A stretch of 64,000 nt of DNA from Rhizophagus irregularis. Its lineage: Eukaryota; Glomeromycota; Glomeromycetes; Glomerales; Glomeraceae. The notes under the pieces were generated by a model. That model saw only the letters and a program-made list of their open reading frames with translations, was not told the DNA's origin and searched no databases. The DNA lies in the NCBI RefSeq assembly GCF_026210795.1, contig NC_089437.1, positions 2,728,001 to 2,792,000 of the forward strand, written 5' to 3'. Within the stretch, counting starts at the first letter, position 1. Every line of letters begins with the position of its first letter. Of the stretch, positions 1 to 64,000 are shown piece after piece. The translations under genes were made by a program, and so were the position numbers.

Positions 1-1269
1 AATCTGAAATTATTAAAACTGCAAACAAATATTGTGATAATATGGTAAAAAGAGGTGGTGGTGTGTTTGATATCAATGCTCGAATTATTTCACGCAAAGC
101 AAATCGAAATCGAAAACATTACCCGATAAATTCAGATAATTTCACGGAATGGCTAGTAGTACATATAACTATAGACGTTTGCAATGCGATGGGTGCAAAT
201 TGTGCCAGCACTGTGGCTGAGGGCGTTGCTCCATTCCTTGCTGAACTTACTGGTGGTCGAATTGGTCTACGAATTGTTAGTAATTTGAATGTAGAAAGGA
301 TGTCTAAGGTGAATTGATAAAACAACAAATAATAAAAGAATCTATTTTTTTCTCTGTAAACTGACATTAATATTTATCTATAGGCATCCTTTCGTATACC
401 ATTGCACATGCTTGCATATAAATCATTAAGTGGCAAAGAAGTAGCTGCACGTATCATTGAAGCTTATGAATGGGCTGAGGTTGATCCTTATCGGGCAACA
501 ACTCATAATAAGGGAATCATGAATGGCATTGACGCAGTTGCTCTAGCTACTGGTCAAGATTGGCGTGCAATTGAAGCTGCTGCTCATGCTTGGGCTTGTA
601 ATGGCGTGAGAACTGATAGTGATAATTTTCAGTCAAATGGTAGCTATGGATCTTTAACTACTTATTGGATTGAAAAAGATGAACAACTAGCCACATCTGG
701 CAAGCCCGATGATGAATGTTTAATGTTCTGTGGTGAATTAGAGTTACCTATAACGGTTGGTACCGCTGGCGGTGTTCTAAAAACCAATCAAGTCTATACA
801 TATAATTTAGGTATAATGGGAAATCCTAATGCACAAGAGTTAGCCATGGTAAGTGTCTAATTTTATTTTTTTTAAAAAAAAAATTTGAATAATAATTTAT
901 TATTAACATTTATTTATCTATGAACTTTTGCAGTCAATGGTATGTATAGGTCTTGCTCAAAATTTTGCAGCTCTTCGCGCACTAGCAACAGAAGGTATAC
1001 AACGTGGACATATGAGTCTTCACGCCAAGAATGTTGCCATTGCAGCTGGTTGTCCGGCTAATGCTGTTACGAGTATAGCTCAAAGAATGATTGAAAAAGG
1101 TAAAATAACATTATCATCAGCCAAGAACTTTATTGAAATCTATATGAATGAACAAGCTGATATTGGTAAAAACCTACTTTCAAATTCTCTTAAAATTGAA
1201 GATAAACTCGAAAAAGTTTGTGATAATTTAACAACTTTGAGTAGTCAAGTACAATGTCATATTAATTAA
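1..1269 (+). CDS. HMG-CoA reductase, class II (degradative/bacterial type), 5' end outside window
   Basis: Catalyses interconversion of HMG-CoA and mevalonate. Visible exons: <1-308, 384-848 and 934-1269 (TAA). The introns 309-383 and 849-933 are GT-AG and phase 0. About 368 residues are visible; family members have about 420-430, so roughly 50-60 N-terminal residues lie upstream. Landmarks: an AMGAN motif (CNAMGANCAST), the NKGIMNGIDAVALATGQDW block with the catalytic Lys and Asp, the GTAGG nucleotide-binding stretch, and the C-terminal catalytic His in GHMSLHAKN. The wording of these blocks fits class II enzymes better than the membrane-anchored class I enzyme usual in fungi. No membrane segment is visible, but the N-terminus cannot be seen. 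The downstream neighbour is convergent. The family call is secure; the class call is from recalled motifs, not an alignment. Confidence 0.9.
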
Positions 1270-1765
1270 AGAAAATTTTCATTAATTTAATAATTAATTT
1301 AATTATAAAAATATAAGATCTTGTTGAAAGGGTTTATTTTTTGTCGCGCCTGCAATATGTTCGTGTCGCACAATAAAAGTGATTTTAGCCATTACTTATA
1401 ACAGTTCAGAATACTTATTATAATTAAAATATGAAAGGCACAGAATGAAGTTTTCAATACTTGATCTAAATTTTATAACATTTATTAAGATTGTAAAAAT
1501 TCTTGCACCTCAGCCAAATAATAAAAAAACCAATTAATCAATTAATTTCTAACTTCTTTATATATAATGAGTTATAAACAAAGGGAATATGAAAGAAAAA
1601 TTTACAAAGAAATTATTATTAAAAAGGGAAAATATAATGAAAAAGAGAAGAAATATATATCCTAAATCACACTATAACATTAATATATCGAGAATTAGGA
1701 TAAATTAAAAAAATGTGTTCCTTTTTTAAAGGAAAAAAATTAAATTTACCAAAAATTTGTTGATA
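1270..1765. other. Convergent intergenic region
   Basis: AT-rich spacer between the 3' ends of the HMG-CoA reductase gene and the alpha/beta hydrolase gene. It presumably holds both 3' UTRs. I see no gene, repeat or RNA in it. Confidence 0.6.
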
Positions 1766-3505
1766 TTACCAACTCCTCCTTGATGCTTTACAACATTTTA
1801 ATACATCACTAATGATTCTATCCTCCCAATCCGGTCGAAATAAAAAACTACTATGGTCTAATCCCCGCATCATATGAACGGAGATATTATTTTTCAAAAG
1901 ATACTTATATATCTCAGATGATGGAACTATATTATCATATTCTGATAGATAAATGTATGTATTTGTTGGAAGCATATTTCGTGGCGAGACATAAAGAGCA
2001 GATTGGTACCAATGGAAATGGCGGAAAAAATAGTACGAAATATATAACTCACGTGAAGCAAATAGATAGGTCGCATGCTGTGATAAAAGGAGATTAGATA
2101 TTTCGTAGTAATATAAAATAAACTATTTTTTTTTATTTTACCTCATTTGCGGCCAATGGTGTACGATAAACAAAATTATAAGCTATATCTGGATAATGCA
2201 ATAAGAAACAAATAGGATCGATTAAAACACAGCCGGAGACACATTTCCTTGACTCTTTAATTATCCAAGCACACACTGCAGTACCCAATGAATGAGCAAC
2301 GAATGTGGCTTTAGAAAATCCTTTTGACATGAGCATCTCTTCAATTTCTCGAACAGTTTCTTCCATAGTTGGTACATCTTCAACCATTCTCATGGATACA
2401 TGTGGTAATTCGACCAAGAATATTGGGCGATTTAATTTGTACAACTTCTTAAGAAAATTGCCATAGACCCATAAACCACAACCAACTCCATGAATAAAGA
2501 CAATTGGCTGTTGCTTTTGATAATTCTTTTTTTTAGTTGCAGTATCACCGGGATTATAATACCAATAGCTTATTCGTGATGGCGGCAATTTACTAGTTTC
2601 CTCCTGGATATCAAATTCAAGCGTACTAGACCAGTATCCATTCAAAATACTTTCATTTAATCCATAATGCTCAAACCCAAAAAGTTTTAAAATTACGAAA
2701 GTTACATAATTAAATAAGAAAATTACCTAAAATAAATAAAATTAAATTAGATACAAACATAATGAATTAATTAATTGACTCAATACATACAATGTAGAAT
2801 ACAAAAGGTCTTGGAATGGCTTTAACGGGATCTAATGTCAATCGAATACATCTAACATCAGGATTATATCCCTCAGGAAATTTAACTTTTTTTTCATTTT
2901 CGATGAAGCTGATAGCTTCATATAATTCATTTAAGTATTCGGTATTTTGACGAACGTCTTCAATTCTACTAGCAAAGAAGCTCCAAGCTAGCCTATTACG
3001 TAATCAAACAATCGATTTAGCAAGGATTAGCAATGTCACATGCAGAATTGCGTAACCGTCACAAAATTCAGCCACAAACAAATACTTACCATTCTTCAAT
3101 GTTTCCCCTGAGAATTTGATCAAATTTTGCTTTTTTACTTCCAGTATTGAACCAACCTTCAAGCCAAGTTTCAAATTTATCGACGGTATGAAGACAGTTA
3201 TATAATGTTTCTACTCGTACATGCTTAGGTGGGATAACCGGAGGCAATAGTTTTTGAAATCTCTTAATTGTCATTAGAAAATACAAATGAAAAACAAGTT
3301 CGAAACCTAACCAGTAGTGCAGGAATGCTGAAATTGACGTATCCATTAAAGTAGCAGAAAAAGTACTTGGAAGCAAATCGACTAAAAACGATTTTCGGTT
3401 TGTAACATAGGAAAAATAATAAATGCAGGAGATAATCGGTAATGAAGAGTAAATGGTCGCGACAAGCTTTATACCAGCTCGCGCTATCCAACTATTGCCA
3501 ATCAT
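1766..3505 (-). CDS. Membrane-anchored alpha/beta hydrolase
   Basis: Four exons on the minus strand: 3505-3090, 2992-2791, 2726-2142 and 2077-1766. All introns are GT-AG and the frames join exactly, giving about 504 residues. The N-terminus is hydrophobic (about residues 10-35, with more hydrophobic stretches near 55-75 and 207-225), suggesting membrane anchoring. The hydrolase fold begins with an oxyanion HG motif (FIHGVGCG, near residue 285). The nucleophile elbow is AHSLG with Ser near 352; the likely acid is Asp near 449 (EYDNIVP) and the likely base His near 476 (GLDHSSF). The alanine in place of the usual first glycine of GxSxG is tolerated in this superfamily. Substrate is unknown; a lipid or ester is plausible. 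No operon-like context. Confidence 0.85.
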
Positions 3506-5852
3506 TTGTATTATTTATATTAATCATAAATATACGTTACGGTTTCGAAAATTTTTTTTTTCAGATGCGATGATATTGTATATATATATATAATTTTTTT
3601 TTTTTTGTTTATCAATTTCTCAATAAAGGGAGTAGAAACCTCATGAAACAAATATATATTTATGTACTGTCGGTGAACCAGTTTTGCAGGGTGCTTAGTA
3701 ATACCGATTGGCTGTTAATGTTACAATACTTAAATAACTAATTGCGTCACAGTTTATCATTGCAACCGAAAAAGTTATCGTTTTATCTATCTACCATTTG
3801 ATTTACAAATGTTAGCACAGGCCTTAGTTAATTAAAAAAGTTAGTTAAAGTTAGCGCTGGCCGTGTGAGCCAGTTAATTAAAAAATTTGGCAATTTTTAA
3901 GTGATTTTTTGGTCACTTGATGGCATATTTTTACTGTAATTAGAGTTTATATTATATATCATTATTACAAAGATCATCTTGCATTCGCCGAAATTTATTT
4001 TCTTTCAAAAATTTATTAAAAGATAATCTTGCTTGTCACCGGTAAATTTAATCTATTTTTCAGCCCTTTTAACACCTATGTCATCTCACATATGATTATT
4101 TTTAACCTGTCAATTGTAAAATTCCGGAGAAATTTTTTATTTGTTTCAATCGCTTGAACTCACATGAATTAATATATCGATTAATTCTCATATGGATTAA
4201 AATATTTTCTACTCCCATATTAAACATTAAAATCGCACTTTTTAGTTAAGCGTGAAAATCTATTTTTTTTTTATTTTTATTTCAGCGTGATAAAGCACGA
4301 AAATCTATCAATTTTTAGCACTATTTACTGAAATGGAAGGTGTCAATAGCGCGTGAGATCAGGTAGATCAGGTTTGCCGATTATATAATCTATACAGATT
4401 ACAGATCGACGCTAGTTATCATTAAGACAGCGCAGTATATTGCTTAAGAAACAGAGTTGTCTATTCCTATTGCATATTTACTCACATTAATCATAATGGT
4501 TTTTGCGAAACTTGTAAAAGGAAGTTCACACTTTATTATGGATCAGTTATAAAGCTGATAAACATCATAATTCATTGATTCATAGATATAAAACAGAAAC
4601 AAGATTTACTTTTTTGAATAATGATAATAAACCAATCTATTAACGCGGTTTCGTATATGCCGTCTTAGTGAATCAGTAGAAGTAGTAAGTTATCAATTAA
4701 TTCATTTTAATTTTATTTTTTATTTCCTTTTTTTAATTCCTTTAGTTTCTATTTGACAAAATAATTCCAAAGAGTTTAAAATACGTAGAAAATATAACTT
4801 GATATTCGAGGATTAATTCAGACCATACTTGATAATAACAATATGAGAATACAACGCGAAGTATGCATTTTTATTTAATAATATTTTTATTGAAATCAGC
4901 CGCTTAAATTATTTCTTGAATGTTGATTTGATTTTATATACATATTAGCATTGAACTTATTTAAGTCAGACTGATGACTGTTCTATACGTTCTATACGAA
5001 CATTGAATAATAAATTCATATGGAAAATGGATAATCGATTGATAATGTGTTATAGGCAATTTGATTCCATACTGCATTTTTTTGGAACTTTTACTGAGAT
5101 AGGTTAGTATTAAATAAAGTTTTGATTTTCAGTTTTTTTTATTACATTGTTCGTAGAGATTGCTATAATGGTAAACGTTTTATTAACTGGAGATTATTCA
5201 AAAAAAATCAATTCATTTTTATTATAATAATTTGTACATACAAATTTACACAAAATAAATTCTATTCAAAACTATCAAAAGTTAAAGTTGAAAATAATAA
5301 AAATACAAAGAAAGTTTAGGTTTCTAACCGAAAAATTGGTAGAATATGTCGATTCTGCAAATAAAGAAATAAAAAATTTGAAAAAGAAAATTCGAAATTG
5401 ACTAGAAGAAATTTAAATAAAAAAAAAGAATTATAGGTATTTTTAATGCAGTTTCTTTTATAATTTTTTTTTGTTTGTAAAACGTACAAAAAGAATTTAT
5501 GAAAAAAGAAAAATTTATAGAATATCCAAGAATATTCTGAAAAAAAAAAATTAGACTAATAACTACTTATTTAAATAAATTGAAAAAATAACTAGAGTAA
5601 ATCTAATTTACAACAAAATCAATTAAAAATTATTTCGGCAACATGTTAGGAACTTTATAACATTAAGTAATAGATTATCGTTTTCCTCCTCAAATATTAC
5701 AAAAATTTTATTTTTAATCTTAAAAAATTTTTTTTTTTTTAATACAAATAAATAATAATATAATTTAATAATTCAATGTAATATAATAAAATAATAAATA
5801 GTCATTTACTCTAAAACTTGCTCTCTTTTAACATTTTGCAAATAATTATTAA
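3506..5852. other. AT-rich intergenic region, no gene seen
   Basis: Lies upstream of the hydrolase gene and downstream of coronin. A 65-codon ORF at 5122-5319 is low-complexity and looks accidental. There are short internal repeats, for example TTAATTAAAAAA twice near 3825-3890 and GAAAATCTAT twice near 4254-4308, which may be an old MITE remnant. No RNA gene recognised. Confidence 0.5.
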
Positions 5853-7888
5853 TTAAGATGATTTCAAATTTTCTAATTGAATCGTTAGCGCACGAATAGT
5901 AACATCTCGTTGTGCCAATTGATTCCGCAGATCATCGTTTTCTTGGCGCAATTGATGATATGCTTCTTGATACTATACATTAATTTATTTTAAAAAAAAA
6001 ACCAATATATAAATCATTCGCTTCTTGCCCAAATGATAAAAAATAAATTTTTTACATACTTCTTTTTCAGTTTTAGGAACTTTCTCTTCTTTTTCTTCTT
6101 CTTTTGGTGCCGTAGAAACAAATTCTTTTTTATCCTTAACAACAACTTCATCTTCTAAATTAATAGTTTTTGGATTTGCATTCTTTCCTTCAAAAAATTC
6201 ATCAGCCGTTAGTGCTGGTTCTCCACTTAATGTTGGAGGGAATAAATCAGCTTGGAATGCATCAGACTAAAAAAAACAAAATATTTAAACACAAAGCTAA
6301 TATTTAAACAAAATATTTCTATAAAAAAAAATTTGTGTTCAAACTCACCCTTCGCGGTACTACAAATGAAATTGGTTCAACACAATTACTAGTAACTTTA
6401 TAAGCTCTAGCAATTTCACATTCATTAACATTTACAGCACGTTTAGGCATAAATGCCATTCCACGTTGAGGCTCGGATGATTTATACTCTGATAAACTGT
6501 ATAATTCATCATTTTCAAATTCATAATAACGAATATTACCATCACTATTCGTTTCAAATATTAAAGTGATGTTAATTTAATTATCTTTCTAGCAAAAAAA
6601 AAAATATTACTTAAATATATATTTACTGACCCCTAATATTAACGCGGAAACAAATTTTTTTTTAAAAAAAATAAAAATATTAATAATAATTTTTTTCGCT
6701 TGTTTTATTTTTAGAGCATACATACCTTGCCTGCCAAATACAATATCTTCGTATCTTGATCATAAAATGGCATAACAATTCCAGATGACGTATCTAACAT
6801 CATAGTTTTTAAAGGTTTTTCCAATTTAGAAGAATCCCAAACATATACTTGGCGATCGCTCATTTTTGAAAAGCCTGTTGTCACAATTCTCTCACTATCA
6901 CCGAGCCATGCAACTCTGGACCCTTTAACACCCTGGTGACTTTGAGCTTCCTGAACTACTTTATTAGATCGTACATCAAAAATCCTGAGTTTTTTGTCAC
7001 GACATGTAGTAGCTAATAAACTGCCATTCCAATTCCAAGACATCGACTGTATGAAATCCAAAAAACCACTAAGTTCTTGTTTCCCTGCTCCTTTCTCGAT
7101 ATCCCATAATTTTATGGTAAGATCTGCAGATGAAGAAGCGAGAACATTATCTGCAACAGGATGAAATAAGACATGCCCAACCTTTCTTCCATGAGCATTT
7201 AACTTAGCTACGGGTTCAACATCTGGAGATTCCGGTTCACCGAGTTCTTCTGGAACTGACCAAATCATTACTTTGGAATCCTCGCCACAAGATGCAACAA
7301 CATAATCATTAAAGTTTGCAAAGTCTGTATCCAAAACAGGAGCGGTATGCGCGCGATAAAGTGGTATACCATCGTTAATTTTACCTAAAAATTAAAAAAA
7401 TAGACCAAATTATATAAATCAATTAATTATCTAATAGTAGATCTTTCATATTAAAACTTACCAACATTCTTATGCGGAATAACAGCAAAAGCTCCTCCTC
7501 CACCAGCATTCCAATTGATGGAAACAAATAACTGAAAATAAAAAAAAGTAAGTTAACCAATAAAAATCATCAAAACATCCGCTAAAAAAGCTTACAGGAT
7601 TAACTTTCACGAGATTGGTATCCCACGCGCTAGCTGAAATCTTTACATTATCAAAGCAATTATCATGTTTAGCCGCTGTACCAAAAACGTGTCTAGGAAA
7701 TTAGAAAAAGTAAACTAGTATATGTTAGCCAAAGTTGTTTATACTTTCGCTTAATCAGTTTTTAAGAGAAACAGGTAGTATTTATTTATTAACGCTGTAA
7801 ATAATACTATTTAAAATCAAAACCGTATTATGCCAAGATGAACAATAAGAATATACCTGAATTTCGAAGAACGAACAAAACGAGACAT
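5853..7888 (-). CDS. Coronin (WD40 actin-binding protein)
   Basis: Coronin regulates F-actin and Arp2/3 at cortical actin. Exons on the minus strand: 7888-7857, 7692-7596, 7531-7462, 7384-6726, a 2-nt micro-exon 6632-6631, 6544-6349, 6266-6060 and 5972-5853 (TAA); about 460 residues, usual for short coronins. The N-terminal signature MSRFVRSSKFRHVFG is intact. WD40 blades follow (SSADLTIKLWD, DRQVYVWDSS), then the coronin-specific strand LAGKGDGNIRYYE, which reads correctly only if the micro-exon supplies GG between K286 and the next exon. After it come a DAFQADLFPPT segment, an acidic/lysine-rich linker, and a C-terminal coiled coil (YQEAYHQLRQENDDLRNQL) for oligomerisation. Skipping the micro-exon gives an immediate TGA. 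Identity is very secure; the micro-exon needs transcript proof. Confidence 0.93.
6631..6632 (-). other. Predicted 2-nt micro-exon (GG) of coronin
   Basis: On the minus strand the sequence reads TAATATTAG|GG|GTCAGTAAAT. The upstream intron is 6725-6633 (93 nt) and the downstream intron is 6630-6545 (86 nt, acceptor GAATAG), both normal sizes for this gene. Inclusion restores the conserved K-G-D-G-N-I-R-Y-Y-E strand. Direct joining of the flanking exons reads AAG TGA, a stop. The donor GTCAGT is slightly off the usual GTAAGT/GTATGT. Confidence 0.7.
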
Positions 7889-8202
7889 TTTAACAACTTC
7901 AGTAAACTTTAGATAAAAGGCTATACAAAAGAGAAAAATTCTATATGCCAAGTTCTTGGTTATTTGAATAAAGACTCGCGTAATTTGTTACCTATTTAAA
8001 TTTGATGATCTTCATGTGCTCAAAACTTCGTGGCGGATATCACCGCCACTTCCATAATGGTTTTAGAAATTAATGAAACGCGATGTTTGACAAACAAAAA
8101 ATTTTATTTATTTTATATATTTGATTCTCGCATTATAAAAAAAAAAAAATCTATATTATTTTCGCGTTCTTTATTATAACCAACGCGTTCTAACTAGTAT
8201 TG

Positions 8203-9576
8203 TTAGGTAGATTGTTCCAAAATTTCACTTAAAACATTATTTAATTCGTTTTCGTTAATGTTATTCATTCCCTCATTATTGATCAAAGGCCAATCTTTTC
8301 TTAAATATTTTTCCTCCAATAAATCCCAATGTGGTGAAGCTTGTTGTCTTAACCAATTAAAATCTTCTACTGTATCATATTTATTAGTTTTTTGATCAAG
8401 TTTGGCAGCCTATGATAAATTTTTAGGAATTAGTATTTTTTTCTTTCAATTTTTTAAAATTCAAATATTTACCTCAAACATTTTGTCTAATCCAGGAATT
8501 GATAAAGTATATGGAGCAAACTTTATCTTATCACAATCTTCAATAATTGGATGACTTGTTACGTGAAGATATATATTCATTTGTTTTGAAGTATGCATTC
8601 GAAACTGTTACAAAAAAATGTTAGTCTTCCATTTCTTTTTTTATAAAAAGTGTATAAATTTCATTTTAGTTTATATTTTACCTGATGGCAAGCAACAACA
8701 AAAACACAATTTTCACAATCATGAATTAAAATAGAACTATAAACAGGACCGGCGAGAAGTACGCAATTCTTTAATCCTTTAATATGTATAGCACCGATAA
8801 TAACATTTTTACTCACAAGGTTAATAAAACAATTTTGCAAACTCGAAAGATGAAAATCCATTGTTTTTGTTGAATCATCTGTTGAAGAAGGGGGAGATAA
8901 ATAAGAATCTACTGTTAGATAAAAATTTTGTTTATTGTTTAATGTGATCATTTGAAAATTTTCGTTAGAAATTGTTTTAGAAATTGTAGATGTAGTTGTA
9001 GTGGATAGCGTTGCTTTGATAATATTTTGTTTATTTTCCGTTTCATTTACTCTTTCCCCACTTCCATTTGTAGCATTAGGTTTTCTTGATTTAAATGAAA
9101 ATTTGCTTTTTGGAGCTATTTCTGCTTTTTTTGTATTTAATTCTTCAACCAATGCCCTAATTTGCTATGTCAATTTATAAAAATTACTTTTAAGTCAAAC
9201 CATACAATTTATAAAAAAAGAATAATGTAAAACTTATTACATACCAAAATTGATTGCCTTTGATCATAACTAGGCAAATAAATCATAGCATCAGTAGCTT
9301 TTTTTTCTAATAAATTAATTCTAACTAATATTTCTTCACATAATTTTGTAATTAATGATTTTGGTTTTGTAGAAAGACTATTAATCGATTTTTGTATATC
9401 TTTAAAAAAATAAATAAATTAGTATATTCAATTATTATCAAAAAGACATAACCATTGTAAAGAGTACCTTTTCGTTCTTCTTGAAATTCTTGCCAGAATT
9501 TATATGCTACCGCTTCTTTACTATGTTTACTTGATATTTGTTCTTGTTTTGTATTTTGATCTCCTGAAGAGTTCAT
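8203..9576 (-). CDS. Tubulin-binding cofactor C (TBCC)
   Basis: TBCC is the GTPase-activating step in release of folded alpha/beta-tubulin dimers from the cofactor complex. Five exons: 9576-9468, 9399-9245, 9164-8682, 8604-8473 and 8409-8203 (TAA), with consistent phases, about 361 residues. The N-terminal third is helical with KEAVAYKFWQEFQEERKG, matching the spectrin-like N-domain. A Ser/Thr/Asn-rich linker follows, then the beta-helix C-CAP/TBCC domain with repeated hydrophobic-C patterns (LQNCFINL, LKNCVLL, DCENCVFVVACHQFRMH). The last segment includes a fungal-type VEDFNWLRQQASPHW block. The start ATG is the first in frame and lies next to an AT-rich spacer. It lies head-to-tail with coronin, 314 bp upstream of it. 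Confidence 0.9.
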
Positions 9577-9860
9577 ATTAAATTACAATCCACTTATAAG
9601 AAAGAAATCGAGTTTAAGATATCAAATAAAAAAAAAACGAAATAAATTACAGAAATCGTACTTTATATAAACAATTTCTTAAAGCAATCTCGTGAATCGT
9701 AATACGAAAATCTCATTTGGCGCAGCTTTTACATTCGGTTAGAATATAATCCCGAAACAATATTAATTTATTATAAAATGATACTGTTTTTATTTATAAT
9801 CAATAAATCAACATATTTAACATATTTCTAATTTAACACAAATATTTAATTTACATTTCC

Positions 9861-10746
9861 TTATTGGTAATTTTTACGAAACAAAGATTGAACAGAACTT
9901 TCGATCCTTCTTGCATAAGACCATTGTATTAACCAATTACTTCCCCAACCTTCACTATTATCATTTTGTTCCTTTGTTTCATTATTTGCAGGAGCTTCAA
10001 CAAAGTTCTTTACAGCCAACATCATTTGTTTAGCACAAGTAATTTCTGGATAACCACCAACTCCCGTACCAAATCCGGCGCAAATAACACTGTTTATGCG
10101 TTGATGCTTTTCAAAGACATAATGGTTTTTCTTATCTGCATTTTCAAATAATCTTGCATTATGATTACGAATATGAGTTAACAAAGCCCAAGTACATCTG
10201 TAAACAATATCATCACAAGGATCTAATGCTTTTGGAGTTCTCATGGTTGGACAGTGAGCCAAGTAAACTGGGTAATTTTCTTTAGAAGGTAATTGTTTAA
10301 TTAGATTACGTAGATCAACTAACATACAAGTTCCAACATTTTGTTCTCCACACCATTCCTTTTCTATTTCTTTTTGTACGACAGGGATCAATGTATTAAC
10401 TCCACCATAATACTCTGATAAATCATAATCTAATCCTCCATCCATTAACCCAAACGAATTTGCCGGGGAAACTATACAATCAATTTCTTTGGTTTTTAAT
10501 AATGACTGAAATGGTTCATTGTGAATTTGTACTTTTAAACATTCTGTTGAATCTGTTGGCGATAATTTTTCTGGCAGTTTTGATAATTCTTTTTTCCATG
10601 CATTAATTATTGCCTAAAAAGCGAAGAGAATTAGGTAAACGTTTTATAAATATAACATAAATTATCGAGAAACTTACCGTACTTGTATCCACAAGATATA
10701 AATCAAAAGCATGAGGTGGAAGTGGTGATTCTTCTGATGTTGCCAT
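9861..10746 (-). CDS. Macro domain-like protein
   Basis: Two exons, 10746-10678 and 10613-9861 (TAA), joined in phase 0 to give about 273 residues. The core motif IDCIVSPANSFGLMDGG is the ADP-ribose-binding loop of macro domains (compare the family pattern VNPAN...GGG), and AGFGTGVGGYP is the second phosphate-binding loop. Family members bind or hydrolyse ADP-ribose derivatives; activity here is inferred only. The N-terminus MATSEESPLPPHAFDLYLVD is short and soluble, with no signal peptide. Residues after about 230 (NNETKEQNDNSEGWG) look like a disordered tail. It is the first gene of the minus-strand block; 284 bp separate it from TBCC. Confidence 0.8.
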
Positions 10747-11192
10747 AATTTGAATTTTTTTTTTTTTTAGAAAAGATATTGAAAAAATTGGTGGTTTTAT
10801 AACTTTTCGTAACCCATAAAGTCTCGTGTAATGAGTCATTTTTAAAATCGTATGATGGAAGTCGTACGATATGATAGTCGAGCGCCAACCTAACTGTTAC
10901 ACGGGAATTTTAAACGAAATTAACAGTCATGTGACATAATGCGTTCTTTTGAAATTTCGATTTATAATTCAAAAGGATTTTAGTATCAGTAAAATTTTTT
11001 GACAAATAACTTAAAATAAATGTTTCAAATAAAATAACTGATAACATGTTATTTCTTTACTATTAAAATTATAATTTTTTTAAAAAAATTTAGATTGTTT
11101 ATTCTGGATTATGAATAACTAAGTATTGATGTCAATATTTCCGCATTTACCCTCTTTCTTGAGGAAATTAAGGACGACTATGAAATGGCGGC
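10747..11192. promoter_or_regulatory. Probable promoter region of the macro-domain gene
   Basis: A 446-bp spacer that may serve the minus-strand macro-domain gene and, if real, the small plus-strand ORF at 11193. No element more specific than AT-rich runs can be named. Confidence 0.35.
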
Positions 11193-11405
11193 ATGCAATT
11201 ATGTACTGCGTTAAATAAATTCGCAGAACATTATAGGGCGGCAAAATTGAAGTCCATCCCTCGGTTGGCCTCTTTCTCAATGATATTAGATCCAACAGTT
11301 AATATTAGAAAACTACCTGCTAGCATTAAAGAGAAGGAAAATTCAGACCCTCAAGTTATTCCTTATCAAAAAAAAGAAGAACCAGTAAAAAGGAACATAA
11401 ACTGA
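11193..11405 (+). CDS. Small hypothetical protein, 70 aa
   Basis: The ATG at 11193 sits in a GCGGCATGC context with an in-frame TGA just upstream (11181), so the start is fixed. The protein is basic and of mixed composition rather than low-complexity (KLKSIPRLASFSMILDPTVN in the middle, Lys/Glu-rich tail), unlike most chance ORFs in this AT-rich DNA. I do not recognise the family. It could be a small mitochondrial or assembly protein or a gene remnant left of the hAT insertion. There is no introns-based or homology support. Confidence 0.35.
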   Translation: MQLCTALNKFAEHYRAAKLKSIPRLASFSMILDPTVNIRKLPASIKEKENSDPQVIPYQKKEEPVKRNIN

Positions 11406-11893
11406 GCAAAATATAAAAAAAAATCAGCCGAATTGATATATAGTATGAATTTCAGACAAATTAAATAGAATTTATTCATTTTTTCGTTTTTTACATTTGA
11501 TTATAATACATTATTAGCAATTGTATTTACAAAGCACTTTTACTGTATTTGGCTGGGTAAAAAAGATAAAAAAAAACAATTGCGTTTTTTTGTACACAAT
11601 AGCTTAAAGATAACTTTATTTATTAATATAAAGTCTTCCATTTGTCCAAATTACGTTCCTAAAATAATAATAATAAAAAAGAAAAAAAAGAAATTTTAAT
11701 CACGTTCCTGGAGGTAAAAAAAAAAGTAAAAACAAAAAATAAAAGAACAAACCTATTTTTCTGTTCGTTCAAGGAGGGACTGCTCTTCAAGAACAAGCTA
11801 ATTATTTAACTACACCCAAAAAATGAAAACGCGTGGGGAGACAAAAAAAAGGAGTATAATGATGATGAATGACAGAAGTGGTGTATCATGTGA
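11406..11893. other. Intergenic spacer before the hAT element
   Basis: AT-rich, with A-runs; contains nothing recognisable except the left target-site copy TCATGTGA at 11886-11893. Confidence 0.5.
11886..11893. repeat. Left target-site duplication of the hAT element (TCATGTGA)
   Basis: Identical to 15005-15012 at the other end of the element. Confidence 0.9.
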
Positions 11894-14800
11894 CAGTGTT
11901 GGCACATGACCGGATGTGACCTAAATGACTTAGTGACTAAGTCATTAGTCATATGGTCATTTTAGCTTTGAAGAATTTATGTGACTTGGTCATAACGATA
12001 TATGATCACGTGATTTAACATGATTTAATTTTTACCGTTATAAAATTTCAAAATTTATTTATTATTTAATATATCATAAATTTTTACAACAAATACTATA
12101 AAGATTAAAACATATGAATTCATTTTTAAAGTGCTGAATAAATCTGATTTCCCTGTAAATAAGCAGGAAATCCTAAATTAGAAATGAACAAAGATCATAA
12201 CGGCCATTTTGCTGTCAGATCGTCTGCAGGATGAATTGTTCTTCCTCCAAAATTAAAGTCATTATCCATTTCACCATCTAAAAGTATTTCATCTTCAGAA
12301 TGATCAAATGTATTTTCACGTTTAATAGCTTCAATCCACTCTTTAACAAATATATTCCATCCTTGTTCTTTGTTCTTCAGTATGAGGTTCGGAAGAGTCA
12401 TTTAAAGTCAAATTATTACTTTCATTTTCACCATTATCATCGTCACTAACCAACAAATCATCATCAGTTAAGTTATTAAATTCAGGATTATTTATATTAT
12501 CATCTTCAATAATTGGTGTTGCTATATGTAAACGCTGAACTTTAGTATCTAATTCTTTTGCATTTTTTTTTGACGATGATAAAGTATATCACTTCGAATC
12601 TGACTCATAGCTAATACTTTTTTGCTCTAAAATATTAAATAATATGAATTAAATTTTTGTGTAATAAATAAAATAAATATTGATATAAAACATACCTTTA
12701 ATTTATTTCGCCTATTCGTGTGAAGAAAACCCATACTGCTCCACAATCTTTCAACGGATGCTGAGTTAATACAGACACCATGTATGTGTATCGCAACTTT
12801 TGCTAATTCTGGTCCAATACCAGCTGTAGAATCCCAATAATTTACCAAATTACCTTTAAATTGTGAAAATGTTTCAAGGTCATAAGGATCTTCACCATGT
12901 TTATATAAAATCATTTCAGCTACAATTGATGAAGGACAGGAATTAAAAAAAGCTTGATAATAGTATTTTAATGATTTTCCAATATGAGTCCATGTTAAAT
13001 TATTATTTGTAACTTGAAAATTTTCTAATTTGTATTGGGGGTGAAGAACAATAGAAAGAATAAGGAGCGGCTGCTCCCACTCCTTCCAACGTTTTTCGAT
13101 TCTTTCAACCATTCGTGAACCAAAATCAGTATCTTGGTGATTTTCAAAAATCTTAATAGTATTTGCAAAACAATGTGTTACTTCAAACAATCGTGCAGTA
13201 TCCTTCTGCAATTTATTTAAAAAGCCACATAGTGGATAAAGCATACGTGTAAGAAAAAAGTCGTCGACCAAAATTCTGAATCATTTATAGTATCAGCAAT
13301 GTCATCAGAAAGTTTTCGGTCGCCATTTTGGCTTGAAGATTTATCTGCAGATGCTGAAGGTATTCCATTTTGACGTGTTACATTAGCCCAATGTGGATTG
13401 AATTTTGCTGAAATAAACTTTAATAAAAAAAATTTAAATATTATATTTTTATTGATATAAAATATTTATTAAACTAATAATATTTACCTTTAATGCTGCT
13501 TGAGTTTTTAAAATAGAATAAAAACAAAAGTAATAACTGTTCCATCGAGTATCTCCTGGAGATGCTAAACATATGTGTTTATTATAAATTCTCATTTGTT
13601 CATCACGAAGATTTCCAGTAAAATACACTGATTTATTAAAATAAGTAACTAATCGGACTGCTTCCTTTAATATTCTTTCGATATAATTCTTTCTCGAAAA
13701 CGCCGCCAAAAACAAGATTCATTTGACGGCTACAATTTACGGTAAAAAAATTTTACTTTGGATATTTTCTTCTCATTTCGTCCGTCAGAAAAAATAAAGT
13801 TAAATTATTTTTCCATTAATAAATTAATAAGTATTATAATAATGAATTAAAATTAGGTTTATTAAATTTACCTTGCTGCTGCATATTCGCCTCGTGAATC
13901 TCGGCATAAATGCTTTTATACAAACATTTTTGTTTTTCGCATCTTCCATCATTTCTTTTATATGTTGGATAACATCAGCCGTACGAGATCGCTCAGCACT
14001 TATTTTCACGCTTCCCAAACCAAAGGTCAGTTCTTTGATGTAATAAATACTACACCCCATAATTGCTCCATTTTTACATTCGTCCAACCATCAAAGGCTG
14101 CCGTAACACCATCTTTATCATTTGCTGCGATTTTTACAATATTATGTTGAAGAGATTTAGCTGCATCTTTTAAGATTCTGCCACCAATTGCTTTACGATT
14201 AGGAAGAACAAGTCAGGAGCAATAAATTCAAATAATGCTTTAGTTTCTTCATTCTCTACAAAAGAGAAAGGAAGACCATTAGATACTGTCATTCTAATGA
14301 ATAGTTGTTCAAATCTAGGTACATCATTTGTTGACGTTTGGCGACGATAATATGATGTTAATGATTTTTGTTGGCTGCCAATTGAGTTAAAACTTGATAC
14401 TGTTGATGTAGAAAGTCTCCTTCGTTTTGCTAAATTTTGAATAGATTCATCATCATCATCAACTTCTATAATATCATTAACTTTGTCTTCAGGTACCGGC
14501 AATTTAAGGATTTCCTTTACTTCTTCTTCAGAAAAGGTTTTCTTAAAATTTTCACATTTAGCCAAGTGTGCACGACATAATCTTGCTTTATTTGATGTAT
14601 AACATTCTGGTCTTAATTTAGCTTCTTCTAACCCCCCATCACAATTATTAATACAACTATTGCATACTGCAAACGCATTTCCTTTATTTATTGTATTTTT
14701 AACAAGTGTAAAGTACGGACGAAAATTATGTGGTTCGGAGGCATTATTTATTTGGGTTGACGTTGAGTAAAAATTTTTTCGGTTAGTTGATTTACAAAAA

Positions 14801-15004
14801 AAGATTATCAATTAGAATTTTATTGGTTAATCAAACAAGGGTCACGTCAATTGTGACATAACCAAGGTGACTTATGGTCAGTGATGGAATACGTCACTTG
14901 GCTTATTTCGATATGACCGTAATGATCAACTACCATGGAGTCGATGCGTAGTGACCTATGTCATTTAAAAAAAAACAAAATGACCTGGTCATTTTCCATC
15001 ACTG
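11894..15004 (-). mobile_element. hAT-superfamily DNA transposon, 3.1 kb, full length
   Basis: Bounded by identical 8-bp duplications TCATGTGA (11886-11893 and 15005-15012). Ends are CAGTGTTGGCACATGACCG and, reverse-complemented on the right, CAGTGATGGAAAATGACCAG, fitting the hAT terminal pattern YARNG. Subterminal DNA on both sides is rich in TGAC/GTCA words (TGACTTAGTGACTAAGTCAT on the left), plausible transposase-binding sites. It carries a minus-strand transposase gene that is broken. Confidence 0.92.
12195..14811 (-). pseudogene. hAT transposase, frameshifted
   Basis: Recognisable in pieces on the minus strand. 14811-14170 has a BED-finger-like Cys/His segment (CRAHLAKCENF) and an acidic linker, and ends near IAPDLF, where the frame slips so that the expected LPNRKAIGGRIL continues one frame over. 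14160-13824 contains GVTAAFDGWTNVK and SAERSRTADVIQHIKEMMED across two more frame changes. 13715-13449 has GDTRWNSYYFC. 13400-12627 holds the catalytic-core end and the C-terminal dimerisation motif SASVERLWSSMGFLHTNRR. 12401-12195 gives the tail IHPADDLTAKWPL. At least three frame disruptions cannot be explained by introns, so no intact enzyme is encoded. Sequencing error in homopolymers could account for some. Confidence 0.85.
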
Positions 15005-15012
15005 TCATGTGA
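15005..15012. repeat. Right target-site duplication of the hAT element (TCATGTGA)
   Basis: Identical to 11886-11893. Confidence 0.9.
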
Positions 15013-15565
15013 TGGTGGCTATAGTAATAATAATTAGATTAAAAGAGATTTATAGCATTATAATTCCTATCTTTGATTTTGGTCAGATTTCTAGATAGTT
15101 ACCATTATATTTATAGTTAGGACTTGATTTTTAATTGAGTGAAGTTTTATATTGTGTTTTTTTTCTAAAATAGTCTTTAAATTATCAATGTATTTCTCCT
15201 GACTATCCATAAAATAAAATAAATTTATAGCATTTATAATTGAATTAATAAAATTAATAAAATTTATAATTATAAGTTATTATATAACCTATTGTATGAA
15301 CTTAGTTTAATTATAGTTTAATTATAGCTTTTTAATTTTTTAAAAAATAATAAAATTATTGGTAATTATATTTAATATATGGAGTATGATGTAAAATAAA
15401 AATTATAAAATATATAATAATTTATCATAATTAAGTAAAATTTAGAAATTAATTAGAGTTAAGGTTAAAGTTACAATTTTCTGCTATTGTAATAATTTAT
15501 AAAACCCTAATTTTTATTTAATAAAAAAAGTAATTTACTTTAAATAAAATATTTAAATTATATTA

Positions 15566-15596
<31 letters not shown>

Positions 15597-16376
15597 GCTA
15601 ACCGCAATACATTTACAAATTTATTAGGATAATGCTAATAATTAATTATATTTTAAAATATATATAAAATATATTTAATATTTATTTATATCATTTATAT
15701 TAAAAATTATTTTTAAAATATATTTATTTTTTTAAAAATTTTTTTTTTTATATAAATTTAGATCTATAATTATATAATTTATATATAATAAAATTTGAAT
15801 TTATATAATGATTTTATATAAAATTTCTAATAAATTAAATATATAAACTTATATTAAAACAAAAAATTCAGGGTAATTTAAAATTTTTCTTGTTATTTCA
15901 TAATGAATCTAACTGGAATTTCCTTTAAGCATAGACTAAGAAAAGAATAAAGAAAAAATTCCTCTCTAAGAAAAAGTATACATGTCGGTGTAATCGCAAA
16001 AATTACTCTTATAGTCCAAATTCTGCCTGGCTGTGTACTCATAAGGTTCTTTCAAAATAATAAATGGTTTAAAACTTACTAATGTTAGATAATCTAATTT
16101 ATAACTTATTTATATAATTATATGAATTATTCATCCCTATCATGTGATAAATTTGATTGGGCTGACTAATATTTATAGCTGTTTATATTATTTTTTTCAT
16201 TTTTTCCTTCCTTCTTGTTTTTTTCTTTTTCTCTCTGTTTCATTTTATTTTCCTTTCTTTTCCCATTCCATTTTCTTTTTTTGTTTATTATTTTTATTTA
16301 CTTTCTTTTTTTTTTAGTACATTTTTTTTAGGTCTTTAGGCTCTTCCAGGTTTTACAATTTCTATATCTTAATGTA
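15013..16376. other. Very AT-rich non-coding region with TA microsatellite and a LINE-tail-like motif
   Basis: No ORF of note. A (TA)n tract lies near 15567-15590. Directly after it, 15591-15640 reads on the minus strand as CCTAATAAATTTGTAAATG followed by GCGGTTAGC and an A-run, resembling the LINE 3' tails at 18.2, 18.5 and 60.5 kb. Confidence 0.45.
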
Positions 16377-16380
16377 TTAA

Positions 16381-17009
16381 GGGTAGAGGGATCGACATGG
16401 CTGATCATATGGCTAAAAAAAAAAATCATTTTTTTTTACTTCGCTATAAAGAAAACTCCCTCAATATTCTATGTAAAACTGTTTAAAAGTACTCTTTATA
16501 AAGCTAGAGTTTCTGTCTTTCAAATAAACTTTAGCAAAGTATAGTACAAATAAGGTTTATGACAAAATATTACACTATGAAGTTGTCATTAAGTTGCGAA
16601 TCTCCTATGGTAAGTTGCGAATCATCTAGAGATAGAACATATCTTCAAATCAACTTAAAACTTATAAAACTTTACAAGCTAATAGAATAATAAAAAAGAA
16701 TATTTTGTATCAAAAAATTATTATACATTACTTATTCAAATAAAATTTTTTATTAATACCATTTTATTTTTTTATTATTAGTCATATTTGCTTTTAAAAG
16801 TCCAAATACACTCAAAAAGACTAATAGCAAATGATTAAATATTTTAATAAATAAAATGAAGTGCATGTGTATACTCTTTTTAAATGTATATTTAAAAAAA
16901 TTCATATGGTAGTTTGTGAGAAATTACTGCTTTTCATGTGATGATCTACATTTTTTAGTCTACTATTGTATATATGTTGTGGTATAAATACACTCTAGTG
17001 ACTCTACCC
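16381..17009. mobile_element. Possible TTAA-flanked non-autonomous element, 629 bp
   Basis: Flanked by TTAA at 16377-16380 and 17010-17013, with short terminal inverted repeats GGGTAGAGG and GGGTAGAGT. TTAA targets are typical of piggyBac elements, but the terminal repeat is only 8-9 bp and TTAA is common in this DNA, so chance is possible. No coding capacity. Confidence 0.35.
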
Positions 17010-17013
17010 TTAA

Positions 17014-18062
17014 AAAGGTACATTCTCTTTTTTTGTTAGTTTTGTTTTTAATTTTGTTCTTTATTAACTATATTTTTTTTTCTTTATACTGTTCTTTTAA
17101 CTCAACATTATATGACACATTTTGCTCTTAACTTGCTTTTATTTAGTCATTAACTTTTTTTATAGGTTCATTTTTCAATTTAATTATGGGGGGTTTCTTT
17201 TTTCTTTGCCAATATATAAAATCTTTTATTTGCCCAATTATATAATCACTGAACTTAAATTCTTCCATATTAGATTACTGGTCAATTTTATGTAGAAGAG
17301 GAATAGTTTTCTTTTTTTAAAAAAATTTACGCCCTTATATGTTGTAGTAGATATCTTTTTTTATTCTTTAATCTTTAAGTTCTTGCTTATTTTCTAATTT
17401 TTATTCTTTACTAACTATCTTTTCTTTACTCTATACTGCTCTTTAACTTAATATATTTTACTTTTCTGTCACGAATTTTACTTTTTAACTTCATAGGTTT
17501 CATCATTATTTTATTCTTTAACTTTTTATATGAGTTTCATTCTTTATTTTTATAGCTTTATTCTTTTGTTTGCTTTGTTATTGTCATGTGTTTTTTTATG
17601 TATATGTACCATAATTACTAGTCCTGTTAAAAATAAATAAAGTACAAGTTTTTTCTAATTAATAAACTTTAATTAAATGTTTTTAAACTATTATAGTACA
17701 AAAAAATTTTACAAATAAAAGTGTTGCAAATTTTCAGTAATGAAAATAAATTAAATTAACCAATCAAAATTGATTAGTGTAAAATATAAATTTTTAAGAG
17801 AGGGTGATTTAATCTGGATTATTTAATCTGAGAGGCAAGTTAGCAAAACTTATGTATTATAAATTGAATTTTCTAATAAAATTTTAAATATACTGCAGCA
17901 ATAAATAAATAAATAAATAAAGTTTTAAATTTAAATTTTCAATAAATTTATTTGGAATTTTCTTTAAAAATTAAATTTAAGTTATATATATATTTTTTAG
18001 AAGTTTAATTAACTTATATATATAAAATTTATAAATATATATTTAAAATATTTATTATATAT
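17014..18062. other. AT-rich non-coding region
   Basis: T-rich and A-rich blocks, no gene. A (TAAA)n-like tract occurs near 17900-17920. Nothing else recognised. Confidence 0.5.
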
Positions 18063-18185
18063 ATTGGTATTTTGATGATTGCATCCTTCTGGGTGGATAT
18101 AGCTCATGATAATTTGTTTGTATAGTATATAAACTTAATCTCAATAAAGTATATATAAATCATTAAAAAAAAAAAAAAAAAAAAA
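18063..18185 (+). mobile_element. LINE 3'-end fragment with poly(A) tail
   Basis: TCTCAATAAAGTATATATAA precedes a run of 21 A residues (18165-18185): a polyadenylation-type signal about 20 nt upstream of a genomic A-tail, as expected of a 5'-truncated retrotransposed copy. The 5' boundary is not clear (about 18063). Confidence 0.6.
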
Positions 18186-18518
18186 TATTTATTATATAAT
18201 TCAAATGTTTTATTACATAATTTTATAAAATAAATTAATAAATTTATAAATTACTTAATATTTAAGATAAAAAAAAATAAATATAAATTTAAATTTTAAT
18301 AATTAACAATTTCAAATATTAAAAATCATATTAAAATAAACTTTCTGTTTACAAAAATATATAAATTTATAATTTATAATATTTTTGTATTTTTCATTTC
18401 AATTTTATTACAAATTATATTTCTATTTTAATTTACTATAATTTTTACATTTTTACATTTATTTAATAAAATATGAATATTTAATAATCATATTTTTAAG
18501 TAAAATTTTAAATATTAA

Positions 18519-20229
18519 TTTTTTTTTTTTGCTACAGCACATATAGAACTTTATTAAGATTTAAAAAAAATAAGTTAATACAATACATATAAAACTAATA
18601 ACAATCCTAATTTAATAAAAAATTATACCATCTGCTAACTTCGGCGAAGTAACTATGTATGCACTGTCAATAAAGGATTTAGGCTAAAAGAGTAAGTCCA
18701 TCTTGAAGGTGTTCTTTCTTAAAAGAGTCTCCCTCCTCCCAGTCTATACCATAAATGCTTTCAAGAACTCACTGTTACTGCAGATGAAATCCATTATGAA
18801 TAAAAAGAAATAAAAGGAGCAAAACAAAAAAGTTGGGGTAAAAAAAAAAAATTAAAATAGGGGAACTAAAAAACTAAAAAATATATTAGTATGCTACAGA
18901 TACAAAGTCTATTATAATGTCTACCACATTTTACCTATAGTTTTCAAGGTTGAGCAGTTATCCTGTCAGTTCTCAAGCCTTCTTAGTAATGATCTAATTT
19001 CGGCCAACAAAGTAAGTTTACCAGATTCACTACTGTCCAACCTTTCTTTATATTCTTTAGAATTAAAGATACATATTTCTTTTCAAAAGGCTTACTCATC
19101 TTAATCTTGTTATCTGCAGTAGTTAGTCCAACCTTGTGAGCTGAGTTTTGGTTTTGCTTCTGATTACAGCCACTTCTTGATAGTTTATTACAATCTTTAG
19201 ATAGTTAAGACAAGAAATACCTAGTTCAAACACCTTCATATTCTTGCAAGTTCAACTTGGTATTCGTGATTTTATTTAAATCCACCTAATTTTTGTAATA
19301 TGTGATGAGTTTGTGGGTACTTTTCTTCTGAATCACCTTAAATGCTTTGCATCCCAAATGTAAGATGGGTGATTGGGAAGGGTCTGAAAGATATAGCATC
19401 GAAGTGGTGACAGTTTCAGATAAATATTTCACCACAGCCTGAAATCGTTCTCTTTTTTTTCTTTATTGCAGATTTCAGTTAGCAGGATAGGAAGACCTCC
19501 TAAAAGAGCAGTCCAGACTTCTTGATTCTATAAATTCATTGCCTACTTATTAAAGTCAATTGAAATGGTGACCATTAAATATTTCTTCTGATGTTTAGTC
19601 TTGAAAGCAATTATGTGATCCCATTTCTCAAGATGTTGAAGAATTTTGAATTGAGCCCAGATGGAAAGAATATTATATAAAGTAATCTTTTGAACATTAT
19701 CTTTAAGTTCTGGAGTATATCCAGTCATTACTGATTGTATTTCTTTTAGAGGAATGCGTTGTTATTTCTTTTTAGCTAGCTGAGCCTTGCTATCAGATGC
19801 TGTACGCTTAATCACGTTAATTTTTTGTCTATTACCAGGTAAAGTTAGGGAGATGTCACAGTTACTTTCTACATCTAAATTTCTGGAAGTTATTTCTGCA
19901 AATATAACAGTTCATTCTTTTTCTTTTGGAGTATAAAGTATAGCTTTGGTATTCAATTTTGTGAAACTCTTTTTAGAGTTCTTTGTTGAAGATTCTGCAA
20001 TCACTTCCTTTAATTGGTATTCAGTGTTTTGATCATCATGTTCTACATTCATTAATTGGTATTCGATATTTTCAAAATTTTCCATTTTCATCAGCTGTAC
20101 TTGTATTAATACTGGCGTATCATTAGTTAGTTCTGTTGACGTAAATTGCATTACTTGTTCTTGGATTGTTTTCTCATATATAATTCTAATTATCAAAATC
20201 CCATCCTGACTAATACAAAATCCTAACAA
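18519..20229 (-). pseudogene. Decayed LINE: ORF1-like fragments plus 3' tail
   Basis: Reads right to left. An ORF at 20229-19912 (105 codons) is followed by one at 19728-19543 containing MTGYTPELKDNVQKITLYN and FKTKHQKKYLMVTISIDFNK. As far as I recall, this matches the ORF1-type protein of LINEs abundant in Rhizophagus. Further similarity continues without an open frame to about 19200 (KVIQ-like and DLNKITNTKLNL-like segments). It ends with TTAATAAAGTTCTATATGTG and GCTGTAGC followed by 12 A residues (18530-18519). The reverse transcriptase part is absent, so this is a deleted and mutated copy. Confidence 0.65.
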
Positions 20230-20400
20230 TTACAAAATTCCAAATTTTTTTTTACAAAATATTTTCATATCAACTTGCAAAATTTTGTTATTTATTAATT
20301 TAGTAAAAATGCTAATACTATATGTTTAGCTTTATATCACTTTTGTAAAATATTAGTATTTAATTGAATTATTTAATTTTATAAAATATATTGCTATAAA
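20230..20400. other. AT-rich spacer
   Basis: Nothing recognised. Confidence 0.4.
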
Positions 20401-20672
20401 CAGGGTTGTGGTAGTACACCTGTACTAGCAAAATTCTAGTACGTACTGTACTAGCAAAAATTTCGTACAAGTACTAAGTACACTGTACTAATACAATTAT
20501 TACTTTTTAGAATATAATTTAACCATTTTAGGTAGATATCATGTGATCAATATTGTTTATATTTATAAAATTAACCAATAAAATTTATTAATAATATATA
20601 CTAAAATTGTACAAGTACAGTACTTAGTACTATACTATACTGTACTAGTACTGTACTAGTAAAATTCCCAGG
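20401..20672. mobile_element. GTACTAG-rich MITE-like palindromic element, about 270 bp
   Basis: Both ends are built from short GTACTAG/CTGTACTAG repeats in inverted orientation (CTGTACTAGCAAAATTCTAG on the left, TACTGTACTAGTAAAATTCC on the right) around an AT-rich core. The outermost bases differ between the ends and no clear target duplication is visible, so exact limits are uncertain. Confidence 0.55.
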
Positions 20673-20860
20673 TATATTTTTTATATTTCTATGTTAATAT
20701 TGTATTTTTTTCTTCTAATTTTTAACTTTTAATATTTTTTTTTAGTTCTTGATCTCCTATTAAAACTTTAATATTATAAAAATAATGATTTGGAAAAGAA
20801 TACATTACTAAAATACGAACAAGTATATATCACGCAATATGCATCTTTACCATCAATGAC

Positions 20861-21693
20861 TAAAGCTTCGAACGGTTTGGGCTAAACCGGAAAACCGATC
20901 CGAAACTGGCTCAAAATTCGGTTCAGTTCAGTTTAATCTGATTTTTTATAAAAATGCGAAAAATCGAATAGCTGGCCATCTAGTAATCGTACAAAGTCGA
21001 GCCATATATCATTGGATTCATCTCGACAAGACGCGTCGAATGGTGGTAAGATCATGTCTCTAGCATGGATAAATCACATGTTAACCCACGCTAAATGATT
21101 TATAAATAATTGGAATTAGCAAGCTATCTATCGATGCTAAAGACATGATCTTAGCACCATTCGACGCATCTCGTCGAGACGAATCCAATGAATATAAATT
21201 CGTTCGTGTACGACCATTGGATGACGAATAAATTTATGTATCGGAATTTCTAATTTTTAACGCTCTAAAATTTCAAAAAAATGCGAAACTTGATATTATT
21301 CGTCATCCAGTGGTCGTACACGAACGAATTTATATTCATTGGATTCGTCTCGACGAGATGCGTCGAATGGTGCTAAGATCATGTCTTTAGCACCGATAGA
21401 TAGATTGCTAATTCCAATTATTTATAAATCATTTGGCGTGGGTTAACGTGTGATCTATCGATGCTAGAGACATGATCTTACCACCATTCGACGCGTCTCG
21501 TCGAGGCGAATCCAATGATATATAGCTCGACTTTGTACGATCACTAGATAGACGGCTATTCGATTTTTCGCATTTTTATAAAAATCGGATTAAACCGAAC
21601 CGAACCGCCAGTTTTTCGGTTCGGTTCTTACGGATTTCAGCTCTAATCCGAACCGTCTATAATCCGGACCAAACCGACCCATTCAGAGCTTTA
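20861..21693. mobile_element. Foldback (long inverted-repeat) element, 833 bp
   Basis: Two near-identical arms of roughly 380 bp face each other around a spacer near 21235-21300. Ends are TAAAGCTTCGAACGGTTTGG and, reverse-complemented, TAAAGCTCTGAATGGGTCGG, compatible with the hAT YARNG pattern. They are flanked by TCAATGAC (20853-20860) and TCAATAAC (21694-21701), an 8-bp duplication with one difference. Subterminal pentamers CCGAA/TTCGG are repeated at both ends. Each arm holds two copies of the CCATTCGACGC...GACGAATCCAATG hairpin module also found at 26.8-27.6 kb. Non-coding. Confidence 0.85.
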
Positions 21694-21984
21694 TCAATAA
21701 CTATTAAATCAGATCGAAATAGCAAGTCTGATGATAACCTATTCCATCACATATATAAAAAAAGACATTTAACAAATAAAAATAAACTAGACATATGGGC
21801 TGATTTGTCTACCTTTAATTAAAATATTGATTTTATTACATTTTTATTATACAAAATACTATATAGTATACAGTAAATTGAGGTTGAGTATTAAAAAACT
21901 TTTATTTAATGTTATTATACTATAAGTTGGTAAATATTTCTTTTAAATTAATATAATTTTTAGCACTTACTATATATATGAAAA

Positions 21985-22320
21985 ATTTGTATCTCAACTT
22001 TAAATGTAAATATCTCCAGATCTAATGATCCAATCGGCAAGCTCTTTTTTCGCTTATATAGACCAGATCAAAGGCTTTCTGAAGAGCCTAAATTTATAAA
22101 AAACGGATCAGTGGATCCCAAGATATTTGCATTTAAGCATGTTAAAAAGTTCGTACCTCAACTTTAAACGTAAATATCTCTGGATCTAATGATTCAATCG
22201 GCGAGCTCTTTTTTCGCCTATAAAGTCCAGAACAAGGCTTTCCAACGAGCCTAAATTATAGAAAACAAATCAGTGAATCTTGATATATTTGCGTCTAAAG
22301 ATGGTAATACAAATTCCGAC
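21985..22320. repeat. Tandem dimer of a ~165-bp repeat
   Basis: The block starting GTATCTCAACTTTAAATGTA near 21990 recurs as GTACCTCAACTTTAAACGTA near 22152. Both continue through GAGCTCTTTTTTCGC-like and GGCTTTC..GAGCCTAAATT sequence. Each unit ends with the inverse of its start (ATATTTGC), so units are weakly palindromic. Probably a transposon-derived dimer. Confidence 0.6.
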
Positions 22321-22730
22321 ATAAAATAATTATTTTTATTGTTTGAAAATATCTATTATGATACCATCTTTTATATGATATTTTTATTATACTTTTATAA
22401 CCATTTATAGCTACTAAGACTATATAAATTTTTATTTTACTTTATATTTTATTAAAATATACTTACTTTTTAATAATATATGTTAAAAATTCCATATATA
22501 TGAGAAATGGATTTTTTATTAATGAAATGGGTTTTTTCACACCTCTTTTACATTTAATAATTTAAGTTTTACAAATGTAAATTTTTGTTCAACTTATTAT
22601 TTAGTCATGTGATCATCAATCAGATGATTTTTTGGTATTATAAAACAATTTTGAGTAACGAAAATTGTGCAAATCAATTCAATAACTCTTTTTAATGCAG
22701 AGTAGACAAATCAGCCTACATAATAAGGGT
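22321..22730. other. AT-rich spacer
   Basis: No gene or clear repeat seen. Confidence 0.4.
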
Positions 22731-22884
22731 TGATCACCCTATCTCAGTAGTTGGTTACTGAGATCCTCATTAAGCCTGAGTATGGTAAGGTCACAGGATC
22801 ACAGAAATAAAAAGAATTTTACTGCGACGCTACCACCAATAGCGCTTAAGATACAGGACAGAATGGTAATGACTGCACCTATGC

Positions 22885-23267
22885 TTCCTATAAAAAATAT
22901 TTTTGCCAAAATATACTTAAAATAAACTTAAATTTTTATTTTATACTTAAAATATATTTAAAATTTTATTTTATACTTAAAATATACTGAAATAGGCAAA
23001 AATTAAGTATTATTTAAGTATAATTTAAGTACATAATAATATACTTAAAATATTTTTATTTTAAATATTCTTAAAATATACTGAAATAGGTAAAATTTAA
23101 GTGTAAATTAAATATATTTTAAGTATATATTAAATACAATTTAATTCAAATTTTACGAAAATTCAATTTTCAGTATATTTTAAGTATAAAATAAGAAAAT
23201 TAAGTATATTTTAAAGAAAATTAAATATAATTTAAATATATTTTAAGAAAATTTTTTTACAGTGATT
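22885..23267. mobile_element. MITE-like insert made of TAAGTATATTTTAAGTAT repeats
   Basis: The left edge CCTATAAAAAATATTTTTGC and the right edge, reverse-complemented, CACTGTAAAAAAATTTTCTT are imperfect inverted repeats. The interior is a degenerate array of TACTTAAAATATACTTAAA in both orientations. Inserted in the island; limits approximate. Confidence 0.5.
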
Positions 23268-23874
23268 TTGAATTAAGTGAAATAGTATGTGTTGCATATT
23301 CAACAAAGCGGTCATGGTGTTATTCTAACGTTCCTTTATAAGGTCATTAGGATGTTTGAAGTCTTGGCACGTGTATCACTGTTGCATACCTTAAGGGTAA
23401 TTTCCTGTTCGGTGGTCACTCAAATGATACCTGGCCAGTCTGATGCCCGCTAGATGGCTGGATTATAGATAGTAAAATCCTGGGTGCAATGACTTTGCGG
23501 TAGTTTACCTTTTAATAGGTTTAGGCCAACTAGGATATTTCTAAACAGACAGGTGTACTAGGTGAGGTATGGGGTTCAACTTCCCACTAAGCGGGTACTG
23601 GGTGGTAGCTTGGGTGGTAGGGCACCACTGGAAATAATCCCAAACAACAACCGTCACATCTTGTCTCGTATTGCTACATGCCAGTGGTAGTACTGTCTGG
23701 TGGGAAGTGCTGACTGTATACTTTGAAATTTGAGAATGTGGGGCATGTGGCTTTGAGTGAGCGCTAGTTCGATTCGAAGTGTGAATGTTGGTACGGAAGG
23801 GTTTTAGATGATTAAATTCACATTTAAATAGCGAAAGTCTTGCCATTCTTAGACATGTCAGAATGGCATATAAA

Positions 23875-24715
23875 TTTGAAGCTTGTCTTTTGAAACTCGA
23901 ACAGGTCAGCTAAATTCAGGTATGCAAACTGTATACAGCCTGAAATTAGTCAGTATGAGATTTTTAAAAAAAATTCAGGTCAGGTATGAAGATTGACCTG
24001 ACCTGATTGACCTGTTGACCTGAAACTATTGATTCTACTATATAATAAAAGTGAGTTGCAGTATTGTGATTCACTTTTTTATATAGATTTTATATAATAA
24101 AAGTGAGTTGCGGTATTGCAATTCATTTTTTATATTAATTCTATATAAAAAAAGTGAATTGCAATACCGCAACTCACTTTTATTATATAAAATCAATATA
24201 AAAAAGTGAATCGCAATACCGCAACTCACTTTTTTTATACAAAATCAATATAAAAAAGTGAATTGCAGTATTGGGATTCACTTTTTTATATGATTTTAAT
24301 ATAAAAATGTTGAATCGCAATATTTCGAGAAAAAACATTGCGAAAACGTTTTTTCATAATATTATATTAAAAAAATGTTTTTTTTTTTGATATTTCAATA
24401 ATAACATTGCGAAAACATTTTTTTCATAATGTTATATTAAAAAAAATGTTTTGCAATATTTTTTTTCAATATTTTAATAAAAAACGTTGCAAAAACGTTT
24501 TTTTTCATAATATTATATTAAAAAAAAAAGTTTTGTACCATTTTTTTTCAATACTTTTAATAAAAATAAAGTCCTGAAATTTTTCAGGTTTTCAGGTCGT
24601 GATCAACAGACACCTGATATAACCTGACCTGACCTGACCTGGAAAAAATTTCAGGTCAGGTTTATCAATTAACCTGGCCTGACCTGACCCGATTCAGAGC
24701 CCAAATCTTTACTGG
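23875..24715. mobile_element. CCTGA-pentamer inverted-repeat element with internal palindrome array
   Basis: Both flanks carry inverted arrays of the pentamer CCTGA/TCAGG (GACCTGACCTGATTGACCTG on the left; ACCTGACCTGACCTGACCTG on the right). Inside, 24040-24300 holds five copies of a self-complementary unit GTGARTTGC...GCAAYTCAC, about 50 bp apart, and 24310-24545 holds about four AT-rich units with AACATTGCGAAAACATTTTT. Exact ends and target duplication are unresolved. Confidence 0.55.
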
Positions 24716-24949
24716 GCTCTAGAACGAATAAAAGATGAGTAGGGGATTATAGGCAGCCAGTTAGTATTCAGTGATGGATAGGACTATCCGGAGGGCAAAC
24801 TTAAAATGGCGAGTTGTAGTGATATTTGGTCAGGGTTGCACATACCAGTTGGTTGGTATACGTTAGTCAACTAATTGTACTTAGGACTACTAGCTATAAA
24901 TAGGTTCTTAAATGTGAACTTTTCACCTAAGTTAAATAACAAGACCAAT

Positions 24950-25589
24950 CAAATGTACCATATGAATTATTTTTGGATATCCAATTTTATTTGCAGAAAT
25001 TAATATACTAAAATGGTGAAAGGTACAGTATAATTAAAATTAAATAATTTTGTATTAATTATATTAATTTTATATTAATTTTTATTTTTTATATATTATT
25101 TTTTATAGTTAAACGAACTTTGATATGGCAATACCTTTACTTAGTAGTAATAGCTTGAAATTACCTCACTATTCCTGGTAAATATATCTTTAATAAACTA
25201 TTAAAACTACAATTATTAGTTTTAAAAATATTTTATTTAATATTTATTTTATAATTAATATTAACGATTAGTGTTCCTGTTAAAAGAACTTTTTTTGATG
25301 GAACTGATCTTATAAGTTATGATACAAAAGAGATGCAATCTTTCAGCCAAAACAATCTGGATGTATATGTATCTAAAGTTTTAGTGGAAAGCGGAATTAT
25401 AATAATTTTTTATTTATGTAAATACTTTTATATAATATAATCAATATAAATTTGTAATATGTTTTAATGTTTGCTATTTACATTATTTTATTAAATAAAG
25501 AATAAGTATATAAATAATATAATAATATAAATAATCTATATAAATCATTTACACTTTACAAACTTTACAATAAAAAAATATAAAAAATT
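24950..25589. other. AT-rich region with a short coding-like fragment
   Basis: The stretch 25271-25400 can be read as a continuous frame (VPVKRTFFDGTDLISYDTKE and onward) preceded by an AG. No start, partner exon or family is recognised; it may be a gene or transposon remnant. Confidence 0.25.
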
Positions 25590-26665
25590 TGAATCTGATT
25601 CAGTTTAAACTTAACTTGACTTGACTAGAGCTTAAATCTGATGAATGATCCTAATGGGTTATTCAGTGAATATCCTAGAATTACGGATATATCTGTTCAC
25701 TTTTAGATAGAATATCCAGATTTTGCTTAAGAAAATAGGATATTTACTGAATATAATCCGGATATCTTAGAATATGATGTAAATATAATGTAAATTAGTC
25801 TGGAGTGTAGCGAAGGACCCTATATATTCTAGCCGTAGTGGTACAAAATATCCCATTATCTGTCCGCTTGTTCTTTGAGTTGACGTTTAATTGGTTCTTA
25901 TATTACACGAAATTATCTTGATCGGTTAATTGAGCATGTGGTTATCTACCTATATACTGATAAGCTCTGGGCTACGTAACGGTTTACTGTTTCCCTAGTA
26001 TAATGTAAACATGATGTAATAAAATTTTAACAATGGAATATTACTTAATATTAATCCCATATGTATTTTTTTTGGAATGAGATTAGTTTAATTAATGTTT
26101 CCATCTGAATAAGTAGTCTAGAGTTATTTCAAAAAAAAAATACTAGTTTAAAGAAATAGGATGTCTACTAGCCAAAAACGTAATATAATAGAAGTACAGT
26201 AGATAGTAATATTGAGAATTACCTAGATTTTGATAAATGTCAAAATATAGATGACGAAACAACAACAATAATTTAGCTTTTAAGATTCTTTTAGAATCTG
26301 ATGGCTATAATCGGGATATGGATAAAATTTAAAAATAATTCAATAAATATCCTATGAATATCCGGATTTTACCATCTGGATTAATATTTAGAATTGATAT
26401 TCAGATATCCGAATTTATAATCTTTGAACGGACATATTTAGTGAATATCAACGGATAATCCAGATCTAAGCTCTAGACTTGACTTGACTCAAACTCAGAG
26501 TTAGACTCAAATTAATTTGAATTAATTTGATTTAATGCTTTTATAAATCAAATCTATATCAAGTTTAAAAAAAAATAGGTTGACTTGACTTATACTCAAC
26601 TCGATTTTTTCAAGTCGAGTACAAGTTTAATTTAGAATCGACTTGACTTGACTTGTTTAGAGTAC
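25590..26665. mobile_element. CTTGA-pentamer inverted-repeat element (split by a younger insertion)
   Basis: Left part at about 25590-25625 and right part at 26476-26660 carry inverted arrays of CTTGA/TCAAG (ACTTGACTTGAC; CGACTTGACTTGACTTG). The 850-bp element at 25626-26475 sits within it. Outer limits approximate. Confidence 0.5.
25626..26475. mobile_element. Non-autonomous hAT-like element, 850 bp
   Basis: Ends are TAGAGCTTAAATCTGATGAA and, reverse-complemented, TAGAGCTTAGATCTGGATTA (YARNG type). Flanked by GACTTGAC at 25618-25625 and 26476-26483, an exact 8-bp duplication, although the target is itself repetitive. Internal sequence repeats CCTAATG/GAATATCC motifs; no ORF. Confidence 0.7.
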
Positions 26666-26828
26666 TACAGTCAACTCTCTTTATAGTCACACATTTGGGA
26701 CAGTCCATATTTGGTGATTATAAAGAGATGTGACTATATAAAAAATTTCTTATATTAGTATATCATAATTCCGGCCAAAAATTAACATAATTTTAGCTAA
26801 AATTATACTCAAAACTTTATTGTATCGT

Positions 26829-27660
26829 AACTCCGCCAATATTAATCGTAGAGAGATGATCTTACCGCCATTCGATTCGTCTTGATGAGACGGTTCTAAT
26901 GGTATAAAATACATCGAAATCCAATCACTAGATTAATTTCCGAAATTTAAAAAATATTAATGGTTTTTGTGTAATAACTCTGCCAATATTGATCCTAGAG
27001 AGACGATCTTACCGTCATTCGATTCGTCTTGATGAGACGGTTCTAATGGTATAAAATACATCGAAATCCAATCACTAGATTAATTTCCGAAATTAAAAAA
27101 TATTAATGGTTTTTGTGTAATAACTCTGCCAATATTGATCCTAGAGAGACAATCTTACTACCATTCGATTCGTCGTAATGCGACGAATCTAATGGTATAA
27201 AATACATCGAAATCCAATCACTAGATTAATTTCCGAAATTAAAAAAATATTAATGGTTTTTGTGTAATAACTCTGCCAATATTGATCCTAGAGAGACGAT
27301 CTTACCGCCATTCGATTCGTCTTGATGAGACGGTTCTAATGGTATAAAATACATCGAAATCCAATCACTAGATTAATTTCCGAAATTAAAAAATATTAAT
27401 GGTTTTTGTGTAATAACTCTGCCAATATTGATCCTAGAGAGACAATCTTACTACCATTCGATTCGTCTTAATGCGACGAATCTAATGGTATAAAATACAT
27501 CGAAATCCAATCACTAGATCATTTTCCGAAATTAAAAAATATTAAATGGTTTTTAAGTAGTAACTCCGTCAATATTGATCACAGAGAGATGAGCTTACCA
27601 CCATTCGATTCGTCTTGATGAGGCGATTCCAACGAGCTATTAATCGTCTTTTTACAATCA
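26829..27660. repeat. 147-bp tandem array, six copies, dimeric higher-order pattern
   Basis: Units start at 26829, 26976, 27122, 27269, 27415 and 27562 (steps 147, 146, 147, 146, 147), each beginning AACTCYGYCAATATTRATC. Units 2 and 4 share one version of the central hairpin (CGTCTTGATGAGACG); units 3 and 5 share another (TAATGCGACGAATC). So the last expansion copied pairs of about 293 bp. A partial further unit resumes at 35660 after the LINE. Confidence 0.9.
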
Positions 27661-27771
27661 CTAGGTACTGAGAAATTTAGCAAAATGTTAAATGGCGCAG
27701 TAAACGTAAATCAAGAAATATAATAATGCCGATGCTTAACATTTTGTTGAATAACTCATCAGCCAGTGATC

Positions 27772-27788
27772 GCAAAAGGATAAAACTA
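27772..27788. repeat. Left LINE target-site duplication (17 bp)
   Basis: GCAAAAGGATAAAACTA, identical to 35643-35659. Confidence 0.92.
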
Positions 27789-27927
27789 AAAACTAAAACT
27801 AAAACTCTCTCCCGTTCTGCTCACTTGACAATATTTACGAAAAAAAAATAAAAAATTTTTTCGGAGTTTTTTATTACTTTTTCTTTATAATTTCTTTATT
27901 TTAGATAACCACTACGACACTTTACAA

Positions 27928-29946
27928 ATGGGTAAAGATAACAAAAAGAAAAATAACCAGTCTAACAAAGATACTACATCTAAACGTCCTGCCTCTAGCT
28001 CTCCAACTGGCAACGTTTCTGGTCAAGGTTCCTCTATGTCTGGCCCTTCGAACACTCCACCTTCGACCACCTCTACTAATAAACGTACCAGAGTCAGTGC
28101 TGAAGACTCTGTCATGGATGTTGATAAACCTCTCACGCCTCCTGGCCCTGTTGAGACAACTTCCGCTGAGATACCTTCTCAACCCGATACCTCTTCTCTT
28201 GATGCTTCGCAACACGCCCCTGCTGATAACAACGATAAAGGCAAAAGCCCTGAAATTACTCCTGCAGTCTCTTTCCCTGAACGTGCTGCCTCTCCGGACG
28301 CGTCCCAAGCTGCAGTACAATCTCAACCTACACTTTTCTACGCCTCAGCCGCTCCTAATGACGTCGATGGCTTTGGAATCACTTCGCTTCGAACCGCGAC
28401 GCGTGCGATGCAGTTGATCGACAACTTTCTTTGTTCTCCTCTTATGGTAGTCGTGCCACGTGTAGTGGATCCAACGATTTGAAGAGGATCATCATCCACT
28501 TCTGAAAAAAGGAAGATCTTGACAACGCCACAGCCTCCCCTATGGATTCTCTGTTTGGCTTGCATTTCCATGCATACGACCCTCAGGCTATTAAGGCAGA
28601 TGAACACGCGCGTACCCTGGTGGTTACCGATATCCCCTTTTCCTAACTAACGCTCTTTTGCGTGGTACCTTTTCTCGTTACGGCAATATTACTCGTTGCC
28701 ATACCCGTTTATCTAAACTTTATCGTACTGCATACATTACCTTTGAATCTACTGGTGCTTTACAGAACCTCGACTCTACCTGGGGCATCCTTTGCGGAGG
28801 ACATTGTTTGCGAATCTGCCCCGCTACTTTCTCACCTGACCAACGCGCTGAAAGATGCGCTTATGTTGCTTTACTTGCCGGTCTTCGCGTGGTACTATAT
28901 CGGTCGATCTTGCTGAAATTGCCGATGAAATTTCCGCTAAATCTATCAATGTTCCCTTCTCTATGAATTCTTACAATCCCAAACCCTACGCCTATTGCCA
29001 TTTTGCCTCTGAAACGGCTATGGAAAATGCTAAATCTATTTCATGTGCCCTTAAGAAAGTTGGCCTTACCTGGCATTCTCTGGATGAAGTCACTTCTCTT
29101 TGTCATCGATGTGGTCGCCCTAATTGTAACCCTGATCGATGTGGTTCTTCATCTAGACCTAATCGCCCTTCTCGCCCTTGGCAATCTAATGATAAATTAC
29201 GTGCTTTATATAACAAGCATTTACCTTCTTCTCATCCTGCTAAACGACATAACCGTTTTGCCCGCCCTGATAACAATAATGATGGACAAAGCCGTACCAA
29301 TGCTTCTCGCCATCGCTCTAAATCCAGACCTATTACCCGACAACAATCTCGTTCTCGCTCTCAACGTCGCCCATGGAATCGCGACAACCTTAATCACAAC
29401 AATAATTCTCAACGTCGTCGTATTCCTGATGCTAAAGAACTTGATTACTATATTGATGGCATGGATGTTACATACCCTGCCCCTCCCACCGTGCTTACCG
29501 ATTGGAAATCTATTGGTGCTGCCCTTGAAAAAGTAGTTGAAGAACTAGCCCTTCTTACCACACAATTTGCTTCTATGAACAGCCGCATCACTAATTTGGA
29601 ATCCGCTATGGCTGCTCGTGCTCCTATTCCTGGACCTTTTGTCACTAAACCTCCTTCCTACATCCCTTCCTCTATGCAAGGATGGGATGATACAGTGAAT
29701 CGAACTGATAATAATATCCTCGTTGATGTTAATTCTCCCCCTTTGCAATCAACAAGTGGGTTTTCCCCGATTCCTCATTTTGCTCCCATTCCGCCTTCCA
29801 ACGTCGCTCCTTCCTCCCCTATTGATATGGAACAGCGTCTCTCCTCTCTTTCCGATACTGTTGCCTCTTTGGCTGGCTCGATTAAAGAAGGAATCCAACA
29901 AAACAACCTCATCTTAGCTCGGCAACAAGGCCAAGCTAATCAATAA
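27928..29946 (+). pseudogene. LINE ORF1 (nucleic-acid-binding), broken
   Basis: Starts MGKDNKKKNNQSNKDTTSKR with a Ser/Pro/Thr-rich N-terminal region and is open to about 28340; then the frame shifts. A TGA near 28503 and a TAA near 28644 interrupt the middle region, which contains an RRM-like stretch (TLVVTDIPF then GTFSRYGNITRCHTRLSK). The last frame (28855-29946) has a Cys/His-rich knuckle LCHRCGRPNCNPDRC, an Arg/Ser/Asn-rich basic segment and a C-terminal heptad-like region (VEELALLTTQFASMNSRITN). It would coat the LINE RNA. Confidence 0.8.
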
Positions 29947-29993
29947 TTGTTCTCTTTTCCCCTTCTTTATTACCGATTTATCAGTGTGTAATA

Positions 29994-32900
29994 ATGATGG
30001 ATAACAATAATCATAATTTTTCCCCTCACCCCTCTTTCCTTATCAAATTTGGTCAATTAAATGTTAATGGTTTATGTTCCCCAGTTCGACAACAACATTT
30101 GCTTAATTTTTTTCTTCACTCCTCTTTTGGTGCCTTATCTATTAATGATACACGTCTTTCCCCTTCGAATGCTAAATTTATTTTTAAAAATGAACACTCC
30201 CAACATCACTTTAAGTCCTATTGGGCTTGTTCATCTTCTTCTCGCCCTCATGATGGTGTTGGTATTTTGTTACGTAATCCCCTTCATAAGCATGTTCAAA
30301 CAATTGATCCTTGGAACGGTCGACTTCTTAAATTAGATTTGTTCTTTCATCAAACAAAAATTTCTATTATTTCTATATATTATCCCCCTTCTGGTTCTGT
30401 TCATCAATCTATTTGCAATGATCTTATTGCCAAACTTCTTTCTTGGCTCGATTATGCCCGAGCTAACAATTATTTTGTAGTTATTCTTGGCGATTTCAAT
30501 GCAGATGTAATCGCTCATTCTAATTATTCACCTAATCATTTTAAGCTTCTTCGCTTGCTTTCTTCTCGGTTTTTTACCGATCATCAAGCTCACTCCTCTA
30601 CAAATGGTCCTGATCCCACCTTTTTTCACGATAATGGATCTTCGAGACTGGATTATATCTGGTCTTCACCTGGTTTTCCTGCTCCTGGTCTTTTTTCGCA
30701 AGTGGTTACTTGTCCGAATCTTTTTGATCGACCTTTTACCGATCACAAAGTTCTTACAACTGTTTTTGACTTCAGTTCTTGCCTGGCCATCTTGGCTAAA
30801 TCTCGTCTTAAACAAAAGAAAGAAATGCGTACTATTTTCTCTTACGCTTCCACTTCAGTTGAACAATGAAATAATTTTACCACTGAAGTCGATGATTCTC
30901 TTAGAGTTTATTTAGATAGACAATATCACCCTAATTTTGATTTCTCCTCTCTTTCTCTTGATCGTATGTGGCATGCATTGAAAGCTGCCATAATTAGTGC
31001 TGCAATTGAAACTCTACCTTTTCAAAAAGTCTCCAATACACACCGACATTCGTACTCTCCTGAATTAACTAAACTTATTGCTATTAACAAGTTTTTAGAT
31101 CGATTTTTATATCGCCTTACTACTCGTCATTCTAATCGGCCTACTCAGATTGCGCAAATGACTGCTGCTTTGCCCTCCCATCTTGAAAATCTTGCAACCT
31201 TACTCCCTGATTATTCAGTTCCTACCTATTCTACATCTCCTGTATCTGTATTTAAATCGTTTTTACGATCACAGAAGAATTTAGTTTCTGCTTTTTTATC
31301 TACTAAATTCGCCCAACACCTTGCGGACTCAGTGGAATATTATACTGCACTACGTGATGAACACTTTTCGAACTCGCTCGGCACCTTTATAGATTCTGCT
31401 TTATCAGTAAAAAAACGTTCAATTGTTCTTGACCGTGTTCTGGTCGTTTTGGACTCAACTCCTACTTTATTAACGGATCCTTCGGATATTAAACATGCAG
31501 CTGTTTCTCATTTTCAATCAATTGTTTCTCCTCCGTTGATCCGCTACTCTTCCATCATTTCGTTTCCCGCCCGATGGCAACAAGCTTACACTCCTCTTGC
31601 TAATGTGTCTGCTTCATTATATGATCCAGTTTTGGCGCCTATTTCTCTACAAGAATGGTCTACTGTGATTTCCTCCATGCCAAATAACAAAGCTTCCGGC
31701 CCTTCAAAAATTTCTTATGAGATGATTAAACATCTGTCCGGAGAAGTCTTGGATTTCTCTCTTTTACTGGCCAATACCTGCCTTTCTCGCGGTGATATTC
31801 CTGCTGACTGGCGTGAAGCTGTGGTTTATCCTATTCCTAAACCTCACGAATTTGATGCTCAACTTAAAAACACTCGACCTATTACCCTTCTGGAAACAGT
31901 TCGAAAATGTGTAGTTAAGGTCGTCACGAATCGTCTCTCCAATATTCTTGCTGATAATAAAGTTCTCCAAGGAGATAACTTTGCTGGCTTACCTGGTGGT
32001 TCTACTGATGTCCCTATCAAAATGCTTGATGCGATTATCCATCAACATAAACATGACTCTACTGATGATCAGGAACTATGGATCGTTTCTCAAGATATCT
32101 CTAAAGCTTTTGATTCTATGGATTTAAATATGCTTAAATTAGCTTTAGATAGGTTACATATCTCTGCACTTTTAGTGCAATTTATTTTAAATCTTTTTAC
32201 ACGACGAAATAATAAGATAATTACTTGTCATGGCGATACAGCTGCTTATAGAGTACGTGTTGGTATCGATCAAGGAGAAATCATTTCCCCCCTTCTTTGG
32301 GTTATTTATTTGGATCCGTTACTTACTGTTTTGAATCAAGAAGCACGGGATCCCTTTATTTTACAATCTTCAGCCCTTTTAAATTATTCTCCACTTGAAT
32401 TTGAACAACATTCTTTACCAGTTTCACATTTAACGTTTATGGATGATTCTACACTTATTGCTTCTTCCAAATCTGGAATAGAAGACCGTCTTTCTATTAC
32501 TGCTGAATTTTATACTTTAAATAATGTTCAAGCCAATTCAGCAAAATATGTTCTTCTTTCATCCTCTTCGCCTTCTTCAAAGATTATTTTTGAACTTTTA
32601 CCTTCTTCTTTAGTTTCCGATACTTCTCTTTCTCTTTCCTCTTTATCTCTTAATACTTCATTTCGTTTCTTAGGAGTTTGGTTTTCCTTGTCCGCCTCTT
32701 CCGCTTTTGTTTTGAAACAAGCGCGCTCCATTGGTCAAAGATACGGCTGCTCTTCTGGCCCGAAGAAATTATTAGGCTCCAACATGCGCCTATCTCTATA
32801 ATGCTGTATTTCTTCCGCGATTGGAATTTCGTCTTCAAACTACCCTTTTCTCTGAAAGTACTATTCAATCAATTGTTAAACCTATGTTTTCAGTACTTCG

Positions 32901-35388
32901 AAGAAAAGCTGGGCTTATTACGACTACTCCGTTGGCTTTGTTATTTCTTAAACTTCCCTTTTCGATTCAGAATGCTTTTTATCGATTCCTTTCATAACAT
33001 ATCGCATCTTGGCAAAAAATTTTCATTACCCTGACTTCAAAGATTTTGCCCTCTATGCTATTTCCTATCTTCAAGGATATTTGGGTGTTGAAAGTTGCCC
33101 GACTACTATTAATCTAGAACCATGGTCACAAGTAGTTTCCTTACGAACGCACACTTTGTTTAATTCATTATTATTTTCTTCGCGTTTGAACATCACGTGG
33201 TCCCTTTTCTTCCAGCCTCCGAGGCGTGATTTACAACCTGCCTTGCCACTCCGATCTATTCTACCCCATTCCATCTTTCAATCGAGTTAGAAACTTTGGA
33301 AGAATTTGAATATATTCGTACTTGCTCAATTGGTTTCTCCTTGTGGACGTTATTTGATGAACTGGCCCGACCTTCGTTACCTTGGCATCGTTGGTCATAA
33401 AGGACGGATTCCTAATTGGTTTAATTTTATTAATAATAATTTTCTTTCTTCTTCTTCTTCTTCTTTACTTTTACCTTTGTATTTTATTAATTCTTTTTTT
33501 ACTTTAGCTTCTCCTTGTTTATTAGATCATACTGTTAAAGATTATCAATTTTATCCTCAATGGGCTATTAATTTAGATTCTGCTACTCATACTTTATCTG
33601 TTGGCCGTGTGTGTATCACCTACAAGAAACAAAACTCAGCTATTATGTCTCATTGGCTTCCTGTATCTACCTCGGCTGATGAACGATCCTATAACCCTTG
33701 TCCCGGTTGTGCTCTTAACATTCCCGCCTTATCCATGAAATCTGCCATCAGACAACGCTGTAATAGCGAGAAATGCTTCTATAATGTAACTCTATCGGAT
33801 ACTGTGGGCTACCCTACCAGAAATGCCAAAGTTTTCGCGGCTTACCTTCCCATTACTCTATCTACTTCATGGAGTTATGCGACTTCCTTGGCTCTTGTTC
33901 ATTTTTCGAACGCGTCTCCCGCTCTTTCTCCTTTCTTTAAGGATAGAATCGATAGAATTGAAGACAATATCTTACCGCTTTCTGTGCAATCTTTGTACAC
34001 AGATGGTTCATTCCATCCTGCCAATGATTCTTCGCCTTCTTCCATGACTTCTGCTTGGATTGCTCTTGATGATGTTGGACTTGTTCTGGAATCTTCTTCC
34101 ATACATCTCCCTTCTTACTTTCCTTCAGCTTTGCGTTCCGAAATTTCTGCTATTCTATTAGGATTGAACGCCCTTTCCCGTGACTCGTCAATCTCTATTC
34201 ATACTGATTGTAGTCAGTTAATTTCACTATGGACACGGTTTGTTGATGTTTCCTTTCTCACCGAAGTTGCTTCGAGAACCTAATCATCTTCTTTGGCTTT
34301 CTATTCGACAACTTATCATGGATCGTAATCTTAATGTCGATTTGATTAAAGTCCCTGCCCATGGCGATGACATCTACAATATACAAGCGGATTCTTTGGC
34401 AAAAGCTGCTCATTCGTCTTTACAACTCAATATTCTACTTTCAACATTTTGTCATGCTCCATGCTTGTTGACTTTTAACTCCTTGCCTATTGACGTGAAT
34501 ATTCGACATTTTCTCCGATCTATTGCAGATGCTCGTGCTCTTTTATCTTTTTGTTCACTAGCGCGTTTTACTGCTCTTGGTTCTCCTTCACTTTTTGATT
34601 GGGCTGGTATATATTTTTGCCTTTCACAAATTAAAGGTTTCGTTTCACATAGAATGGTTGTCCTGAATTTTGGATCTTCCGCATTAAACTTCTTTTGGAT
34701 ATGTTGCCTACCTTAACTACTCTTCAACAACGTAAACCTTACTTATATTCTCCTGACTGGCTCTGTCCGCAGTGTAATTCTGCTCCTGAAGATTTGAATC
34801 ATCTTTGGACTTGTCCTTATATTTTACCGGAATTAAATCCCTGTTTAACACACCGATCTGAAGTCATTAAATTTAGAGATTCTTGTTTATCTTCTTTCCT
34901 ATCCTTGAAATCTTTGGATAATTCCTTTCATACCGAATTCTTTGCTTTGGATTGCTGGGAACCCCTATGGAAGCTATTCACATCCTGTCTTTTGAGGCAT
35001 TACCTAGAGGATTGTTGCCTGCGCATTTAACCTGGCATTTTTCAATCAACACTTTCCTCTCTCTCGTTATATACAAGATTATTTCTCCCCTTCTTAATGA
35101 CTTCGAAGTCGAATTATATGGTGAAATTTGGCTGTGTCGGAATGTTCTTTTCCATGCTTGGGAGGAGTCGCAGGGTATCTCGGCTGCTTCCAAATTACGT
35201 GGCCCATCTACAAATTCTTTCCCTAATACTACTTCTACCCAACAATCAACTCTTCTTTGGTGTCAGTTTCTCAGGATTCCTGGATTTCTTGGATATCCTC
35301 TTCTATAATTCGGGGTGGATCTTGGATCTCGCACTTGGATTTTCTGCGCCGCTTAACAGTTCAACCTCTTAGGATTTCTTTCTGGTAA
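29994..35388 (+). pseudogene. LINE ORF2: endonuclease, reverse transcriptase, RNase H, CCHC finger; broken
   Basis: 29994-30866 encodes an APE-type endonuclease (KFGQLNVNGL, VVILGDFNADV, SSRLDYIWSS, TDHKVLT). A single in-frame TGA (30867-30869) separates it from the reverse transcriptase, which is open to about 32740 with SQDISKAFDSMDL, DQGEIISPLLW and the catalytic FMDD. After a frame slip near 32740 the thumb region continues in other frames to about 33360. RNase H follows at 33990-34400 with acidic residues in LYTDGSFH, RSEISA, HTDCSQL and IQADSLAKA (a frame change at about 34260 separates the last). The CCHC finger CPQCNSAPEDLNHLWTC lies at about 34765, and the product ends near RISFW-stop at 35388. 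Confidence 0.85.
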
Positions 35389-35642
35389 CGGACTGGATTT
35401 TTGGATGTTGGATAGTTGACTCACACTGGCCTTCGGGTAAAGTTGGGGTATGTGATTCTGTAATAGTTCAGTTTTTCTTTGCTTTAATTTTATTTTAGTT
35501 TAGATTTCTTTACTTGTATGAGTAGTGAAGCTACTCTTTTTATTTTTTATTAGTTTATTTTCTTATTTTTGTAATATTGTTCGATTACTTTTTGAAGTCC
35601 AAAGTATAAATAAAAGATAAAGTCATAAGACTGTTTGCACAA

Positions 35643-35659
35643 GCAAAAGGATAAAACTA
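35643..35659. repeat. Right LINE target-site duplication (17 bp)
   Basis: GCAAAAGGATAAAACTA, identical to 27772-27788. Confidence 0.92.
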
Positions 35660-35940
35660 CCACCATTCGATTCATCTCAGTGAGACGATTCTAACAAGCT
35701 ATGATACATCTTTGTACGATTATTAGATGCCAAGTTATTTAATATATTCTTTATATAACTGTGATTATAAACGGTTCTTTTTAATATAAGATTTTTGAGG
35801 ATAGGTGTGATAGTGACTATAGATAGATTGTGACTATATAGGATAGTTTTTAATAATAAAGTGTTTTGAACATTCAACTGGTGTGACTATATAGTAGAAT
35901 GTGACTATAACGGGAGTGACTATAGAGGGAGTTGACTGTA

Positions 35941-36520
35941 CACTAAATTTTGAAATAATATTTTTGGAATTAGTCAAATTTAAATCAAATTAAATTTTAG
36001 AGGAAAATTTTGATTTATGTAAAACATTATACTAGTACATTTTTTTTTTAGTACAAAAAAATGAAAAATATTTCTGTAAAAGAGAATAAGTTTTTATGAA
36101 CTTTTAATAGCATAAAAGAGTGATAATAAAAAGTGTATTATTTTAAAAGGAGCATGTATATATATATATATATATTTAGTCATATGATTTATAATAAAAT
36201 TATCAATGGCGCAAAAATTTGCCCAAGAACAAAGTACTAATTAGTTTGAATAATTATATATTATTTTATTATTATTTTTGTAAAGACATGTGAAAACATA
36301 TTTATAGAATACAAATATATTAAATTAATAAATGATAAAATGCTTTTTATTAAAAAAATAATATTATATTTTTCAATAAAGAGATTCTAAAATTTTCACT
36401 AAGTAATTCACAACTTTTTTATAACTTCTTTTGATATTTTTTCTAAAATATAATATTTAAGTCTAAATGAAAACTATACTTGGTGAACTTTTAGGTTCCA
36501 AAAAGTAAGACAATAATATA
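35941..36520. other. AT-rich spacer
   Basis: (TA)n near 36158-36175; no gene seen. Confidence 0.45.
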
Positions 36521-36707
36521 TATATGTTGTGCGTCAAGTGTCGATTTGCGTCAGATGCAGCTGACGTGCGTCAGATGTAAATTGATACTTGACACGCATC
36601 ACTTGAATCACACAATAAAGTTCTCCTATAGTAAAAAAATTTTTTTTACTAATAAAATTATTTTTTATTACATAAGTAAATTTGTTTGTTACAATAAATT
36701 ACACATA

Positions 36708-36842
36708 CCATATTTTGCGGTATATAAGCACCACATTTTTGCACTTGATGCCAGCCAAGATCCTCATAATTTTGGCCAAAATCGCCATAATTCTGGCCAG
36801 GGGTGCTTACTTTCGGGGGTGCTTACTTACCGCAAAATACGG
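36708..36842. mobile_element. MITE, 135 bp, TA target
   Basis: Ends CCATATTTTGCGGTATATAA and, reverse-complemented, CCGTATTTTGCGGTAAGTAA, with TA on both sides. Internal CCAGCCAAGATCC and GGCCAGGGGTGC are also near-complementary. Nested inside the larger TIR element. Confidence 0.75.
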
Positions 36843-36978
36843 TATTGTGAAATTTTATAGCTATTTAATCTATGTTTAATTAAATATTGTAAATTTACTT
36901 GAAAAAACTTGTAATTTATTAATATTTTGAATGAAGTGTTTTCCATGAAACTGAGTCTAATTAATTTAATATTACAGG

Positions 36979-37222
36979 TAAGGTTGCTTGTCTAAACCTC
37001 TTCAAATTCCTACGATTAGTTTCGTCAAAATTTTACTATAGATTTATTATAGTTTCGGCAGAATTTCAGCAGTTTTGGCATTTATAATAAGTTTCGGCAG
37101 TTTCGCCTTTCTCCAAAGTTTTGCCAGTTTTTTAATATAACTTTAATATAGTTTTGGCAGAATTTCACTTTTCGGCGAAACGCCATCTTGCCTAAACCTC
37201 TAGGTTTCAGCAAGTAACCTTA
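36979..37222. mobile_element. hAT-type MITE, 244 bp
   Basis: Exact 8-bp duplication ATTACAGG (36971-36978 and 37223-37230). Ends TAAGGTTGCTTGTCTAAACC and, reverse-complemented, TAAGGTTACTTGCTGAAACC, fitting YARNG. The interior repeats AGTTTCGGCAG-like words. Nested inside 36525-37416. Confidence 0.82.
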
Positions 37223-37420
37223 ATTACAGGGTTACATATTTTTTAACAAGATTAATAAACTTATTTAATAAAGAAATTTAGTTTAAGTTTGAAAATTTTA
37301 ATTTAATTATAACTTAATTTTGCATATTTTATATCACAAGTGACGCGCGTCAGGTATCAATCTACGTCTGACGCACGTCGGCTGCATCTGATGCAAATCG
37401 ACACTTGACGCACAACATAT

Positions 37421-40400
37421 ATATTTTTTTTAATATTTAGTAATTTACAAATGTTTTATTAGACAAATTAAAGATGTATTGAATAAGCACAAAAAATTTT
37501 TTGTGCAATGATAGTTAATTAAAAGTCATGTGATTACACTCTCTCCTTAATCAAAAAATACTTTTGCTTTAATACTAAATGCTAATTTCTTAGAGAAAAA
37601 GCATATTTATTTTTTGTGAAAATGGACATAAACAGTATCAGGTTGTCAAAATATTATGCAGTATATATATATTATCCTTATATGATTAAATATATATGTA
37701 TTACAGTACTATTATAATAAAATAGTCATACTAATTTACCAGTAATAATAAATTGTATACCATCTATACAGAGACAGAGACTTTTTATTGAAAAATTAAC
37801 ATAAATAGTAGTACTGTATGTATAGTAATTTTATTTTTTTAGTATATATAATTTAAAGGTAGTAATTTTATTTATTATTTTTTTTTTTAGCTTTGATATT
37901 TATTAAAATACAATACAAAGTAAATAAAAGATGTTTGAGAATTGAGACTTTAGCATTTTATAAACAGATGAAATAAATAAAATAAAATAAACAAATTTTT
38001 TTAAATATAGCATATAATTACCAATTTTTTTTATATATAAGTAATTAAAATTGGATAGTTATTTTTATTATCATGATAATTGCTTTATTATCGTAAGTTG
38101 TAACATAAAAAATTAATTTCGAATGAATTTTCTAAAAAAGATTTTTGGCAACCAAAATTATAATTTACTTTTACGGGGTAACCAAAATTACGGTACCAAG
38201 AATTAATGATTATCTTGGCCAGAATTAAAAGTATTAAAAATTTATTTCAAAATCAATCATATGACACTTTTTTAAAAAAAATTTAATCTAAAATTATATA
38301 TACTTAGTATTTTTAGAGTTTTTTTATTAGATTTTTCATATTGTATATATTGTATGAAAAGTTTAAAAAAAATTTCGATCGTAAAAACTAACCTAAAATT
38401 AAAAAATCAAAGGTATAGTTACACAATTTAGGGTTAGTATCAATATTAGGTTATGATAATTTTGGTATAACGCGATTATGTAAAAAAAAATAATTTTTTT
38501 TTTTTATAAATTTTCACATGATTGTTTGTTTGATCCAGGATTATTAATGCAGTGAATAAATATTGTTATCTTTTTTTAAATATTCTGTAAGAGACTGTAC
38601 AATTTAAAAATAATTGGAACAAAACAAAAAAAAACATTGCTAAATTTTTTTGTTAATAATTTTGATAAACTTGTTTCAAAAACAAGTTCGTTACAGAAAT
38701 AAAAGAATACAAGGGAATGCATTTCAAGTTTTTGACCAAGAGAAATTGGTTTATTAATTTGGTGGTAAAATTTTTTAATTTATTGGGTGAAATTATATTA
38801 GTCAAAGGCATTCGTCTATTTGCCCAATTTTTTTTTGACAGGTCTCATTAGTTTACCTATTAAATGATAATTTACTGGGTAAGAGAATAAAAAAGGGGAC
38901 AGATGTAAGAGCAACCCTTTCAGGGTGAGTGGGTGAGTATTCATCGTTTATATGTCACGTCAATGCTCGTGATAATTAATGCAGTAAAAAAATCATTTTA
39001 TGAAACAGATATAATAGATAAGCGTGCGAATTTTTAATTGCCATCTTTCTAAATATACTCTAACATGAAAGGAGAATTTTTTTTTTTAAACGTGGTGAAA
39101 TTGTGGGGGAAAAAGTGGCGAAAAGTTTTTTTTTTTTTTCGGAAAACCGATTATGACTTACTCAAAAATGAAAATGATCCACTAATTTTTTTTTAAAAAA
39201 AAGATTTTTTTTTTTAAAATATATAACAAATAAGGAAAAGATTATTTTAACCACTATTCACTGAACGATAACAATAAAAGATTTTCGTCCAAAAAATATT
39301 GGCATTATTATAATAATAATAATAGAGTACAATATAATATAAATAAACATATATATATATATAAATATATATATATTATTAATATAAGTATTATATGTAT
39401 GTATAAATTTAGTTAATTGATATTTCTTATAAAAAAAATTTGGGGAAATGGCTTCATGCTATCCTCATACGAGTTAATATCTAGAAAACTAGAACGAACG
39501 ATTCTAAATTCGACTAAAAAAAAGGTTCACCTAATAAATAATTAACTTATCTAAATCAAGTATAAAGTAAAAGAAAATATTTTTTTATTTATAGAGTCAA
39601 TTTTTGGAAAAGAGGCTGGTAAACCGGTTCAGATCCGCAGTAGATCAAATGAAAAAAAAAGTTTTTTAATGGCCCGTGCTCCAATAAAAAAATATTTTTT
39701 TTTCTTTTTAGAAATAAGAAATAATCTATAGATTTTTTGGAAAAAAAAAAAACTGGATTTTTATCAACAATTATCAACTAATGAATGAAATATTGTATTT
39801 TCTTTATTTATATTATCATTTACACATAAAAAACTTATTGCATTTTCCACGAATATCAAAGAGTCTGCATGTGAGAAAATGGGTTTATACAATTAAATTT
39901 TGTATATATAAAGTTTTATAGATAAAATTAAAAAGGGAAAATTTTTTTACAAGCCATATTGACTTTTTAAAACTAGGTTGATAGGAAAGATAAATAAATA
40001 TATGACAGGGGTTTAATATTACTAATACATTTGACTATAATAATGTAAAATTATCTAATATGATAATTAATTATAATTTTTAAGAAAAACTTTAAAAAAA
40101 AAAAATTCTCATAAAAACTATATAGAAACCGAATTTATCAAATGAATAAAGAAATTATCGTGAGAATAATTGCATAAGAAAGATAATTCGTCTTTGATTC
40201 AAAACCTTTCAACGTAAAAATTAGGATAAATTAGTTGATTGAACAATTAATTACGAAACAATCTTAATGCATTACTCAATAACCATTAACCATTCAACGA
40301 ACAAAGATTTCTCACATCTCAACGTCACCAACATATATATATATATATATATATTCATGAAAGCCGATAGGGCGTATTTTTTTTGTATGAATAGTATGTA

Positions 40401-42410
40401 TGGAATATTGGCGTCAAATCACATGCTTTTATTTTTAAAGTGCGAACCTTACCTTATTTGTACAATCATGATATCTTTTGAGTTTATTTATAGTTCAAAT
40501 AGACACATCATATCTTATAAGCCAAATAACCATATCTGATATATAATTTTTTTATATATTATATAAATTTTCACAAGAAAAAAAGCACCGATTGTCCAAC
40601 ATTATTATTAATAATAATAATTTGGGAAACATATAATAATAATAATGGAGATCCTTATGATTAACCCCTTTTCGGTCTTTTCCTAAATCCCCACCCCACA
40701 ATTTTAACTTTTTTTGCTATGTGAGTTTTTTTTAAGGGTTTAATTTTTAATCATAGAATGTAAAACAATTCCTCCAAGTAAAGATAACAAAAAAAAAAAT
40801 TTATCAATTGAATTGATTGTAATCATTTAACGATTGGTTGATCTACATATTATTAACTTTCTAGCCATTGGTCTTTTTTTATTTATTTATTTTCTTTTTT
40901 ATTCAAATTTAGTTTGGGGAGGGGAAGATGTGGGGAGGAAGAGAAGGAGGGGGGGGGGGACTAAAGATTATGGGCGCTGTTTTTTTTCCTCAATTAATTG
41001 TATAAAATAATTTCACGTTAAAAATCTTTTTTTTTTTTTTTAAAAAAAAAAACCAGGATTAAAACTTGATTTAGAAGTTTCATATTTGTATGCAGAGTTT
41101 TATTTGTGCTTATTTAATTATTTATCATAAAGAAAAAATGCTGCGTCGAATCCTGTTTTTGGTAAAACGCGAAAGGTTAAATAAATTATACGCGTTTTAT
41201 AAAAGCTTTATTAGACAAAAAAATACTTTGTTCGGTACAACTTTAAAAAGGGAAAATCCTAGAACTTTTAACAAATAACGTGATGATAATGACTCAGAGA
41301 TTTTAAATGATTAACTTGAGTAACATTAAAATAAGTGATCCGAATATATTAACGATTGTTGATAAACTGATAGGGAAAAAAAGAAAGAATTAAACAATGT
41401 GCTTGGCCATTTTTATTCACTTTTTTTTTTTTTAAAGAAAAAAAAAAAAGTTATTTGTTTATCTATCTGGCGTTTACTTATAATAACGCAATTTTAACGA
41501 TAATGTAAAAGTTTAATTAATTAATTAAACGGCTTTTTTTTTCTTATAGTTTAGTATAAAATCGTATTAAAACCAGAAGGGTAAAAAGAAAAAAAAAGAA
41601 AAAAATCTCATGGAAAAAAAAAATTTTTTTTTTCACATGAGATTATCCATTTATTAAATAATTTTACAATATGGTAAATCTCGAATAATTTGATTGTAAT
41701 CAGCTTATTGGATAAAAAATTCTTGATACAATAAATAATCTCCTTGATTAATGATAAACTGTATTACAATCGGTTGAACTAGTAATCCGGTTTTTTTTTT
41801 AATTATAAATTCCTTAGAACTTGCTGCTACGTTCTACATTTATGGAATCAAATCACGGAATATTGTTATTTTTTTTATCAAGGAGGTTCTACATTAATCA
41901 AGTTTAAAAGTTTTCTAACCAATCAAGTCTTTAATCTGTAACCACGATGGTCTACCAATCACTATTTTAGTTTTCAAATTACCGGAGTTCATTACCGTAA
42001 TGTTATCAGCCTAAAAAATTATTTAGCATAAAATTTTCACCGGTTGGATAGAATAAAAATTTTTCCGTTATAAAAACGTATTATATCATAGATCTTATTT
42101 TAGAATAAAATCGAATTTAGAAAGAAATATGCATAAATCATTAAATCATGTAATAAATAAATTATCATATTAAGCATAATCAAACATACTGTAATCATAA
42201 CAGTAACCATAAACAAATCGTATCTGTATTAAATCTCATATTTAGAATAAAATTGTATTTAGAAATATTAAAGCATAAATATCTTTGATAAATAATAAAG
42301 TGAGATAATTTAGCATTATCTAACATAAGTTGTAAATCAATAAAATAAAAAAGTGAATTTTAATATAACACAAGATCTTAATTAACAATAAATCATAAAA
42401 ATATTATCTA
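37421..42410. other. AT-rich gene-poor region
   Basis: Dense A/T homopolymers (8-13 nt) throughout, one G-run (40951-40960) and (TA)n tracts at about 39351 and 40333. ORFs at 39589-39777, 40267-40539 and 41090-41278 are low-complexity and most likely accidental. No transposon end or RNA recognised. Confidence 0.5.
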
Positions 42411-42418
42411 ACATATCA

Positions 42419-42860
42419 TTACTTCCCGACTGCAATGCAAATAATCAAAAATTTGGTCCAAATTGGTAGGGTACTTCCTTCGGATACTTTAATATGCAAT
42501 GCAAATAATCAAAATTTTTGGTCCAAATCATCAGGGTGCAAAGCATTTATAATAAATTAAGTTTTTTTTTTTAAAAAAAACAACTGAGTTCTTCCTTCGG
42601 ATACTTTGTTTTTTTTTCCCCTATTATAAAGTAAGTAATTAATATGCAATTCAAATAAATAATCAAAAATTTGTTTCAAATCGTCAGGGTGCAAGCATTT
42701 ATAATAAGTTTTTTTTTAAAAAAAACAATTGAGATCTAAAGAAAATATTCCGATTTCTTCCTTCGGATACTTTGTTTTTTCCCCGACTGCTAATTAATAT
42801 GCAATGCAAATAATCAAAAAATTCTTATTGAAGGCCAAAATTGGCAAGGTGCAAGCATTT
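42419..42860. repeat. Tandem repeats with TTCCTTCGGATACTTT core
   Basis: Three to four irregular units containing AATATGCAATGCAAATAATC, GGGTGCAAGCATTTATAATA and TCTTCCTTCGGATACTTTG. Period varies (roughly 60-190 bp). Confidence 0.7.
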
Positions 42861-43030
42861 ATAATAAATAAAGTTTTATTAAAAAATAATTAAGATCTAA
42901 AATCAGTTAGAATGGATTCACGGTGTCAGGTTTATAGATTTGAATTACTTTTTTTATCTATAGTATATAATTTTTCGTAGTTTGTACTAAAACTTTCATT
43001 CATTCTGTAAATAAAAAAAATTGTGATCTA

Positions 43031-43700
43031 AAAAGAATATACAGTCAACTATCTCTAAGTGCACACTCTCTAAGTACACGCATTATATATATTCTCTAAG
43101 TGCACGTATTATATATTTTTTCTCTAAATGCTCCCTCTTACTCAGTCAGTATATAAAGATCATATGAAATCTCTCTCTCTAAATGCACACTTTCTCTAAA
43201 TACAGTTGACTCTCACTAATTGATCTTCCTCTAAGTGCACGTATTATATTTTTTTTCTCTAAATGACCCTCTTACTCAGTCAATATATAGATATCATACG
43301 AAATTTCTCTCTCTAAATGCACACTTCTCTAAATACAGTTGATTCTCACTAATTGCTCTTCCTCTAAGTGCACGTATTATATATATTTTCTCTAAATGCT
43401 CCCTCTTACTCAGTTCCAAGTATATAAGATCATATGAGATCTCTATCTAAATGCACACTTTCTCTAAATACAGTTGGCACTCGCACGTACTATATATTTT
43501 TTCTCTAGATGCACCCTCTTACTCGGTTCGGAGTATACAGAAATCATACGTCAACTTTCTCTAAGTGAACTCCCTCTAAGTAGTGCACGCATTATATATA
43601 TTTTTCTCTAAATGCACCCTCTTATTCAGTCAGTATATAGAGATCATACGAAACTTCTCTCTCTAAATACACACCTTCTCTAAATACACATTTTTCGTAC
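43031..43700. repeat. ~130-bp tandem repeats of CTCTAAGTGCACG / CTCTAAATGCAC type
   Basis: Four to five units containing CTCTAAGTGCACGTATTATA, CCCTCTTACTCAGT and CTCTAAATACAGTTGACTC. The TACAGTTG word recurs at 43201, 43334 and 43469. The field starts with TACAGTCAACTAT, like the end of a TA-type MITE, so it may be an amplified MITE. Confidence 0.75.
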
Positions 43701-44260
43701 TTCCTTCGAGTATTTCCCGTTCTATTTTCGGTAAAAAAAATTCAAAAAATTAATTTACAAAGCTATACAGAACAAATGGGTTTTGAAATATACATTACAG
43801 ATTTTAAGTACTCCTTTTTGATAGTTTTGCAATCCGTCTAGCGCATAGAATCAGCTTCACCTACCAAAGTATACAGGTATGTTACCTTGGATAGCATGCA
43901 GGTTGAAAGTTTTTCTATGCTTGAGGCTCAATTCAATAAGAATTGCACATTCTTTATGCTTCATTTTCCAAAGGCTCAATTCAATAAGAACTTCACATCC
44001 TTTAGTGATAAACACAAAGTAGTTCTTCTAGGGAAATTCAACCTTGATCTCTTTATTATTAATTTACAAATATGACATATACATATTATATAAAAGAAAA
44101 AACAACGTGAAGTTTTATCCAAGTACTTCAAGTATTTTTCCCGTTTTAAAAGTTCTTTTTTTTTCAGAAAAAAACAAAAGAAAAAAAAAGAGATTTAAAA
44201 ATTACAAGCTTATATAGATCAAATCATCTATATATTTTAAATACTATATAAAAAAAAGAA
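43701..44260. other. Spacer between repeat fields
   Basis: Contains GGCTCAATTCAATAAGAA twice (43922 and 43972). The 62-codon ORF at 43887-44075 spans this repeat and is not convincing. Confidence 0.4.
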
Positions 44261-44770
44261 ACAACATGAAACTTTTTATCCGAGTACTTCCTATACTTCC
44301 TTCGAATATTTTCCAAAAAAAAACAACGTGAAACTTTTTATCCGAGTACTTCCTATACTTCCTTCGAATATTTTCCAAAAAAAAACAACGTGAAACTTTT
44401 CATCCGAATACTTCCTATACTTCCTTCGAATATTTTCCAAAAAATAACAACGTGAAACTTTTTATCCGAATACTTCCTATACTTCCTTCGAATATTTTCC
44501 AAAAAAATAACAACGTGAAACTTTTATCCGAATACTTACATACTTTCTTAAAGTATTTTCCAAACTTGAAACTTTTTATCCGAATACTTCCTATACTTCC
44601 TTCGAGTATATTCCATAAAATAACAACGTGAAACTTTTTATCCGAATACTTCCTATACTTCCTTCGAGTATATCCCCCAAAAAAACGTGAACTTTTATCC
44701 GAATACTTCCTTCGAGTATATCCCCCAAAAAAACGTGAAATTTTTTATCCGAGTACTTCCTTCAAGTATT
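44261..44770. repeat. 62-bp tandem array (about eight units)
   Basis: Unit: ACAACGTGAAACTTTTTATC followed by CGAATACTTCCTATACTTCC and TTCGAATATTTTCCAAAAAA. Starts at 44261, 44323, 44385, 44447 and 44510; later units are shortened. Confidence 0.88.
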
Positions 44771-47696
44771 TCCTGTTTTACAAATATGTAAAAAAAAAAC
44801 ATTCGTTAAATCCATTTATAGATCCTCCGAGCATTTCTCCGAATATTTCCATTTTAAAATTTTCTTTTCCTTGTAAGATCCGTTTAATTCCGAATACTTT
44901 TATTTAAGATTACAAATTCCGTAATATTAAGAATGTATTTAGAATGAAACGAATTTGTAATTAATTTTCTTGTAAATTATGATAATAACAATAATATTTT
45001 CCTTGTTATCCCTGTTAAATAACAGGTTTTGTTTCATAAAAAAAGAAAAAAAAGAATATTCATAAAATCCATAATTTACATGATTAACCATGGATACAAA
45101 CAAGAAAAAGAACTAAATAAGAACTACAAGAAAACTATAACTTTTTTTTTTTTAATTACACCTTTTTTGAAATTGGAATAATAATAATTAGTAATAATAG
45201 CAAATCATAATAGTAAAAATTTTTTTTTTCTTCGAAATTTTTTTTTTTCGCGATAAGAAAAATACGCGTTTCCAAAAAAAGGAGCTATGATTGGTTTGGT
45301 TGTATGCATAATAATAATGTAATTAATGCAAAATATCATTACACCAAAAAAGCCAAAAAAGGAACCAATTTCCCAGATATTCATCATGAGGTATAGGAAT
45401 TGAATATATAGCATTGATTATAGACTTTGATTATATCATTTGATTAAAAGCATTGAAACGTAACATTTTGATTCGATCTACAAAAAGGTACATTCGTTAT
45501 ACTAATTTAAAAAAAAATCTCATTCGTTGAACTAATCTAAAATCTAAAATCTAAAAAAAAAAAAAAGTTGAAACACAATGATTTTTTAAAATTCTTTTGT
45601 TTTAGATCACAAGAACAAACATTCGTCAGTTTTTCATAATTTCATATTACGAGATGATTTGATAACTACATTGGTTACAAAAAAAAAACTTAAACATTTC
45701 ATATTACAAAAAAAAAAACTTAAACATTTCTCATAACTCATATATATATGTGTGTATATTTTGTATATTTGAAAGGTAAATCCATGATTTGTTGTTTTAT
45801 ACTTACATGATAAATAACAATATAAAAAAAAAAACATTACGAAAATAAAAAAAAAATAATCATCCCACATAATCTCCAAAAAAAGGTGATCAAAATCATT
45901 GAACCATTGGATATACAGTATATATATGATCGTATGATGTTTTTAATCGAATGATAAATAACATGTGTCAAATTTGGTAACATATATATACATATATATA
46001 TATATATGTATATATTATATTATATATACTGTATATATTAAAATATGTATGAACAATCCCATATCCAAATTTGGTTCACGCATGTGCTTATCAAAAAAAA
46101 AAATGATCCCATTATCCCAAATTAAAATTCCACGGTAATTACTTTTTGTAAATCATTTGATTTTTTTGATTTTTTTTTTTTTTTTTAGAAGTCATAAGAA
46201 CAAAATATTTTTATCGACTCTTCGACCACCTTTCAAAAACCCTGTGTGTCAACATTATAATCTGGTTTGTAAACTTGTTTTTTTTTCCTTTTTTTTTTTT
46301 TGTTTAAAAAAGTTTTGGCTTTTGGTAAATTAAATGCAAAGAATGCGAATAAATATTTATATTTTTTCAATACAACTAAAAATTATATTTAGTTACTTTT
46401 CTATACAGAATTTGATAAAAAAGATAAAAAAGATAAACCTAAATTATTTAATTATTGATGTTGTATTACTTCAAACTCATTCACTATTATGGTCACACGA
46501 ATCAACCAAATCACGCGAGAAATTTTTTAAGAGAAATTAATTAATTTATCAATAATTTATTTACCAAGAATAGTAATAAGAAATATCAACTTTCCAAAAC
46601 ATTGAAACATTTGTCAAAGTTAAAAAAATTGTTGGTTTTTTTTTTTTATTAATCAATTATAATTACAAAATCAATTATAATTACAATATTAATAAATACA
46701 TTTAATTAAATAAATTTTACTTTTTTTTACGCGAACGCGTCTTATTAATATATGATGACGCGAAACGTGATGTACAAAGGAAAAAAAATATATGTACTGT
46801 ATATATGGTATATATGTATATATATCTTTATTTTTTTTTTCTCTTTTAAATTTTTTTTTAAAAAAAAACTTCATCACTAACACCAAATCCCCTTATTTTT
46901 TTTTTTTGAAAAAAAAATTCTGAATCTTTTACAAGTGAAATAAGGCTAATAGATAAAAAAAAAAGCTAAGCAAGTAAAGATAAATAAAAGAAAAAAACTA
47001 AATCATAATTGAAATAATTGTATAAATTTCACGGAATAAAAAAAAATGAACATATAATAAAAAAAAAATAATTTGATATATATAATCAAAAAACCAAAGC
47101 CATAAAAGAAAAAGAATAAAAACTTAATCGTTTTTTTTTTTACGCCGTACAAATTTCAAACAAAACCAAAGAAATTTTTTTTTCTAGATACAAATTTACA
47201 AGTGTCCTTCGATTTTTAAAAAATTTGTAGACTAATGTGGAAAAAAGTGTATGATGAAAAGATGGGTTTCTCTATAAAGATAATGCAAAAAAAAAATGAA
47301 TTTACACGGGAAGAATGTTATAAGAATGTTTTTTTTTTCCTTTTTCTCTGACGACTCTGTTAATTATCTTAATTAAAGATTAACCTTAATCAAACTCTCT
47401 CACTAATTGAACCTACACTATACGATCTTAACCAATCCTCTTTTCTTTTAAAAATGAAAATTAAGATCGGATCTTTCCTTTTTTCCTTCTTTTTTTTGTT
47501 TTTTTTGGGGGGGGTTTTTTTTTTTGATAAAGAAATAGTGATATGATTAATAATAACTAATTATTTGAAATTTTTTGATAATTAGAAGTAAGATATTAAA
47601 TCAATTGTTCATTAATTAAATGATTAAAAAGGAAAAGTATATTCTTTCACTCCTTATTTTTTTTTTATTTTAACTTTTAATCCCCACATATACAGT
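44771..47696. other. AT-rich region downstream of the PP1 regulatory subunit
   Basis: Homopolymer-rich; (TA)n near 45980-46040. No convincing ORF or RNA. The part next to 47697 is presumably the 3' UTR of the minus-strand gene. Confidence 0.5.
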
Positions 47697-49256
47697 TTAA
47701 ATCAAAACTGGAGGAGAACCAGCGGTAAGTGGGGAGTTGGTAGCATAAGGTGAACCTGAGTAGAAACAATACTGATTTACAAGATCATAATATGAACTTG
47801 ATCCGATGTCAGGTTTTGATGGTGATGGAATCGCGATTGGATTCGAATTATTCAATTGTGAATGTGAAATGGGAAAATCAGAAGTACCTGGCATCCCATC
47901 AACATAATTATTTGGAAAAAATGCTTGAAAAGCTTCGTTACTATAATTATTATTATAATTACCATATTGTACTTGAGGAGCGAAAAATTGAAATGTACGT
48001 GAATAATCATTTGTTGGAGTTACTGGAGCTGATGATCTAGAATTTTGAGCGACAGACAATGAAACACCAATATCATAACGTCCCATCACTCTCTTTCTTA
48101 CGTCATCCATATTTAATTTAGGTGAAGATTCCAATGTTGGTGGAGAACGACAAAGAGATTCATTCAAATTCTTAGTTGATTGACGTGACATGGATGCCAT
48201 AGACCATTTCGATGAATTGGATGAAGTATTTTGATTATTTTTACTTTTTTTATTATTAGAAAATATAGTTGATGAAGGTGGTGTTATCCTCTTAAAATTA
48301 ACTTGATAATTTGATCCATTATTATTATCCCAAAAATCATTATTTTCTACACTATAATGAACGGCAAAATACATTGTCTTTCCATCAATAGGATTTCTTG
48401 AATTATCGATCAACTCGATAGAGAAAATGAAAGCATCAAAACTATTCTTATTATCCTTTGAAGTTATACCTTCAACAAAAGTTGCTCGTACTTCAGATAC
48501 GGTAGACCAAAAATCAAAAGTGTACCTTACATCAACAGTTTTTTGAAAAGCAATATTTTGTACCATAATTCGACCTTGAAGTTTTCTTTTATCTTGAGAT
48601 AAATAGATTGATTCTACGAATACAGGTTTTGAACTATGTAAAGTAGTTATAACAGGTCTATTTGGAAGAGAAATGATAAGTTCAGGTTCTTCAATGTTAT
48701 CATCTTCATCATCAGAAGCGGAATAACCAAGTATATTATCATCAAATACATTATCATCGTCAGACTCCTCATCAGATGAGACATCAGCACTTACAGCTTG
48801 TGGTCTTTGTGCCTCATTGAACAACCTAATTTGTTCCAGATCTGCATTGAAATGTACATACTTTGGGAAAGTGGGCGTAACAGGCTCGGATTTTGAAAGG
48901 CCCTTTTTAAGCGAGGGTTTTACAATCTCACCACTCTTCTTTCTTAATATGCAAGGACGAATTTCGGGTAATGGCAATGTAGGTAAGTTAACTTTTAAAG
49001 AAGGTTTTCTTGAATATGATTCTGGAGCAGATTTACGTCTTGGAGAAGTTGAAAGTTGAGGAGAAGTTGAGAGGATATCTTTGACTTCCTTTATAGCATT
49101 ATCACGATCGATATCTTTCACAAAATCATTAGCAAATTTGTCCAAATCAAAATTCTTCTTTTTAGAACCAATAGACGATATCGTTGAAAAAGGCCATCCT
49201 TTACAAGGAGTTGATGGGGAAAGAGCAGGACTTGTTGTTGGAGGTGTGTAAGGCAT
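47697..49256 (-). CDS. Protein phosphatase 1 regulatory subunit with CBM21 domain (glycogen targeting)
   Basis: Intronless, 519 residues. Such proteins bring PP1 to glycogen and glycogen synthase. Seen here: a disordered Ser/Pro N-terminus; an RVxF-like PP1-docking motif KYVHF (132-136) followed by NADLEQIRLF, as in Gac1/Pig-type subunits; an acidic stretch (160-190); a CBM21 domain at about 205-325 with VQNIAFQKTVDVRYTFDFW and the conserved WDNNNGSNYQVNF (309-321); then an Asn/Ser/Pro-rich tail with no known domain. The start ATG at 49256 is first in frame. It is isolated, with about 10 kb of AT-rich DNA on one side and about 7.6 kb on the other. Ser-Pro sites (SSPKL, TPTF) make phosphorylation plausible. 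Family call is strong; which paralogue cannot be said. Confidence 0.88.
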   Translation of the reverse strand: MPYTPPTTSPALSPSTPCKGWPFSTISSIGSKKKNFDLDKFANDFVKDIDRDNAIKEVKDILSTSPQLSTSPRRKSAPESYSRKPSLKVNLPTLPLPEIRPCILRKKSGEIVKPSLKKGLSKSEPVTPTFPKYVHFNADLEQIRLFNEAQRPQAVSADVSSDEESDDDNVFDDNILGYSASDDEDDNIEEPELIISLPNRPVITTLHSSKPVFVESIYLSQDKRKLQGRIMVQNIAFQKTVDVRYTFDFWSTVSEVRATFVEGITSKDNKNSFDAFIFSIELIDNSRNPIDGKTMYFAVHYSVENNDFWDNNNGSNYQVNFKRITPPSSTIFSNNKKSKNNQNTSSNSSKWSMASMSRQSTKNLNESLCRSPPTLESSPKLNMDDVRKRVMGRYDIGVSLSVAQNSRSSAPVTPTNDYSRTFQFFAPQVQYGNYNNNYSNEAFQAFFPNNYVDGMPGTSDFPISHSQLNNSNPIAIPSPSKPDIGSSSYYDLVNQYCFYSGSPYATNSPLTAGSPPVLI

Positions 49257-52200
49257 TTTTGATTATGATGTAAATGTGTGTTTTTATGTGAGTGTATGTG
49301 TATAAAAGAGATAAGGGAAAAAAGTAGAAAATTATAATATATATATGTGTGGAGTAATTTATCCCCTGAAAAAAAAAAGTGAAAAAGTGAGTTATTTTAT
49401 ATATCAATCAAAAAAAAAAATGATATTAAATAAACTAACGATATTAGGATAAACGTCAAGTTATTATTATATTAATAATATTAGATAAACGAACATAAAA
49501 AACCGAATTTACGAGAAAACGTTAGACGCGTTTAGAAAATTCCACAATTTTTTAAGGTTTCACCTTAATAATATACGAGTGAAGAACACGGTTTTAAATA
49601 AAAGGAGAAAAATAATAACTTGACGAATACCTTCATAAGTTATAGATGAGAAAGGGGGAAAAAAAAATAAAATGATATAAAAACTTACTGGAAAAAAAAA
49701 TCAAATTATTGATTTAATAAAATTATATTTTTTTTAAAAAAAAAAATCAAAGAGAAATATGTTTTTATTTTTGTTTTTTTTATAACGACTTTAAGGTAAA
49801 AAATGTAAATATTACAAATATATTTCGCGTTAAAAAAATGATGATTAATAAATTTCGTATAAATTTCTTTTTTTTTTGAATGGAAACCAAAACCAAACTT
49901 GTTTTGTTTAAGATAATAAAAGAATATTTTTTTTTAAAAAAAAAAAATTCAAAAAAAATTTTTTGGTGGGATTGAAGCGAAAATAAAAGGTTTTTATAAA
50001 TGAATTTTTTTTGTTGATAAGGATAAAAAAAATTATATTGAAACAATATAAAAAAAAATCTTTCGGTTATAAAAAAAATTTTCAATATCTATAAAATCAG
50101 TAAAAAAAAAAAATTTAAAATAAAGCATGCATAAATAAAAAAAAAAAATTTTTTTCAATTAATTTCAATATATAAATAATAAATAAATAAATAAATAAAT
50201 AATCAGTATATATATATGTATATAAAAAAAAAAAGCATTCAAATAATATATTGTACATGATAAACATGATAAAAAAAAAAACGCATATATATATATATAT
50301 AATAACAGGATTTAAAAACGGTTTTGACATTTGGGGGACAACTTGTAAGGTCCATTATCTTATATATCAGAAACAATTGTATGGGATTGATAAAAAGATT
50401 TGATTACCTTTTTTACATGAGAAATAAGTTTGAAAGTTTGAAAATTTCACCGTATCATCATCATCAAAAAAGGAAAAAAGAAATTATTGTGGTTTGAATA
50501 AACCTTTATTTATACCTACGCACCGCATATTATAAAACAATTACAAACATGAGAAAAAAAGACCATTCCTTTTTGTCAATTTTCGGTTGGCTAAAAAAAA
50601 AAAAAAAATTTTTTTATGGAGATTAACTTCAAATGGACATAATTTTCTTGGTTTTCGCCATCTCCGCATTTTTTGAAAAATTTCGCATTTTTTATTTATT
50701 ATTTTTAAGTTTGCGGTTAAAAGAATTTCTTTTCCGGAAATATCATTCCATTAATATTTCATTTTAATAATGTATATCAAATGATTTCGATAACTCCGGA
50801 TAAGAAAAAATAAAAATAAAAATAACAATGAAATATACCTTTTAGAATTTTTCTTCTTGAAACGAATGAGAAAGTAAGTTATATTATAAATTAATAATAC
50901 TAAAAGGGAAAAGGATGATCACGCGTCAAAAAAAAAAACCATTTTTTTTTATAAATTGTATTTTAGAAGAAAATTGGCTTGGTTTCTTTGATGCTTAATG
51001 ACAATCTGGGGTAAAAAGGATGAGATAGGAAAGGCATTTGGGTAAGTAAGTAAGTTGATGCTCAAATGGATGTACTTTGGTAAAAAAATGATCGAAATGT
51101 TTATTCTGGGTAAAAGTTGTAAAAAAGTTCTATATCAAAAAGTGGCGGTAATGATGATAATTTGGTTAAATGGAAAAAAAAAATGTATGATGACGGTATC
51201 GTAATTCTCTCGTAGAAATGATAAATATTTGCAAGGTCAAATTTTAAAGAATTTCAATTAAACCAGATCTGTAACAAGATTATTTTATTTTAGTCCTAAA
51301 TTTAGAATTAAGAGTTTTAACGTCTATCATTAATTAAAAGTCAAATTAAAATTCAAAATTAGACCCCCTGTAATTTATAATTATTATTAATTTAACTATA
51401 CTATCTAAAGTCATTCATTCATTTGCATTAGCTAAGCCTATACTAAAAAATTACATTATTCAAAAATTTTCATTCTTCCTTATCCATCCAATCATAAGTA
51501 AATTTCCCAGCTATGGGTAAAAAGTCAAAAAAAAAAATTTTTTTTTTTTTTATAAATAAAAAAAGTATGAAAGCACAATGTTTCACATTATTGGTTCCAT
51601 TGTACAGTACATACTTAATTATAAAAAAAAAATTTACATACATGTGGCGATTGTACTTTATATTTCTGATATTTTAATAAAATATTATTGATCAAAAAGA
51701 TAACAACAAAAAAAAATTTAAAAAAAAAATATTTTTTATCGTTAAAATTTGATTGGTTATGAGGATAAAATTGCATTATCAATGAAAAAAAAAAGGTACA
51801 ATAAATAACAATAATAATAACTTTGATTACAACCAAAACTGCGGGATATTTATTTACCGCAGATCGTATTCTGATTTGTTGTTACTGCGTAAATTTCAAA
51901 ATTTTCTTTTTACTTTTTTATTTTATTTTATTTTATTTTTATTTATCTTTTAAAATATTGGGTAAAGTAAACCACCGAAGTAAACAATGATAAGAATAGT
52001 TGTTATCAAAAAAAGGGTAAAGGGTTTTCAGCAATGTTTTACAATTTGTCGATTATGTTGATTACAAAAAATTTGCCAAGGCAAGTGAATTTTTGTAACG
52101 TTATAAAAAAAAAAAATTAAAAATTTAATTTAAATCAGCTGATGAAAATCCATTAAAGAAAATATTAAATATTTTATAAAAATTAAATTATTTAAAAAAA

Positions 52201-54714
52201 ATTATTTTAACTTTAAATGATTAACGGAATCGCTTTTTTCCCCATATGTTGAAATATATAATCGGTAAGGTCGTAAAGGTAAGTTTGAAGAGTCTTAAAA
52301 AGTGAATTAAGAAAAAAAATATCTAGACCCGAATTATTGTAATTTCCTATATAATTATTATTTTGATGACAAATCGGAAATTTTTTGCGAGAAAAAGGAA
52401 TCTTATTTATATTGTTATTATTTAAAAAAAGACCCTTTTATTTGTGAAAATCATCAAAAAATCCGAAAGACATTTTTACCACGTGGATGAAACCCAATGA
52501 TAACCGAAATAGATATTGACCCGGTGAAATTTGTTACATTAGCTTACATAATAATTTGATAAAGAATTATCCAATTATGGATAACAATCTTATCATAATT
52601 CAGGCCAAAATATCAATTATTTTTTTTTTTGAATCATATGAAAATATGTTGATTCCGCATATTTGTTTACAACTTTACAACTAATAACCTCCCAACATTA
52701 TTTTACTTCTTTTTTTTTACACATTATTATTTTAAAAAAAAAAAAATAATAATAATATTTATCGGTTAATCATAACCATTATTATTATTAATATGAAAGG
52801 AATCATTCAACTATAATACTCTTTTTATGTTCATTATTATTTATTTTATTTATTATTTTTCTTCTTTTTTCTTCTTTTCAAATTATGGATTATTTGTTTA
52901 AAACCTTGTTTCTAAATTGGTTTCATTACTTTTTTTTTTACTCTCCGAAATAAAGGAGATTGGAGATTAGTTTAACTAATTAAAATAATAATAAAAAAAA
53001 TATTTTTTTTTTCTCACGATGAAAATTAGTTGAAATTCCATACTTGGGAATTGAAAAATGTGGGGTACGTGGATGTTTATGTGTTACCTTTGAATTATAA
53101 ATCACATGACCATAAAACCTTCTTTTTTTCCCTGCTTTCTAACTTACTTATTTGTATATATGGAAATAAAATAAAAATTTTTTTTTTTTATGTAAAATCA
53201 AGGGATCATCATTACATTTTTTCAAAAAAGGTACATTCATAAACAACTTTAAAAAATTTGATTACGGATAAAATCTTGGGAGGGGTTAATTTCAGGTCCC
53301 CCGGAAAAACTTTTGGGTTAAAGAATTTATCAATTACGTAGTATATATATCATATTTTTTTTTAATGAATACTTATTAAAAAAAATAAGTTGTCATCTTT
53401 ATGTCATAATTCATATTTTATCACTTTACTCTTAAAATTATGTAGTGTATCCATCTATTCATTGAATTATATATTCAATTAGAATTGATATTTCTAATTA
53501 AAAGCTTGTTTGTAATCATTATTTATTTATTTAATTATTTTTTATTATTGTTGTTATCTTTTTTTTCTTTTACTTTTCTTTTCTTTTCTTTTTTTTTTCT
53601 CGTCACACTTATTTTACTTTATCCCTTTGTTTTCCTTATTTTTTCCGATCACCAAAAAAAAAATAATAATAATAATTTAATAAAGAAATCAAAATAAATT
53701 GAAAATTGACCATATGACATATTTTATCGAAGTTTGACGTAAAACATGTCTATTAAATACATATTTAAATTAATTAATTGGATGTCCAAACATCAGGTAT
53801 AAAATCATGACCGACTCAGTACCTTATTATTTATATATTTGCAAAATTTCATATTTCGAATGAGCCGAATGAGCCGAATGAGGCAAAAATGATGATGTTT
53901 ACTTAATAATAATAAATAATTTAAAAATCATCCCCCCAATTTTCTTTGTGTAATAAGTAAGTAATAAGTAGGATAATAGGCAAACTTGGTAAAAATTTAT
54001 GCACAAAAAAAATTTCTTTAAAAAAAATGTTTATTCCGAATTTTTTGTTTCAGAATGATTTATTTTTATTTTTACATACAGAAAAAAGATATTTTTTTTT
54101 TTCAAAAAGATATGGCGTTCCAAAATTTTTATAGAAAAACAGGTTTTTTTTATTTGATCTGAATAAAAGTCATCTGACCTTTTCAACGTGACTACATAAA
54201 AAGATCCTATCTAGGTAAATTTTGAAAGAGAAATAACGTTGAACAAGAAAATCTACTTGGTCTGTGCTTTTGTTATATTTGGTAACGTAAATAGGTTTAA
54301 TCAAATTTTATGTATATATATATATATTTTTCTTTTTACGCTAATATAATTTAATTATATATAATATCTTTGTGTTATTATACAAGTAAATTATTTCTTT
54401 TTAAAATAAAAAAAAGTCATTGAGAATGTATGGCAACACGAAAAGATTGATCATTATGTTGTTGAAAAATGTTTTTAATGTTTTTATGAAATAGTTGCTT
54501 GTAAATATTGTGATAATGTGATTTATTCCATTTTTCACATGTATGTAATTTTTATATTAACCATTAGAAAATCAAAAGATACTGTAAATGGAAATTGGAA
54601 GTTGAATGGAATTAAAAAGAGGAATAGTATTAGAAGAAGATGGTACTTTATAAATATACCCGAAATTTGATCGATTTTAATATTTCAAGACTTGGTATTT
54701 ATTAGAAGGGTAAA
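49257..54714. other. AT-rich region upstream of the PP1 regulatory subunit
   Basis: Same homopolymer-rich texture. ORFs at 49780-50085, 51615-51836 and 53485-53697 are runs of Phe/Ile/Leu/Lys codons and not credible. A short GAATGAGCC triplication lies at 53858-53884. Part may be 5' UTR or promoter. Confidence 0.5.
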
Positions 54715-55050
54715 TTGAATTAGGGGATAAACGAAATTAAAGATAAATGGAATTAAGGATAAATTGAATTAGGAATTAAAAGATAAATGGAATTGAAAGA
54801 TAAATGGAATTAAAAGATAAATGGAATTAAAAGATAAATGAAATTAAAAGATAAATGAAATTAAAAGGTAAATGGAATTAAAAGATAAATTGAATTAAAA
54901 GATAAATTGAATTAAAAGATAAATTGAATTAAAAGATAAATTGAATTAAAAGATAAATTGAATTAAAAGATAATGGAAGAGGATAAATGGAAGTGGAATT
55001 AAAGATAAAGATAAATGATGAATGGAATTAGAAGATAAATGGAAGAAGAT
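54715..55050. repeat. ~17-bp minisatellite (GAATTAAAAGATAAATG)
   Basis: About 18 units of GAATTAAAAGATAAATT/G, very regular from 54770 to 54970. It continues in degenerate form to about 55600 and is interrupted by the MITE at 55062-55225. Confidence 0.88.
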
Positions 55051-55061
55051 AAATGGAAGTA

Positions 55062-55225
55062 CACAGTGAAAATTCGATATACCGGAACCTTGATATAACG
55101 GAACATAAGTAAAGTCTTGATATATCGAAATTGGGGTCTGGAACGGATTATCATAATCTATAATTTACCCTCGATATAACAAATTTTACTAATGGAACGG
55201 ATGATTCCATTATATCTTCACTGTG
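55062..55225. mobile_element. MITE, 164 bp, TA target
   Basis: Ends CACAGTGAAAATTCGATATA and, reverse-complemented, CACAGTGAAGATATAATGGA, with TA on both sides (55060-55061, 55226-55227). Internal GGAAC/GTTCC and GATATATCGA palindromes. Tc1/mariner/pogo-type non-autonomous element inserted in the minisatellite. Confidence 0.75.
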
Positions 55226-55620
55226 TAGATAAATAAATGGAAGAAGATAATTAATACAGATGAGTGAATTAGAATATAAACGGATTTAAGGATAAGTAGA
55301 ATTAGGGCAAACGTGGCATAGCGCTTTTTATTTTTATTAATATTTACACAAGAGTTTACAATAAAATAAACAAGAAACACTAACTAAAAATAAAGCTATA
55401 TAGATCAAATAGAATTAGAAGATAAGTTTTTTCTTTAATGAGGGATATTTTTTTTGATTGAGAAATTTCATCAGAGAATTTTTCTTTAATAGAAGAGTTA
55501 ACTTTGTGGAATTAGAAGATAAATGGATTAGAAGATAAAATAAATTTGTAAGGTAAATCATAGGTTAGGAAGATAAAGGATAAATGGAACTAGAAGATAA
55601 ATGGATTTGGAAGATAAATC

Positions 55621-55770
55621 TTAAATGGATTTAAAATATCAATGGAAAACAATTAAATCTTAAATGGATTTAAAAGATCAATGAAAAACAATTAAATCTT
55701 AAATGGATTTAAAAGATCAATGGAAAAAACAATTAAATCTTAAATGGATTTAAAAGATCAATGGAAAACA
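55621..55770. repeat. 39-bp tandem repeat, four units
   Basis: Units TTAAATGGATTTAAAAGATC plus AATGGAAAACAATTAAATC start at 55621, 55660, 55699 and 55740. Confidence 0.85.
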
Positions 55771-55940
55771 ATTAGTATTAGAAGATGCTTGGTATTAGAA
55801 GGTATTTATTACTTGGTGGTATGAGATATTTAGTATTAAAAGTTACAGTAATTAGTATTAATTTTGACGCATTACGTCATATAGATTATTATCACACATT
55901 TACTATGCTTTTCATATGGAACATGATCTTGGACGTCTAC

Positions 55941-56020
55941 AGTTATTAGGTAGGGGGGTTAAAATATCATCCGAACTGCTTCGCAGTTCGGTGATATTTC
56001 AACCCCCCTACCCAATAACT
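55941..56020. repeat. 80-bp near-perfect hairpin
   Basis: Arm AGTTATTAGGTAGGGGGGTT... folds back on ...AACCCCCCTACCCAATAACT around the centre GAACTGCTTCGCAGTTC (TTC loop). Only a few mismatches. No target duplication seen. Confidence 0.88.
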
Positions 56021-56891
56021 ATTATTTAAAAGGTATTTGGTATTAAAAGATTATTTTATTTTTAACCAGTTTGGTAAAAAATACTTACTTGATTGGTAGA
56101 TAAATTAGTAATATTAAGAATTTAAGATATACTGAACGTCTGAACGTATATATTTTAATATTATAAGATAAATGAATGAATTATTAGATGACAGGTTATC
56201 TCACGTGTTTTTTTCCAAAAGTTACTTTAGATTCGAAAGAATGAAAACAAATGATAGATTAGGCTAGTCATAGAATTAGGTGTGTTTAGGATTTGAAAGG
56301 CGATCGTTTCTTAACTCACATATCTAATGTTTATATAGTTAAAATTATCCTTTACCGAATTCGAAATGTCCGAAATTAAATTTTATTGTTACAGAAATTT
56401 TATTGAAAATCCGGCCCATTTTTACAACCAATTAAAGAACATTTTTTCATAATTGCGCTTTAAAAGTCTTAACAATGTAAGAAAATGTCGAATAAAAATG
56501 CCACGTATAATTATTATTGACGTTCATTTGATATTGTTTACGAGTTCCGACAAGTTATAGTTATATGAAACGTAAAATTTTGGACCACCAAACTATAAAT
56601 TCTATTTATAGTAATTATAGTCCACTTACAAAGGGATGTGTGGGGAAAAAAGCTTTATCAACAATAAATCAGCCACTTTAATGCATCGGCATAATCATCT
56701 TTTTCCCATCATTAAAAAAACCATCCCCTTGCGGCTCATACATACAAAGACTTCAAACATCTGTAACATTTGGTTATTACTTATTTCTAGGTTTTTCGTT
56801 TTTCAGCTAATTATTTAGGATTTTGTAAATTTTTTTTTCCAACTGGATTTTAAACATAAGTCTTTTTTAATAATATTTTCTGTCTTATAAT
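56021..56891. promoter_or_regulatory. Upstream region of the CPSF6-like gene
   Basis: AT-rich spacer with no gene. The last part presumably holds the promoter and 5' UTR. The 60-codon ORF at 56636-56818 has no recognisable features. Confidence 0.35.
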
Positions 56892-59699
56892 ATGGCTGAC
56901 GAGTTTGATATATACAACGATAGTAACTTTGATGGAGGAATTGGAGATACCGTATGTCAAGAAAGATTATTTTATCCTTTAGATTTAGTCTCGAAAGGAT
57001 TTACCAAACCAAGTTTTGAGTCTCAACTTTTTTTTTTTTTGATCTTTATAAAAAAACTAAAAGCAAATAGATTTGTATGCCGAGATTTTAGATGATGAAA
57101 GTCGACCAGCTAAACGTAAAAGAGATAACGACTTAGATTACAGTGTTTCTATTTCTGACCACCATCATGGTGATCATGAAATCAAAGATGGTGATGATGA
57201 TTTGTTTGCTGATTTCGGGGAAGGTGAAAAGGTTCGTAATTACTTCACAGCGCAGCTGGTTCCTATGTTTCTATTTTAAGTAGCTGTATATGTATACCTG
57301 AACTGCGCTGTGATGTATTAAAAAGGATGGGTGGAAATTTGTTAGACTTCTTCGCATCTTTACAATGTTTTTTCTTTTTCTATTCATTTCTTCAAATTGT
57401 GCATTTATACGTTTTCGATTCTGTTTGCATTTGTCTGCACTTAATTGTTTTAATATTAAACTTTTCTTTTACGGTTCAAGATTATTTTATTTTGATAGTT
57501 TTTTGTCATTATAAATCATTTGAAAATATCTGTAATCATAGGAGGAAAAAAAAAAGAAAAAGATTGTATCTTATATAAGAGAAAAGAAAAATCATGACAA
57601 AGTAAAACTATCAAAAAGAAAAAAATTGTATATCAATCCAATTGAACCCGGAATCAAAAAAAAAAAATAAAAAAGTTTCAATGAACTTACAAGATCTTGT
57701 TTTTTTTTTCCCTTTTTCTTTGTTCCTGTCTCCAAATTAATCTCGTCATTCATTTGAACGATATTTGCTCAATTCCTCATTGTCGATTTTTAAAATAGGG
57801 TTTTGAAGTGAAAATGGAAGGATCCGAAGACGATTCAAAATCAAATACACAAAATTCCACTCTAGAAGGTAAAATATAGTGTGCATATATATGTAACATT
57901 TTATACATTATGAAGGGATGAACGAAAAAAAAAGAATGCACTATTTTTTTTTTTTTTAATTTTTTTTTAAAGAGACGATAAAGAAATATGTTTTTCGTTT
58001 AAATAATGCTTATCATATAGGTCATGACAATGCTGTGCCACGAGTTTCTTCTGCAAATAGTGGTATGAGTCATCAACTTCCAGATCGTAAACCAGTAGCA
58101 AATGCCACAAACGCGTTATATATTGGTGATTTGAATTGGGTAAATCAAAGGATTTTTTTTTTTATAAAAGTAATTTTTTTGGTCTCCTTTATTTGTGTAA
58201 GATATGATTTGTTAACTTTTCTTTTTTCTATTAAATTTAGTGGACTACGGATGAGGATCTTAGGAACGTTGCTCGTGATGTTGGTGTAGGATCGGATGTA
58301 ACAGAAGTAACCTTCTATGAACATAAAGTGAACGGAAAATCACGAGGGTAAATTTTATTTATGAACGGTTATTGATTTTAATTAAACATAATGATCAATG
58401 TTTAACAATATACTGATTGTATTTCACATTTTATTTTGATAGAGTTGCTTATATGGAATTTATTTCATCAGAGTCGGCAAGTAAGGTTAAAGAGAGAATG
58501 GAGGCAGTGTTAGTTATTAATTTCATTGGTTAATCTTGATTTTTTTATATCATGGATCATCATTGAATCATTTATTTTTTATTTTATTAGTGAAATCACG
58601 GGTAAAAAATGTCTCGTCAATTTTACAAGTTCAGCAAATGGTAATCCTTTTAAAACCGTACCGAAAGGTATGAAATTATTGTATCTTTTTATCAAAATTG
58701 TTTTATTATTTATTAATAATTTATGTATTCTTTTTATTTTATTTTTTAATAAAAGAACCTCCACCAAAAGCTGCTCGTCAAGCAATGCAACAGCAAGCTT
58801 CTGGAGGTCAGCGAACATCCACGAATCTTCCTGTACGTCCTGCAGTTATGAGACCAAGTGGGATGGAATTTCATCATCCGCGTGGTGGTTTCCGAGGAGC
58901 ACCCGAACCAAGAAATTTCTTTAATCCATATGGTGCTTTTGCTTCAGGCCGTGGAGGTTATATGAATGGTTTCGGTGGTGTAGGAGATGCATCTGCATTT
59001 GGAATGAATCCTATGATGACAGCACGTGGTGGAATGATGGGTATGCGAGGACAAGTTCCTGCTCGTCGTGGAATGATGGGTGGACGAGGAGTAATGCGTG
59101 GAGGATACAATGAAGATTTCAGTATGGGAGGTGGTTTCACCGGAGGTGAGCATTAAAAATTTAAAATAAATTATTTAATGAAAAAATTTTCATCTATGAA
59201 TTCACTATAATTAGCACCAACCGGACCTGCAGGATTTCCTGCACCACATTTTAATCCAGCATTCTTTGAAAGTGGATATGGAGGTGCGGATGAAACAGTA
59301 CCCGTAGCGCCACGAGGACAAAGGTATTTCCCCTCCCAATAGCCGCCATGGTTTCCGTGATGAGGATGATCTTTTTAATTAGACTCTTAATAAAACTATT
59401 GACCTTTTAAATAAATTATTAAATATATACAGAGGGTATGATAAAGCGCACCATGGAATAAAAAGAATTCGTGATGATGAACATGGGCGCATGGATGGGC
59501 GAGGTAGCCTAAAAACGTGATATTTAATCAAACTTCTTATTCCTTTTTTTTTTTCTTATCTCCTCTCTCCTTCCCCTTTTTACTTTTCAAGATAAAAAAT
59601 TATTATTATTTTTTTTTCTTTTCTTTTTCTTTTTCTTAATTCTTCCATATATTTTTAATAATGATTTATTTCTTCTTTGTGTCAGATCATCGAAAATGA
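56892..59699 (+). CDS. CPSF6-like RRM protein (cleavage factor Im large subunit)
   Basis: The CFIm large subunit works in mRNA 3'-end processing and poly(A) site choice, in the nucleus. Exons: 56892-56951, 57085-57231, 57799-57868, 58021-58139, 58241-58347, 58443-58508, 58591-58667, 58756-59145, 59215-59323, 59433-59503 and 59686-59699. Start [10 protein letters not shown] resembles the CPSF6 DIYADV N-terminus. The RRM begins [16 protein letters not shown], the family signature, with RNP1-like KSRGVAYMEF. Then comes a Gly/Met/Arg-rich region with RGG-like repeats and [10 protein letters not shown], matching CPSF6 HVNPAFF. The tail is [18 protein letters not shown]; no long RS domain. Uncertain: the exon 1/2 junction (alternative donor at 56923 with acceptor at 57070) and the last intron (unspliced reading stops at 59520). 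Confidence 0.88.
57245..57313. promoter_or_regulatory. Stem-loop in the long second intron of the CPSF6-like gene
   Basis: TCACAGCGCAG (57245-57255) pairs perfectly with CTGCGCTGTGA (57303-57313), an 11-bp GC-containing stem with a 47-nt loop, 13 nt after the donor site. The host intron (57232-57798, 567 bp) is several times longer than the other introns of the gene. Confidence 0.6.
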
Positions 59700-61769
59700 A
59701 AAGGATTGATTGTATTACTAACTTAGAAGTTAATGAAAACCAAAGAAAAAAAAAATATACATATAGACGATATTTTTTCTTTAGATTATATTGTAAATGT
59801 TTAGCTCAACCCCTTTATTATTTCTTTTTTTTTTTTATTCAATATTATATAGAATAAAAAACCACAATGCATAAATTTGAATTAAAATAAAAATATTCAT
59901 ATTATACAAAAAATTATTCAGAATTTTTAAGTTGAAAGATTAAAAATGGTGAAAACAAGATTCAAAATAAGATTTAAACAAAACATTAAAGATTTAAATA
60001 AGATTCAAACAAAACTTTTAAAGATTCAAATCAAAACTTTAAAGATTCAAATAAGATTTTAAATATTTAAACAAGATTTCAAAATTCAATAATATTTAAA
60101 ATAAAACCCAAATAAATATTTAAAATAAAGATTTATAAGATTCATAGAAATTTTTGTATTATTTTTTTTTTAAAAAAAAAAACTTCTTTATAATATAATA
60201 AAAGTATATTATAAAGATTATATGAAGGAATTTTATAAAATGTAATTATATAATATGATTATATAAAGATTTAACTGAAATTTTAATTTAATTAACACAA
60301 TAAATTTTATTAAAAATTCAATTAATTATAATTAATTAACATAATATATTTAAGTAAAAAATTAATTTAGATTAATTATAAATTAATTAGTACAATAAAT
60401 TTTAAGTAAAAATTTAATTAACTATAAATTAATTAATACAATAAATTTAAGTAACTTAATTTTGTTGCCTATAGCACATTTTAATACTTTATTAAGATAA
60501 AAAATAGTAAACTACAAATACTGAGTAAATTATGTAAAACCCTAATTTATTAAATATTAAACTATTTATCATTTTACGGTAAATTAATTAACTTAATTAT
60601 AAATTAATTAATATAATAAATTTAAGTAAAAGTTCAATTAATTTAATTATAAATTAATTAATATAATAAATTTAAGTAAAAATTAACTTAATTATAAATT
60701 AATTAACACAATAAATTCAAGTAAAAATTAACTTAATTATAAATAAATTAATACAATAAATTTAAGTAAAAATTCAATTTAATTTATAAATTAATTAATA
60801 CAATAAATTTAAGTAAAAATTCAATTTAATTTATAAATTAATTAATACAATAAATTTACTAAGTAAAAATTCAATTAAATTAATTAATACAATAAATTTA
60901 AGTAAAAATTCAATTAAATTAATTAACACAATAAATTTAAGTAAAAATTAATTTTACAAAATAAATTTTATTGTAAAAAGAATTCTTAAAAAATCTAAAT
61001 AACAATGGTTTTATATATAATTAAAACTATACCAATTATATATACTCTAACAGTTATATTAGAAAATAACATAATCTTTTTAGGTAAAGATAATCTGCAT
61101 TTAGTATTGTTTGATAATATTTCTAGGTTAGAAAAATAATTTTAATCTAACCTTTTTTAAAATATCTGATTTTTGTATTTTAAATTTGGCAAATTTGATT
61201 GGATAAAATCTTGTATCTGTGTTTTCGGCCAATTAAAAACCTTCGTTTAACCTTTATTCTCTTTAAAGAATTTAGATTTACAAATAATTTTGTTAGATCT
61301 AATATAAATTATATTTATCAATCTGTGTTAATAAATCTTAATTAAACTTGGATAAATTATAAATTATAAAATATTCTTCTAGTTAATCCAAAATATGACA
61401 TTCTAAATTAATTGATAAACTGATAATACCTTTTTCGTGAATACCTTCCTTATACAGTCTAATGAAGTGTAGATCATGATTCAGGCTTCGTCACACAACC
61501 TTAAATGTTCACAGTTCACACGATATTTTTTCTGGATGTTTCCAGCGCGAGCCAGTTGAAAAAAAACAATGATTATTGGCTATTCATTTAACACAACCAA
61601 ACCACCGGAGTAGAATTTCCCAAATATTATCTTTCAAAAAACTCCGTTCGTTAACATTTATAAATATTTAAATTTTTTCCAAGAATACTAAAAAAGTTTT
61701 TTTAAAAAAAAGTTGTTCTTTTATATTTTATCAAATATATTAAATAAATAACCATTTGTCTAAATAAAA
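59700..61769. other. AT-rich spacer between the CPSF6-like gene and CDC37
   Basis: 59700-59900 is probable 3' UTR. 59940-60130 has degenerate AAAGATTCAAATAAGATT repeats. 60290-60955 is the tandem array listed separately. From 60960 the DNA is AT-rich with the CDC37 promoter and 5' UTR at its end. No gene. Confidence 0.5.
60290..60955. repeat. ~50-bp AT-only tandem array interrupted by a LINE-tail-like insert
   Basis: About twelve units of ATTAATACAATAAATTTAAG plus TAAAAATTCAATT. Between units, 60459-60500 (reverse-complemented) reads TCTTAATAAAGTATTAAAAT then GTGCTATAGGCAAC, the same motif as the LINE tail at 18519-18562. Confidence 0.75.
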
Positions 61770-63509
61770 ATGCCTATTGACTATAGTAAGTGGGATAAAC
61801 TTGAACTTAGTGACGACGACGACTTTGAATGTCACCCTAATGTGGATAAAGCGTCTTTTATTCGATGGAAACAAGCGGACATTCATCAAAAACGCGAGGA
61901 AAGACGTCGAAAAATTGAAGCTCTTAAACTTGAGACCTCAAACAACGTAGTATTACTTAAACGTATTGATGATATGATACAACAAATAATAGAGGGAGGA
62001 GTTGAAACTTTTTTACAAACAATTGAAAAGTTACGAGAAACAAATAAAAAGATAGCATCCGAAGCAAAAGAAGCAAAAGATGAAAAAGATGAAAAAGATG
62101 AAGAATCTTCGGAAGATTCTTCACAGAAAGAAGAACAGCTTGCATATCCAACTTTTGATCAAATGATGGGTGTTTTATTTGAAAGAATTCAAGATGAAGT
62201 TAAAAATGAAAGTCCAGAAAAAGTTGGGGAACAATTAAAAAATAAATTAATTGAACATCGTAATAAATTAAGTCAAAGACAAAAAGAAGCTAAACAAGAA
62301 TTGGAGAAAGAAGAAAGAGAAGCTAGGAAGAAAATTACCATGGATGATATGCATACTGGATTTGATAAGTCGGTAAGTAATTTTTGTTAATCAAAAAATT
62401 TTGTCCGATTGTCTACATACTAATAAAGTTTATATATAATTTATAGTCTGTTAGTAAAGTCGCTAAAATTGAACCACCAAAACCTCAACCGAAAAAAACA
62501 AAAAAAAAAGAACAAGTTGTCGAAGTCTTAAATCCCAATGCTCAAATGAAATCACTTGATGATAACGAGGTAAATTTACAAATAATTTTTTTTTTATTTA
62601 AATTTTTGATAATAAAATTTAAAATTTTAATAGAAAAATCAAGCTGAGGTAGATGAAAAAGATGATGAAAAAGAAGAAAGTGATGATGATGATGATGAGG
62701 AAGAGGAGCTTTTGACATCAGATCTTGCGAAAGAATTCGCAATGATTAAAGATTACGATAGGAGTTTCGAATTTATCACAAAACATCCTGAAGTCGTTTC
62801 TCAAGAGATAGTTGATCAAATTTTAGCAGAGGCATTCCAATCTCAATTAAAAGGAAAAGCCAAGTATGCAAAACAAGCTGTACATCAAGCGTGGTTATTA
62901 CAGTACTGTCAAAAGCTTGGAAAAGATGGTGTTACACTTTTCTTCAAAAGGTATGTTTGAACCATTTTCGACCCAAATGGTTGAACTATATGTCTTTATA
63001 AATTAAATATTTTATTTTATTTATTTATTTTTTTTGTTAGGATAACTTCACCAAACCCTCAAGCACGTGAAGTTTTCATGAAGGACGTTAATGAAACCTA
63101 TGACCGTATTCGTGAGCGTTGTCAAATTATGGCAGCAGAGAAAACTCAAAAGCCTCAACCTGCTAAACAAGTAGAACAGATTCAAATTGAAGTGACAGAT
63201 CCTAATATGTCGCTTAACGTTCGTGTTCCAGATGAAAATGCTGCAGATGAAGAAGGAAAAAAGAAATATCAACTTTTTAAAACTTTACCTGAAGATTTCC
63301 AGGCAGCTTTAAAAACTACCGAAATAACGAAAATTAATAAAGTTTTAGGCGAAATGACTGTTGAAAAAGCTGAACATGTTTTACAAGTCTGTGGAGATGC
63401 CGATATTCTTTCAATTGAACCAGGAATTATTGATACAACGCAAGGTGAAGTTGTTCCGGGACAAGAGATCGACAATGTGTCACATGATGATAAAAAAGCG
63501 GATTTATAG
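61770..63509 (+). CDS. CDC37: Cdc37, Hsp90 co-chaperone for kinases
   Basis: Cdc37 loads protein kinase clients onto Hsp90 in the cytosol. Four exons: 61770-62372, 62447-62569, 62634-62950 and 63041-63509 (TAG), phases consistent, 503 residues, as usual for fungal Cdc37. The N-terminus MPIDYSKWDKLELSDDDDFE carries the conserved kinase-binding start and the CK2-type serine (LSDDDD); HPNVDKASFIRWKQADIHQK is family signature. A coiled coil and Lys/Glu-rich segment follow. The middle Hsp90-binding domain lies after an acidic stretch (ESDDDDDEEEEE-like, about residues 255-265) and includes ITKHPEVVSQEIVDQILAEAF and AKQAVHQAWLLQYCQ. The C-terminal domain starts near FKTLPEDFQAALKT. Start ATG is first in frame after a 5' AT-rich leader. 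Confidence 0.96.
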
Positions 63510-64000
63510 GAATAAAAAATAAGTATGAGAAATTGGACGTTAGATAAATATAACAAATATTTTCTTATGTATATTTTTTTGATTATGTAAATTATTCTAG
63601 TAAATTTATTCATATTTATTAAACGGTTTCATTTTAAATGCCATCCTATAATACATAATAAAAACGTCGTAATCGATATTTACAATTGGATGATTAAATA
63701 GCGGCACTACACGCCGCATTAGTTTTTAATCCGCAATTTTATACCAATTTTAGTGAGATATATGAGATATAACAGATAACTGATAATACTGAACTTCATA
63801 ATCACGTGAAAATTAAGTTAGAAGTTTCGATATCATTCTAGCGATTTTTAGTAACCAAAACTTGCCAAATAAAACGCCTCATGATGAATTTATCGCATAA
63901 TTTTTTAGTGATAGTCATACCCTAATTCAAACATAAATAGAGCGAAATTTTGCCTTCTCTCACATCTTCGTTTTCACTTTATTGTAAAAATTAGAAGAAA
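63510..64000. other. Region downstream of CDC37
   Basis: 3' UTR of CDC37 and spacer. No ORF. Contains the short inverted repeat GCGGC...GCCGC near 63701-63717. The final 60 bp is pyrimidine-rich (CCTTCTCTCACATCTTCG) and could be the leader of a plus-strand gene beyond the window. Confidence 0.4.

Follow-up and report, generated by a model that had tools for sequence, protein, structure and literature searches.

The coronin gene of the arbuscular mycorrhizal fungus Rhizophagus irregularis very probably gives rise to a pre-mRNA in which a predicted exon of two nucleotides, GG, lies between two ordinary GT-AG introns. The gene runs from position 7888 to 5853 on the minus strand of the window (by which we mean the whole 64,000-nucleotide stretch of DNA that was analysed) and comprises seven ordinary exons in addition to the proposed GG exon (Table 1). 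With GG included, the coding sequence is 1383 nt long and encodes 460 aa with no internal stop codon. Coronin is an actin-binding protein, and its correct reading in this fungus apparently needs a two-letter exon; if used, the GG exon would be among the smallest exons known and would be a predicted addition to the very short list of exons of 1–3 nt. The case shows that tiny exons of this kind can easily escape automatic annotation, which in R. irregularis, a model fungus, may present an intact gene as broken or truncated.

Table 1. Predicted exons of the coronin gene and the two introns flanking the GG exon; slashes mark splice boundaries, here and in the text.
Feature	Positions	Strand	Remarks
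Exon 1	7857–7888	minus	Start codon at 7888; protein aligns with coronins from residue 1 or 3
Exon 2	7596–7692	minus	
Exon 3	7462–7531	minus	
Exon 4	6726–7384	minus	3' end TTG GCA GGC AAG (L A G K, residue 286)
Upstream intron, 93 nt	6633–6725	minus	AAG/GTATGT ... TATTAG/GG
Predicted 2-nt micro-exon GG	6631–6632	minus	With the T of exon 5 would form the Gly codon GGT of GKGD
Downstream intron, 86 nt	6545–6630	minus	GGG/GTCAGT ... GAATAG/TG
Exon 5	6349–6544	minus	Starts T GAT GGT AAT ATT CGT TAT TAT GAA (DGNIRYYE)
Exon 6	6060–6266	minus	
Exon 7 and stop codon	5853–5972	minus	C-terminal tail, coiled-coil-like by eye

Identity and reading frame of the coronin gene

The predicted protein has the architecture of the coronin family, with an N-terminal DUF1899 domain, WD40 repeats, a WD40_4 domain and a match to solved coronins over the full length of the propeller. 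The DUF1899 and WD40_4 models from Pfam both exceed their cut-offs, and residues 1–352 align nearly end to end with solved coronins, the top match being Coronin-6 (E 3.6e-101). DNA and protein searches of the whole genome (146,748,485 bases in 32 contigs) found no second coronin gene. The protein search, which scores the best candidates only, returned ten matches, six of them on the coronin gene itself and four weak ones elsewhere; beyond the gene's own locus, the DNA search returned two matches of 35–56 bases on contig C25, both of which fall within the upstream-intron part of the query. When the exon 5 protein was compared with bacterial and archaeal genome contigs, none of the 54 pattern matches was confirmed, nor were any of the five pattern matches in viral contigs.

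Exon 4 and exon 5 are separated by a gap of 181 nt. Joining them directly, from 6726 to 6544, produces LAGK followed by a stop codon (AAG TGA) and then by many further stops downstream. A sequence-only reading of this DNA had noted the stop at the joint in an otherwise intact gene; we obtained the same coordinates and detected no other stop. A broken joint of this kind would be expected of a recent pseudogene damaged between exons 4 and 5, but the 460-codon model is free of any other stop or frame break and this is the sole coronin gene found in the genome, and we regard decay of the gene as highly improbable. The conserved protein sequence points to the bases that are missing. All five coronin chains with listed alignments, the most distant of which (4ozu) we take to be apicomplexan, read GKGD at this place, and the missing codon should therefore be glycine; because exon 5 supplies its T, the two missing bases should be GG. 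The earlier reading had located a GG between AG and GT within the gap, and all of its coordinates are correct: the site TATTAG/GG/GTCAGTAAAT spans 6638–6621, with GG at 6632–6631. It had further claimed that adding GG recovers the conserved coronin strand, which it does in the form of GKGD, and that the two introns into which the gap is divided are of normal length for this gene, the other introns of which measure 164, 64, 77, 82, and 87 nt. GG has the features of an ultra-small (1–3 nt) coding micro-exon, being two nucleotides placed between a usable AG and a usable GT, flanked by introns of normal length and needed both for the reading frame (AAG TGA without it) and for the conserved motif (GKGD with it).

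Splice-site strength, competing paths, and chance expectation

The strength of the sites was scored with matrices built from 45 introns of conserved genes of the same genome (chaperonin, Ras-like, proteasome, and carrier), a small control set that was chosen partly by eye, and the GG-site scores were ranked against the leave-one-out scores of these 45 controls. The controls were drawn from 34 of 43, 30 of 55, 17 of 26, and 8 of 95 matches, mainly those in loci with a neighbouring match. Among the resulting 47 adjacent pairs, 41 had a single-intron solution and six had none. Three of the 41 solutions were weak; two of these were replaced by two-intron solutions containing 34-nt exons and one was retained. 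Of the six pairs lacking a single-intron solution, a Rab-like pair, in which two introns were recognised by eye, was included; a CCT pair with a good two-intron solution (22.7 bits) and another with a weak one (14.4 bits) were left out, and the remaining three gave no solution. The final set comprises 39 + 6 = 45 introns in genes other than coronin.

The donor of the upstream intron scores 10.07 bits and its acceptor, TATTAG/GG, 6.91 bits, at or above 38 and 39 of the 45 controls, respectively. The downstream donor, GTCAGT, scores 7.65 bits, at or above 25 of the 45, and the downstream acceptor, GAATAG/TG, 4.41 bits, which is at or above 12 of the 45 and below average. The donor and acceptor at GG both fall inside the range of the 45 same-genome introns. 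None of the 45 control introns has GTCAGT, or any C at donor position +3, and the score of this donor consequently rests on its other positions. Branch points followed no clear consensus; YTRAY was present in 26 of 39 introns and occurs in both introns flanking GG.

All splice paths between 6800 and 6480 consisting of one or two GT-AG or GC-AG introns were enumerated. A path was kept if every intron measured 50 nt or more, its sites scored positively, the frame was intact and there was no stop, which left 20 paths. We ranked them by splice score and by similarity, calculated as the mean against segments of three coronins; the best 12 of 20 by similarity and the best 8 of 20 by splice score together contain 16 distinct paths. 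The path with GG is first in both rankings, with a splice score of 29.0 bits (next 27.7) and a mean similarity of 117 (next 93). The 27.7-bit runner-up also includes the GG exon, and its later acceptor removes conserved sequence. Among the 20 legal paths tested, of which these 16 were listed, the GG path alone yields GKGD without loss or insertion. The use of another site, such as the donor ATT/GTATTT at 6741 spliced to 6544, would give a shorter coronin reading ...KIFDGNIRYYE... with the frame kept and no stop, but it scores 6.2 bits against 29.0 and a similarity of 71.3 against 117 and loses the LYLAGKG stretch, which makes it very improbable. Two further models were considered and rejected. 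Combining a GC donor at 6730 with a 22-nt exon keeps the frame but exchanges K-G for other residues (20.0 bits, similarity 89), and an AT-AG model (GGT/ATGTAT, reading K-V-D) is likewise in frame but is non-canonical and alters the conserved glycine.

The direct join reads AAG TGA T, and the ribosome could in principle pass it by a +1 shift at AAG-TGA-T after removal of a single 181-nt intron. Antizyme mRNA is a known example of +1 shifting at a slow stop codon. The product, ...GK-DGN..., would however lack the glycine that is present in all five of the listed coronin alignments, and the strong GG site would be left unexplained; we consider such frameshifting extremely improbable.

The main rival to the GG exon is a 2-nt sequence error. 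Under this explanation exon 5 has lost its first two bases in the assembly or in the nucleus that was sequenced, a single intron of about 181 nt is removed and the exon in truth opens with a whole Gly codon. The assembly is Nanopore-based with a stated consensus quality of Q36.27, so errors exist, but its polishing drew on Illumina as well as Nanopore reads (PMC10234402). Introns of such length do occur, one of the 45 control introns (median length 80 nt) being at least 181 nt long. The error would nonetheless have to be an exact loss of two bases at this place, joined by the chance presence of a GG site with good signals.

We estimated how often such a site arises by chance in two ways, both with earlier matrices that still contained two later-replaced introns. 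AG/GG/GT placed so that both flanking introns could measure 55 nt or more was found in 50 of 11,037 overlapping 181-nt windows with a G+C content of at most 30%, and 20 of those 50 have a donor score of at least 5 and an acceptor score of at least 4 (the GG site itself being included in both counts). When the gap was dinucleotide-shuffled 20,000 times, the same arrangement appeared in 0.195% of the shuffles, and in 0.115% with decent sites. By these two estimates the chance occurrence of the GG site is about 0.1–0.5%. With the final matrices, 89 AG-NN-GT sites in the AT-rich parts of the window were scored, both strands considered, and the GG site alone combines a donor of at least 7.6 bits with an acceptor of at least 6.9 bits. 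Little freedom of choice is left because the protein fixes the need for GG beforehand. A 2-nt sequence error, +1 frameshifting and the use of another donor all need the GG site to be a coincidence, and we judge the first of these to be quite improbable.

An origin of the GG exon by duplication was not supported. Comparison of the two flanking introns (A and B) gave a score equal to or above the observed one in 32 of 1000 shuffles, a similarity that reflects an A/T run and fails after four tests. The corresponding numbers were 983 of 1000 for the two donor surroundings, 826 of 1000 for the two acceptor surroundings and 346 of 1000 for the micro-exon against the start of exon 5. No tandem repeats were found in 5800–8000.

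Proposed order of splicing and known relatives

The need for GG in the frame, its splice sites, their strength and the restored motif are all visible in the genomic sequence, and we infer that the GG exon is used and constitutively included. For introns this short, the unit of recognition is normally the intron itself (intron definition). Because an exon of 2 nt can hardly hold two splicing complexes at once, removal of the two introns should be sequential. In plant micro-exons the upstream intron is reported to be retained for longer or more often detained (PMC8831610), and in potato invertase the second, downstream intron is reported to be removed first (PMC4674806); by the same order, the downstream intron of the coronin pair is probably removed before the upstream one. 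The 86-nt intron would most likely leave first, whereupon GG would open an ordinary exon (TATTAG/GGTGATGG...), and the 93-nt intron would be removed second. The spliced product would read ...LAGKGDGNIRYYE... and encode the full 460-aa coronin. Omission of GG would place a stop codon directly past the lysine at residue 286, and inclusion must therefore be usual if coronin is made. It is conceivable, though we think it unlikely, that the GG exon is old in Glomeromycotina and serves as a regulated control point, at which the downstream intron leaves first, a second step that fails or comes late leaves a stop codon in a key regulator of actin, and inclusion sets the amount of coronin. If true, such a regulated GG exon would, as far as our literature search shows, be the first 2-nt exon described for a fungus.

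The closest known relative is found in the CYP621A cytochrome P450 genes of Fusarium, for which a 1-nt exon (AG/G/GT) in the Gly codon of a PKG motif has been reported on the basis of 18 RNA reads and an alignment of orthologues (the abstract gives 20, the discussion 24 genes); the authors claim it as the first such exon for a fungal gene and cite older work on exons of 2–5 bases in Arabidopsis, Drosophila, and humans (PMC12940212). In both cases an ultra-small fungal exon lies between AG and GT inside a conserved Gly codon (PKG there, GKG here), and in both it is detected through flanking exons that are out of frame and an apparent intron roughly double the normal length. They differ in that the coronin exon has 2 nt rather than one (AG/GG/GT), is predicted rather than backed by RNA reads and comes from Glomeromycotina. 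That the same logic applies to the G-only, Gly-codon exon of Fusarium is a hint that micro-exons of this kind may originate by a general route. Arabidopsis APC11 has a constitutive 1-nt exon for which stepwise removal of both flanking introns has been proposed (PMC4674806), and it shares with our proposal for coronin both the constitutive exon and the removal of flanking introns in succession. In plants, APC11 and VPS55 have 1-nt exons that are described as conserved across land plants and confirmed by RNA-seq and RT-PCR (PMC8831610). Annotation misses these exons and, as predicted for coronin, their omission results in a wrong protein; the upstream introns of micro-exons are more often detained. 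Unlike the predicted 2-nt exon of coronin, they are 1 nt long, and the term 2-nt does not appear in the main text of that paper (PMC8831610). A functional micro-exon has also been described in Trichoderma Xlr2 (PMC11121469).

Stwintrons and zero-nucleotide recursive splice sites are related to the GG exon in mechanism. A stwintron consists of two introns, one of which interrupts a splice element of the other, and nothing exonic is left between them (PMC5639578). The coronin gap resembles fungal stwintrons in that one apparent long intron would be cleared by two successive splicing steps, but it differs from them in that GG must stay, and it is not a stwintron, since the joint with nothing between 6726 and 6544 reads AAG TGA. 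The sequence-only reading had also raised recursive splicing through an AG/GT site. Its strict zero-nucleotide form does not apply, as there is no intronic AG/GT in the gap and the stop persists in any joint that lacks GG, whereas splicing in two ordered steps with GG left behind would fit. Our search of the literature on 2-nt exons, on micro-exons in Rhizophagus and other fungi and on coronin in R. irregularis, which left most subscription papers outside its reach, found no report of the coronin GG exon. Nanopore and Illumina RNA-Seq data have been published for R. irregularis DAOM197198 (PMC10234402), and because long-read RNA data exist for this fungus the prediction is testable at once.

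Other features of the window and genome

Several other features were observed in the window. An ORF at 30870–32801 (plus strand) matches a reverse transcriptase (PF00078, E 1.3e-17), and the long overlapping plus-strand ORFs around it, at 28852–34716, resemble a non-LTR type retrotransposon by eye. ORF pieces at 12343–14811 (minus strand) resemble a broken hAT-type transposase by eye; the single piece scanned, 12627–13280, had no Pfam match at 1e-5. A long ORF at 47697–49262 (minus strand) contains a CBM_21 carbohydrate-binding module (E 1.4e-32) and may encode a glycogen-targeting phosphatase subunit. Further ORFs match HMG-CoA reductase (384–860, plus strand), TBCC (tubulin-binding cofactor C; 8661–9164, minus strand), Macro_2 (9861–10613, minus strand) and CDC37_N (61764–62390, plus strand).

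Elsewhere in the genome, exons of 34 nt are predicted at the DTAGQE motif of Ras-like genes on contigs C25 (near 1194800) and C10 (near 2138500), which were noticed because the single-intron solutions were poor; small exons are predicted in other genes of this genome as well.
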